Shown: piece after piece, positions 1 through 64,000 of the stretch
How positions within the stretch are numbered: position 1 is the first letter of the stretch
Layout: each line of letters begins with the position of its first letter
Source of the DNA: Coptis chinensis
Lineage: Eukaryota > Streptophyta > Magnoliopsida > Ranunculales > Ranunculaceae
Reading direction: 5' to 3'
Length of the DNA stretch: 64,000 nucleotides
Assembly: GCA_015680905.1 (NCBI GenBank)
Contig: CM027378.1
Location: forward strand, 90,115,501-90,179,500
Program-made: the position numbers and the translations under genes
The notes under the pieces: generated by a model
Told to the model about the DNA's origin: nothing
Database searches by the model: none
Seen by the model: the letters and a program-made list of their open reading frames with translations, nothing else

Positions 1-5
1 TCCAC

Positions 6-147
6 TACTTTTTGGTGCATGGAGAGAGGTGTTGAAAACGCAAACTTCATGACTTTTTGGTGCATGGAGAGAGGTGTTGAAAATGCAAACTCCATGACTT
101 TTTGGTGCATGGAGAGAGGTATTGAAAACGCAAACTCCATGACTTTT
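6..147. repeat. 45-bp tandem repeat, about three copies
   Basis: Three head-to-tail units of 45 bp begin near 6, 51 and 96, each with the core TTTTTGGTGCATGGAGAGAG. They differ at only a few positions. The array may continue left of the window. Confidence 0.9.
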
Positions 148-363
148 GAATTTGTATATGTTTTGTATAGTTGAGCCTTCATATCAACTGTTTGTCTTTA
201 AGAATGGTAACTGAGTAATTGATATATATATATTATTTTTGACTAACTAACTGAATGAAAATAAAGAACTATTGAATAATGCATTTTATTGATGATTGAT
301 AATCTGAAAAACAAAAGAAGATTACTTCAAGGACCAGTTCTAAGGAACTGTCGACCCAAACTA
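148..363. other. AT-rich spacer, no gene seen
   Basis: Low-complexity AT-rich sequence between the tandem repeat and the C-terminal end of the retrotransposon pol reading frame. I see no integrase coding here, so the element appears cut off at this side. Confidence 0.5.
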
Positions 364-2173
364 CTAATTGTCTGGCTTGATAAAAACACATCCTAATCCA
401 GAGTCGGATTTGTTGTGTGAGTCGTCCGTGTAAACCATCCATGAATCGGGTGATGGGGCCGTAAGATTTGTTGGGCCTTCCTCGCCCCCAACTGATGGCG
501 CTCCACTAGAGATACCTTCGTCTTGGTTGACTTCAGGGATGAAATCGTTGATAGGGAAATCTGCCATTTGGGATGCAAGTGCATGACCCTTTTCTGAAAC
601 GCAAAGTGCAAAATTGATGCTATAAGCACTTAAGTAGATGTCCCATTCCGCGAGTCTACTTGATTCCTGGGCACTTCGGAAAACTTTGCGTAGAGGATAT
701 TCCGTGTATACTTTGACCAGTCTCCCTTGGAAATACGGCTTGAGGCGTCTGGCAGCATGAACTAACGCTAGAGCAATTTTTTCAATTCTCGAATATTTGC
801 TTTCCGCCCCCGTTAGTGTTTTACTAATGAAAAAGATCGGACGACCGTCTTCTCTATCGATGAGCAGGACTGCACTTACTGCAGTATCTATAGCGGCCAA
901 GTAAGCTCCAACAGGTTGCCCTGTAGTTGGGCTAGCCAAGATTGGTGGCGAGACCAGGTAGTTCTTGATTGATTGAAAGGCATTTTCACAATCATCATTC
1001 CACCTTGCTGAGTCTTTTAACGTCTGAAAGAAAGGACGACACCGATCCGAGTACTTAGAGATGAAACAATTTAGTGCTGCTAAGCGCCCTGTGAGCTGTT
1101 GAATCTCCTTTTTTGTTTTTGGAGAGGGCATGACTTGAATGGATCGGATCTGTTCTGGGTTAGCTTCGATGCCTCGACGAGTCATCAAATACCCTAGAAA
1201 TTTCCCTGATATCAGTCCGAAAGCACATTTCAAAGGATTTAGCCGCATGTTGAATTCATCAATTTTGTCAAAAACTGATTGTAAGTCAGAGATGTGATCT
1301 CCACTGTGTTTGGATTTTACAACCATGTCATCAATATAAGCCTCCATTGTCTTGCCCAACATATCTCCGAATATGGTGTCGATCATCCTCTGGTGCGTAG
1401 CCCCTACATTTTTTAAACCAAAAGGCATAACTTGGTAACAAAAAATCCCTTGGTTAAGTTATGAATGCAGTTGCTTCTTGGTCCTTCATAGCTAGTGGGA
1501 TCTGGTGGTAACCCGAATACGCATCCATAAATGATAATCGTGGGTAGCTAGACGTAGCATCCACCAATTCCAATATTCGTGGGAGAGGGTAGGGATGAAT
1601 CGGGCAAGCTTTGTTAAGGTTCGTGAAATCAATGCACACTCTCATTTTACCCTCTTTCTTGGGTACTGCAACCACATTAGACAACCACTGCGGATATGAA
1701 ATTGGCCGTATAAACTTAGTTGAGAGTAAACAATCAATTTCCTCTCTAACTTTAAGTTTTCTTTTTGTGGCCATGCCTAGGCTTCTGCTGAACTGGCTTG
1801 ATGGTAGGATCAATGTCAAGTGTGTGGCATGCAACTTCTGAGCTAATTCCTAGCATCTACTCGACTGACCAAGCAAAAATATTTTTGTTCTTTTTAGGAG
1901 TGCTACCATTTTCTTTTGTTCATTTTCCGGCAGTTCTACCGATATGAAAGTTGTTTCTCCGCCTAAATTCCCAATTTGAACTTCTAAGAGGCGGTCTATG
2001 GTCGGCGGTCCTTCATTTCTTGAACTAGCAGTGTAAATATTGTGTGGGACTGATTCTGATTTAGATACTTGTTGCGAATTACTGAGAATTGTATTTCCCC
2101 GCATATCCGACTGACGATATTCCTCCAAGACCTTTTCATGACAGCTGTGGGAAGCCATCTGATCGCCGCGCAC
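364..2173 (-). pseudogene. Tat-type pol: reverse transcriptase and RNase H, broken
   Basis: Two consecutive reading frames (1834-1454 and 1428-364) plus the upstream linker (2173-1850) encode a Ty3/gypsy reverse transcriptase followed by RNase H. Visible landmarks are the fingers/palm motif ending RVCIDFTNLNKACP, the MPFGLKN box and the intact catalytic YIDDM box at about 1335. After a short linker a second RNase H begins with WMVYTDDS and is cut off about 20 residues later. Breaks at about 1440 and 1845 separate the frames, so it cannot be translated as one protein. The truncated second RNase H could be a deletion or a nested junction. Confidence 0.88.
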
Positions 2174-2179
2174 CTTGCA

Positions 2180-2490
2180 AATTTTGTCAAGAGATGGGAA
2201 CTTTATTGCCTAGTGAAATGTAGAGACTACTGTGCCCATGCTGTGGAGCCAGTCCCTTCCTAGGATTGCATTGTAAGGGGATTTGCAATTCATCAAAAGG
2301 AATTCAATGTCGATTGACTTGTCCATTAGCGTGACTGGTAAAGAGACTCTTCATACTGGGGTTGTTGTTGTTCCGTCAAACCCAATGATTGGATTATTTT
2401 CTGCAATAATTAAATTTTCTGATAGCTGTATGTTATTGTAGCAACCTGCAAAAACGACACTGACAGAACTTCCAGTATCTATCATGATGC
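2180..2490 (-). pseudogene. Retrotransposon aspartic protease region, broken
   Basis: Between gag and reverse transcriptase on the minus strand, the frame reads an aspartic protease with an intact DTGSS active-site box near 2475 and a downstream NAILGRDWL motif near 2260, which is the usual protease-to-RT transition in Tat elements. At least two in-frame stops interrupt it. It would process the gag-pol polyprotein in an intact element. Confidence 0.75.
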
Positions 2491-2491
2491 G

Positions 2492-4738
2492 CTAAACTCG
2501 CCATAATCCAACGAAAGCTGAGATGACGACAGCATCATAATGAGGATGATGGACGCCAATTAGATCTCTATCACTAAAACATAAGGGACCAGGCTTTGTA
2601 GTTTCTGAACGAATTCCTTCAACAAAATTAATGTTATTGACGTGATAAAATTCACGCAAGAAACCGAACTTAGCTCGTTGTTCACACTTTTGCCTTGCTC
2701 GTGAAATGTCATTGATTTTGGCATGACCAGCTAGTATGACATTGTGGCTAGTCATTGCTAAATTTTGCTTCACAGTTTTTGAAAGCAAAAACTCGTCTAA
2801 TTGTCCCTTGTCGACTAGTCTTTGTATTTTTCCCTTAAGGGATCTGCACTCTTCTGTTTCATGGCCGAAATCATTGTGGAAGTGACACCAAAGATTTTTG
2901 TCACGTTTAGACTTAGTGTGTTCAGGTAAGGGCATCGGAGGAAAAAGTAAGTTGCGTCCCTTGATCTTCTCATATATCGCATCATACTTGGCATTTAATG
3001 GAGTGAGCTTCATTTTCTCACGAACTGTGTTAACATTTTCATATTTTTGTTGTTGTCCTTCCGATATGTTTTGCTTATGTTTTCCTTTACCTTCGTTTGA
3101 GTCTTTACTCCGAAATTCTTTATCTCTGGAAGCTTTTGATCTAACATCTTCCTCCACATTTGAACTGCATTGCGTTAAATTGCAAACAAATCGAACTTTG
3201 ATTGTGGGGTCCCGCAAAAGGAGTTGTAGATTCCGTTTTTATCAAAATAAACTCCTTCCTTGAATGCATGAATGATCATTACGTCAGGGACATCGGTGAC
3301 CTCTGCTTGTACTTGGTGGAAACGAATTACGAACTTTGCCAGTGCTTCATCCTTTTGTTGCTTGGTGTTAAGCAAGATGTTGACATCCTTAGGACGTGTC
3401 CAATTATGCTTAAACCGATCTGTGAACTGGTTTGCTAATTCATGGAATGACGCGATAGATTGAGCTAGCAAGCTGGAAAGCCAACGTAGAGCTTCTCCTT
3501 TTAATGTAGACGGAAAAAGTTTGCATAAGAGGGTCATCTCTGCGCCAGAGAATTAGCCTACTTTTAAACTCCATAATATGATCGTTCGGGTCACCTCCTG
3601 CTTCTTTGAACGTAGGAAGTTCTGGTTGTTTGAATCCTTCCTGATGCTCTACATTTTGTATCTTTAGGGAAAATCTCCCGACGACATCTTCGTTCATTGC
3701 AAGGTACTTCCATCGTGCATCAGCAACACCCACGTTGGTTATTGTTTTCTTGACAATGTCTTTGATTTGTTGTTCCGTGAATGGTGTGCCTGTGACTTCT
3801 AGATTTCCGATTTGAGGAGTAATTTCACCACGTTGCATCTCACAGTTTTGTCGCCCCCAACTATTGCTTGCTTCTATATTTGGCTGGTTATTTGGGTTGC
3901 GAGACCTATGCCGATAAAAAAGGCTAAGCTGTCGAACTGGGGAGGCGCTTCTTTGGTGTCGGTGTCGCCGTACTCTAGGCTGACCTTTGTTAACCTGTCT
4001 ATATTGGTTTGCTGCATTCAAGTCATGTCTAAGGTCATGTTGCAATTGCGTCTCGAGGAGGTCGATCTTTAGCGCCCAAAGATTGCGCCTTATGGTGGAT
4101 GTTGTCCACCTTTCTGATGCGCTATGATCAATCTTCAATGATCTTGTCATGTTATGACCACTGCTACGCCTAGTGTTTTTGGTATTTCGAGATCTGGATC
4201 GCCTTCTTGAATGGGATGTATGTCTGCTTGACCTTGAGTGATTCTGATGATGCTCAGGGACAGGCTCCAATGGATGGAATGTACCGTAATTAAATTGTAG
4301 TCGGTTGAATGCACTCCAATTTTCACCAGATCTGGGGGCTCTTGCCGGTGTGGAAGATGCAGCATCGGCGTCATCCCTTTGTACTTGCTTCCATTTGTCT
4401 AGTTGCTTCTGTAAGTAGTTGTTATGTTCTTTCTCTCTTCTGAATCTTTGACGCAACACTTCTAAAGGCACATCTTCATCTCCTATCTCCATATTCTCTG
4501 AATCCGCTTTGTTTGCCTCTAGATCTTGAGAATGAGTTATTGGAGCCTGAAGTCATGTACGTCTAGATCTGCGTTGTCGTGGCACCTGGAGGTTTGAAGG
4601 CTGAGCTTGCAGATCTGGAGCGACTGGTTGATTCATCAAGGTCTGACTAGTCGGAACTTCGGGATTGGGTAAATTGTTTTCTTCTTCTTGTTGTAATCTT
4701 GCGTTCTTGCTCACTTGAGATCTTGTTGTTTTTACCAT
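2492..4738 (-). pseudogene. Retrotransposon gag polyprotein, frameshifted
   Basis: Three overlapping minus-strand frames (4738-4553, 4492-3440, 3537-2492) make up gag. The N-terminal part is Gln/Pro rich. The middle carries an Arg/Ser-rich stretch and the capsid-like segment with the conserved pattern around FKEAGGDPNDHI. The C-terminal part has a cysteine/histidine motif (CHFHNDFGHETEEC) typical of Tat gag proteins. The start at 4738 is the first Met of the leading frame and lies about 100 bp after the candidate primer site. At least two frameshifts are needed to join the frames. Confidence 0.8.
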
Positions 4739-4819
4739 TACCGAATCTTAGAAGAAAGAACGTGGACGAAGGTTTATTAGTAAGAACCACAGACAGTGCT
4801 AATTATGTTTGGGTAAGAA

Positions 4820-4836
4820 CTCGCCCAAACACACCA
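4820..4836 (-). other. Candidate primer-binding site
   Basis: On the minus strand the sequence TGGTGTGTTTGGGCGAG begins with TGG, as expected for a site pairing with a tRNA CCA end, and follows one base after a CA dinucleotide that could end the LTR. I cannot name the tRNA with confidence. Confidence 0.4.
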
Positions 4837-4837
4837 A

Positions 4838-5112
4838 TGGTTTCGTAAGGGAGGTTGTTGTAATGAATTATTGAGACTGTACCTTCAATGGCTGCCTACG
4901 TATCCAAATCGTTCTCTGAAATCAAGTCTCTCAAATGAACATAGTTCTTTGTTTCAAAGGAATTAGGTATTTATAGGATAATAATGAGAAATATCATTTC
5001 CTTAATTGCTAGAAAATCTTATGTAATTATGTAAAGTCTTAATATGGAAGCATATCTTGACAAATATATTTTCTAAATCTAAACCTGCTATATCTAGCTT
5101 ATGGTGCCATAA
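4838..5112 (-). repeat. 5' LTR fragment of the minus-strand Tat element
   Basis: AT-rich sequence immediately upstream (minus strand) of the candidate primer site, ending at 5113 where an unrelated LTR-like sequence begins with TGTAGCATCC. The partner 3' LTR is not in the window, so the LTR identity is inferred from position only. Confidence 0.45.
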
Positions 5113-5149
5113 TGTAGCATCCCAGTATTTTTAAAATAAAATTAACATT

Positions 5150-5404
5150 TATTTTAATTTAATTATTTATTTTCAAAATTATTTGGATTGAGTTCGGGAT
5201 CACGTGGGCTGGTTTTTTGGGCCGAGTGCGTGTTAGGCTTGGGTTGGGACCCAAGTATATAAACACATTGTTCTAGAGAATAGGGTTCATGGAGAATAAT
5301 AAAATAATGAAAATGGAGGCAGAGCTTGAAGCTTGTTTGCTGGAGGGTGGAGCGCGACGACTCGAACTCGGAGGAATTCGTAGGAGCTGTTCATACAGGT
5401 GAGT
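5150..5404 (+). promoter_or_regulatory. Promoter/leader module, copy 1
   Basis: Contains TATATAAA at 5256-5263, then AACACATTGTTCTAGAGAAT, an ATG with the context AAAATGGAGGCAG near 5313 and a consensus splice donor CAG/GTGAGTAG with GT at 5399. The same order and wording recurs at about 7645-7888, so this is a transcribed repeat leader and not chance. Confidence 0.65.
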
Positions 5405-6489
5405 AGCTATTTTGCTATTTCACCGGAATACAGAAACCGTTTTATTGTCTAATGTTTTCACTAAATTTTTACTGTTCATTACTCGGCGTCCTGTCGTGTT
5501 GTTAAAACTCGAACTCCGAAAATTGAGATTTAACTGTCCAAGCTTGATGGGCGTTAAGGGCAGTTAAAGTCCAATAGAGAAATCGTCATTTTTTTTACTT
5601 GTTTTCTCTGTTTGCACTTTTTTTTATTTACTGTGGTTTGGGTTTGGTGATTGAACTGTCGGTGGTAGTGGGGAGTTTGGGTGTTGCTTGAACCGTCAAG
5701 GACGTCGAGATGGAAATTAGAGGTGCTGCCAAAGCTTGAGAAGGCTTTAATGGCGCCGAACGCCATTACTGTCATACTGTGGGTTGAACCGTTATGTTTT
5801 TGGTTGTGATGAACTGTTTTGTGGATTGTTGTGTTGATTGTTTTGTTAAAGTGTGAGCGTGGGGATGTATATGGGGCAGTCGATTGGAGCTTGGAACAAG
5901 CTTTAATGGAGGCCGAAATTTCTCCCAGATCTAGTTTTGGGTAAATCTAGATTTAAGCATTTGAGGTTTTTGGTGTTAATTAAAGTGGTTTGGTTTTTCA
6001 TAATGAGTCAAACCGATATGAGGGAGAAGGGATTAGTGGTGGCCGGCGGTTTTGGTGGCTGTTGGTGGAGGGAGAAGATGAACAGTAACCGATTTTGGGC
6101 TTGGGCCTAATCGGTTGGGCCAAAAACATTAGCTGTTAACTTGTTATGGGCCAGTTCTAATTTTTGTTTCTATGGGCCGATTTTATTAGTGGATGGGCCA
6201 AAAATCTAATTTTGTTATGGGGCGGCTCACCTTAGTTTTCTTTGGGCCGGTTTCAGTTAAATTTTCGGGCCGAATCCAATTAAGTTTTGTTTGGGCCTTC
6301 TCCAATTAGTTTTTGGGCCAGTTCAGTCTAAAGTTTTGGGCCTGTTTCTAATATTGCTTGGGGCCAGTCCATAGGACTTAAAATAGATCTAATTGGGTCT
6401 TTAACTGTTTAGACTTTCGGGTTCTAAGGTTTGGGCTTGGCTAGCAGTTGGGTCCGAACCATTACCTTGGTCATGAGCTCATGAGCCAT

Positions 6490-6670
6490 GCACATTGACC
6501 TTAGCCATGAACCATGGCTATGACCCTGAACCTGTCGAACATGGAACGATAGTTTGACTTTGACCATGACATGTTGACTTTGACCTTTGACCATTGCATG
6601 TTGACTTTGACTTTGACTTTGACCGTTGATTTTGACCTTTGACTGTTGACTATGAAATGTTGACTTTTTC
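6490..6670 (+). promoter_or_regulatory. W-box cluster (about 14 TTGAC cores)
   Basis: Within about 180 bp the core TTGAC occurs about 14 times on the plus strand, mostly as TTGACT or TTGACC, the recognition core of WRKY factors. Many are spaced 6 bp apart (TTTGAC repeated). It sits in the LTR-like sequence between the two promoter modules. Confidence 0.6.
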
Positions 6671-7644
6671 CAGTTTTTCACATATTTGATTATATGGACA
6701 AATGTAGTAATAAAATATTGTCAAAAATTCTATAACCTTGTTTGTCATTATCTATTTAAGATTTGACGTGAGTAGTGTGTAAAACATGTAAATATTGGGC
6801 TTTGATTGTGGACTTTTGACTGCTTAATTGTGCTACGTGTTATGTGGTATATTGTATGGACAAATAAACTGTTAAAATGCTGTGGAAGCTAGTATAAATT
6901 TGGTTGTCATTATCTAAGAAAGATTTGACATTGATGTTGTGTATTTTTGACACGTGACGATATTGAGATGTTAGGAGACATTATATTCCTAATACGCTAT
7001 AATAAAAATGTTATGCGATACGTTTGGAGAAACGGTGATATTATATGATATGTTGGGATGTATATATTAAATGCAATATTTTTGGAGAAATAAAAGTAAA
7101 CGCTCCATTATTTTATTTATGAGATGCTAGTATAGTATTTGTGGATATTTGCCCACGGGATTGTGGCTTAGTGCAATAATATATTGGCACGTGAAAGTAT
7201 GACAGTGGTTATGAGATATAATTGAGATATTTCTAAATAGTGTGGCTTAGTGCAATAAGGTAATTGACCTGCACGTGATATAGTGGAATTATTATGAGTC
7301 ATAAATGGATGCCACTTGAATAAATTACGTAACGAAAATCCTAGAACCTGACTACCACAACTCATGTGATTTGGCCCTTTCGGCGTTTCAGTTAATCTGA
7401 ATGGCCTTCGGGCGTAAGTAATGTGATTGGCCCTCCTGGCGTTTCAGTAAAGCTGAATGACCCTCCTGGCGTAGCCGAATAGTGACTTGATTATTCCGTT
7501 CGCAAAATAGAACGAGACGCGCGATATTTTATGCCGAATAATGGCATTACTTACATAATGGCTTCCGTGTGAGGATTTACCTGGTGTGCGGCATCCCGCT
7601 CAGGGTAGTTACGCACGGAGTGGTACATTATGTAAGGGGGTACA

Positions 7645-7888
7645 TAATTAATTAAATTATTTATTTAAAAATCGGCGGATTGGATTTTGGATACGCGGGC
7701 CTGGTTTTTGGGCCCGAGTCTGTTTTGGGCTTGGGTTTCAGACCCAAGTATATAAACACATTGTTCTAGAGAATTGGGTTCTGGAAGAATAAAAAAATAT
7801 TAAAAATGGAGGCAGCTTGCTTGCTCGAGCGTTGGAGCGCGACGGCTCTGACTAGGAGGGATTCGTCGGGTTTTAATACAGGTGAGTA
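7645..7888 (+). promoter_or_regulatory. Promoter/leader module, copy 2
   Basis: Diverged duplicate of 5150-5404 with TATATAAA at 7749-7756, ATG near 7806 in the same AAAATGGAGGCAG context and splice donor CAG/GTGAGTAG with GT at 7882. The copy ends where the next element begins with TGATAAGAGCC. Confidence 0.65.
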
Positions 7889-7889
7889 G

Positions 7890-10800
7890 TGATAAGAGCC
7901 CAAAACTGTAGTTTTAACCCCTTAATAATCATACTGTTAGACCAATTATGTGAATAATAAGTAAGAGTTAACATTGATACGCGTTTTTATGCATTTAGGG
8001 CTTCAAAGTCCATTATGCGAGAAATGTACCACTTTAGCGAGATCTGAGCAAAAGTCGCCAGAACTCAAAAGCGTATCTTTGGACTCAGACCACCGAATTG
8101 GGCATACCTTATGTCAAAACGACCGGCTCGGAAAGAGCTTTGTAATGGTCAAGCCTTGACCCAATCAGAGGAGCAGAAGTAGACGAAAAGTCTGTGGAAG
8201 TTAACTGCAGTGAAGAGGCCTTTTGAATTTGAAAGAATTGGGTTTTGGGGCGATTCTCTCGGCCCAAACCCCGGCTCCAGCCCATGCACGAATTTTGGAT
8301 CTGAATGTATAAGAACAAAAGCTTAAGTCTTTGTTAATGGTAGATAAAGTAGTGAGAAAATAATAGTTAGCTTAGAATAGAAAGTAGCCATTAAAATAGC
8401 TTCTAGATCTAGTTTTATTTAATTGTTTTGATTAAGTATGCGGTTTCAATATCTAATTCATTTCATTAGATTAAACCTTGAATCTTGTTCTTCATTTGAT
8501 TAGATCAATAAAGTAGTATTCTTTATCCATTTCGATTTTGTCAATTCCAATTCTAGATCTAATTTCAATTCATGTCCTTAGTTCAATTTAGTCATTAAAT
8601 TAGATTTCATTATTGTTTAATTAAATAAATTTCAATGCTTTATATTATGTTTAGTTTTAATATAAATGGAAATGATTGCGGAATGATTCAAGGCTAAACC
8701 TCCATTAGAGGGTTGTGAAGCCTTGATGAAAGCTTGATTCCGATTATCGTTAGAAGTCGCCGTATTTTCTATTCCACTCTAGAAATGATTAGTTCACCAT
8801 GAGAATGGGTTTAATTGTTCACATGCTAGTTATGAATTGGTAGAAATGCCATGTATAATTAGGGATTAGGAATAACCAATTGTTGCGGCGATTCAATTCG
8901 GATTACTGACGATTCGTCGTTAGTGGATTAAGTTGAGTTATGGTGGAATCAATCCCCTCTAACTCCTTATCATAGAATCAACGTAGCATTCCTTAGTATT
9001 CGATAACCCGACTAGTTGCATCTTGTGGGTAGTTGCATCGTAGTATAATTCCCTTTAAAACTCTCATAGACTTAAAAGCGACTAGTTAGATTAGAAAACA
9101 TCCATGCTAGAGCACTAGGAGTGGAGCGAACTTGGTACTCCATTCTATTTCGATAGATTCGAGAGTTGAAGATTTGATAATTGAGATAGTAAAAGTTTTA
9201 GTTTTAGTTTACTTACGGATTGAATTCATCGTTCATTTCAGTAGGTAAACTACTCATTTTAAGTTATCAAATGCCCATTGCCATCTTAGTTGCACTTTAG
9301 CATTGTTTTCATAATAGAATTAGTAATTTTAAGTCCCATTTCACCCACCCACCCTTGTTTGATTCATCTTTGTGGTTGCCGTTTCAGTTTTGGAAAAATT
9401 CGAGGAAATATACAGCGCCAGCAAAGAAGAGAGAGCGGTAATTCTTCGCTATCTTTGGAACTCTGTTTATTTTCGAAGGCCTGGCCAAAGAAGCGCGACC
9501 AGCGCTAAGTTACTGGAATTTCGAATTTACTACGAAGGCGCTTCAAGATAGAGATGGCGCTTTTAGCTGAAATTTCCGGATTTTCCGCGGTTTGTTTGAA
9601 CTTTAAGTTGTCAAGTTTTTTGGTGTTCTATTCTCGATAAAAACCGAACAGCGTACACAAGGCGCTATTCATAAGCGAAGCAAGGACGCAATCAGGTATT
9701 CCTTTCTTCCACACCTCGCGATCTCCCGTTAGAGGTTTATACTAGTATATCGAGAATTGTTTGGAGTGTTGCATGTTTAGTTAAGCTCGACTTAGCCTTG
9801 CAAGAGATTAATGCGGCGAACAAAACACCTAACGTAAATACACAACAACATCAACAAACAAGTCTATCTAGTATACCACAAACTACACCTCTAGCTACTA
9901 TATCACACACCACCGATATAATGGGGAAGAAAAGAGACTCCTCTCTCCGGACTTCTACAAAGCCTTGGCGATAGCCCCAAATCTTGCATCGTTTCTAGCT
10001 TGGACCACCGGGGATTTGAGAATCCTCCAAATATTTTTAATTTGTTACCCGCTTTTCATGGTTTAGACCATGAAAAACCTTACCAAAGCTACGTCGTAGG
10101 ATTGAACAAGTCCTTATAACATTCCACCATCCTACGGTTGGTTGAACAAATTAAATTAAAGGGTATTCCCTTTCACCTTAGCCCGATAAGGCGGCGTCTT
10201 GATTAAGCGCCCTTGGCGCTAATTACGTGGACTTCGTGGGGCTAAACTTGTTGAAATTTGTTTATGGAACATTTTTACCCCCCTCAAAGACGGATGAGAT
10301 GCTTTCCAAGATTCATTTCTTTCGACAAAATCCTCATGAATCATTTTCGAGAGGCTTGGAATCGTTTCACCCGATCCTGCTTATAGAGTGTCCACACCAT
10401 AACCTAAGCAAAAGACCGTTAGTTCGTGCCTTTTTCAAAGGACTTCAACATCACCATAAAGGAAGTCCTTGACATAATGAATAGGGGGTAGTTTCTTAAG
10501 TAAAGGAGCCTCGGAGGCTTATAAAATTTTAGAGGATCAAACTAAAAGTTAAATAACAACTGGGGGTAGTGATGATATCCCCGCTCGGCTAGTTCTTCTT
10601 CCACAGTTAAGACTACCCGGTATGTTTGAGGTTAAATCAGATCCCGAGCTTAAAACTCTAATTGAATCCCTCACTAAAAAGGTAGATGCCATATCGTACA
10701 ACAAAACCAATCCCCGTTATGAATGTAAATTCAAGTCCATGTAGTTTCATTTGGAGTCCCTGAGCATCCGATTCCCATTTGTCCTATAGCCTATGAAACG

Positions 10801-11270
10801 GGCTTGTTCCATTAATAGTGAACCCTAAGCCCTTGGAGACAAAATCCCAACTTCGGTTGGCGGAATAACCAAAAGCGTCACACCTCAAGGGTACAATAAT
10901 CAATATGTTAGGCTACTGAAAGCTTTAACCAAGCCCCACTACGACACAAGCGGTGGGGGTAATTTTAATAATTATAACAACCAAGTGCAACTTACCGACA
11001 AGGTCAAGCACAAGGTCAAGGTAATTATAATAATTATAATACTAATAGAGGTATCGTTCGGTAAATAATAACTATCAAAATCCACCGATAAATAATTCAC
11101 GGGAAATAGTTCCATCCACCACAAGTGACCACTACACCCACCCGGATCGTCTTGACACCTTTATACAAGTGAGCAAAAACTTTTCCAAACCATGGCTCAA
11201 TCAATAACCACTACAATCGTAAATAATTTAACTTAACACCGATAATAATACTAGTAATGAATATGAAAAT
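7890..11270 (+). mobile_element. Decayed Athila-like Ty3/gypsy element
   Basis: A non-coding stretch of about 1.8 kb (7890-9660) starts with TGATAAGAGCC and ends with TACACA, followed by a GGCGC-containing sequence that could be a worn primer site, so it may be the 5' LTR. Downstream comes gag with the capsid pattern of the plant Athila lineage, then an Asn/Tyr-rich tail. Pol is absent; at about 11280 the sequence changes to copia-type coding. The LTR limits are inference. Confidence 0.6.
10030..10760 (+). pseudogene. Athila-like gag, broken
   Basis: Translated in shifting frames the region shows, in order, the FHGLDHEKPY block (about 10055), a block ending IKLKGIPFHLSP (about 10150-10180) and the segment with SKTDEML, ESFSRGLESF and a CPHH motif (about 10280-10450). 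These match the conserved order of Athila-type capsid proteins. The longest open piece is 10227-10472. Several stops and frameshifts make it non-functional. The product would have been the capsid protein packaging element RNA. Confidence 0.7.
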
Positions 11271-11279
11271 GTAGGTGAG

Positions 11280-12768
11280 ATAAATGTCATCACCACTCTG
11301 GTTTATGTTTCTACACTCATTTGATTCAAAAGTTATGTCAGATTAAAATGAAAAGTGTGCCTCATTTTTTGGAAAATGGTCTCTATTTACTTTCTTCTAT
11401 GCTAGAAATAAATTATATTGATATTAGTAATTCATCATGCGTTATTACCTCAAAAAGAATATTTTCTTGATTAATCCAACAAACTTGTGGCAATTAAGAC
11501 TTGGTCATATCAATGCGAATAAGATTAATAGCTTGGGTGAAAGATGGATTTTAAGTTCACTCCGCTTTATAATTTTTCCCCTCAACATGTAATCTTACTT
11601 AGAATGAGAGATGACTAAAAAGAATTTTTAAAGTAAAGGGGTCAAGAGCCACATAGTTAATGGAGTTAGTACATACAGATGTACATGGGCCTATTAATGT
11701 GAAAGCAAAAAGGTAACTTAATGCAAAATGTGATTTTTGTTTCAATTAAGTGCACCAATAACTCCACAAAAAAGAGATTGAGCGATCTAGAACGCGTAAC
11801 CTTATGGGGCATGGTTTGGACTATGGTAAGTTATTCAAACTCTCCCTATATCTTTTTTTAGAGATAAGCCTTAGAAAATGTCGGCAAATATTCCTATTTA
11901 TGTTCAATCTAAATTATAAGTCAATCTAGATTAACTTATAATTTGATAAAACTTTCATGTAAAAAGTTCGAGGAGTTCACCCTAAACTACTCGATTTCTT
12001 AACCCCGTCATAGTGGGAGGACAAATAGTCTTCCGGAAAAGTTAACCCTATTATTAAGGAAAAACTTTCTATGTTATATCGGATGACAAGGATAAAGATC
12101 CTATAAACTCTGAAGAAGCAATTTGATATTGATTCAAAAAAATGGCTTGAAGTAATGAGATCGGAAATGGAGTCTATGTATTCCTACAAAGTCCGGGGAA
12201 CTTGTTGATCCATTGCCAAATATTAAGCCTATTAAGAATAAGTATTTTATTCAAAAATTAGGAGTTGATAGAAGGTAGAGACTTTTAAAGCTTGTTTGGA
12301 AAAATGTTTACTTTCAAAGGGGGGTATCGACATGAAAAACTTTTTCGCCAAGAGTATGAAAAAAATCCATTATAGTCCTTCTAGTGATTCTTGTTGCTCA
12401 TTATGACTATATGATTTGGCAAATGGATGTAAAAGCAGCGTTTTAGAACTTGGAGGCTTTACAGTTCCTACAAGCTTTAAGAAGTTAAGGAATGTAAACT
12501 TTGATCAAACAATCAAATCGTTTGGTTTTGATCAATGTAATGAAAAAGGACCTTGTGTTTTACAAAGAGGTTGAAAGTAAGATGGAAGGACCTTGTGTTT
12601 TACAAGAAGGTTGAAGGTAAGATGGCTATGTTATTGGTCTTATATGTATATGATACACTATTCATTATGAATGATATAGTCTATGAGGACCAAATATGCG
12701 TAGACCCTTATATAAATATTATGGGTTTTAGAATGGTTACTAAATGGCTTTGAAGGCCAGTGGGAGAT
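11280..12768 (+). pseudogene. Ty1/copia polyprotein remnant
   Basis: In broken frames, the order is a GAG-pre-integrase segment (LENGLYLL near 11370, a worn LRLGHIN-like block near 11490), an integrase entry block (HTDVHGPINVKAK near 11670-11705), and reverse transcriptase with QMDVKAAF at about 12420-12445 and a worn catalytic box, where the usual YVDD is YVYD (about 12640). Stops and frameshifts are frequent. The 5' LTR, gag and the start of pol are missing. It ends at a polypurine tract just before a 3' LTR. Confidence 0.8.
12753..12767 (+). other. Polypurine tract of the copia remnant
   Basis: AAGGCCAGTGGGAGA lies one base before the 3' LTR start (TGTTAGGATA), the normal position of the plus-strand priming site in copia elements. 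Confidence 0.75.
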
Positions 12769-14027
12769 TGTTAGGATATTTGGCATTTACAAAGCTAATG
12801 GACATTTATTGATTATACATGATGATGTTTAATTAAATACACGAATCTTATTATTATGCATATGGGTGAACTAATATCATATGATGAAACCATAAGTTCC
12901 ATAGGTAATAAAATTAGAACAATCAAGCATATGAAAGAAATATCATATCAGATTTGATTATATCTTATTTACCTAGAATGCTCATGCTAGTGAAAGGTGA
13001 AGTCCGGACGCTTCAATTTTATAAAGGTAATATACATAACCGCTATATGATAGGATGATAATATCTCAATCATTTGAGTATGACTCTAAGTTTGTATATT
13101 GGTGTAGTCACATGATCGATATTGAGGGGATCAAAGTGAGAACATACTATAAATTCAACTGTTAAGATTAGTGTGCAAATCTCACTCTACCAATTAATCC
13201 CAGACTTGAGGAATTGTGAAAATTCATCAGGTTAATCAAATTTATTACTTTGAAAAGTAATGTCTATTCATAAACTAGACTTAACATTTTGGGTAATGAA
13301 TGTGGGGCGCTTGAATTACAATTAATAAAAAGGATCCACCACTCTACTGAGGAGTTATGTATTAGGAAATTGTGACATAACTAATTGAGCTCAAAAACGG
13401 CCGATATAAAAATAGTTTTTAATGCTCAATTGATGTTAAATGTCACATTGGGTCAATTAAACATGGGTGTGATAGTGAAGAACAAATTCCCAATGGTTTA
13501 ATTGTGAATACAAATAAAAGTAGATGGACTTAGATATAATTAATGGTAGGAAATGATTTTCTTAAAAATTTCAAAGGCCTTATTGTAAATATGAATTTGT
13601 TAATGGGCATTTTCATATTAAAGATATATATATTAAAAATGTTTTAGTATATCAATAACAAAAACTTGTATGACAAAAACTTGTCATCTTTAAGATAAGA
13701 CTTGAATCTTAAGTATCCCACTGTGGCACACTTACGTGATTCTCAAAGTTCTCATTATATAAGAGAATAACTTTTAAATGAAAGGGACCATTAGTCTTTT
13801 TAGGAAAAGTACAACCAAGTAGAAGAAAAGTTTCTTAGAAGCCAAGTGTGTTGTGTGGTGAATACTACTAAAAGACCAAGACTAAGTTTTTTTTTTGATT
13901 CAAATTTGGAAATTTTTCTTTTGTGTCAATCTCTAATTCTGGTTTTGAAAGTATTTTTTCTTTTAATTCTTTTTTTATCAATAATAGATTAGCATTTTAA
14001 AGATATAGGATTAAAGTAATCCCAACA
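12769..14027 (+). repeat. Copia 3' LTR, about 1.26 kb
   Basis: Begins TGTTAGGATA right after the polypurine tract and ends TAATCCCAACA, giving the TG...CA ends and the inverted TGTTGGGATT/AATCCCAACA type termini common in plant copia LTRs. A run with TATATAAG-like sequence near 13755 could be its promoter. No second copy is in the window. Confidence 0.7.
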
Positions 14028-15905
14028 CAAACATCTTCTCCATGGTTCTAATCATGGATCATATGACCCAATAGGCACTAGAAGAGGGGAACAAGTCGAG
14101 TCCAGGCTCCAAAAGAATGAGAGGTGCAAAAGAACAAATCCAACAATCCACCATTCGCCCACAAATACCTAAGGATTACGTATCCTTACACAAGAATCTC
14201 ACCTACAGCTACACCTAACAAAGAACGCAACTCTGGAAGAAAATTTGAAATTCCAGATAACTAAAGAAGGTAAACGAAACATGAGCTGCTCCGGGGAGCT
14301 CAATAAGGAATCAAAGAATGCAAATTTGAATTTCACAGTGTCACAAACCCCCAGCAGTCAACCTACAACTTGTATAGTAACCTGAAAGGATCCAGCCTTG
14401 TCCTCATCAGAATCGCATATGATGAGGTCCTCAACCATATCAGTGTCCTTGCCACTCAATATCCAACAAAAGTTCAAGTTCCAAAAGATGGTCCTTTTTT
14501 ATTCTCTCAGAAGCATAGGCTTGCATGACTCAGCTTCAATCACAGTGAGAGTAGACTAGTAGAGAGAAATTTCTGTCTAAGCACTATTCTTTCCACAAAC
14601 AAATTCTATCACCTGTATCCACCCAGAACCTTACACCCTTCCTATTTCCCAATAACCTTATAAAGTATAAACACCAAACCAAACCCTAGTCACAAACTCA
14701 GAATGTCTGGATGTGGTAATAATGTGGGCAGAAAGTCATTTTGGTACATTCTCAGCTCATTCGGGAACTCAAAAGTTGAGAACTGAGAAATACATTTAAG
14801 ATAACAAAAACATAAATATATTGTAAACTCTATACAATGAAATTGTGATATAAAAAAGTGCAAAGCAGATTTCATCCATATATCCACCTCAGGCAGCTGT
14901 TATACTGATCGATAATAAGTGCATAACTGCATACCATAAAATGAAATAACTAAAGCTAGCAAATTCAGAACTACGTGGTGGTTTACATCAACCAGGTGAG
15001 GTGTAAGCCTCAAAGAGGTATGAAATATTATCCTTTTGGGAGTTTTGTACCTGCCCAGGTATGGCCAATTGAACAATACTAGGAAGGAAAAAGGTGTGTG
15101 TGAGGGGGGGGGGGGGGCTGTGTGGTCTGAACATTGTTGAAAATCATAGTATAAAAATCTAACAGACATCATTGTAAAAAAGACGGATAGACACATTCGG
15201 CAACTTGTTTTACAATTTACTAAATTAAATTATTATGCAGGCAACTTGATTTTTTCAGCACAACATTAAGTAACAACAACAACAACAACTGACTGACAAG
15301 ACACTATCTACCAACCAAAAGAAGAGAAAGAAAGAACAAAAAGAAAAAAGAGTAATTTCATAATAAACATAATTAAGTAATGTCAATGAGTAACCCATCC
15401 AACCCATCAATATAACGCCAAAACACACACACACACACACACACTGAAGTCATTTATCAGAAGAAAAACTAAGCTGTGCCTATGAGATTAATTTCACTGC
15501 CCCTTGAGGTTTGAGCCCCAAAACATACACCCTCATATATGTGATTCTAGATTTGTAGGACTTGTCAAACCTTCAAGTGGCTTCCGCCTCCAAGGTATAT
15601 GACACTGCTACGCCTTCTCATAGCTAATTTTCAAAACAACATATCCTTACCGGTATGAGAGATAACAATATATGGAAAAGCACATACACACCCATGGAAA
15701 TTCAAAAATAATAGGAAGGCTAATAATCTAAACAAATGCTTGTAGATGAACAAAATTCCCTAAACATCATAGCAAATCCAATATAGATGAACAAAAGAAA
15801 TCTCTTCAAACAACAAAACGCAGCCAGTATGCCGCCTGCTATACAAGAATGCAATAAGCTCAAAAGTGAATTCATATATTACAAAATCAAACCCCTCATA
15901 CCTCA
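14028..15905. other. Intergenic sequence, no gene seen
   Basis: About 1.9 kb downstream of the heat-shock factor gene. Only short chance frames are present. It holds simple repeats: a G run near 15105-15118, CAA repeats near 15275-15290 and an AC repeat at about 15423-15444. Its right part is probably the 3' untranslated region of the HSF transcript. Confidence 0.6.
15423..15444. repeat. (AC)n microsatellite
   Basis: About eleven AC dinucleotides in a row. Confidence 0.9.
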
Positions 15906-16130
15906 ATGTTAGGTTCTACTACAGCCAGTGATTGAGACATCGGAAGTTGAAAAGGCAAAGCCATTGACATCAAGTTTTTCAGATGGAGTAAGCTGTCCCA
16001 TCTGTTCTGTAAGGTTATCCATGTTCTTCATGTTTGTGTTCCACCAAAATCTACCGCGATCAACAGGCTTGCTTTCACTCTTTCTGTGCTAGGTATCCCT
16101 TCTTTCTGACTGGACCTCCTGTGTTTCGCT
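15906..16130 (-). pseudogene. Displaced C-terminal segment of the HSF gene
   Basis: In the other minus-strand frame, directly following the conserved AHA region, the sequence reads [12 protein letters not shown], a TAG stop (16089-16091), then a segment with FWWNTNMKN and LTEQMGQLTPSEK, ending at a stop near 15917. This is the expected conserved A4/A5-type C-terminus with the hydrophobic nuclear-export-like LTEQMGQL. A single missing base near 16127-16130 puts it out of frame, and the TAG would end it even if the frame were restored. Confidence 0.8.
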
Positions 16131-17421
16131 GAACCAGGAGTTTCAGTTAGAAATTGTTCCCAGAAAACATCATTTGCTCCAGTAGGCACAGCAGATGAAG
16201 TAGTCCTAAGTTCCTCATTTTTCGGGGACTCCGTTTCAGTAGTAGCAGCAGCAGGCTTCGAATTCACATCAATTCCCAAATCTTTAGGACGAACATCTGG
16301 ATTTAGTTGAAGGGAAGACATAACTGGGCTTTCCACATAACTCGTTGATTCTGCCAACTCGGGGGAGGAATGGATATCTTTTGAATGAGGTGAAGAGCAA
16401 AGTAACTTTGGCGACTGTGGCTGCATGCTCATGTCTGTGTCCCCAGATGATGCTCGCATGTCAGTAAGAATGGCTGCAGCTCCTCCAACACAGTGCATAT
16501 CTTCCCCAGAAGCTTCACCAACCCCATGCAGAAAATTTTCCCAAGTATTCAAGGTGACCTCAAACTTCTCAAATGGTTCTGCATTCACAACCAGCATAGG
16601 AGGAGCATCTGACCACTCTCCCAACACTGGCTTGAATGTCACTATTTGATTCCGTTCGGTATTAGCCTCTTCACAAACGTAATCTGCACTAGGAAGCCTC
16701 CTCTTCTTGTTATTCTGTTCCGACTGCTGCATCAGACTTGGTATATAACCAGGTCTTTGCAAAACTTGAGCCAAGAAGGCCATCATTTGCCGCTGTCGAT
16801 GTTCCATTTGGTGCAAACGCCCCTCCAAAACCTCCAGTTGCACCTCCATTCCTTTTTTCTCTTGTGAATGTCTTTGTAAATCCAAAAGAAGCAAGGCCTT
16901 ATCATTTTTCAACTTCTCAATTTCTTCCTCAAGTTCTTGCCTTACTGATTCATTCAATACCCCTTGTCCAATATTCTGCATAGAATGACTGTGTATCGGC
17001 TTCCGTCTGTGAATGTTCTTTAGTAAATGTTTCTGACCTCTTACAAAATCCTCGTTCGCAAATTCCCATTGGTCAGGATCAATTTTTCTAAAACCCTGAA
17101 TAATAATATCATAATTCTAATTAACATTTATAGTTGAAGTACCAAAAAAATATATAAAAAAACAATTAAGTCTGTTATACTTACATAGGTATTGAGCTGT
17201 CTAACAAAGCTGGAAAAGTTATTATGCTTGAAATACTTAGGCAACAAGTCCCTCGCAAACTCGGCGTGATTCCAAACAATGAAACTATTATTCGTCACGC
17301 TCCACGACACAACAGAATCCGTTGACTGATCATCAACCATCTCATAAGTCTTCGTAAGAAACGGAGCTGGCGCATTCGAAGAAGAAGAAGAAGAACCACT
17401 CCCCCCTTGTGACCCATCCAT
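16028..17421 (-). CDS. HSFA4: Class A heat-shock transcription factor, A4-like, C-terminus disrupted
   Basis: Two exons: 17421-17185 and 17095-16028, with donor TAT/GTAAGTAT and acceptor TTCAG/GGTTTTAG. The intron falls between LNTY and GFRKI in the DNA-binding domain, the conserved HSF position. The start is the Met of MDGSQGG; an upstream in-frame Met lacks family support. Order: Ser-rich N-terminus, winged-helix DNA-binding domain (about residues 20-115), coiled-coil HR-A/B with the class A insertion (about 130-195), a basic NLS (NNKKRRLP) and an AHA activation motif (DVFWEQFL). HSFs bind heat-shock elements as trimers in the nucleus; A4 members are linked to oxidative-stress responses. 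After PGSA the frame shifts, so the last about 35 residues are unrelated and the usual export-signal tail is lost. Confidence 0.88.
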
Positions 17422-19576
17422 TTTACGCCAACACCCTTCAAATTGCACCAAACAAAACCATATCAACAATTCCTTCAAATTCTCAAAAATTCAACCAGCC
17501 CCTTTCCAATTGAGCAGCAAAGCACACTTCCAATCTTCCACTAATAAGTTAAATTTGATTGGGGAAAAGGAGAATTGGTGGGAATGGAAGAAAGATTGGA
17601 TTTTTTTTAAATGAATTGAGAGTTGGAATTTGAAAACCTAACTTGATGAAAACCTTGAGAGCAAGTAAGGAAAATAAATTTTCTTCTACAAGTCAATCAG
17701 TTTTGTGCAGGACTCGATTATCCGTAAAGCCGCCAGCAGGAAATATATATAGAAATAAAAGTTTGTTTTGTGCCTCAAAACACGACAGAAAAAAAGATAA
17801 TTGGTCAGTTTTGTTTAACGAATTTAACTATTTTTTTATGGAAACTACCAAATGGCTCACCAACTAAACCAATCAAGAAATATCGTTATTATTTTATGTG
17901 GGCTACTTTTGTAATTGGGATACTGAACCAAAATTGTTCTATTTTAAGAAGGGGCAGAAAAAGTGGAGAAAATGTTTATCTGGTAATAAAGTGGAGAAAT
18001 CAAATAGACAATTAGACGTCAGAAGAGTCTGGTCATTGTTTGCCTGATCATTAGGAACTTCAACTTGGCTTTGCAAGTCGGAACATTCTAACAACTGAAG
18101 TCATATTCAATTCTGGAAAGAACCTGGAAAGTGCCTAGCTTTGAGATTATCTGGCATAGGAATTTTGTTGGAAATTTTAGTAGTGGTCTCGTTTGTTTCA
18201 GACAGAGTGATCTGTACGTTCTTGCTTGGCATCTAGACACGGATTAGACACGGATTATTTGAAAGGTTCTATATATAAAGTCATTGCATACATGCATGAT
18301 GTTTGACTTAGATGCATGCCACAAGTTGTTGTTGTTGACTCTTTCTAGTTTCTAGTATTAAAATCAAATTTAAGAGCCTTAATCACCGGTGGGCACGGAC
18401 TGAAAAAAGCAGCTGTTTACAGATTTCAGGACATAACACGACAAGGGGGAAATCGACCCCTCACAAATCACAATGTCAATTTTATATCAGCACTTTAAAA
18501 TATCACACCGGTTCCTCAATACTTTTGTTCAATGGAACCCACGTCCAACCGTCCAACAACCTAGTTTACACGCACAGTTACACTTTCTTTCTGTAACTTA
18601 GAGCTGTAGAGCCCATATGCTTAAACCCAACTAAAACCCCCAAAGCCCCTGCATGAAACGTGAAAACGTAGAGCAGACGAGAAGTTTATGTTGTTTTAGA
18701 GATGGCCATGCAGTTTACGAGGTTTGACGGTGTGGGGTTTAACACCTGTGCTGTTGTTGGCCCCTATAGACTCACTGCATTCACGCATGCAAGCATGGTA
18801 CTTGACTCTTACTACATGCCCAAGTGGTTCTTTATACTTGATACGATTCGAATCATTGAATTGAATCAAAAACAAAAAAAAAAGGGACTTCACTTTTAAT
18901 TTGAAGTTTTAGGCCGAGTTCAATTGTCCTGTATCTCCTAAAAAAACTGCCAAAACACGGCTCCAAATCTCCAATGACCCAAGCCAGGGCAGTCTTTTAT
19001 CTTTATATCTCCAAATTATTTCCCATATATGAATATATGATACATACCAAGTGATTTACAAAAGATTTTCAGAAGAGCCTTTCTACTCAGACTCCCTCTA
19101 TAATTCTCTTGGGACTCCATTTCCAAATCTCACTTTTTCTTTTCAAAATTAAAACCAAATATATAAACAAAATAATAACAAATAACATGCCTAATTAAAT
19201 ACTAAAACTAAAAATAGTAATAAATAAATAAACAAACTTACTAATATTTTCACAAACAAAAAAAAAAAAAAAAAAAAAAAGTTGAATTGGGTGTGGCAAA
19301 CAAATCATCCTATTTTACCATCTTCATCTTCAATCACACCATTTTGATACACAAACCATTCATTATCTTTCATGTCTAGTTCATCTACACATTTGTTTAA
19401 GTCAATAGAACCATATGATTTTTTGTTCTTCATTCAAGAGGCAATGTGTGTTTGATTTTTTTTTTGGCGTTGGTTTTGACAAAAACAAGAGAGAGGGAGT
19501 GATTTTTTTTTTTTTTTTTTTTTTTTTTATGCAATATAGGTAAGTTTTGTTTTTATTTTTATTATTTTGGGTTTAG
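17422..19576. other. Intergenic sequence upstream of the HSF gene
   Basis: About 2.1 kb with no convincing gene. The part next to 17421 must hold the HSF promoter and leader. Long A and T runs occur near 19258-19280 and 19504-19528. Confidence 0.6.
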
Positions 19577-19585
19577 TTATTTAAT
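19577..19585. repeat. 9-bp target-site duplication, left copy
   Basis: TTATTTAAT immediately before the Pack-MULE; identical to 20510-20518. Confidence 0.9.
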
Positions 19586-19850
19586 GGGCGACAACAACAC
19601 ATGGCCCAACGCAAACAAAAGTTGCGAAGTTATCTCTTATTGGCTGGATTGGAATGACATGGCAGAAAACAAAAAAATGAAATAATTAACACCAAGAAAC
19701 CACAAGAAAATAAACAAATTATTCTCTTATCGTTTCTCTCTCCTCATTTCTCCGATTCCCCACTCCTTCCTCTTATGCAAAAAAATAATAAATAAATAAA
19801 TAACCCCCACTAAAATGTACATTTCTTTGGATCCTATGCAGGCATGAACT
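19586..19850 (+). repeat. Pack-MULE left terminal inverted repeat
   Basis: About 265 bp, pairing with the reverse complement of 20263-20509. The inner ends both read GGCATGAACT, so the arm continues to the edge of the captured coding sequence. Confidence 0.88.
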
Positions 19851-20275
19851 CTTGCTTTTTGAAGCTCTTCGAGAAGGTCTGGAAGAAAAGATGGATAGAG
19901 ATCCTCGTGTATGTGTTATGGTGAAGATGTGGGTCATTATGGAGGCTCCTACAAGGTGACTCAGGGCCTAGCCAAAAAGTTTGGTGATATCAGGGTTCTT
20001 GATACACCCATTGCTGAGAACTCCTTCACAGGTATGCCTATTGGGGATGCCATGATTCGGCCAATCATTAAGGGTATGAACATGGGTTTCCTTCTCTTGG
20101 CTTTCAACCAGATCTCAAACAATTGTGGCATGCTACACTACACTTCAGGAGCCCAGTTCATCCTCCTGCTTGTTATCTATGGACCTGGTGGTGTTGGAAG
20201 CAATCTTGGAGCAGAGCACTCTCAATGACTTGAGTCGTATTTCCAGTCAATTCCTAGAATCCAGTTCATGCCTGC
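19851..20275 (+). pseudogene. Captured plastid pyruvate dehydrogenase E1-beta fragment
   Basis: Coding sequence homologous to the N-terminal transketolase-like part of the plastid PDH complex E1-beta subunit: LLFEALREGLEE near 19855, then [52 protein letters not shown] and GPGGVG...GAEHSQ. The intact enzyme works with E1-alpha to decarboxylate pyruvate for plastid acetyl-CoA and fatty-acid synthesis. No introns are visible. A base is missing near 19918-19922, a TGA interrupts after GAEHSQ (20225-20227), and only about 140 residues are present. Not a working gene. Confidence 0.9.
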
Positions 20276-20509
20276 ACAAGATCCAAAGAAATGCACATTT
20301 TAGTGTTTTTTTTTTTTTTTTTTCAGGAAGAAAGAGTGGGGAATCGGGAAATGAGGAGAGAGAAACAAGAAGAGAAGAATTTGTTTATTTCTCATGGTTT
20401 CTTGGTGTTATTTAATTCTTTTGTTTTCTGCCACATCATTCCAATCCAGCCAATAAGAGATGACTTCGCAACTTTTGTTTGTGCTGGGCCATGTATTGTA
20501 GTCGCGCCC
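20263..20509 (-). repeat. Pack-MULE right terminal inverted repeat
   Basis: Reverse complement matches 19586-19850 in order and spacing. Contains a T run near 20309-20325 that breaks the symmetry. Confidence 0.88.
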
Positions 20510-20760
20510 TTATTTAATTGGGTAAGTTATTACTTATTTATTTGTTTCTATTTTTGTTTTTTGATTTTTGAAAATATAAATATAATTTGGGTGCCACGTA
20601 AGATAGAGTCCAGCCAATAAGAGATGACTTCGCAACTTTTGTTTGTGGTGGGCCATGTGTTGTAGTCGCGCCCTTATTTAATTGGGTAAGTTATTACTTA
20701 TTTATTTGTTTCTATTTTTGTTTTTGATTTTTGGAAACAAAATATAATTTGGGTGCCAAT
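20446..20760 (+). repeat. Tandem duplication (164-bp period) of the Pack-MULE right end and flank
   Basis: The segment starting CCAGCCAATAAGAGATGACT at 20446 recurs from about 20610 with few changes. The unit includes the outer part of the right TIR, the 9-bp target duplication and about 90 bp of flank ending near GGGTGCCA. The duplication therefore happened after insertion. Confidence 0.85.
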
Positions 20761-20865
20761 GAAGATAGGGAGTTATGAAGGAGTCTAAATAGATTTTTGT
20801 TTCCATAAATGAAAAAGTAACTAGACCACGTAATTTGAAAAATAAAACAAAAACAAAACTACTCT

Positions 20866-21123
20866 AGGGTCTGTTTGGAAGTTTTCTTTTTGGAATTGGA
20901 ATTGAAAATATAATTCCAAGACTTCAATTTCAAGTAGTAAAAATTTATGAATATATGGAAATCTAAAGTTTCTCACACCCTATAGAAACTTACAATTCAT
21001 TGATTTTGGGGATTTAACGCTTTCCATTCCAAAGTGTAGAAACGGTTGTCAAACAGATGGTTCTTAATTTTTTAAAATATATTCCTGAATTCCAATATAA
21101 AATCATAGTTGCCAAACACACCC
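20866..21123. mobile_element. PIF/Harbinger-family MITE
   Basis: A 258-bp sequence beginning GGGTCTGTTTGGAAG and ending GTTGCCAAACACACCC, i.e. imperfect inverted ends of the GGG-TGTTTGG type. Its right end closely resembles the right end of the transposase-bearing element at 26010-26106, and its left inner part resembles 21616-21670, so it looks like a deletion derivative of that family. Flanking bases are CTA and TAA, so no clean 3-bp duplication is visible. Confidence 0.65.
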
Positions 21124-21174
21124 TAAAACCAAAAAAAAATTCCCCTTTTTAACACACACACACACACACACATT

Positions 21175-21237
21175 TCTTTAGACATGCCTCCCCCACTTTA
21201 ACACCTTGATGCCGGTCAACAAGGTTTGATTTTGTAA

Positions 21238-21291
<54 letters not shown>

Positions 21292-21485
21292 AAGAAAATA
21301 AAGAATTGTTTATGTTTATGTTTATGTTTTTTTTTTCTTCTCTCTGTCGGAAGAAAATAAAAAATTTAAACTAACCGTTAAAAATTGGTTTTTTAGAGGG
21401 CATAATTGGTATTCTATCATAGGTGTTTTTTTTTTTTTTTTTTTTTGTTTTGTTTTGTTTTTTGTTTTTTGTTTATTTTTTTATT

Positions 21486-21546
<61 letters not shown>

Positions 21547-21606
21547 AGGCTAATAGTCAAACCTTGTTGACCGGCATCAAAGTGTTAAAAGGGGCATGTC
21601 TAAAGA
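21175..21606. mobile_element. Foldback element with T- and A-run core
   Basis: Inverted arms of about 57 bp (21175-21231 and about 21554-21606) share TCTTTAGACATGCC and GATGCCGGTCAACAAGG in mirrored order. The core contains a T run of about 48 and an A run of about 55 bases with mixed T/G-rich sequence between. Superfamily not determined. Confidence 0.7.
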
Positions 21607-21896
21607 AGATTAGAGTTGGAATTGGAATTGGAATTGGAATTGAAAATAGAATTCCAAGACTTACAATTTCAAGTAGTTAAAATTTCTCAATTTGGAATTC
21701 CTATGTTTGGTTGCACAACAGAATTCATTTCCAAATTCCACAGAATCTCAAATCAACTGTTTGGCCACTCAAAATTTCCAAACCAAAGTTGATATATTCA
21801 AAAAAAAAATGTGTACTCTAAACCAACAGGCCTCCCGACCAAATTTATTATAAACTTTATTTTTGAATGTTTAAACCTCCTCTTTAAAGTAGTATT

Positions 21897-22850
21897 CTAA
21901 ACATTGAGATGCATCATCAACCATTCTTTCTTAAAATCATCCGGAAGCCCATAAAAGACGTGTTCCTTAGTCTTATCAGCTGCAAGCAAATCAACAACTC
22001 GTGGTGTTAGAGAACGATCAAAATCCGGAACTTTATTAACTTCTTGGCATAACTTGTTCACATCAACGATGGGGAAGACGTGCACGGAGTTGGTCTCTAC
22101 CATAAACTTCAATGTATCAATCATGGAAGTCACAAATACAAAATGCAATGGCATCACTCGTGGCAAACTTTTTTATTTGCAGATTGTTTCTCATCCGAAC
22201 CTCTTTTCAATTGTTTGTCACTTCCTTCATTTTTGCCATTAATGTCCTCATGGCCATCATTCTCAATGCTGCCATTGTTTTTAACTTCTTCTCTTGCTTT
22301 ATCAAGTTCTCCTCCCGTGTTAGCGCCAACTCCTTTTGCATTATTCTTCCCAACAATAATTGCTAACTCATCATAGTTTGTGAGAGGCTTATACCTAAAC
22401 CTTTTGGCATCGGGATGTGATCTGCAAATTATTTAACCAATATTTAATAAAAACACCTTAACAATAAAAGGCAAATTTATATTACTAAGAAAATTACCTT
22501 AACATGGTTATCCCAACCATCATCCCTCACCACAATCATCTTGCGATTGTCATCCCACCGAATCGATTGGTCTCGGGCTCGATCCACGATATTAAAATTC
22601 TTAGTCCAAGTCTTTAAGCGAGCTTGAACATTATCCTTTGTCATTGCTTTTCCACATTTTTCTTTGATGGCATCAATGATTCTGATCAAAACAACAGGCT
22701 TCCAACCTTGTTCAGATTTGTTTCCCTTTTGAACTTGGTCAAGAAACGCCTCTCGGTTAATACACGATCCATCTCAATTGTCCAAACCACATAGTTTCCT
22801 TTTGCTTTGGTGTTTTTGGTTGTTCAGTGATTGATTGTTCTCCATTTCTA
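21897..22850 (-). pseudogene. Myb/SANT-like protein of the PIF/Harbinger element, broken
   Basis: Starts near 22850 (MENNQS...). The frame then carries an N-terminal Myb/SANT-like domain with FLDQVQKGNKSEQGWKPVV and DNVQARLKTWTKNFNI, continues to about 22500 (donor AAG/GTAATT), and resumes after an intron at about 22423 with a hydrophilic region and a C-terminal helix ending at 21897. At least two frameshifts or stops break it (near 22780 and 22165). In active elements this protein helps bind the transposon ends and import the transposase into the nucleus. Confidence 0.75.
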
Positions 22851-23074
22851 ATAGTTCAGAAGTTACATACAAAAATTATCATTGAGTTCCCATGCAACAT
22901 GATACAAATGCTTATTAATTAGAAATATAAAGAATAACATAAATTCAATCCAAGAAACATTGCAACAGACCAAACATAGACTAGAAAATAAAACATTCTC
23001 AAGTAGAAAAACTATAAGACTAAGTCATTTAACGATTTCAATTCTCAAGTAGAAAAGCTATAAGACTAAGTCAT

Positions 23075-24430
23075 CTAACGATTTCTCGACGCCATATAGT
23101 CAACAAACATTTGTTGTGCCATCTGGTCCCTCATTACATTCCAATCATCATTGCCATAACTAATTTCAGTGATCAACTCATTTGTCTCTGGCCCTAAGAT
23201 TTCCAACTCAATATCAACCTCAGCTAATAAAGGATCATCTGAATCTATGGTCATTATATAATTGTGAACAGCACAACAAGCAAGCACAATCTTCACTTGC
23301 ATCTCAAAACTATAAAATGGATCACATCTTAGTATAAGCCCATCGTTTTTATCAATCCAAATGTCCTTTCGATCACATTGCATAGCGATGAATGCCTATG
23401 ATTGAATAGTTCCTTAAAATTTTGTGGTCTTCTACCTCCCCTCCATTCATTAAGATGGTAGTGAACACCACGATACGGGGCAAGAAATCCAGGGGCATTG
23501 GCATATCCCGCATCCACAAGGTAATAGTTACCTATTTAAAATGACAACACTTCATTAGTCAATCTATTTCTAATCAATATGTATATCGTACTTTAATAAC
23601 AATTGGTAAATAACATACCAATTGGAACAAGGAGTGGATCTTGCCTCCATAATGTAGATTGTAGTACTCTACTATCTGCCGCAGATCCTTCCCAACCAGC
23701 TAAAACGTATGTGAACTTCATGTCCATTGTACATGCACCTAAGACATTTTGTGAAACTTGTTTCTTCCTATTACGATAAGCTCCTTGTTCTGCAAGTGGG
23801 ACTTTTGCAGGGACATAAGTTCCATCTAGTGCTCCCATGCAATCCTAATATCCCGTGTTGAAAAGTTTTAGATGAATAAGAACAAAACTTTTGTTCCCAC
23901 AAACAACACATATTTAAAAATATAAATTTACCTTAAAATATGTAAATCTTGGATTCTCGGCAATTTGTGGATATGGAAGTCCCCCAAGTCGTCTAACAAG
24001 ATACTTATACACACGTATTATTGCATTCAAAACTCGCTTAAAATGACGATGAACAGTTTCCCCAGAACGATTAAAACCAAATTTTACTACTCAATTTCTT
24101 ACATCATGTGCAATGGTATGTAAAAAATATGCAATCTGTTCCTCTAGAGAGACAAACTTTGAATCTTGTATTCCTCCTTTTTCGATGCAAAAAATCACAC
24201 AAACTAAGAAATTGGATTTTATTCATTCGTAACATGTTGCGACAATCGTTATCATTCCTATTAGTCAGCCTATTCATAAACTTCTCTCTTTCAATATCAA
24301 GATTGGATGTAAGAAATTTATCTATATATGTATCGTGGTACCATCCTACAGCACACAACGTTGTAGCCACACATGTAGCTATAACAACATCCATACTCTC
24401 ATCGTCAGTATCGTATGTATGATCTTCCAT
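23075..24430 (-). pseudogene. PIF/Harbinger transposase (DDE_Tnp_4), broken
   Basis: The N-terminal part (24430-about 23930) has the family pattern ending RFTYFK. After an intron, GALDGTYV (about 23830) supplies the first catalytic Asp. The second Asp is in LVDAGYA (about 23510) after another intron, and the Glu is in VIERTFGLIK (about 23345), followed by CCAVHNYI and the stop at 23075. All three catalytic residues are present, but a frameshift near 24170, a TGA near 24090 and a frameshift near 23335 break the frame. The enzyme would cut and paste the element at TWA targets. Confidence 0.85.
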
Positions 24431-25134
24431 CTATATTATAAGCATCAAATTATTCATCAATACATACATGCAAAGAAAATGCATAAAAACATTTACTTAA
24501 TAAGCATTGCAACAAGAAGTTTCATCATCAAAGTGAGGAACCCTTTAATTCTACATGGTCGTGTTTACTGTGACACTTGCAAATGTGGTTTTGAAACCCC
24601 CGTCACTACATACATCGCAAGTATACTATACTTATTTCAGATCTGACTATTATAGATTGATTAAGGCAAAGTATTTGAGTTTAGATCTGCCAACCCTTAA
24701 TCCACACACTGAAACCTATGATACATATTTTTTATTATGGGTCTTGTAGCATCTTATTATAAATGAATATAATTTAGTAGCGACTCATAATACTCGTGTT
24801 TTAATTTATTTGCAGTCGTATAAAATTATAAACACGGATCTTCCTATTGAAGTCTTGCTGAGATCGTTCCAAGCGATATCACTTTTAAACATGAAAATAA
24901 GATTACTGAGCTTTGTAGAATCACTAAATGCCTGATCTTGTCTATAATTATAGTTGCATACACAAATGCATAATATTTACTGCTGGGTACTAAAATACTT
25001 ATTCCGATAAGGCAGACAATCTCGTTGTTGACACACTAAAATACTAAAATGATCTGTAAAAAAGAGAAAATGTTGCAAGTGGGTGGAACGTATATTAAAT
25101 TTTTACAGTACTAAGAGACACCCTGCAGGTGGTT
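24431..25134. other. Non-coding part of the PIF/Harbinger element
   Basis: AT-rich sequence upstream of the transposase start; no further coding recognised. Confidence 0.5.
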
Positions 25135-25410
25135 TACAGTACTGAAGCGGTGACAGACTCAAGTGGAGCATGTGAAGTTTCTGTTGCAGATGACCATGAT
25201 GATTAGCTATTTGAATCAATGCTTATCAACAGCCTTCAGAAAGATTGTGCATCAGCCATGCCTGGACGTGAGAGGGCTCATGTGATTCTTACAAACAACG
25301 AACAATGGGATCAACTCAAACAATCGTTTTGCCAACAACTTGGGATTCATCAAGGATGAGCCTTTGGCGGCATGTGCCCAAGTTCTCAAGTTATACGAGG
25401 GCGACGAGGT
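25135..25410 (+). pseudogene. Host-like coding fragment of unknown gene
   Basis: Plus-strand frame, broken by one stop near 25207 and a frameshift near 25357, reads an acidic stretch followed by LINSLQKDCASAMPGRERAH and VILTNNEQWDQLKQSFCQQL, then an acidic end. Codon-like composition contrasts with the AT-rich surroundings. I do not recognise the gene. It lies inside the PIF/Harbinger element, so it may be a captured fragment. Confidence 0.45.
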
Positions 25411-26357
25411 GTAGAATAAATTGGTTTTGTTCGGCAGCAGTACTTGTTATTGGTGTTGAATATGTTTGGATTCTCAACTTTATTGTTATGAGATTCTAAT
25501 ATTTGTTGTTTTCGTGACTCACAAGTCGCCATTTACATGTCAAGAATTTCAATGAAGTCACTTTTACTTGTTTATTGGTCATGTTCATTTAAGATGATTC
25601 CAGATTAAACTTTATGTTCAAAACAGTAAGTCATTGATACATAATAAAGAGAACTAGAAATTTAATATAAAACATAAAAAGTAGAAAGAAAAAAGATAAG
25701 AATTATAGAACTGTGCAAACAACAACAACAAGAATAATGAGAGATGAGAGATGAGAGATGAGAGATGAAAAACCAACATAAACAAGTGAGAGAGTGCACA
25801 CCTTGGACGAGTTGCAGAGGAAAAATGGACGAGTTTTCGACTAGTGTTGGTAGAGAGATCGAGTGGGATGTACGAGAGGTTTTAAAGAAGTAGAAAATAT
25901 ATCTTACCCGATAATTTTTCACCCAAAGGAATTGTGGAATAATGGAAATCTCAAGTTTACCCCCCACTAGAAACTTCATGATTCCTTTATTTTTTGGTTT
26001 TGGAGTTTCCATTCTAGCGCACAAAAGGTTGCCAAACGAGGTAACTCCTAATTCTTGGAAATATATCATGAATTCTCCCCTCAAATCCAGCATTCCAAAC
26101 ACACCCTTGGGGTATTTCTAATTCCCAATTATAAATTTTGGTTGGGGATATGTCTAAAATACCCTTAAATTTTTAATACACACACAGTCGCACACCGGTG
26201 ATGAGGAAACTATTGCCCAAGCCTAAGCCCAAGGAATGCTTAAACCCAAAACCTCAGCCACTGCCTAAAATGTAAAAACTAGAGTTCCTCCCACGCACTG
26301 TCACTCTCCATTCACTCTGAACTCTCATCAAACGTTTCATCTGCTTAAACCCTAAAC

Positions 26358-29300
26358 ATGGTTTATCTCAAAACCCTTAAACCCCAATTCTTCTACACAC
26401 TTCTCAAAACCCAAAAACCATCACTTTCCACACAACCCCATCCATATATCACCTCAAAACTCCATAAACTCACTTCTGGGACTAATTCGTTCTCACCTTC
26501 TTCACACTTTCAAAGAATATTTTCCACTTCAGCCCAATTAGAAGAACATTCCGAAACTGATGTAGAAACCAAGCCATTGATAAAGGGTACAAAGGGTTTG
26601 GATGTTTTGTTTAAAGAAGCAGTAGGACTAAGTGAAAGAGTAGAAGAAGAAGAAGAATGTGAAGGGGAAGTTTCAAATGGTTTTGTGGATATTAATCAAT
26701 TGAAGAAGAGTTTGAAGAAAATAGAGAGAGAAGTGAGAATGATGAAAGGGTTTTGAAAAATGTAGAGAAAAAGGAGAATGGTTTGAAGAAAGAAGAATCG
26801 AATTTAAAGCGGGAAAGTTGTTGGATACATTGTTTAAGGAGAAGTCTGATTGCGAAAAGAAAGTTGATGTAACTGAGAAAGGTTCTAAAGAAGATGACCT
26901 AAAGCAGTCCATGACTGAGTTATCACCGGAAATGGTTTCGCTTTTGCATTGTTTGCATGAGAAAGGGTACTTAAAAAATGCGAATTTCATGCAGTCGAAT
27001 AAGTTTGATTTGAGCTGTTCCTCGACATATTATTCTCGCACTTTCTTACAGGGTGCAGCTGAAAAGTTTGGAAAGGATCATCAGGAATTATTAGCGAAGT
27101 AAGGAAAATCTTACTTACATTAATCTCATTTCTATTATTGTTTGTGCATAGATAGATTGCGTATACTAAACTATCTACAACATCCACGTTAATAAATTTT
27201 AAGCTCATCCAACTAATAGGAAGAACCTTTGTTTAGTTATTTTTTTGTTTTACTCTATATTGAATACATGATAAAAAGTGGATATAAGGTAGAGTCGCTT
27301 TGCATGAGTAAGGTGTGTATAGACTTTCATCAAATACAGATTGTAACTGTTTTTGGAAATTTGGAGACTAATGTTTGGATTATTGGAAGTTCCCAACTTG
27401 ACAGTTTAGCAAGGAACTCAAAGTGAACATTAAGCTCTTATCAATTCCTTGCCATTTTTAGCTTGAACCTACCAGGCTGAAGTTAGTTGGTGGAGCTGTA
27501 GATATAGCAAATCTAGGCTACTAGCTAGATACCATGATTTGGAAGTAACTACATTGGACTGTATACACTCTGCAGTGGGTAATAAATAATTTAGTCAGAA
27601 TAATATCTTTCTTTTATACCTTACAAATTTGAACACATTCATAATTTGGTTGATCAAGTCTCTTTGCAATTTGATTTCTAATCTTAGTCATAAATGTAGT
27701 TGTTAGGGTAGTCCAAGTATTCCATGTAAATTCTGTATGGAATTTTGCATCAGCGGGAGTGTGTTTGTAGTTTTATTGGAAAATCAATAATCATCGCTCC
27801 AGTTAACAAGCCTACTATAAAGAAAACCACTGTGTTCTTTTCTGTTGGAAATATGTACAGTGACACACTTGTTGATATTGAAAAGAATGCCTTCAACTCA
27901 CGTAAAGCATGCTCAATAGAATTTGCCACCAATTCATTTATGTGGTGGGCTATGATGTGATTCTGCCCCATGAATGTAGCTTTTGAATCAGTATCTTCTC
28001 CATCAAAGCTAGCTTCTCAAATTACATCAAGTGTAAGGTTGGAAGAAAATAAGAACAGGTTTTGACTTGATCAGTTGTGTTGGGATTCACCCATTAAACC
28101 TTTGGTATTGCAATTTTCTTCTTGGCATTGAACATGAATGCCTGGTTGAATGAAATGGAAGAGATGATCTTCATTGGATTAAACTTTAATTGCAACAAAA
28201 GGCAAGGATTTGAAATTATAATAGCGTAACTGTCACGAGATCTCTCTATAGAGAAGATGCAAGATTTCGTGATTTGTAGCCAAACTTATTCCATTGACAA
28301 CAGTGTGCTGCATGCCTCGCATTGTGGGGATAGCCATCCTGTAGGACAGAGAGGATGCTTGTATTCGAGGTAGAATAAGATGAGCGATCTCTTAATGATG
28401 TATTTTTCTCGTTTATATTTAGGAGGAGGCCTCCCCCAGCAGTTACATACAACCTTGCTACCCCTAAATCCCTCCCATCAACGTGAATATAATTTGGACG
28501 ACGTTTGGGGCAACCCCTCCCCAAACGCTTGACCGACTGCGACCCTGAACTGGATAAGCCTTAGGACCTCCTTCCTGTATTGTATTATCTGTTTCTGCGG
28601 AGTTCTTATTTGATTTTGTTATATTTATTTTCTTACACCGAAGCACCTATATCAACTCTCAAGGGGGGAGGGGGGTTTTGTAACAAGGATAACTCTCATA
28701 GTTCATAAGCTCTATCAGTATTTTTGTCCATGGAAAATACCATATAGATATGGCTATTTCAACTTCAAGAAATGTATTCTTTCTATGCACTATTGTTGGT
28801 CCTGTTGACTTGTGATTGGTACGAATGTAACATGTCATTAACTGATCATTGATTAGCATCCAAGACAGTAAAGGGTAACTTTATCACCCTACCAAAATTC
28901 ACAACCAAGAAATTGGGCTAGAGAGTCTCATTTAAAAAAAAAACAACTCTAAAGCCCTATCCATAATTTTTTTGGGTTTTAATACCCCTACATTGTTTTT
29001 ATTCGCCATAAGTGTTTTTTTATAGAAAATCTTTAGAATCTAAGCTTTTGACTTCGAGACCGAAAAGCCACTGTTATTTTTAATATAAATTATTCTCTTT
29101 TTCACCCTTCCAAGATAACTACTTGTAGATAAGATAACTACCGTAATAAAGATTGAATAAGATAACTACTTTTAGATAAGATAACTACTAGAACAAAAAG
29201 AGTAGATTTTGGGTTTGAATAGAATTTAACAAAAAGTACCGTGTATTGCTCCAAAAGTTAAATTTGACACTACCTGTTTTCATCCTAATGTGGGCGTTAT

Positions 29301-30805
29301 AAACTTATACATTTTAAAATGCAGATGCACCATGTTATAAACTTATATATTTTAAAATGCAGATGCACCATGTTATAAACTTATATATTTTAAAATGCAG
29401 ATGCACCACGTTATAAACTTATATATTTTAAAATGCACGATGCAATTCCACGTTATAAACTTATACATTTTAAAATGCATACACACCACGATTTTAAAAT
29501 ACGATACAAAATGCATTTGATTATTTATTTTGTGGGTTTGATTAACTACTATTAAATGAAACGGGTTGGTTTAGAGTTTATTGTTTATAAATTTAGAATA
29601 TAGGGATTAGGGTTTAGTGTCTTAAGGTTTAGGCTTTAGGCTTAGGGTCTAGTTTATAGGGGTTAGGGTTTAGTGTCTTAAGATTTAGGGTTTAGGCTTA
29701 GGGTCTAGTTTATAAAGATTTTGGGTTTAGTGTCTAGTGGTTTGGAGTTTAGACTTAACGACTAGTGTCAAATGCCTCCACAAAATATTGGAGGCATAAT
29801 ATTTTTAGTTTTTTCATTACCGAAAAGCTAGTGTGCTTGTGGTGTACTTTCAACAGATAGCATCTCGGGCCACTCATATAGGCACAAATATCTTGGTGTA
29901 TTGCAAAGAAAGAAGTATTGTCCAAGGGCTCTCATTCCTCACAAGACTCATACACTCTGATGCACCCTAGATGTCCTCTTTTCATTATATGCATTTTTAA
30001 ATGTGAAGGCAGGTAGTTATAAGTGAATTTTTTGTGTGAAATTTAATTTTTTGTTTTGTATCCCACTATGGTACTCGGTAGATAGTCGGTTATGTTTGTT
30101 TCCAAGTGAGGATATTTTCGTCTATTCTTGGTAAAGTTGGATAACAGGTGGTTAGTTCCATATTCAGGTCAAATTGGAGTATTAAATTCTAAACAAATTT
30201 AAGGAGTCTTAGGACTACTAAATATTTATAACTAACTCCTCTAGACTAATTTTCTGAATTCACAACTGATATAAAGCACCTCTCTTCAATCCTAGAATTC
30301 TTGCCAACTTTGACCTGCTGTGTCTTCTTATGTCTTTCTTGGTTTGGCCATGAATAACCATTTTTCTAGCGTTGCAGATTATTGTCAGAGGAGGATGTGA
30401 AAAGGCTTCTACTTTTTGGTTGTCCTTCTGTTACTAAGAAAAGTGCTTTTGCAGCTAAAAGGTTGCGCTCTTATTTTAACATTCGGGAAACTATGGTAAG
30501 TGGTCTCTTACATTGAAATCGTTCACTTTTTTTATATTGATTTTCGTCCATCATTTAGAGAGATTTTATTTTGTCAAAATTGTCATGTGTGCGTTCAGGT
30601 ATGCCGACCTTGCAAATTGAATAACGTATGTGAGTTCGCGAATCATATTGTGGGAAAGAAAGCTGATGAGATGAATGTAGGCGATTTGATGAGAAGTCTC
30701 ACTTCGTACGGGTTTGGGTTGACGCATTCAAACCTGATTGTACCAGATGAAATTAAGGATTCTGTAAGCAATTTGCTCAAGCAGGTGGTCACGCATAGTC
30801 AATGA
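26358..30805 (+). CDS. Organelle-targeted protein related to the OZ/VAR3 family, no zinc fingers; frameshift in exon 1
   Basis: Three exons: 26358-27098, 30378-30495, 30599-30805, with donors GTAAGG and GTAAGT and CAG acceptors; codons join cleanly across both introns. The N-terminus is basic, Ser/Thr-rich and ends in RIFSTSAQ, a typical mitochondrial cleavage context. The C-terminal part carries the block FLQGAAEKFGKDHQE, LLFGCPSVTKKSAFAAKRLR, two CxxC pairs (CRPCKLNNVC) and a final LIVPDEIKDSVSNLLKQVV, which I match from memory to organellar RanBP2-zinc-finger (OZ/VAR3-like) proteins involved in organelle RNA processing. The RanBP2 fingers themselves are absent. A frameshift near 26745-26820 splits exon 1, so it may be a pseudogene or contain an assembly error. 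Confidence 0.6.
29296..29490. repeat. 38-bp tandem repeat, five copies
   Basis: Units start GTTATAAACTTATA and contain ATTTTAAAATGCA; the first three are almost identical and the last two diverge or gain bases. Confidence 0.9.
29585..29760. repeat. Degenerate telomere-like repeats
   Basis: Repeated variants of TTTAGGG/TTAGGGTTTAG interspersed with GTGTCTTAAG and GTCTAGTTTATA, forming an irregular higher-order array inside an intron. Confidence 0.7.
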
Positions 30806-31403
30806 TGTCATTGGTTATATTCTAAAAGATCGGGACTATGCGTACATCATAACACTTGGTCCCGATCTTAAGGTCTGCTTCAGCCCTTGGAATTCTTGTG
30901 GTGGTGTGCACTTCCTCTCTTTCTTCAAGCCGGATTATTTGCACATTTCATTTTCAAGAAAGTTTACTACAAGGACTACCTGTATGGTTGTATCCAGGGA
31001 ATTTTTTCTTGAATCTATGATGTTATGATCTAAGTATGACTTACAATTCTGTCGATAGATATTGATCTAGTGGTGTAATAACAATTCTGTCTTGATTCTT
31101 GAGTCTTGACTTGTCCAGGTGCAATTTTTCGCTTTTGCAATTGTCTACCATAAGCGCGTTACTTGGGCCGACTCATCAGTTCCAAGCTGCGCCGTCCAAA
31201 TCAAATTATAATGTTTTTTGAACTACCTGTCGCAGTTGCACTTCCAAAAAGTCAAAAACTCTATACTAATCAATAAATCACCATGCAAAGTCATATAGAA
31301 TCAAAGAAGGTTATGGTTATGTAAATTCAGTTTTGTACACTTTGGTTCCTGTTCCACTCTAGGCTGTGCTTGTTTGCCTATAAAAATTTCCATATAAACT
31401 TGA
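30806..31403. other. 3' flank of the OZ/VAR3-like gene
   Basis: Probable 3' untranslated sequence and spacer; no gene seen. Confidence 0.5.
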
Positions 31404-31411
31404 GCTAGAAC

Positions 31412-31593
31412 CATAGTTCGTGATTCCGAACAAAACTCCGGAATTCCGCTCGGAATTTCGGTTTTTCAAAAAATCAAAATTTTAAATATAGTGTCGAAAT
31501 AATCGAAATTCCGAATTCTATAGGGTCGAAATTTATTGGATTTCGGTTTTTGGATTTACCGGAATTCCGAGAATTCCGAAATCCCGAACTATG
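31412..31593. mobile_element. hAT-like MITE, family A, copy 1
   Basis: A 182-bp element with inverted ends CATAGTTCG.../...CGAACTATG, flanked by a perfect 8-bp direct repeat GCTAGAAC (31404-31411 and 31594-31601). An 8-bp duplication with short TIRs is the hAT signature. The interior is A/T-rich with repeated TTTCGG and GAATTCC motifs. A second copy lies at 59268. Confidence 0.88.
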
Positions 31594-31772
31594 GCTAGAA
31601 CAGAGATTTTGAACTAAACTGTGTTTTATAGGCACCAAATAAGTGTTCCTACAAGTTCCGGCAGTGTTCGTCACTGAAAAAGGTGATTTAATCAGGCACT
31701 CATCAAATTGCATTGGGCAACTTTCGGCCCAAGCTCGACAACTAAGTCCAATAACAATAGCCCAATACACCC

Positions 31773-32095
31773 TGTATGGGTCGTATACATGACCTAGGAG
31801 GTTAGTGGTGACAATGGGACCGGATGCGGTATAGTAGGGGGAAACAGGTTGCATAGGATCGATCCCAAGATCCCAACCGGCCTGAACTACCGCGAGATGT
31901 GGAGAGAGGGAGAGCGGAATCATAACCGCAAGATAACTGCCGCGATACGTGGAGAGAGATGAGAAAATGGAAGAAAGAAGATCGAGGGACAGGAGTGAGT
32001 GGTGGGAAAAAGAGAGGAGGATATAAAAAAAAAAGGGGGAGAGTGAGAGGAAAAAGAGACTAGTGAGTTTGTAGGTTATAATTTTTGTGTATACA
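31773..32095 (+). repeat. 5' LTR
   Basis: 323 bp, TG...CA ends. A GGATATAAAA-run near 32020 may be its promoter. Followed directly by the primer-binding site. Confidence 0.93.
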
Positions 32096-32098
32096 TTT

Positions 32099-32115
32099 TG
32101 GCGCCGTCTGTGGGG
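32099..32115 (+). other. Primer-binding site
   Basis: TGGCGCCGTCTGTGGGG starts three bases after the 5' LTR, the position and wording expected for tRNA-primed minus-strand synthesis. The tRNA is not assigned with certainty. Confidence 0.85.
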
Positions 32116-32129
32116 AACATAGGAGAAAA

Positions 32130-33560
32130 ATGGCCACTATAGCAAAAAGAAGAGTAGGAAGACCTAAGAAGGGAGCAGTCAGAGAAACTATTGAGGAAGT
32201 AGAGAGTGCTGAGATGGTAGGGGTAGGAGAGGAAGAAGTATCAGATGTGGCGGCGGACGCCACCAGACTTATGCAGGAGGAGATAGTTAGGTTAAGAGAT
32301 GAGAATGATGAGTTGAGAAAGGAGAAGGAGATTACACGGGGTGGAACGGAACAGGGGGATCCCAGGGGCAGTGAAGTGGAAGGGGAGAATGTAGAGTGCC
32401 CGCTACCGGACGTCGAACCAACAGTGGGCATCACTTTAGGGGTAGTTCAGGCTATGATTGAGAAAGATAGGGAAGTGAATCGCGTAGCAGAAAGAGTGAA
32501 CCAGAGCGCGGCACAAAAGGAGGTAGCGAGCCTCAATAAAAATCCGCTGGCAGATTCAATATGGAATTCCGAAGTACCTAAGAGGTTCTCCCAGCCTAGG
32601 TTTGAACGGTATGATGGGAAAGGGGACCCCACTAATCATTTGCACCATTTTCGGCAGCAGATGCCGTTATGGCAAGAGAGTAAGTATGATGGGCTCCACC
32701 AGATGATGTTCCCGCCACCTTAAGGGGAGCCTCGGACCGGTATTACCGGTTGGCTTCATGGAGCATTAAAGGGTTTGAAAGAGTGGAACGCACATTTGTC
32801 GATCACTTCATTCACCGTAAGAGAAGGGTGGTTGACATCGCGCTCTGCTCAACATCAAACAAAGGGCCGCAATCATCATTGAGGGAGTTTTATGCAGATT
32901 CAAGGAGGAGACGGCGAGAGTGGAAAGTCCGATGAACATACGGGCGGTCATAGCCTTCCAAAGATGGTTTAAGATCGGGAACCAGAGTTCATGAGTCGGT
33001 ATCTAAGATTGAAATTACTACGTTGCATGCTCTGTATCCGAAGGTAGAGAAATACATACGATATGAGGATATAATGCGAGAACGACAAAGAAAGGAAACG
33101 AAAGAGGGTCGGGAAGGCAAAGTCAAGGGGAGGTTGAGAGAGATGATCGAAAGGGTAAAGGTAGAATAGAGCGACAGAGAGAGATGATCTTACAGAGGGG
33201 AGAACCGAGGGCCAGAGAGGACATGAGATCAAGGCAGAAGAGAGGTGCGAGAGAGGAAGCCATATTGGGAAATGGAACAGACTCCTCTTAACCGACCATT
33301 AGAGGAGATCTTGTCTCTAATTAAGGAGCACCAATATTATGAGGGGTCGCGGAGTACCCCAAGGGAGATAGAAGGGAAACCATTTTGTGAGTATCATCAA
33401 ATCAGAAACCATGCCACGAACGAATGTTATGCCTTGAAGTGGTTAGTAGAGAGGATGATTGAAAAAGGAATGCTCAGAGAGTTTGTTGCTGAAGTGCGTC
33501 AAGCCGAGAGAGTGCCAGCTCCGGCTAGGATTTTGGGTACGATCAATGTCATATTTAGTG
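32130..33560 (+). pseudogene. gag of the Tat element, frameshifted
   Basis: Begins at ATG 32130 (MATIAKRRVGRPKKG) with an AT-hook-like basic start and a coiled-coil acidic region, then the capsid part (RFERYDGKGDPTNHL near 32600) running to a stop at 32720. It continues in other frames to about 33180 and again from 33245, where a Cys/His motif (CEYHQIRNHATNEC) resembles the nucleocapsid knuckle of Tat gags. At least two frameshifts break it. Confidence 0.82.
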
Positions 33561-34200
33561 GAGAGACTCTGGGGAGGAATGCACATAGGGACAAGGTAAG
33601 AAAGACATCAAGCCTACGACAGGTGAATGAGGTGGTGAGTGTACCGCGGTTAATTAGTGGAGCCGCGACGGCCGACGGAATCATTATGTTCACCCCAAAG
33701 GATTTGGAGCCGATAATTTCGCCGCATGAGGACACCTTGGTGATTACCATAGCAATGGGAAATTATCTAGTTCGGAGGGTGTTGATAGACTGCGGCATTT
33801 CAGTTGATTTGTTGTTTAAAGGGGCCATGGAGGAGATGAGCATCGACAGAAACCAGTTGAAGGTTCCTCAAACCAACTTGTATGGGTTCAATGGCAGTAT
33901 GACAGAGCCCATAGGGGAGGTAAAGCTGCCGGTGACCGCAGGTCCGGCGACGGTATTCACTAGGTTCATGGTGGTGGATTCTGAGTCGCAGTATAACGCA
34001 ATTTTAGGGAGAAAATAGATTCATGAAATGAAAGCCATTCCATCGACATATTACCAACTAATCTGCTTCCCCACGAAGGGGGGAACATATGAAATCAGGG
34101 GGGATCAAGTGGCAGCGCAGAACATCCATCAGATCACGGTGAAGAGATTGGTCCGAGGAACCAAAGGGGAAGGGCCATCTCAGGAACAAGGATTCGCGTA
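33560..34200 (+). pseudogene. Aspartic protease region of the Tat element, broken
   Basis: The frame 33245-34018 ends with a protease-like fold: VLIDCGISVDLLF at the active site, where the usual Asp-Ser/Thr-Gly reads Asp-Cys-Gly, then YGFNG and NAILGRK. A TAG at 34015-34017 replaces what is normally a Trp codon in this motif; the conserved IHEMKAIPSTY follows in frame. Probably inactive. Confidence 0.72.
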
Positions 34201-34219
34201 GCAACTACAGGAAGCGGGA

Positions 34220-36343
34220 GTGACAAAAGGGTACGAGCCGCCGTTGGGACCGAAGACGTTGGATACGATTGAAGTAGTTAACCTGGGAGTGAGAGTTGAA
34301 GATAAATTTACATCCATAGGGACTGACTTGCCAGAAGAATGGAAAAAGAAGCTGGTGCGGTTCTTAACAGAAAATTCAAGTGTGTTCGCATGGGCGATTG
34401 AAGATATCGCGGGTTTAGACCCAGAGTTTGCATGTCATCATTTGCACATGAATGAAAGTGCAAAGCCGGTTAGACAAAAAATGAGAAGTTTACGGCCCAA
34501 ATATGCTGAGGCTATTCGCGAGGAGGTTGTACGGTTGAAAGGGGCGGGGATAATAAGGGAGGTAGAATACACAGAATGGTTGTCCAATGTAGTCGCGGTC
34601 ACGAAAAAGAACGGCAAGGTCAGAATGTGTGTTGACTTCACGGACGTGAACAAGGAGTGCCCAAAAGATTGTTACCCAATGCCGCGGGTGGATGAGTTAG
34701 TGGACAGAACTGCAGGATTCAAAGTGTTATCTTTCATGGACGCGTCCATGGGGTATAATCAGGTCGCTATGCATGGCCCGGATCAGGAAAAGACCACGTT
34801 CGTGGTGGAGGGCGGCACGTACTGTTACACCAGGATGCCCTTTGGTTTGAAAAATGCTGGGGCGACATTCCAACGATTAGGAGAAAAAATGTTTCAAGGG
34901 AAGATTCGAAAGGGGATGGAGATATATATTAATGATATGGTAGAAAAGAGCATGTCGGAGGAGGAACACTTGGAAGGTCTTCAGGAGACTTTTCATATAT
35001 TGCAGGCACATAAACTGAAACTCAACCCCAAGAAATGTACTTTTGGGGTAACTTCTGGAAAGTTCTTGGGTTACATAGTTACACACCGCGGCATAGAGGC
35101 GAATCCTGAACAAATCAGATCGCTGATAGAAATGTCGTCCCCTCAAAATGTAAAGGAGGTGCAAAGTTTAGCAGGGAGAGTCGCGGCCCTTAATCGTTTT
35201 ATTTCGAAGTCATCGGATAAATGTCGACCATTGTATCGATTATTGAGGAAAACACAAGACTTCAAATGGACCGCGGAATGTGAAGAAGCCTTCCAAGAAT
35301 TGAAGGATTATCTAGGGAAGGCGCCTTTATTGTCGCGACCATAACAGGGGGAGAAACTGTATTTGTATTTGGGGGTTTCGGAGTACGCGGCGAGTTCGGT
35401 CTTGGTGCGAGTTGTTGACAAAGTAGAAAAGCCAGTGTACTTTCAAAGCAAGACCATGTTAGACGCAGAGACCCGATACAGCCGAATTGAAAAATACGCT
35501 TTGGCTTTGGTATTTTCTGCCCTAAAATTGAAACCATATTTCGAGGCGCATTCAGTGGTAGTAATAACAAATCTGCCTCTCAAGCAGGCACTGAGGGCAG
35601 AAAAGTCAAGAAGAATGCTAAAATGGGCGGTAATGCTCAGTTGCAATGAAATTCAGTACCAAATCAGAACCGCAGAAAAAGCACAAGCAATGGCGGAGGT
35701 ATTGGCAGAGTTCCCAACCAATGACCCAACGTGGGGAGAGGAGATGGTAATGGACCATGAAGGAGAGCCTAACCGCGACCCATTGGACCCATGGGATTCA
35801 CAGAACGGTTGGAGAGTTTTCGCGGATGGCTCTACTATAGATACAGGAAACGGAATAGGCGTAGTCCTGGTAACTCCTGAGAATACTAGGCTGGAGTTAT
35901 CAATGAAACTGGGATTCGCGGCTTCAAATAATGAATCAGAGTATGAAGCAGTAATAGCGGGTTTAGATTTGGCTCAAGATCTGGGCGTGAGCGAATTATC
36001 TGTTTATTCTGATTCTAACCTGGTGGTGTGCCAAGTGAATGGGGGATTTGTGGCTCGTTGCCCAAGGATGGCAAGATACTTGGAGGTCCTACAAAGGAAA
36101 GCGAGCAAATTCAGTAAGATTAAGTTTACCCATTTGAATCGCGGAGAAAATAGACATGCCGACGCATTTGCTTATGTTGCGGCGGTATTACCAGGAACGG
36201 AAGGGCGATCTATTGAAATAAAGGTGTTGAACAAGCCTAGTACCACGGAAGTAGAGAATGTTTGTCTTATCACGGAGATTGATCCTGGTTGGATAACGCC
36301 CATCAAGACTTTCCTGATGGGGGTAGAGATTGATAACACATAG
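34220..36343 (+). pseudogene. Reverse transcriptase, RNase H and archaeal-type RNase H
   Basis: First frame 34220-35344 is the reverse transcriptase: FTDVNKECPKDCYPMPRVDE, MPFGLKNAGATFQRL, then the catalytic box as YINDM (about 34924-34938), the second Asp of the YxDD motif group having become Asn. A TAA at 35342-35344 interrupts the following RNase H (TRYSRIEKYALALVF), which continues in the same frame. A linker leads to a second RNase H (about 35810-36190) with FADGS, NNESEYEAVIAG, VYSDSN and ENRHADA supplying the acidic residues. This dual RNase H defines the Tat lineage. Confidence 0.9.
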
Positions 36344-36355
36344 GAGAGGTGTAGA

Positions 36356-37500
36356 ATGGAACAGGTGAGCCAAAGATACACTTTAATAGACGGGAGTCTA
36401 TATAGAAGAAGTTTCGGCAGACCAATGTTAAAATGCATAGGTCCGCCGCATGTTCAGGAAGTGTTGGCTGAAATGCACGAAGGGGATTGTGGAAGTCATT
36501 CAGCGAGGAGAACAACCACACACCGTTTGATTTCGCAGGGGTACTTTTGGCCACACATGAAGAGTGATGCCATAGAATATGCCAAAAGATGTGAAAGATG
36601 CCAGAGGTTTGCACCGGCGATACATCGCCACCGAGCCGTTACCGGTGTGCTTTCGGCCGGGCCGTTCGCCATGTGGGCAATGGATATAGTTGGACCGCTG
36701 CCCATGGCAAGCGGTAAAAGGAGGTTTATGTTAGCGGCAACAGATTACTTTACCAAGTGGGTGGAGGGAGTGGCGCTGCAACAAGTCAAGGAAGAGAATG
36801 TGAACAAATTTCTATGGGAGAATATCATTTGCAGATTTGGATTGCCACATACAATCGTCGCAGATAATGGGACACAGTTTACTAGGAAGAAAGTCCGGAA
36901 TTTCCTTCAAGTGTTCAAAGTGAAGCAAGGGTTCTCAGCTCCCTACAATCCGGAGGGGAATGGACAGGCCGAAGCTTCAAACAAGGTCATTACGGATAAC
37001 CTTAAGAAAAAGCTGGAGGAGCGAAAGGGGCATGGGCTGAACAGTTACATCATGTGTTGTGGGCATATCGAACTACACCAAGAACATCCACTATCGAATC
37101 ACCGCTCGCGAATGGCGTCGGGGGTAGAAACCGCCATTCCAAAGAAAATGATAGTATCCACGACCGTAACGCAGGTATGGAAAGTGGACTGAATGAGAAA
37201 ATATTAGCCGCGGATTTGAATCTTGTTGAAGAGAGAAGAGAGAAGAGAGATAGCCCGTATTCGGTTGGAGGAATACCATCGGACTCTGCAGACGATGATA
37301 AACGAAAGTGAAGCCACCGGAGTTTCAAGGTGGGGACTATGTGCTGCGACGAAGTTACTCCCCGCCACCAAGAAAGAAAACGACGGGAAGTTGGGGCCAA
37401 ACCGGGAAGGTCCATATGTCATCGATAAGAAGGGTACATCCGAACTTATGGATTACTGCATCACGACGGAGAAAAGATAAAGAGGTCGTGGAATATCAGA
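36356..37500 (+). pseudogene. Integrase of the Tat element, C-terminus frameshifted
   Basis: The frame 36356-37192 has the HHCC zinc finger (GDCGSHSARRTTTHR to CERCQRF), then the DDE core: Asp in AMDIVGP (about 36680), Asp in VADNGTQF (about 36862) and Glu in GNGQAEASNK (about 36970). Near 37040 the frame shifts: the expected continuation is spread over three frames to about 37500, including YRTTPRTSTIESPLA and a GPYVIDKK block. All three catalytic residues are present, but the C-terminal domain cannot be made from one frame. Confidence 0.88.
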
Positions 37501-37670
37501 ATGTTGAAAAAGTTCCATGTCTAGGACCTTTGTTTAGTCTTTTCGTATTTGATAGCGCACTCTTTGTATTGTTATTATTATGACTATGAAATAAACATGC
37601 ACTTCTTCCAATCGAGTTAGCAGTAGATAATAGAAATCAAATAAGGGACGGATATAGTTGCCACAACAAG

Positions 37671-37942
37671 CTTCACAGCGGTTCAAAGAGAGCGGGGAAG
37701 GGAAAATCCCTTCGCGTACTGTATGTCCGAATCTATCTGGGGGCAACCTTGACTAACTTCACAGCTATACAAAGAGAGAGTGGGCGGGGGAAGAGCCCTT
37801 CGCGGACTTCATGTCCGAATCAAACCTGGGGGCAACTCTGACTAGCTTCACAGCTATACAAAGAGAGAGCGGGGGGGACGAGCCCTTCGCGGACTTAATG
37901 TCCAAATCAAACTGGGGGCAACCCTGAATAGCTTCACAACTA
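37671..37942 (+). repeat. 86-89-bp tandem repeats, left part (3' region of the Tat element)
   Basis: Units start at CTTCACA (37671, 37757, 37846, 37932) and contain CCCTTCGCGGACT, GTCCGAATC and TGGGGGCAACCC. The array is cut by the CACTA-like insertion at 37943 and resumes at 46357. Confidence 0.9.
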
Positions 37943-38330
37943 CACCATAACAGGCTATTTGCAACGGCAAAAAAGCGTTGCTAATAATTTTTGCAACGTT
38001 GCAAATATGGCGTCGGTAAAGTGTTGGAAATATTTGCAACGCTTAAAAAGCGTTGCAAACAGAAATTCAAAGCGTTGCAAACAGAAATTTCACAAACGCT
38101 TTTTAAGCGTTGGTAATTTGTTAAAATTTTTACCAACGGTTTTTAACCGTTGCAAAGTTGTTAGTTAATTTAAAAAAAAATAATTTAAAATTCGTTTGTA
38201 ACGGTTATAAAGCGTTGCAAATTTGTTAGTTAATTTTTAAAAAAAATAATTTAAAATTCGTTTGTAACGGTTATGAACCGTTGCTGATGGGTTGCTAATA
38301 AAAAAAAAAAAATCTCATTTTTTGTAGCGA
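37943..38330. repeat. Left TIR and subterminal repeats of the CACTA-like element
   Basis: About a dozen direct and inverted copies of GCAACGCTT/AAGCGTTGC-type words, the kind of array bound by CACTA accessory transposition proteins. Confidence 0.75.
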
Positions 38331-38487
38331 GACCAAATTAAACCAATTTGGTGGTATAACACATTAATATCGGTTCCCCTAGGAGTAATAAAGTTTTGTG
38401 ATCAAACCGCTATCACAACGCCTATTTCCACTTACAGTTCAAATCAAATTCATCACAACATCATCACTACAACAAGTATACACAAAG

Positions 38488-38727
38488 CTATATACCCGAA
38501 CCACCAAATAACCCCAAATAATAAGATCTCATACAGACATACCACTTGACAACAAAATGCAGAAAAACAGAAACACATTCAAAAATAAACAAAATCCAAA
38601 CCTGCTGTGCTTGAACATATTCATCAAATCCATCCAAAGTGCAATCACGATCAAATACACTTTTCGGAAACACAACATTATTATCATCCCACTCTTCCTC
38701 AATCAAAGGCACCATAATGCTCCCCAT
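38488..38727 (-). pseudogene. Captured first-exon-like fragment, unknown gene
   Basis: Minus-strand frame starting MGSIMVPLIEEEWDDNN and continuing with FDRDCTLDGFDEYVQAQQ up to a possible donor CAG/GTTTGG near 38602. Coding-like up to the donor, intron-like after it. I do not recognise the protein. Confidence 0.4.
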
Positions 38728-39994
38728 TCTTCTACCCCGTCACTTTTCCTAAACACCCTACACAGCACAAATGCATCCTTCCCCACTGCAAATTTCAGTA
38801 ACTAGATGGTTATAATCTTACATTGCACAAATATGACAGGCTAAAGAAAATATTAAGCCAAAACTGTAAACTATCTAATGAAGCCAAATTTGCAGTGGGA
38901 AAAAAAAAGATGAATCCAAAATTTGAGAAACAAATATAAGGAAAGACAAACATAATAGGTATAGAACTGAGATACAGCTCAACGACTAATCCAATAAATT
39001 ATTTGCTGAAAAGGAATACACTTAAATAAACATATGGAATTCACGTCGAGTTTGATATATAATTGGTGATGGTTTTCGTGTTCATTCAAGTGACTGAAAG
39101 AATATCAACCAATTTGCATTCTATTGAACTACATTTCATTAATTAATCAAAACGCAAAGAATACATAAACAATCACAACAAGAAGCCCAACAATGAAAAC
39201 AATAAAGATGGTTTACCTTATTGTACAAAATAACTCCCGATGAAAGCAATATGTAGACTAGTAAGTACAAATCGTTAACAATAGTGGTTTCCCAATCATT
39301 GTGTCCCTAGTTTAGTGAATAACTTCTCCACTTGAAACCGGACATTAAGATTCCATAATCTATCCTCAATCACGTATCAAAGTACATCACCAACCAATGA
39401 CCCTTCCAGTTTACTAGTCGATTGTACCAAGCATTTATAGTAACATGTTAACCTGAAAAAAACAATATATATATACTAGAACATAAGTACCAAGGTAACA
39501 AAAAAATGATGGATCATATTCAACACTTAAAGTACGGATCTTGAAACAAAAGAAACAATAATAATATTACATTCTATGTATATATATATATATATTTCCA
39601 CATCACATTATAGATGAAACAACGGTATAGTTCAGGTGTAGAAAACCTCATCATGCCGTCATCGTTGTTTTGGTTTGAGGTTGCTCTAGCTTCGAACTCT
39701 CCGAATCCCTAAAACGCTCACGAGAGAGAGAGAGAGGTATACAATCTTGTGTTAGGCACAGAGAACAATACTAGCGAATACCATTTTGTGAAGGTGAAGT
39801 GGGGCTCACCCATCCCGGGCGGAAACTTTTGTTTTGGCAAATAATGGATGGTGATATCTCGGTGTTATTACATCATGCAGTCCACCTCAGGCACCTCTGC
39901 GACTGCACATGACCCCGTAACCAATGTAAGAACAAAGATACATATTTCTCGCATACATATTTCTCTCCACCATGCCCCTACTCCTTTTTTGGTG

Positions 39995-40232
39995 TTAATA
40001 GGAAACGCATGCCAGAAAAATTATACATTACACTATTATTAACACTGAAGAGAAGTCTGAAAAATTTATTGGAAAATTTAAGCTGAAAAAATTCAAGTAT
40101 TGCACGGAAAAAGGGACTCACCAAACAGAGAAGTCCGAGCTCCAAAGTGAGATGGAGTCGTTCCTAAAGGATGCTACTTTGGCCAAAGGCGATAGTGAAA
40201 GTAAAACCAAAAATTTCAAATTTCTTCCACGG
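39995..40232 (+). pseudogene. Exon-like fragment, unknown gene
   Basis: Open plus-strand stretch flanked by an AG (TTAATAG/GAAACGC) and a donor (CCACG/GTATGT). It reads a Lys/Glu-rich peptide including EEKSEKFIGKFKLKKFKY and SEMESFLKDATLAKGDSES. Opposite in strand to the other fragments. Not recognised. Confidence 0.3.
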
Positions 40233-40593
40233 TATGTAACTTATGAAATGCGGTTCTTGAGCACCTTGAACTTCGGTCGGTGGTAAATTTGGCTTGTCCT
40301 TACCGCACATCCAAGCGGGATTGCCGCACTATCATATGCCATGGCTGCTTTAGCAAAGGTCTTCATTGGGCTGTTGACTCTCATCTATAGACAAATCAAC
40401 CACCTACGAGAAATGCTTCGAGTCATGAAATATAATGGACATATTACAAGATATCGTTGTAAATGCAGGAAATGAGACCGATCGACTTAGTTACGGAAAA
40501 GAAAAAGTAATCCTAGATGTCTAAATTCCATATAATGCTATCTTTCATAAATTCTTTCAAAAAGATTGCAATCGTGGAAAGAAAATGAAAGTG

Positions 40594-41031
40594 TTAATTG
40601 CGATAAAGGCACCGACCTTCCATATCCATGTCGAGAATCTGCGGTGAGTGGGATGTATCTTCATTTGCATACCGAACTTCGAAGGTCTTGACGGCTAACA
40701 ACTTTGCTTTCGGGACCGAGTATGCTTTGTTCGATTCCATTAGACACTTTCTTTTCATCCATTCAAAATATTCATTTGCAATATTTTTTAAACCGGAACT
40801 CGGTGGCCCTTCTAGGCGAATATAGTCGTACATTATTTCCTGCCAAGAAGTGTGTGCTTGTGGTTGAGTTAGAAATACGGTATTCTTTCCTTCCACAAGT
40901 TGAGCTCCCGGTACATCTGCATTGAACAACCAGTATAGCCCATGGATCCCGTACCTCGCAATCGAGTTGTCTTTACCAATAACTCCTGAAGAGAATAGAG
41001 GGGGGTTTGCTTTTGGGTCGTTGACTCGAAC
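40594..41031 (-). pseudogene. Captured rhamnogalacturonan lyase C-terminal exon fused to another fragment
   Basis: After an acceptor (TTCCAG/GTTCGAG) the frame reads VRVNDPKANPPLFSSGVIGK, GIHGLYWLFNADVPG and MYDYIRLEGP, the conserved C-terminal domain of plant rhamnogalacturonate lyases (pectin-cleaving, polysaccharide lyase family 4). It then runs without a stop into a second, unrelated peptide (IANEYFEWMKRKC ... TFEVRYANEDTSHSPQIL) for about 65 residues to the stop at 40594. The junction near GPPSSG looks like an in-frame fusion made during capture. The second partner is not recognised. Confidence 0.75.
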
Positions 41032-42110
41032 CTGGAACAATAATGACACTCTTAAATCAGTTTATAATGCATGACTAGACCTATAGCCCACACTATTTTT
41101 TGTCGAATTTTCAAACATACTTGCAATTCAGCCCGCGATTCTTGGATGCAAGTGCTACTCGAATGTGTACTTCAACTTTAGAAATGTATGTGTTCCTATC
41201 TGCTATACTTCAAAACAAACCACGGGAGATTTTTGTTTTAGTCAGTCAAAGTCTATAGATTAGCATTCATTAAAATACATCATACAGGAGAGCATGGTAA
41301 CAGTTCAAAGTTACAAGTTTAGCAAGCTATACTTCCAAATTTTATTTTCTGTTTTACTAACTTACTACAATATATTAAATGATATTACTTCCTGATGCAC
41401 CCAAAATAGAATTCAATCCCAAGTCATCCATTCCTCAAATAGTCAAACCAAAATTTCATGACAAAATAATTAAAAGAACTAACAAAGAGCATACAAGTCC
41501 TAGAGAACTGGTTTACAGTTCAACCTTCAGTTCTCTATATGTACCGGTGGTAAGCAAGTGCAGCAACAAATTGTCTAACCCAAACATGTGCTCTACAAGG
41601 TTTATGCAATCTGAACTTAATAAATCCACATTGGCTAAAGTAGACAATCAACCCTTTTGTAATCAGCGGCATAGCAACCCATGAACAAATTCCAAACCGC
41701 TTAACACAACATAAATAATGCAAACCAAAGAAACTTAATCATTTTCAAACTAGTTCACACAAATTTGAAACCAATTACAACACAATGCTAAAACCTTGCA
41801 TCCGTGACAGACACCAACAAACCAACACACTTAATCTTATTACACAAATGACCATGAGATAGATGCTTAATTTGATGGGCCTATCACCTTCACATATAAC
41901 AGACTAGGAAGCAGGAACACTATATGAACAAGGGAGCAAACTCTTATACACAGTACCAATCCTTAGACAGCCTCCCCCTCACCTCATATATATATATATA
42001 TACAACATAAAATATTCTATGTACATAATATATACACGATTGGCTCATACAGATATGCATGATGATAGTCCAAAGTTTTATCCATTAAAATAAATGTTAA
42101 TAAGTAAATT

Positions 42111-42415
42111 ACCTTGTGAATATACCAATTGTAAAGGAACTGGCAAGACAGTTGAATCATCCCCAATGCTGTTTTTCATTATCACATCATCTGTGAAAAG
42201 TAAAGTTGAGATTATAAAACAGATAAGAAAAACAAAAGAGCAAGGAACGTAGAGCAAATAAAATAATTAAGGTACTGTAACTAACCTGAATGATTCATAA
42301 CTCCAGAGACGCTCTCATAAGACTGTTCAGCAACAACACTGGATCTAAAATCAGCAATAGCTTCTTCTAACAATGCTGATTTTTCATCTTCGTTACACTG
42401 TTCTACGCACATTTA
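42111..42415 (-). pseudogene. Captured two-exon fragment, unknown gene
   Basis: Exon A (about 42415-42288) reads CNEDEKSALLEEAIADFRSS and ESVSGVMNHS up to donor TCAG/GTTAGT. Exon B (about 42189-42112) reads IMKNSIGDDSTVLPVPLQLV up to donor AAG/GTAATT. Codons join across the intron. Not recognised. Confidence 0.45.
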
Positions 42416-42987
42416 CTGCAGCATACTATACATATTCCATCATGAGCATTGAGAATTACACAATAGCATTGATCTGTTTCTGTCATGACCTGCAACAAGA
42501 TAGTGATTTTATTCATTGATTAGAGAGAGAGAGAGAACAAAACATCCTTAGCAACCAGTCCAGAAGAATGACATAATAGAAGAACACTCAAGTCGCTTAC
42601 ATGAAAGGATAAAATATAGTACTTCTTCTGGGAAAAGAAAGGGGAAGAAGGGGCAAGGCATCTTACTAAAATATAGTACCTTGGAATCTAGTTGAATTAT
42701 CATATTCATAAAAACTTAAGAGAATCTATTTGCAGTGTACCTACAGACAGGCACTACTTACTAAAAAGTCGAACCACAGAATAGGAACACATTATTCAGA
42801 GGTTATCAAAAACTTATTCTTATAGTTTGGCGGTGAGCTCCAAAGAAAGAATGATGAAACAAGTAGAATTCAAATCGACAAATGCAAAATGATGTTCAGA
42901 GAGTGACCAAATTCAAGGTTTCCTTACATATCAAGGTTCATGCAATTTAGTAAAAGGCGGTAAACTTAAAAGGACATCACCCGAATA

Positions 42988-43027
42988 CTGCGTCATCTAA
43001 AACATCATCATGAAGAAGGCTTGCCAC
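42988..43027 (-). pseudogene. Captured polyprenyl diphosphate synthase exon fragment
   Basis: After a pyrimidine-rich acceptor (GCATCAG/GTGGCA) the frame reads VASLLHDDVLDDA, the first aspartate-rich motif of long-chain (solanesyl-type) polyprenyl diphosphate synthases, which bind the allylic substrate through Mg2+. It stops 13 residues later at a junction with non-homologous sequence. Only this motif-bearing piece is identifiable, so the call rests on one short but distinctive block. Confidence 0.6.
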
Positions 43028-44473
43028 CTGATGCACAAAAAAAGGATCTTGTTAATTTATCTTAAGGAAAATTAAACTAACAGATAGAAAGAACACAAAG
43101 TTAAATAATATCATGTCAGTAGATGCTGCTGAGATTTTCTATTTCATATGGACCCCCTCTCAATTAAGAAGCCAACATAGACACTAAGATGTTCACTAAT
43201 GGATTGCACTGATACAGCCTAATCCAACTCAACCTACATCCACAGATTCCATTTATCTTATAAATATCAAATAACTACTACACAACTCCCAACCTACCAA
43301 TATGAGTTTAGGTTCCACAAAGACATGGACTATTATATTTGAGCGACTTTTAAGTATCGGAAGTTACCGTGCAACTGTTTATATTTCATAATGTACGTGT
43401 GACTTTCAATTCAATATGTAATCTACTAATCTCTCTCACCCTATTGTGGCAACTGATCCTGCTTACAAGTTTCTTACATGCCATCATCTGAATAAATAAA
43501 CTGACAATAGAAATACTTAATTGCATTTCTTAGTTGATGCGTTAGTCTCACTTGTATAGAGAACTTTCTTGTTTGAAATTATTTTTCAGCTCAGATGTGA
43601 TAATCATAGACAAAGATTTGGAAACCACATCAACAAATAAACTCCAAACGTCATTACATCTTACATCTGAGTGGCTTAACAAGCAAAAACATGAATTAAA
43701 TAAGTTCCAATTTCTACTAATCTTCACTTAGTGTGGCACGATTATATTACTCTATTAGAGTAATAACCATAATTCTCTTGTGATAGCAACTGAGTTTAAC
43801 TTCTCACCCTCTGTTATTTATAATCGTCCTCATTGGGCTCTATGTCACCGTCTTCGATCATGATGCAATGACTACTGATCGAGTACAGAAAACAGATACC
43901 AAGTATCACTCACGTCCATGTTTGAGTTCTTAAATCTAAAATTTGGCTACCTAATGTTCGATATATCTAACCTAAATATTCAACAATGGGTAAGTACTTC
44001 AGCCATGCAACGCCAAAACTAGCAAACCAATGAGATTTATGTCCAAGAAAAAGTAACATACCGAAGTGTTATTCTTTCACTGGCCCAATTGTTTACCCAA
44101 AATTTGGCGTGACGCAGCGAGAACTGAGACTGCTACTGTACAAGTAGTCACTTTCCTCCCTACGTGGAGAGAAAATAAGGGAGACGATTAAAAACTGTTT
44201 CCCATATGTTCACACATAAAACTTTTTGTCTGCAACGACAGTGATGCACGTACTCTGTACAATAGTGCAGAATTAGTCATGTTTACCGACTAATGTTACT
44301 AACAGGATGGTAATCATTTGAACTGTAAAACTAGTACACTAGTAGTATATCTTTTACTAAAAGCAAAGTTCTAAAGCATTTGTACATAAATTGAGGACAG
44401 ATGACTGCTAGATTACCATTGACAAAAAATATATAAGCAAGTAATAAAATAGGATATGACCTCATTCTTGGAT

Positions 44474-44906
44474 GGGAATGAGTAGTTCAACAAGTAGTCT
44501 GGGTGTTGAATTGTTGATCTAACCAGTTTCTGCACTACCACAATAACAACCAAACAGGGGTTAAAAATTTACAATATACAAAAGCAGGTCAAATATTGTA
44601 ATGTCCAACCAAGCCCACCTGTTGCGGGGATTCGGCTTCTGTAGAGCTCTCAGACAGTTGTTTGACTGCTGCACATTTTGTGATACCCCGAACCATTGTT
44701 GCAAAAAACTGAATGCAGAAAGAGCAAAAAGTTGTAAAACGTGCCCAGCCCATAAAGAAGAAGCTAATTATTATTAGTTACCTTTAAATCTTCCTCCTTT
44801 GAGAATGTTCTAAGAAAAGCAACTAAGTCATCGACTGATCTCTTTACAGGATCACTCATACTAGTTCCCATCTTTGTATCATGAACAGTCAAGAAGTCTT
44901 TCATGA
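44474..44906 (-). pseudogene. Captured small-RNA-degrading nuclease (SDN) N-terminal fragment
   Basis: Three exons on the minus strand: about 44906-44782 ([35 protein letters not shown]), 44708-44620 (FFATMVRGITKCAAVKQLSE) and 44540-44474 (KLVRSTIQHPDYLLNYSFPS), with GT/AG borders and matching phases. This order and wording matches, from memory, the N-terminal region of plant SDN exonucleases, which trim mature miRNAs 3' to 5'. The DEDD exonuclease domain is absent. It directly follows the RlmN-like exons, joined within an intron. Confidence 0.68.
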
Positions 44907-44940
44907 AAAAATAAATTAGTTGGGGAAAAGTAATACACAC

Positions 44941-45751
44941 CATGAAAACGATGTTGCGTATCTGACACAAGTGAGAGGCATGGACCAATTGTTCCACAAT
45001 TTCACCTGAAGTCAGATTATTCTTAAAACCCATGCTCCCAGTTGCACAGAACTTACAGCCCATTTTGCATCCAACCTGTTAAAAGACAAACAAACAAACA
45101 AAGAGGCCTTTCATCTACTGAAACAAGTTTCTTGCAATCCATATGAAGAAGTCTTTATTCGTGTCAGCAGAACATATAGCCATAGAGCAAACATACTTGG
45201 GATGAAATGCAGAGGGTAGCCCTTGGACCTCCGGGACGGGGCTTTCCACCGTATGTTCCCAAACGATTGTCATATCTCATAATCACAGCTTCCACATACG
45301 CCCCATTATAGTAATAATAATAATAATACAGTCATATCTCATAATCATGCACCGATAAGCTAACTAAAAGTTTGATTGTTTTAATTAATTCAAATAAACC
45401 AAGATTAGTGAAAGAGTAAGTACCTGTAACTTAACAAGAAGTTTAGTGGTAACATTATCGTTTGATTCCAAAACAGAATCAACAGTTGTAGTCGTGGACT
45501 TAAATTTCGAAGTGAGCAAAGCATGTGCACGTGCAGGCAATGATGGTACTTCACTTAATTCACAATTAGGATTCTGAATAACGTATCTGCAAAAATACAC
45601 CAAAATTAAGTATAAATAAATAATGGGAAGAGAGTGAAATAGTTAGTGGGTTTTCTTACTTCCATATGAGTGGAATGAAATTGGTGTTGATTTCGGCTTT
45701 CACGAATTCCTTTTTTATTGAACCGAAATCGAAAACCGAACGGAATGCCAT
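44941..45751 (-). pseudogene. Captured RlmN-like radical-SAM methyltransferase, first four exons
   Basis: Exons 45751-45660 (start MAFRSVFDFGSIKKEF), 45586-45424, 45307-45197 and 45075-44941. Together they give the N-terminal domain and the radical-SAM cluster motif CKMGCKFC (CxxxCxxC) followed by [11 protein letters not shown]. The full enzyme methylates adenine in rRNA and tRNA using a 4Fe-4S cluster and S-adenosylmethionine. Only about 165 residues remain. The acceptor before exon 3 is missing: an ATT microsatellite occupies that spot. The frame from exon 4 continues into SDN-derived sequence, so the fragment is chimeric. Confidence 0.8.
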
Positions 45752-45935
45752 TTGATTATTACGATGGCAGCTCAAATTTTTCCCCCTTTATCACCCTTTA
45801 GTCCTTGCTTTTGTGCCATCTTCACCACACCAACAAGAACCTACCACATTAACAATTCTTCACTGTCATTCATAACTAAACATGTTCTTGATTCATTTTT
45901 AAACAAAACAGAACAAAATCAATTACAAATTAAAG

Positions 45936-46048
45936 TAAAGTTTGAAACTTTACTTTAATTTGAAGAGAAAAACTAAAAATTTGAGGAGTCGAGAATTTGA
46001 AACTTTACTTTAATTTGAAGAGAGAAAACTAAAATTTGAGGAGTCTTG
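45936..46048. repeat. 57-bp tandem duplication
   Basis: TTTGAAACTTTACTTTAATT followed by GAAGAGA...GGAGTC occurs twice in tandem with small differences, upstream of the RlmN-like first exon. Confidence 0.8.
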
Positions 46049-46356
46049 AGAATCACGAGATCTATTTTTCAATTTTAGGGATCTGCGGTGAGAGAGAGGA
46101 GAGAAAGAAAGTTATGTTTTATAGTTAGACCCGAAATAATAGAAGCTGGCGATTTTTTGGTTTCACTCTTTTGAAATTTTAATTTGTAACACTTCTCAAA
46201 CGCTTTGTAAGCGTTAGCAATTAATTCTTGAAATTCATCAAATAAAGCAACGCTTTACAACATTGCTAACGCTTATGTAGCGTTGGCAACTTACTAACGG
46301 TAAATAAAAGCGTTGCAAATCAAAAAGGTGCGTGTTGCAAATATCCTATTATGGTG

Positions 46357-46680
46357 CTGGAGAGCCTTTCGGTGGACTGTAAGCCCGAATCAAACTGGGG
46401 CAACCCCGACTAGCTTCCCCAAACTATACAAAGAGAGAGCGGGGAAGAGCCGCTTCGATGAAAGTCCGAATCAAAATGGGGGCAACCCCGACTAGCTTCA
46501 CAACTATACAAAGAGAGAGCGGGGGGGAAGAGCCCTTCGCAGACTGTATGTCCGAATCAAACTGGGGGCAACCCGGACTAGCTTCACAGCAATTAAAGTG
46601 AGCGGGGGAAAGAGCCCTTCGCGGACTGTATGTCCAAATCAACATGGGGGCAACCCTAGCTAGGGTCACAACTAACTAAG
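46357..46680 (+). repeat. 82-86-bp tandem repeats, right part
   Basis: Continuation of the array at 37671-37942, with unit starts near 46414, 46496 and 46582 and the shared GTCCGAATCAAA and GGGGGCAACCC words. The first unit next to the insertion is shortened and diverged. Confidence 0.88.
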
Positions 46681-46996
46681 TTTGCAAATGAAAGGGATGC
46701 AAATAACTTGGTTAAAATAAAGGTAGCTCCTGGAAAGATGATGAAAAAGATATTGAATCAAAGTTCCGTATAGATCCATGGCTTCAACGCATAACGAATC
46801 ATAAGACAGCCGAAATCGGAAAGTGTGACAGATAGTAAATTACAGTGCAAAAAGAGTACAGCGCAAGTTGATTGACACATACTACGCAAATGTAATGTGT
46901 CGATGAAACATTTGTCCAAACACATACAAAAGATAATTGTTCAACACCGAAATTACAATCACAAAGAAATCTGCAAAGAAAGAAATCCGACATGTG

Positions 46997-49264
46997 TTAC
47001 TGCTGAGGATCAGTATTCAATTCTTCATGAGAAATATTTTCCTCTTCACCGACAGTGGTGCTGATGTCTACGTTCATTTCCGCTGGAGAAGGGTCAGCAT
47101 TAGTAATGGGAGTAGTCACATCATGGGTAGTGGTCTCGGCAGCTTCAAGATGCACAGTCGATGATACCACGGATGGTGTATCTGTACCGGGAGGAGGCAC
47201 TGGAAGAAGTCGACCTGCAGTGCTAAGCTGATCGAGTTGTTGTTGTAATTCACGAGCAATCTTCTTCGCAGCGAGACTCCGGAATCGCTCCGCGGCTTCT
47301 TTAACGGCCTTGTCTACAGCAGCTTGAGTGGCAAGTTTCTCCGTCTCTTTGAGGCTTTCCAGTTTAGAATTGACCCCCGCTACGTAGTCACGATGTTTGT
47401 CCTCAGCCACCTGGAGCTCCTTGTGGACCTTGACTACCGTGATCCGCAAATCGTCCCTATCCTTCTCCAACTTGGCATATTTTGCTTTCCAACCATCAGG
47501 GCCATGTATTTCCTGCTTCGCCGCCTCCAAATTCTCCACGGTGCTGGTAAGGCGCGCAGCACATAGCCAATATCTAGACTCAGCTGCAGAGACATATTGG
47601 GTATAAAGGGTAGTCCAAAGGATAATGATCAAGTAAAGTTAATAAAACACACCTTTTCCCATCCAGTGTAAATGGAGGCCCTATGGGAAGCGACGGTACC
47701 AGAATCTCCATAGGCTTGATCCCGAGGGAGATGAGAGCTGAAAAAGAAAGAGGCAGAAACAGCTGGATTTTCCAAAGCTGAGTCTCGCGTAGTGACATCG
47801 CGATCCCTAGCCCTGAACTTGGGATGCCAAACTTTGACAGGGCCAGATGTTAAAGGACCAGCTGAAAAGGAATCCTGTCTGGGGCAGCGCGAAGATATAA
47901 CAGACCGCGAAGGTTCATTGCGGCCAGTGGTATGAGGAGGAGCAGTAGAAGTAAGTTTGGCCTTTTTGGTGGGAGGGCTCTTGTTTGAAACTTTGACAGG
48001 CCCATCTCCATCAGAGTCGCTGTCCCAAAGCTTGTACTTGTTCACATCCATAGCGGTAGCAGACGGGGGAGTAGAAGTATGAGTAAAAGTCTAGGCAAAA
48101 TCGTCTTCCCACTCGGCCACACGAGAGTACGAAGGAGTGGGGGTGTCCGCAGTAGTATTCTTAGTTTTAGCAGCAGCGGCACGTTGGGCAACGGCTCGTG
48201 AATGAGAGATTTTGGTGGTATAGTTGAAAGACTTGTGGGCCGGACGTTTTCTTTTTTGAGGTGGGGATGGCTTGGGCTTTCTTTCTTTGGGGGGCGGCAG
48301 ATGATAGAAGGGGCATTGGTATTTGCCAATGTCTTTTAGAGAAGGGTCGAGTAAAAGAGGAGTGGCTTTTTCCGGATCAATGCCGAGGACGTCGCACTGT
48401 GCACTCCCTAGTTCGCGAAGGGATTGGAAAATTTCTGAGTAAACGCCGTTGTATATCTGGGATCGCGAGTCGGTCTCCAACCTACATCACCAACAATAAA
48501 GACAAATTAAAGACAAGTGAGACATAAATACTGCGACTCAAAACGGCTTACTTACCACTTGTTAGGAAATGGAGATGCCTCAGAGAAACTTTCGAAGGGA
48601 GGTCCGCGGATAAAAAACTACCGGACACATACAATGGATACTGGTGCCACACCTTGTCAAAAGTGGTGATGTGAAGAATAAAAGACTTTTTTTGTGGACG
48701 AGTGCAGAAGGATTGATATCCCACACTCCCAAGTTTAGTGCTTTTCTTTATATAGAAGTGAGCAAGGATATCGCAGAATTGGATTTTGGGGGAGTGAGTC
48801 TCATTGTAGTGGTTGGCGGCATACATAACACGCCAGAAGTTACCTATGTCTTGGCACGGAGGAATGTTGAAATGGTTACAGACCTCGACGTCAAGAAGAG
48901 TCAAGGGAAAACGCAAACCGGCCGCTATCTGTCCTACAGTAGCGACAAGATAACCGGGGCGCGATGTTACCAAGTGAGGAAAGTGGGTGATGCCAGACAC
49001 GTGTTCTAGAATAATGTCACTAGGTATGCCATAAGCAGCTTTAACAGCATCTAGGTTGGGTCTGCGGTAGTAGGATGGCGGGGGAGGCAGAGAAGGTTTC
49101 CTCCCGGAAGTAGAGGGAACAGCGATAGGCTCAGTAGAATCAGAAGGGGATTCAAATCGGTCCACGAAGTGGTGACTAGATCTAGGGGTAGAAGACACAG
49201 ATTTATCGGATTTGGTGGAGGAGGATTGGGTGGCTGAGGTAGCCTCCAATTCCGATACAGACAT
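46997..49264 (-). pseudogene. Antisense spliced gene of the Tat element (Transposase_28-like)
   Basis: Starts at MSVSELEAT (49264). Exon 1 runs to 48552, intron 48551-48482 (GTAAGC...TAG), exon 2 from 48481 to about 47640 (donor AAG/GTGTGT), exon 3 from about 47570 (acceptor GAG/TCTAGA) to the stop at 46997. Exon 1 has a Ser-rich N-terminus and a domain with GYLVATVGQIAAGLRFPLTL and QDIGNFWRVMYAANHY that resembles the 'putative gypsy-type transposon' family (PF04195). Exon 2 is basic and Ser/Pro rich; exon 3 forms a long coiled coil with an acidic tail. One in-frame TAG (48091-48093) interrupts exon 2. Tat elements are known to carry antisense ORFs here; the function is unknown. Confidence 0.75.
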
Positions 49265-49852
49265 GATGGAATCGGTGCTACGAGGGGAGTTTACAAAAAG
49301 ATAGATATGCAATCTTAGAAAGGAAGAAAGTGAGGAAGCAGCACCCTCAAAAGCGAATAAAACAAATAATGAGAGGAAAGGAAAACATATTAAAGGGGAA
49401 GACAAACCTGTAACGAGAGAGAGCCAAGGCAATAGAGGTCAAGAACACAAACCGTGCTGGAGAGCTACCGGAGGAAATAACAGGGGGAAGAAGTGGGAAG
49501 AGTTTGAAGAAAAGGAAGTTGAAAAGATGGTGAATGTTTGCTGTTTTCGGGGTTTTGAGAGAAGAGAGAGGTTTGAGTGGGATTTGAAAGGGGAAGGGGG
49601 CAAAGGGTATTAACCAACAAAAGAACCAAGGAAAGGGAGACACATGGAGTCTCGATTTTCGAAGATTCAAAGTACGAGGTGCGTGCGCCGTATTTTCAGG
49701 TGGCAATACAGAGGGAACACGTGGGACACGTGCTGGGAGAAAGAAGATAGGGGGACAGAGTAACAGGTTTAGGAAAGAGAAGTATACCGCGAAATGTGTA
49801 TGAGATGAGAAATGTTAGTTCTCGGCCCATTTGTTGTTCGCGGACCATCAAT

Positions 49853-49867
49853 AAGGCCGAGAGAGGG
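49853..49867 (+). other. Polypurine tract of the Tat element
   Basis: AAGGCCGAGAGAGGG ends four bases before the 3' LTR. Confidence 0.7.
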
Positions 49868-49871
49868 CATC

Positions 49872-50193
49872 TGTATGGGTTGTATACATGACCTAGGAGG
49901 TTAGTGGTGACAATGGGACCGGGTGCGGTATAGTAGGGGGAAACAGGTTACATAGGATCAGATCCGCGGTATCCCAACCGCTCTGGAACTGCTGCGAGAC
50001 GTGGAGAGAGGGAGAGCGGAATCATAACCGCAAGATAACTGCCGCGATACGTGGAGAGAGATGAGAGAATGGAAGAAAGAAGATCGAGGGACAGGAGTGA
50101 ATGGTGGGAAAAAGAGAGGAGGATATAAAAAAAAAAAAGAGTGAGAGGAAAAAGAGACTAGTGAGTTTGTAGGTTATAATTTTTGTGTATACA
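49872..50193 (+). repeat. 3' LTR
   Basis: 322 bp, matching 31773-32095 from TGTATGGGT to TGTGTATACA; followed by the target duplication CACCC. Confidence 0.93.
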
Positions 50194-50198
50194 CACCC

Positions 50199-51184
50199 CT
50201 CAACGCATACCAACTATCATTTTTTTCAAACTTTTTTAGCTGGTATCATCTCTCGCGAGACTGAACCCAAAAAAAAAAAAAATTTCTGTCGTGTTAATAC
50301 TTCGAGTGTTGAGTTGTAAATCAATAATGGGAATTGAAGTTGGCGACTTCACCCAATTCGAGTCGTGTCCTGTTTGAGTATATACTCAAACTTGGTTGGA
50401 TTGATTAAACTTGATTATGTTGATTAAATTTGATTGGGTGGAAGATTGGGTTGATTCAACTTGATGATTTCAAACTTGATGTTTTTTTGGAGTTTGGGTG
50501 GAAGATTGGGTGGATTAAACTTGAGTTCGAGTTTGCCCAAGTTTGATGAAATTGTTTCGAGTTTGAGTTTTAGTTTGGATTGATTAAATGGAAGTTGATT
50601 TTTAAAATGAACATCGTGACAAACAAACCGAATTTTTTAAGTCCAAACGACCCAGCCATGTCGCCCAAGAAAGTCCCCAAACGACCCCGCCATGTTATCT
50701 TGGAGACTGCCCAAACGACCCCGCCATATCGTCTAGATAAACACCAAGAGTTTTGTCATAAACGACATGCGTAGACCACTTGAGTGTACACTCAAACTAC
50801 ATGGTGAGGTCGTTTGAGTGTAAATTCAAACTACATGACGAGATTATTTGAGTGTACACTCAAACGACCCGAGAGTTTCGTTATGGCGAGACCGGTTGGA
50901 TTGGTTGTTGGGCCAGGACTTTGATGGCAAATTTGTAATATGACAAATTTGTAATATTTCTTTTTTTTTTGGGTTGCCGAATCCGATGAGTGCCCAATAC
51001 AGGACCTGAAAAATTAACAAAAAGAATGCAAATTAGACAATTAGTGGACACTTTGTTGGGCCATCTCAAAAGAGAAACATTACATGTTTTTGTATATTTT
51101 GAAATGTAATTTGGAGGTGGAAATTTATACCAATATAATAGCTTGGAACATCCCATTTCTAGAGACCTTAAAATATTCATATTC
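50199..51184. other. Spacer with short repeats and palindromes
   Basis: No gene seen. 50330-50580 repeats TTGATTAAACTTGA-like words. 50640-50740 has three copies of CCAAACGACCC(C)GCCAT. 50780-50795 and 50847-50864 contain the perfect palindrome TTGAGTGTACACTCAA, with an imperfect third copy at 50813-50831. Confidence 0.65.
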
Positions 51185-51518
51185 TAAGAGCATCATCAAC
51201 GCGTTTTTAAATTTCGTTGTGACACATCATCATTTTTAGGAGCGAAAAATTTCTAAAAGGAAGGGATGAAACAATGCGGTTTGGGTAAATTTTGCTAAAA
51301 AAATTTGAATGGGTAAAGTTGTCCCGTCCCACTCCAATTTTTTTTAAAATGGGAGTAGTTGTCCCGTGCACTCTATTAGCCCATTTTATTTGAAAACGCG
51401 CGAACAATGTTCCAGTAACATTTGCCCCGCAAGAACTCACCAACATAACTCAAAATCCAAACCTTCAATCACCCAATAAAAATTCGATTTTCAACCAAAT
51501 TTGTTTATGTTTTTTGCA

Positions 51519-53770
51519 ATGGATCAACGTCGTCGAGCTGGACGTAAGAAGACTATTATGCGTGGCTTGGGGAGTTCAAATCCTCCGGAAAATGATTTCA
51601 ATTTTCCACAGAGATTGAGTATTGTTGATCATCCGACATTGGCTCCCGATTCAGACATGCATGTTTCATGTTTATATAACACTGACGGAGTAAGTATGAG
51701 TTTATGAACGTTGTTCAATTGATTTTGATTTAAAATTGTGTTTAAAATTTAATGTATACTAACTGTTTGATTAAATGCCTCAACGTATAGAAAATGAGTT
51801 CGACGAGATGGAGATGCGCAATGCCGAGTATTAAAGACTTCTGGAGTCATCTAGTGGAAAGAGGGGAGGAAATGGAGCACGTAAGAGCTCAAATTTTGGG
51901 AACACCTTTTGGTCCATTGATATCGTGGTAACGAGCATTCGACCGATCATCCAATCGATATTTGCATTGGCGGACGATGGTGGCACACCACGCACACTTT
52001 TCACCTTCCATGTGGTGAGATTGGTATCACACCACTTGATTTTACAATGCTAACGGGTTTAAGTGTGGGCGAGGAGAAGAAGCCAGTTTTGTTTGATTCA
52101 AGTATCGAAGATGATTTTGAAAGGTTGAAGACTCTCACGCCTTCGTTGTTTGATGTTGAAGGTAGACTTGTTTCGAGAGAATATGGATGGCGATACATTT
52201 TGAACTTGTACATCAGAGAAAAATTCATGCACCAATTGAGTATTGAATATTGTTTAGAACATGAAGTTGACGCCCTATATTTGGACCCAAACTCTGCGGA
52301 GGAGGATGAGTTTATCAGGATTTTTTTGTTATATTTTTTTGGCCAAGTTGGTTTTACAACAGGAAAATCTGGGGTTCGGGCTGGTTGGTTAGCGTCTTTG
52401 GTAGACCTTGATAGCTTGGAAGATTTTGATTGGGGAGGTGCTTTCATGGCACATTTATATACAGGGCTTGATTTGTTTGTACAAACAAATCAAATGGGGA
52501 AGCAATGCAACGGAATTACTTGGATACTACAGGTAATTTAATAGGATTTAACTTTTAAGATATAAGCTTTTATTTTGTTAGTTAAATATTATATAATTTA
52601 AATTAATTAGATACACTTTCATTTGATTATTTCAGTACTGGTGGTATGAGTATTTTGACTTGCTTAAACCCTATACTGAAAGAGGATTGGGTTAAGGACT
52701 TAAGGCCTCGCCCACAGGGATGGGCTGTTTTTGGTCATACTAGATTAAAGGAAGAGGTCCATAATGATCTTCAAGTTGCTAGGATCCAAATAGAGACGAA
52801 AAGTATGAAATCTATTGTTTGGAGTCCGTGGCAAGGTTCTCAATTTGAGAATATGCATATCTGTCAGCATAGTACTCTAATGTCGTTAAAAAGATTCATA
52901 TTGCAAGCCCCTGATATACGTGCTTGGTTCCTTGGAGATAGGGTGACTATGCAAACCATTGGATATACATATATTCCTGCTCCCCCACCCACAGATATGC
53001 GTGCCATGGATGTTTCAGAGAATTTGATTGAACGGTATCGCGTTGAGAGTGCGTGGCCGTATTTTATAGATTATGTTGATGTGAACTCCAGTGTTCATTA
53101 TGAGACTTATTGGCGGAAAGTTTCTAGGGGAAGCCTATCTGCGGGTCCACTATATAGAGGTGCAAACATGGATGTCGCAACTAGTCAGAGTTTTAGGCGA
53201 GACGTCCAATTCCCAGAACCTGCAAGTTCCACAAGATCATCTGGAGTATATCATGGTTATACACCCCCACCTAGTGATCCATATGACCCATGGTTATACC
53301 GCGTTGTTAGTTCTCGGGAATGGAGACCACATTTCACTTTGGAGCGTCCGGTGCTTGTACCGATCTACAACAGTTTAATGAGGTATATTTATATTTCATT
53401 ATGTTAATTTAAACACACTATGTATATTTAACTTATATACAATATTGACACAATGCAAGAAACAGATGAAAGGCAAATCAACCAGGGGCTTCGAGCTAGT
53501 TTAATTGAGCACACTCAACAGTATTATGGCTATTTAGACGAAGAACGAATGCAAAGAGCAAACGCTGAGCGTAAGATGGCTGAGATGACAAACGAATTGG
53601 AAGCCTTGGTAATTTTATTATATGTTTTACATTTTCATTTTTTTTTTTATATATATTCAATTTTATATTTTAATTGCATTGTGTTGATGTTTCAGAGAAT
53701 TGCTACTGATATCATGCAACAAAACAGTGCTCCTAATAAGAGAGGGCGAAAACGGAGAGGGAGTGGCTAG
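51519..53770 (+). pseudogene. Plant mobile domain (PMD) gene, broken
   Basis: Five exons: 51519-51689, 51791-about 52532, about 52637-53382, 53460-53608, 53696-53770, with good GT/AG borders. Start MDQRRRAGRKKT. The PMD core follows: THTFHLPCGEIGITPLDFTM, then GWLASLVDLDSLEDFDWGGA and RPRPQGWAVFGHTR, with a coiled-coil tail and a basic C-terminus KRGRKRRGSG. This is the layout of proteins often named 'serine/threonine phosphatase 7 long form homolog', which share a PMD with MAIN/MAIL1. A TAA at 51930-51932, a frameshift between it and 51990, and one extra G near 52692 break the frame. It lies inside the TIR element. Confidence 0.85.
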
Positions 53771-54414
53771 AGCAGTCAGGGCAGTGCTCCATAGTGTTAT
53801 ATTGCACTATTTTGTAATAATTTAGTTATGTCATTGTTTTTGTTGTTGGTTGTTGGTTGTTGTTGTTTTTTAGGGTTTGAACAGGTTTTTGAGAATCTTA
53901 ACACGTTTAGGTATATGAATTATGTTGATTAAACAAAGGAGGCTATGTCCAATTTTTTTTATGCATTAAATTAATTATTACATTACGTTAATTTAAATTC
54001 AAGACATTACGTTAATTATTACTTAGAATCTATACATGCTTTTTATTATGTAGACAAAGAAATTCTCATGTGAACAATCAAGCCCATGTGAACGTGACTA
54101 ATAAACCCATGGGCCTCAATTTATTATTCCTCCAATCAATTTATATCCGTTGGCATTATTCCCAAGGGGGATCAATTTATATCCGGCATTTATTCCTATT
54201 TTCATATATATATATTCAAAGTCATTTTCATTCCTCACTCCAGCTTCTCATTTTCATTCTCTAATCTTTCTCAACTTCAACTACCAATATGGGGATCAAA
54301 TATTGTCCACATTTCTACACTTGAGATTTGTCGATTGGTGTAAGGAAGTTGGTCATTCACGCTTACTTCATGTCCATATATTAACATCAAATGCCCAAAC
54401 CCTGAATCAACGGC
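53771..54414 (+). other. AT-rich spacer inside the TIR element
   Basis: Likely 3' untranslated sequence of the PMD gene and spacer; no gene seen. Confidence 0.5.
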
Positions 54415-54639
54415 ATGATGATAGTGGTCATAACTATCAATGATGATGGAACATTGGAAGACAAACTTCTAAAGTGTGATGTTGATGATTGTCCCTCAAA
54501 TATCAACATCTATCATTCAAAAGGTTGACATACCACATGTCATTTTTGCAAGGAAGCAGTAGATTTCTGCCCTAGGTGTGGCTTGTGCGATCAATGCAAT
54601 CCTTCAATGTGTGGTGGAGAAACAAGTCGTACCTCTTAG
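54415..54639 (+). pseudogene. Small cysteine-rich ORF with one internal stop
   Basis: From ATG 54415 the frame reads an acidic N-terminus and CDVDDCPSN, then a TGA (54526-54528), then in the same frame HTTCHFCKEAVDFCPRCGLC and DQCNPSMCGG before TAG at 54637. The spacing of CxxC pairs suggests a zinc-binding module. I do not recognise the family. It is the second coding-like unit of the TIR element, same strand as the PMD gene. Confidence 0.5.
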
Positions 54640-54977
54640 AATTTAAGTGTAGGATATGTAATATTTGTATTTTGTTTAATTCCCTAGTGTATTGTCTTTA
54701 ATTGTTTTGCATGTGTTTTTAAGTCCGTAGAATTTTATAAGATGTTTTGTATTTTTTTATTTCAAATTAAGTTGTAATGTTTTTCATTTCTAGTTGAGTT
54801 GATTTGTTTTAATTTCAACTTATAAACAAACACATTTTTTCAAAAATATACTTTCATTAAAACAAAATACAATTTTATTTAAAGAAAAACATACACGTAA
54901 ATAATAAAAACATATTACAACATAAAATTTAAATAAATTAGTACGCTAAAACATAATCTAATACCACTCAAATACAT

Positions 54978-55150
54978 GTTCAGACCCAACGGTACAAAAG
55001 CCCAACGGTACAATTTTTGCAAATCTTCTCAAATCATTCAGGCCTAACGGTACAAAAGCCCAACGGTATAATTTTTGTAAATCTTCTAAAATCGTTCAGG
55101 CCCAACAGTGTAAAAGCCCAATGGTAATAAAACCCAACGGTACAAAATCG
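54978..55150. repeat. Degenerate repeats of GCCCAACGGTACAA
   Basis: About six variants of (G/A)CCCAACGGTA(C/T)AA spaced irregularly, in two larger units of about 60 bp with ATTTTTG(C/T)AAATCTTCT. Confidence 0.75.
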
Positions 55151-55546
55151 AACTGTTTGAATTTTTTATTAAAAAAAAACAAAAAAAATTTGGACGGCTA
55201 AAGTAGTCCCGTCCCACTCTTGGGACGGGTCAAGTTGTACCGTGCACACCATTTCTATTTTCTTAACCAATTTGGCTCCAGTTTTGACAATTCTTATAAT
55301 ATAAACGATAATTTGACAACGCGTTGGTGACTCAAATTGCTATAAACATTGTCAACTATCACATTGAAAATAAAAAATAACAACGCGTTGATGATGCTCT
55401 AACTAGGGCCAAAAGATAACAATGGCATTTGTGTAATTAGTCTCACAATACCGTTTTCTAAATCTTTTAACCTTGCTGAAATACCCCATATCGTGTCGCA
55501 TGTGATCTTACAGTTTGGGCTGGTCATCAAGTCGAGTAGTTCGGAG

Positions 55547-55967
55547 CATAGTACAAAATATCAGGATATGGGTATTTATCGATACTCAATTTCTGGATAT
55601 ATATCGTGGATATATCCCTCTCTTTGGAGATATTTGACATTGTTTCACATGCAAATATCGTGGATATATCTAAAATATCGATAAATATCGTAGATATTGT
55701 AGATATTTCTTGATATATCATGATACATTATTTATATTTATTTAAAATATAATGGTAAATATTAAATAAAATTGTTATATACACAAAATATCACTAAATA
55801 TCTCCAAATATCCTCAAATATCACAAATATCGCAAATATCATCAAAATATCGTAGATATTTGCAGTCATATATATCTCTTAACATATCGTGATATTTATA
55901 TATCTTTTTCTGAAATATGGATAGATATCCCCAAATATTGCGATATATCGGGATATTTTGTACTATG
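55547..55967. mobile_element. hAT-like MITE, family B
   Basis: 421 bp with perfect inverted ends CATAGTACAAAATATC / GATATTTTGTACTATG and perfect 8-bp flanking repeats GTTCGGAG (55539-55546, 55968-55975). The interior is dense in ATATC/GATAT words and largely self-complementary. Confidence 0.88.
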
Positions 55968-55975
55968 GTTCGGAG

Positions 55976-58900
55976 CAACTCGCACTTGGCTGGACTCAAA
56001 CGTGAAACTTGCTCGTTCAATAATACGAATCGAGTTTGAGAACATTTTAGAACTCAAGAGGCTCACGAGCTACTCATAGCTCGCATTTTATATAGTTCTT
56101 TTAACGTTTAATTAGGATAATTTTTATGTTAGCATGTTGGGTTATAGGAACTCAATACATATTGTTGTAATCATAATGTTTACACTTTGTAATAGTTATT
56201 AGATAGTGGTTTATTATGGTATTAGTGGATTATGGTTGCATTAATATTTCGTTAAATGGATTTAGCAAATTATTTTGGTCTTGAGGTAAAATTATGTGTC
56301 AATTTGTGCTCATTTATCTTTAGTTTGTGGTCAAAATCGAGCCTATACACGAAACAAATTGAATCTATTATTGAATTTGAATTTGTAGTCTAGAAGAATA
56401 GAAATCTAGACTCTTTGAGCTATTCGAATACTCGATGAGTCGAGATTGAGCACGAAATAAATAAAACTCGAATAAAATTTGAGCTCGACTCGAGAAAAAC
56501 ACGAGCTGAGCTTGAGCACCCTAAAACTCAACTTGAGTACCTCGATGACCATCCCTGTCTACAGCTCAACTGATATGGGGTCATGGGTCCCACAAACTCT
56601 CTTACATTTCTCACTCTCCCTCCCACGATATTTGCCGTGTAGAAAATCTTCGCCTTCTCGGCCGAAAAGCCAAAATTTAGACTAAGGAAAAATAAGTAGC
56701 GGACACGAGATTGTTTTCCAATCACTTAACTGCTGACCTGAAGAGTTCCAGACTTCCAGTGTCCCAATGCGAAAGCTTAATATAGGTATTGTTTTCTCTC
56801 TCTGGCCTCTGCTTTTACACGTGCGAAAGCTTAAAATAGGTACTGGGACCCACTTGGATAAGGATATGGTGTTGCGGTCTTCAAAGTAAACATCTTTCTT
56901 GTCAAGGCAAGCAGGAACATCAGAATTTTGAAGTTGGATGGTTCGTTAGATTGGAAAGGATAGCAAACCATTGAATTTATGTACCCGTCGTTAAATTTAG
57001 CGACTAACAATCGCTGTCAAGTGTCAACTAGCTTAATATTCATTGCAGCATGTGTTGGTAGACTGTTGACAATTTGTTTTCTTATAATCTTATAAAATTT
57101 TGTTAGTTGCAGATTTGCAGTTGCAAAGTTACAACTTACGAGCAAATAGACCTGATTAATTCAAGATCAAACATTAAAACAGTTCAGTAATCATAAATTC
57201 AGTTAACAATAAAAAAAAAACAATCACAAATTCAAAACTGAATATGCAATTTTTATTAGATTTCATAAATTTGATCTCAAGTGCGCTTCTGATGCTACTC
57301 CAAAGGTTATGCTCATATGCCTCATAGCACAAAATGCTTTGGTACGTCAGTGGTTGTCCATATCTTCAACAAATGTAACTAAGATGCACTAAAAAATAAC
57401 TAGGGATCATTTATTCATTTCTTACTGGCTAAGGTTCTTATGATTATGTGCTGCAATCGACCAGTTTTGGCTGTAACTGGGTAGACACCAAAATATAGAG
57501 CACCATAAAAATCCATAAAAATGTGTAATGGTTGGGATCTGGGACCAGTTGATTCAAACCCGAGTGTGGAAAGTACACGAATGTGGTCAAGGGAGATGGG
57601 CTAAGAGCCAAGGAGTCAAGGACTGATGATATGCATCAACGTCCATTGTAATATTGTATGCCACTCCACGTTGACAGCAGGCCCCACAGCCAGAAGCTGT
57701 GACCAGCGACCAAACGTCTGTTTCATCTCTGCACGTGCATTGTTGTTTCTAACACTTTGGCGGTGGGTCCACACTATTTATTCATTGTTTTGAAAATTTG
57801 ATAACAACAATTAATGATTCTGCCAATGGGGAAGCGACACGTACACGATAAATGCGGTTAAGTACAAAATAAGAAAGTAGCTGTTGTAAGAGGGAACTGC
57901 GACTGCGAGGCTCTGACAAATACCGCGTGGCTGGCTTTTCTCCGTTAGTGAACAGACGCCTTGTCCGGGATTAACGCGGGAAATTAGGCTTTTGAGCCAG
58001 ACAAATGTGATTCTCAAATCAGCTGAATACAAGGATAACCCAAACTTAAACAAAATAAAATGAATTAGGGTGATCTTGGACACACTCATAAAACCATTCC
58101 TATACTCCCATAACTAACTAAAGTTTTTGCCATACTCTAATAACGGCTTTCAATCTAATAATATCTCCCAAATTCATTTGGGGTATTTTCAATATTAGTT
58201 GTTGACTTGTTATCATGCTTATTGGTGAGAGAAATATTGCTAGAGAGCAAGATAAATTACTGGAAAAGAATTCAAAAACATATTTTATTTTATTTTTAAA
58301 GAAAAAAGAATATGTAAATGACTTGTTTTGTTTTGGGTACGTCCTTAGTCACACAAACCGTGGGGAGAGTAGAAAGCTCCCGTTCTCAAACCGCGGTTTG
58401 ACGCTTTTTATTGAAAAGCTCCTCGAAACCGCACTCTAGATTTTTCTAAACCGCGCTCTGGATTTGAAAGCCACGCTTTTACAGTGAGAGTAGTTAATAA
58501 GTTTTAAATCAAACAATTACATATTTAAATAAACTATATATATTCTAAACCTCAATTGAAAATTTTGAAGATCAACAAAGATCCATATGAAAGTTAAGTG
58601 TTTTGAAACCCAAAAAAAGAAATGAAAAAAATAAGGATTTGATCAAAATAGCTAGACTACTATAATTGCTTCTTGAGGATTCATGCTAAACCAGTCTTGG
58701 TCGAGAGATCGAGAGAGAGAGTAGTTTGTTGCTTTGAATTCAAATGATGAAGTTCGTGGGTCTTTGTGTAAGTTGATATAGTACAAAGAAGGAAAGGTCT
58801 AAAGAAGGAGACCATAACTATGATATTGTACTCCCCATATCAAAATATAATTATGCTTAGTACTTACTAGTAGAAGAGTAGTCTAGTTGACATGTGACCC

Positions 58901-59267
58901 AAACTGTTATGACAACCGTAAATCAACTTTCAAAGTGTTCAAAGTATAATGAAAGGGCCTATGGACTTATTATCGAAAAAAAAATATGAAAGGCATGTGG
59001 GCTATAGTTTTGTTCTTTTTCCTAAATCTATTCTTTATTTTTATTTTAAATTATTATCAAACACAATTACTTTATTAAACATAGGTTTATCAAATGAAAA
59101 ATCAGTGATAATTACAAATTTTATGGTTTATATTTCAATATTTAATAATTATATTAGTATAAATAAAACGCTCCATAGGCGCTCTCAAAATGGGAGCTTC
59201 TCAAGTTAGGCGCTTTTGCGCTCTCGCTCTCGCTCCCGCTCAACGAAATGGTGACTAAGGGTACACC
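55976..59267. other. Intergenic sequence, no gene seen
   Basis: About 3.3 kb of AT-rich sequence with only short chance frames. A possible inverted-repeat element lies at about 58337-59260: the left side has CCTTAGTCAC, the right side, inverted, CCCTTAGTCAC, and both contain CGCTC/GCGCTC-rich words. Confidence 0.45.
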
Positions 59268-59459
59268 CATAGTTCGTGATTCCGAACGAAACTTTGGAAT
59301 TCCCCTTAAAATTTCGGTTTTTCAAAAAACCAAAATTGCGAATATAAAGTTGAAATATCTGAAATTAGTTGAAATTCCGAATGTGATAGGGGTCGAAATT
59401 TAATGAATTTCGGTTTTTGGATTTGTCGAATTTCAAAAATTCCGAAATTCCGAACTATG
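59268..59459. mobile_element. hAT-like MITE, family A, copy 2
   Basis: 192 bp, homologous to 31412-31593 along its length (CATAGTTCGTGATTCCGAAC start, AATTCCGAACTATG end). Flanking 8-mers GGTACACC and AGTATGCC agree at five of eight positions and all differences are transitions, consistent with an aged duplication. Confidence 0.82.
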
Positions 59460-60380
59460 AGTATGCCTAATAAAAAAAAGAGCAATTTAAGAACCTAAAT
59501 ATATCTTAAATAATTTTATTTATTTATTTTAAAGTTGGGGTACGGAAATGTTTTAATGGGTGTGTCCAAGATCACCTTTGTTTTTGGGCTATACATTTTT
59601 TTTTTTTTTTAAATTTTTTAATTTTAGAATTTTCTATTTTTCCACATTTTTCGAAGAATACCTCAGTAATAAGAAGATCGTGATCATTTTTGTTATATAT
59701 TAAGTCTATTACTTATTACTAATTTAGGATGATTGTCGAATTTCATTGGGCAGGAATCATGAATGGATAGCAACAAATTTTATTTTTTTCCTTTTGAACT
59801 TTAGTATAGGGCTATAGGATTATTGCAAGGCCGCGACCAACCTTATAGTCTCAAATAAATTGAACCTGCTTTGTCCTCCATTGCAAAACTCGTTAACCCG
59901 AATTCCATTTGCAAACAAGCGTTCCTTTTTAAAAGGATCTCACATTTGTAGGCTTGTAGCTACTGGCGGGCACAATCCAAGACCAGTTTCGGTTATAATT
60001 ACTATCATTTTATTAGCACTAATATTAGGAACAAAAATAACATATAACGATTGCACATCCATAAATGTATTGAATGGACAAAAACCTGAAATAATAGTAG
60101 AAATAAAGTGCTAATTTAAAGATATTCTCTATTTTTGAACCATTCTGGCTTGCATTTATTTGGAAAAATATATATTATCTACAATGATATAAGTTGATGA
60201 AAGGATGACCCATCTATTAATTAGTGAGTAGGTCTTGCTGGCCGGATAACAAACTAGCAACAACAATACCTAGTTGTAGTCATGGGACCATGTTTTCCAA
60301 CACCTGCCTTGTTCAATGTGCTAATTTTGTATGCAATCCTTGAGTTACATGGTTCCGGTAAAAGTAAGTAAGACTCATTA
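59460..60380. other. Intergenic sequence upstream of the BZR gene
   Basis: No gene seen. One 84-codon frame at 59860-60114 has no support. Confidence 0.5.
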
Positions 60381-60383
60381 GTC

Positions 60384-60420
60384 ACGTGTGTTATAAAGCA
60401 TGCTAAAGATTATATAAATG
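60384..60420 (+). promoter_or_regulatory. G-box/BR-response element and TATA box
   Basis: CACGTG at 60384-60389 overlaps CGTGTG (60386-60391), the G-box and the BRRE bound by BES1/BZR1 proteins. TATATAAAT at 60412-60420 is a plausible TATA box, about 395 bp before the start codon. Confidence 0.5.
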
Positions 60421-60815
60421 GTTCGGATTAGTTCTTGACATCAAGAACAGTACACTTTAAGACAGCAAAATCTTAAAAGTAAACACTCAGACTTATTACA
60501 AAACTTAATCATTCATTTTCCCATTTTACCCCTACCACCAGATATCAATTCACTATGGCACTCAAGTAATTATAACAACTCCATAAGGTCAAACAAAACA
60601 CCTCAATGTATTTAGTTCTTCTCCATCCTCCAACCTTCATTTCTTTGATCACTGCTTTCTAAATCTCTCCCCTCCCATTTTAACCTTTTCATCTGGTTAT
60701 TTTCCAATCTGAATACTCCGATCTGGTCAGATCTCTGACTTTTTCAACTAGGGTGTTGATCAAATTTAGTTTTCAGATTGAAACAAAAAGATTGGATTAA
60801 CGTTTTAAGGTAGAG

Positions 60816-63178
60816 ATGACGTCGGGCACGAGACTTCCGACATGGAAAGAAAGAGAAAACAACAAGAGAAGAGAGAGAAGAAGAAGAGCTATTGCAGCAA
60901 AGATATTTTCTGGGTTAAGAATGTATGGTAATTATAAACTTCCTAAACACTGTGATAATAATGAGGTTTTGAAAGCTCTTTGTAATGAAGCTGGTTGGAC
61001 TGTTGAAGATGATGGTACTACTTACAGAAAGGTAAATTTTTTTTCTCTCTCTTTGATTGGCGTAATTTAGCAGTTCATATTTAGTTAAATTTTTCCGAGA
61101 TTGATCAATTTTAACATGCACCGGGAGTTTCTGGCGCACGCTTTTTACGGATTTTTTTAGTTTGTTTTTCTACTTGTTCACATGGAAACTAGACATAAGG
61201 TGGACTGAGTAAAGTACAATAGTACCCTTCTTAAAAATTGAAAAGTCCAACACCTTATGTTTAGGAAGGGTAGTTTTGACTTTTGATATTCCTCTTCCAC
61301 CATGTGATCTTTTTACCTAAAATACCCCTTGATACGTTGGGTCACTTTTGTTAATGAAGAGAAATTATCGGATTGTGTAAAGTTGAGTTTTGGGGGATTG
61401 TAGTTGTCCTTTTTCTTTACTGATAGAATTAATGTTAAAAAATGTTAACAGGTTCCTTTGTTTATGTCATTGTTTAATCTGATAATTCTTTGTTTAGTCT
61501 GATAAGCGTGTAAAGATTAAAACCTGAACGTGGTCGGGGGAGAACGTGCTATTGGAAGAAACAATCGTTGACAAATTGTCGTTTGAACTAGGAATTTATT
61601 GCAATAATGCCACTTGCATTGTTTAACTAATACTCTAGTGTACGCTTTTCCCTTGCTCCCCAGTCTCTCATGGTTTGTGAGTTATTAAGTAATATGGTGG
61701 CGAATGTTGTTTTTACTGAACTTACTGGAAATGCTTACCTTTACATGCCATTTAGAAACTGTAGACTTTTTTGGATCCGTAGAGTTGTGGTATTTGGGAA
61801 AATCATGTCATGAGGTCAATTTGTTTGATAAGAGTGTATGCAAGGTCGTGGCTCTGTTTGCTTTGGATTCACTATACATCTATCACTAACTTGAATGAAT
61901 TTATATCTCTAGGGTATAAAGTTTCCTCATGGACCTAAGCATGGACTAAATGACATGGTTTTATCTATGCGACTTATTACTTGAGTGGCCTTGGTCGATT
62001 GATTTGTGGATCAAACGAGGCTTTTGTCACTCGTTGATATACAAATGCAGTGTAACTTGGTGTTGCATGGTCAGGGTTCAGACTTCAGAGTCGAGTTGTG
62101 CTTTAGTGTTTCTTTTACTAGAAAAATGTGTACAATTGAAACTTAAGGAATCTTTTCTGAAGATGTTCTAAAATATAAAACCTTGTATAGTTATATTCTC
62201 CCGTCATGCTTAAGAATATTGATAATGTATCAATGAAAAATTCCTGCTAAAACTTACCATAACAGAATAGGATTGTAAACGTGGTGTGGATTTGGCCTGC
62301 ATTGGTAGATAGTAGTTGATAGCAGATATGTTGCATCACTTAGTTACAAACTTATTAGGCTTTTGATATTTAATATTGATTTGTTTTCTTTAACCTTTGT
62401 TTTACAGGGGTGCAAGCCTGCAGAACCAATGGATATTGGGGGAGGTTCTGGTACTGTGAGTCCATGCTCATCTTACCGACCAAGCCCTTGTATTTCCTAC
62501 AACCCAAGCCCAGTTTCATCTTCATTCCCAAGTCCTGCCTCCTCTTCTTATGCTGCCAATGCCAAAGCTACCGCAGATGGCATTTCCCTTATCCCATGGC
62601 TGAAGAACCTCTCCTCTGCATCATCTTCAGCATCATCAGCCAAGCTACCACAGCTTTACATTCCGAGTGGTTCAATCAGTGCTCCTGTTACCCCTCCATT
62701 GAGTTCTCCTACTTCTCGTACCCCACGGTTCAAGCCTGACTGGGAAGACACAACTGCTGGCCCAGCATGGGGTGGACATCGCTATTCTTTCTTACCCTCC
62801 TCCATGCCGCCAAGCCCAGGACGTGAGGTTTTACCTGACTCTGGGTGGCTTGCAGGGTTTCGAATGCCTACTGGTGGACCTACCTCTCCTACATTCAGTC
62901 TTGTCTCCTCAAATCCATTTGGGGGCTTTAAGGAAGAGGCATCAGCAGGAGGGGGTTCTCGCATGTGGACTCCAGGCCAGAGTGGAACATGCTCTCCAGC
63001 TATGGCTGCTGCCTTGGATAATAATGCAGATGTTCCAATGTCATCAGGAATGTCAGATGAGTTTGCATTTGAAAGCAACACAACAGGACTTGTAAAGGCT
63101 TGGGAGGGAGAGATTATCCACGAAGAGTGTGGATCAGATGATCTGGAGCTCACTCTTGGGAGTTCACGAACCAGGTGA
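60816..63178 (+). CDS. BEH4: BES1/BZR1 homolog transcription factor, BEH4-like
   Basis: Exon 1 60816-61031, intron 61032-62407 (AAAG/GTAAAT ... TTACAG/GGG), exon 2 62408-63178; 328 residues. Nothing is broken. The N-terminal 90 residues are the bHLH-like DNA-binding domain ([40 protein letters not shown]); the intron falls after YRK, the family's conserved site. Then come a Ser/Pro-rich stretch with BIN2-type phosphorylation spacing, the 14-3-3-binding-like [15 protein letters not shown], a PEST-like region, the [12 protein letters not shown] and EFAFESN blocks and a C-terminal EAR-like LELTLG. BES1/BZR1 factors bind E-box and BRRE sites in the nucleus and carry brassinosteroid signals; BIN2 kinase inhibits them. 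BEH4 fits best among the homologs, from memory. Confidence 0.92.
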
Positions 63179-63265
63179 GGTTGGTTACTTTCCAATAAAA
63201 CTGGATTTATTGTGTCTTTATTTCTCTTTGAATATTCTTCATCTTCTACTGTATTGGCTTTGCAG
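63175..63265 (+). other. Possible terminal intron splitting the last codon of the BZR gene
   Basis: Donor CCAG/GTGAGG at 63174/63175 overlaps the TGA stop; acceptor TTTGCAG/ATAG ends at 63265. If spliced, AG joins A to give Arg again and the next codon is TAG (63267-63269), so the protein still ends Thr-Arg. Confidence 0.55.
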
Positions 63266-63269
63266 ATAG

Positions 63270-64000
63270 TTAAGAAACAACGAAGATCCATTGCGAGGCC
63301 ATTGCTTAAGCGTCTTATATTTCTATTTGGTATGGAATGGTTCATTGTGCTAGTCAAGATACATTCACAATTTCACAGCAGTATTTCCATGAGGATGGTG
63401 GACCATGCATCGTATCAATGGCAATTGTGTAGTGGACAAGAGCAAGAGATGGGAAAAAAAGCAGGACTAGGACTTTTTATGTTTCTTTTTTATTTTTTAT
63501 TTTTTATTTTATTTACACATTTAAGTGATATATATAGTTTAGTGGTGGGTTCACCCTTTATTTCACTCTATTTCTTCATATTATTTCCACTCAAACAACT
63601 GATACAGAGATACTGAATTGTGTCTGATATTGGGTTTGTATCGAGATAAACTTTTGTTATAGCAGAGATTTCTTGTGTATTTAGTTTAAAGCGTCTGGTT
63701 AATGTATCTCTTGTTTCTTTTTATACAAATCTTTAATATATAGAAAAATGTGGGGGTTGAGTAACAGTATTTTGGTTTATGTCTCAGGGGCAATTTGGTA
63801 ATTTCCAAAAAAAATTTGAGGGGTAAAATAATAATTTAATGTTTATAATTTTTTTTTAAAAACTCAGTAGAGCCTACGTGGGTACTACGTGCATAGTGGC
63901 TAGTTGAATTGGAAAATCAGATTTTTCTTTTTATCAACATCAAGTTGGTCCAAATTATCAAGCGAGCTTCTAATCACTCGCGTAACCTGGATGAATTGAA
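63270..64000 (+). other. 3' untranslated and downstream sequence of the BZR gene
   Basis: AT-rich, T-rich stretch near 63480-63520; no further gene seen. Confidence 0.55.

Follow-up and report, generated by a model that had tools for sequence, protein, structure and literature searches.

What is the 8.4-kb sequence at 37943-46356 of this window, a stretch of 64,000 nucleotides from Coptis chinensis, and how did it come to hold pieces of several host genes? A preliminary description had read it as a transposase-free CACTA-like element that collected host exons while nested in a retrotransposon. The sequence, its ends and its relatives in the same genome identify the insertion as a DNA transposon. 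The insertion is real, and it is a non-autonomous CACTA element (Pack-CACTA). Copies and sources were sought in the host genome, from which 20 loci were fetched.

Ends of the element and its host

The element lies within an LTR retrotransposon, as had been proposed: the repeat pair 31772-32095 and 49871-50193 (93.6% over 327 bp) was taken as the LTRs, and what was seen of the host consists of this LTR-like pair and open frames. An ~86-bp tandem array of the host flanks the insertion on both sides, consistent with the earlier observation of split tandem repeats. The 23-bp inverted ends were also correctly described, with 21 of 23 bp identical between 37943-37965 and 46334-46356. So were the subterminal arrays. 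Both ends form the densest AACGS/SCGTT stretches in the window, with 6-9 motifs in each 200-bp stretch starting at 37901-38101 and 6-7 in each starting at 46101-46201, against a window mean of 0.4 per 200-bp stretch.

The 8.4-kb copy has no intact tip. Compared with its relatives it is short of 5 outer bp at the right end and of 1-5 bp at the left, and its flanks, CTA and CTG, match at 2 of 3 bases. The tip CACTACACCAT is present in 18 of the 20 fetched loci; L023 has one substitution, and L020, a 10-kb stretch that lacks the family tips, is no element. The relatives thus end in CACTA, just outside 37943, and for this reason the CACCA that had been called an unusual tip is better read as a damaged one than as a new tip type. 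A literature search joining CACCA with CACTA transposon terminal inverted repeats found no paper. We consider it improbable that CACCA is a genuine shifted tip, produced by transposase cuts placed 5 bp into CACTACACC at each end, with CTA/CTG as the resulting site duplication. CACCA does resemble CACTA and, with the flanks read as CTA and CTG, the identical outer 5 bp are missing at both ends. However, the other fetched element loci are CACTA-tipped, 18 of 19 as CACTACACC, and the array adjoining the right end lacks ~18 bp seen in neighbouring units, a loss suggestive of deletion or end trimming. With its outer tips damaged and its position inside an LTR retrotransposon, the 8.4-kb copy is probably now immobile.

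A family with and without transposase

Assignment to the CACTA superfamily holds for the family as a whole, which has tips with terminal inverted repeats, subterminal arrays, a 3-bp target-site duplication and, in some members, a tnp2 transposase. Of 10 copies whose two ends were both read, 8 have an exact duplication; L025 and L026 share the same flanks, so these duplications represent 7 independent sites. Pieces of tnp2 occur in 8 of the 20 fetched loci, and L019/L022 hold Transposase_21 (E 4e-26), DUF4218, DUF4216 and Transpos_assoc, although the transposase frames of the relatives are broken into several stretches. A tblastn search with five transposase pieces (E<=1e-3) found none in the 8.4-kb copy, in line with the initial reading of it as transposase-free.

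Further copies with the same ends do exist in the host genome, as that reading had anticipated. L011 is a full-length second copy flanked by TTT on either side, and the RlmN piece described below is present at five places in the genome, the 8.4-kb copy included. Multiple copies, coding DNA traceable to host genes (RlmN, polyprenyl synthase, SDN) and lack of its own transposase characterise a Pack-CACTA that was mobile after capture. The copies on C3 and C6 differ on the left, since their match begins only rightward of ~window 42997; the 501 bases searched showed no left end for the C3 copy.

L011 and the 8.4-kb copy differ in a patterned way. With site classes defined on the 8.4-kb copy, and to that extent biased, mismatches amount to 8.7% (CG-proximal) and 10.5% (CHG-proximal) against 1.15% elsewhere, and indel events to 3.3% and 4.2% against 0.75%. 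Another difference lies within 3 columns for 486 of the 597 differing columns. The many frameshifts in L011 were considered as decay of captured exons, a reading we set aside given this clustering at CG/CHG-proximal sites. The differences look like base-calling error at methylated cytosines. Real methylation-driven mutation may contribute, because C>T or G>A changes account for 52 of the 94 mismatches located at CG/CHG cytosines or the guanines paired with them.

Captured pieces and their sources

The modules of the element (Table 1) correspond to distinct loci, which lie on contigs C1, C2, C3, C4 and C6, including an RlmN gene on C6 and a polyprenyl-synthase exon on C1. The multi-donor origin put forward earlier is therefore upheld, and the pieces do not trace to one contiguous host region. 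For the C2 (86.2 Mb), C3 (98.7 Mb) and C4 (66.1 Mb) loci, where no gene was recognised, transfer would have run from source to element.

Table 1. Features of the element and its surroundings (window coordinates).
Feature	Position	Strand	Remarks
Host LTR retrotransposon	31772..50193	+	Repeat pair taken as LTRs
Interrupted ~86-bp tandem array of host retrotransposon, left part	37640..37942	.	
Left terminal inverted repeat as kept	37943..37965	+	Outer flank AACTA here, CACTA in relatives
Terminal module	37943..38786	.	Open stretch (GSIMVPLIEEEWDD..) in 18 other fetched loci
Left subterminal TTTGCAACGC/GCGTTGCAAA repeat array	37958..38290	.	
Module	38782..39613	.	C2:86198233 onward (L020) at 96.9%; missing from several family members
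Module common to transposase-bearing members	39608..41355	-	
Polysaccharide lyase family 4 domain III (rhamnogalacturonan lyase) fragment	40790..41033	-	
Dispersed sequence holding unknown exon 42281-42412	42131..42666	-	
Two pieces from one locus	42666..42987	.	C4:66061491-66062342, 81% and 94%
Polyprenyl diphosphate synthase piece	42988..43323	-	Source C1:59496929-59497278, 92.6%
Module	43317..44269	.	C3:98746896-98747838, 95.5%; no protein recognised
Small RNA degrading nuclease (SDN) piece, three exons with introns	44267..44902	-	
RlmN-like radical-SAM methyltransferase piece, four exons with introns	44903..45781	-	Source gene C6:8860618-8861484
Second half of interrupted SDN exon	45782..45899	-	Reads ..VKMAQKQGLKGDKGG
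Right subterminal repeats and right terminal inverted repeat (46334-46356)	46193..46356	.	Outer TAGTG gone
Interrupted ~86-bp tandem array of host retrotransposon, right part	46357..46700	.	

All four proposed protein identities stand. The rhamnogalacturonan lyase fragment matches the Pfam CBM-like domain of polysaccharide lyase family 4 (E 2.9e-17), the SDN piece PDB 5z9x, Small RNA degrading nuclease 1 (E 6.2e-14), and the RlmN-like piece PDB 9p0p (E 7.5e-16) and 6fz6 (E 6.2e-14). The polyprenyl diphosphate synthase piece comprises ~40 bp of exon and the preceding intron. Its 47-bp exon-like stretch is weak alone (Pfam E 0.39), but the exon is longer at the C1 host locus and there reaches Pfam E 3.8e-8 for polyprenyl synthase; against PDB at E<=10, all 27 matches of the 47-bp stretch are prenyl synthases (best E 0.13). 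Positions 43244-43323 also match two places on C3 at 99%. Introns are kept in the SDN and RlmN pieces, as had been noted.

Two parts of the earlier account require revision. It had treated the exons of unknown genes as captures, and for at least one this is doubtful: 38600-38740 recurs beyond this copy (Table 1) and could be an exon that belongs to the element itself. Pfam gave no match for the stretches of unknown genes. Within the dispersed sequence, 42131-42439 has matches in at least 15 other places in the genome and 42436-42666 matches C2:113924419-113924663; two places on C8 contain parts of both. The account also held that a transposase-free element had collected the pieces. Several unlinked sources are supported, but the left 3.4 kb, which includes the lyase fragment, is common to the 8.4-kb copy and transposase-bearing members. 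That fragment occurs in seven transposase-bearing loci (L009, L012, L014, L019, L022, L023 and L027) and additionally in L011 and L026. Given this sharing, the lyase-side pieces need not have been captured by a transposase-free element. Members resembling the 8.4-kb copy and those of the transposase type diverge at 41355.

An RlmN piece inside an SDN exon

The 879-bp RlmN piece replaces 7 bp within a single SDN exon. This exon is whole in four other loci, of which L035 and L038 have the family right end, while the examined stretches of L037 and L039 do not. The right tip of L035 is TAGTT, and the examined stretches of L035 and L038 include no left end. Both lack 10 bp (TTTATCACCC) that the 8.4-kb copy retains beside the junction, which makes them sister forms rather than its direct ancestor. 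The source on C6 is a gene whose exons run on past the captured part. No terminal repeat or subterminal array is visible at either RlmN/SDN junction.

In a multiple alignment, with gap counts left aside as they include columns gapped through other rows, the RlmN piece differs from its source at 3 of 501 exon and 17 of 356 intron positions; a pairwise alignment gives 18 mismatches in all. We do not claim purifying selection on the captured exons, because it would suffice that the source was a diverged allele or a paralogue since lost.

Assembly of the element

It is very likely that, taken together, these observations describe a non-autonomous Pack-CACTA of a multi-copy family, built from unrelated sources, presumably mobilised in trans and extended with RlmN by gap filling. 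The left 3.4 kb is common to transposase-bearing members, the remainder was assembled from unrelated loci, and tnp2-bearing relatives may have mobilised the 8.4-kb copy. To judge from the junctions, the RlmN step could have started from an internal break or gap, which would have been filled by copying ectopic RlmN DNA through gap repair or template switching; the product would then have transposed. On balance, we favour the view that one genome keeps a stepwise record of capture (SDN only, RlmN in SDN, and the RlmN source) and that gap filling was the route for this step.

Capture by fusion, in which two nearby insertions lose their inner ends and the outer ends move the intervening DNA, has been proposed for Pack-CACTA elements (PMC8903248; PMC13317346). 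The model permits deletion of internal ends, and it may suit the larger swap at 41355. For RlmN we regard it as unlikely: the piece lies between two halves of a single exon, replacing 7 bp, with no end remnants at the junctions. With that exon left whole in four other loci, internal gap filling appears to explain the arrangement better than a fusion of adjacent elements would. It is hardly credible that the 8.4-kb copy is a decayed autonomous element carrying a single host segment. Such an origin would account for the left 3.4 kb shared with transposase-bearing elements, but 8.4 kb hold no trace of transposase and the modules match loci on different contigs.

Comparison with known systems

Multi-gene CACTA elements are already known from soybean and maize. 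Tgm-Express1, a soybean CACTA element in wp, is described as holding pieces of five unrelated host genes (PMC1947982), and the number of donors here, which had been thought notable, is thus not exceptional. Both elements belong to the CACTA superfamily and contain pieces of several unrelated genes in which exons and introns are retained. Tgm-Express1 is 5.7 kb long and lies in a gene intron, and spliced chimeric transcripts from it are reported (PMC1947982), whereas the 8.4-kb element is known from sequence and has one gene piece within another.

The element also resembles the Pack-CACTA and other Pack-TYPE elements of Arabidopsis, rice and maize, which are non-autonomous and hold coding DNA of several loci; in maize, Pack-CACTA elements contain the most loci (PMC8903248). 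That study describes Pack-PIF and Pack-Mariner sub-groups that either have or lack an additional captured piece and states that there are similar CACTA cases. Its authors prefer fusion of neighbouring insertions, whereas the RlmN junctions here seem to suit internal gap filling better. Captured host pieces are likewise reported inside Chenopodium CACTA elements, but beside transposase coding sequence, as with 80-bp AP2 fragments (PMC8978399). For Pack-TIRs, capture is proposed to occur via template switching with short microhomology (PMC8277862); those gap-filling elements are from animals, unlike this plant element.

How multi-gene CACTA elements acquire DNA is still debated. Here a single assembly contains the source gene together with forms both lacking and holding a captured piece, so that the two models can be compared at base-level junctions, and the remainder of this CACTA family can be read in the same manner.

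A multi-copy CACTA family with transposase-bearing members

The structure proposed for the 8.4-kb window element in the preliminary description is present: inverted ends matching at 21 of 23 bp, subterminal repeats, and a tandem array split by the insertion. Searching the 936-Mb host genome with the element's initial 1,558 bp gave at least 82 matches, its own locus counted; among the matches listed, eight other places span bases 1, 14 or 105 to 1558 at 90-94% identity. Twenty places were fetched for comparison as 10-kb stretches. The tip CACTACACCAT occurs in 18 of these loci, and L023 has the same tip with one substitution; L020 lacks the family tip and is not an element. Identical 3-bp flanks (AAT, TTT, ATA, TTA, ATT, ATA, ATA and AAT) border eight of the ten copies with both ends in view; L025 and L026 have the same flanks and are taken as a single site, so that the eight copies represent seven independent sites. 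The flanks of L018 do not match, and those of L015 agree at 2 of 3 bases by eye. The relatives' tips and 3-bp flanks identify the family as CACTA.

Because relatives carry this tip and these flanks, the CACCA end of the window copy, previously considered an unusual tip, is instead a damaged tip whose outer bases are gone. CTGGA stands in place of TAGTG at the right end, where the adjoining part of the array is missing about 18 bp that its neighbouring units have. At the left end, AACTA is found where CACTA is expected, a loss bounded only at 1 to 5 bases because the array itself supplies ACTA. Either trimming at insertion or later deletion could have removed the outer ends. Another family member, L013, has CACTA tips and ATA/ATA flanks and holds an Hsp20 fragment at about 2051-2548 (Pfam E 8.5e-15); a different part of its interior is 99% common to L017.

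Pieces of L019 and L022 match Transposase_21 (E 4e-26), DUF4218, DUF4216 and Transpos_assoc. By tblastn, transposase pieces are present in 8 of the 20 loci (L009, L012, L014, L019, L021, L022, L023 and L027), a count from 10-kb stretches, so that some other loci may hold more past the edge; none were found in the window element or L011. The transposase frames of these relatives are split into several stretches, and autonomy of any member is putative. A lyase piece is found in seven transposase-bearing loci as well as in L011, L026 and the window copy; its entry into the family thus either preceded the loss of transposase in this element or was independent of it.

Captured modules and their probable source loci

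On the element's minus strand we read pieces of an RlmN-type radical-SAM methyltransferase, a small RNA degrading nuclease (SDN) and a domain of polysaccharide lyase family 4, together with a short exon of a polyprenyl synthase, in agreement with the preliminary description. Inspected by eye, most splice sites are intact in both the RlmN and the SDN piece; one RlmN acceptor is CTATAATGG in the window copy and CTAGAATGG in the source gene and four other copies compared.

The modules each have separate matches beyond the element copies, and in alignments to these loci adjacent modules adjoin with 0-7 bp of overlap.

Features of the window element and its neighbourhood (matching loci as contig:Mb of the same genome)
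Window position	Feature	Match or reading
38600-38740	Stretch recurring in 18 other fetched loci	May be an exon belonging to the element itself
38782-39613	Module	C2:86.2 Mb
42131-42666	Module, dispersed sequence	At least 15 places match 42131-42439; C2:113.9 Mb matches 42436-42666; two C8 places match portions of each
42666-42987	Module	C4:66.06 Mb
42988-43323	Module	C1:59.5 Mb
43317-44269	Module	C3:98.7 Mb
	SDN module	C2:110.5 Mb and C4:23.5 Mb
	RlmN module	C6:8.86 Mb
45308-45355	Additional local repeat, about 17 bp long, adjoining the RlmN exon	TCATATCTCATAATCA
46997-49438	Long open frames on the minus strand, lying between pol and the host retrotransposon's 3' LTR-like repeat	Presumably like the antisense frames of some plant Ty3 elements
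16028-17116	Open frame	Taken by us to be heat-shock factor-like
62309-63178	Open frame	Taken by us to be like a BZR1-type regulator

At C6 the match is an RlmN gene, with exons that run on past the captured part; a peptide from exons four and five of this gene matches Radical_SAM (E 2.9e-7). At C1 the reading is VASLLHDDVLDDADTRRGIGSLNYVMGNK, which matches polyprenyl_synt (E 3.8e-8), and the element stops after DDA; no further synthase exon was recognised within 1.3 kb beyond the C1 exon (L044). Since no gene was identified at the matched stretch of the C2:86.2, C3 and C4:66.06 loci, we infer the direction of transfer there; the family-tip check among these three covered one, L020. The segments 42131-42439 and 42436-42515 occur as a pair, spaced by about 280 bp, at five further places, and their recurring together implies derivation from some other dispersed sequence.

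An RlmN piece within an SDN exon

The SDN exon is split in the window copy, L030, L031 and L011: after AAGAAGTC, TTTC and the RlmN piece replace the CTTCCAT of uninterrupted loci, and the exon continues at a C run. L033 also bears the RlmN piece, found at five places in all, with an SDN-side junction that did not match the pattern used. In L037 and L039 the SDN exon is continuous and further SDN exons are present, with no family right end in the 3.46 kb stretch. L035 and L038 have the family right end (TAGTT and TAGTG) and an SDN exon without the RlmN interruption; a 10-bp stretch (TTTATCACCC) is missing from this exon, which is out of frame ahead of that point. The window copy retains these 10 bp, which makes L035 and L038 sisters of its ancestor and not the ancestor itself. 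The extra repeat adjoining the RlmN exon occurs in the five RlmN-bearing copies compared and is absent from the source gene; it is perhaps filler that arose during or after capture.

For Pack-CACTA elements, which carry gene fragments without a transposase of their own, fusion of neighbouring insertions is the model favoured in published accounts (PMC8903248 section 9; PMC13317346). Fusion expects captured DNA to lie between former element ends, but here the RlmN piece lies between two halves of one SDN exon, and no end remnant was seen there. Its position fits filling of an internal gap in the element from an ectopic template, a route that we infer from the junctions. Such gap filling is proposed for single-copy Pack-TIRs in animals (PMC8277862).

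Divergence between copies

The positions at which L011 and the window copy disagree are concentrated at CG and CHG sites and lie closely grouped, indels among them; away from these sites the two differ by 1.15%. Methylation-dependent base-call errors in the assembly are probably behind these differences and, if so, make repeats look more diverged than they are and give them spurious frameshifts. The RlmN exons of L031 and L033 have many frame breaks too. Because base-call error is the likeliest explanation, the frameshifts of L011, L031 and L033 and between-copy percentages such as the identity of L011 to the window copy (96.6% without gaps, 93.6% with gaps) are unfit as a measure of age or decay.

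Relation to known elements

Searches on the CACCA tip, on gap repair with CACTA capture and on sequential acquisition or parental elements gave no title matching this case, with subscription literature mostly outside their scope. Tgm-Express1 of soybean contains pieces of five genes, introns included (PMC1947982), Chenopodium CACTA elements hold captured fragments (PMC8978399), and Pack-PIF and Pack-Mariner elements fall into sub-groups that either have or lack an additional captured piece, with similar CACTA cases stated (PMC8903248 sections 9, 10). The kind of element described here is already known; the history of this particular element is unusually legible.
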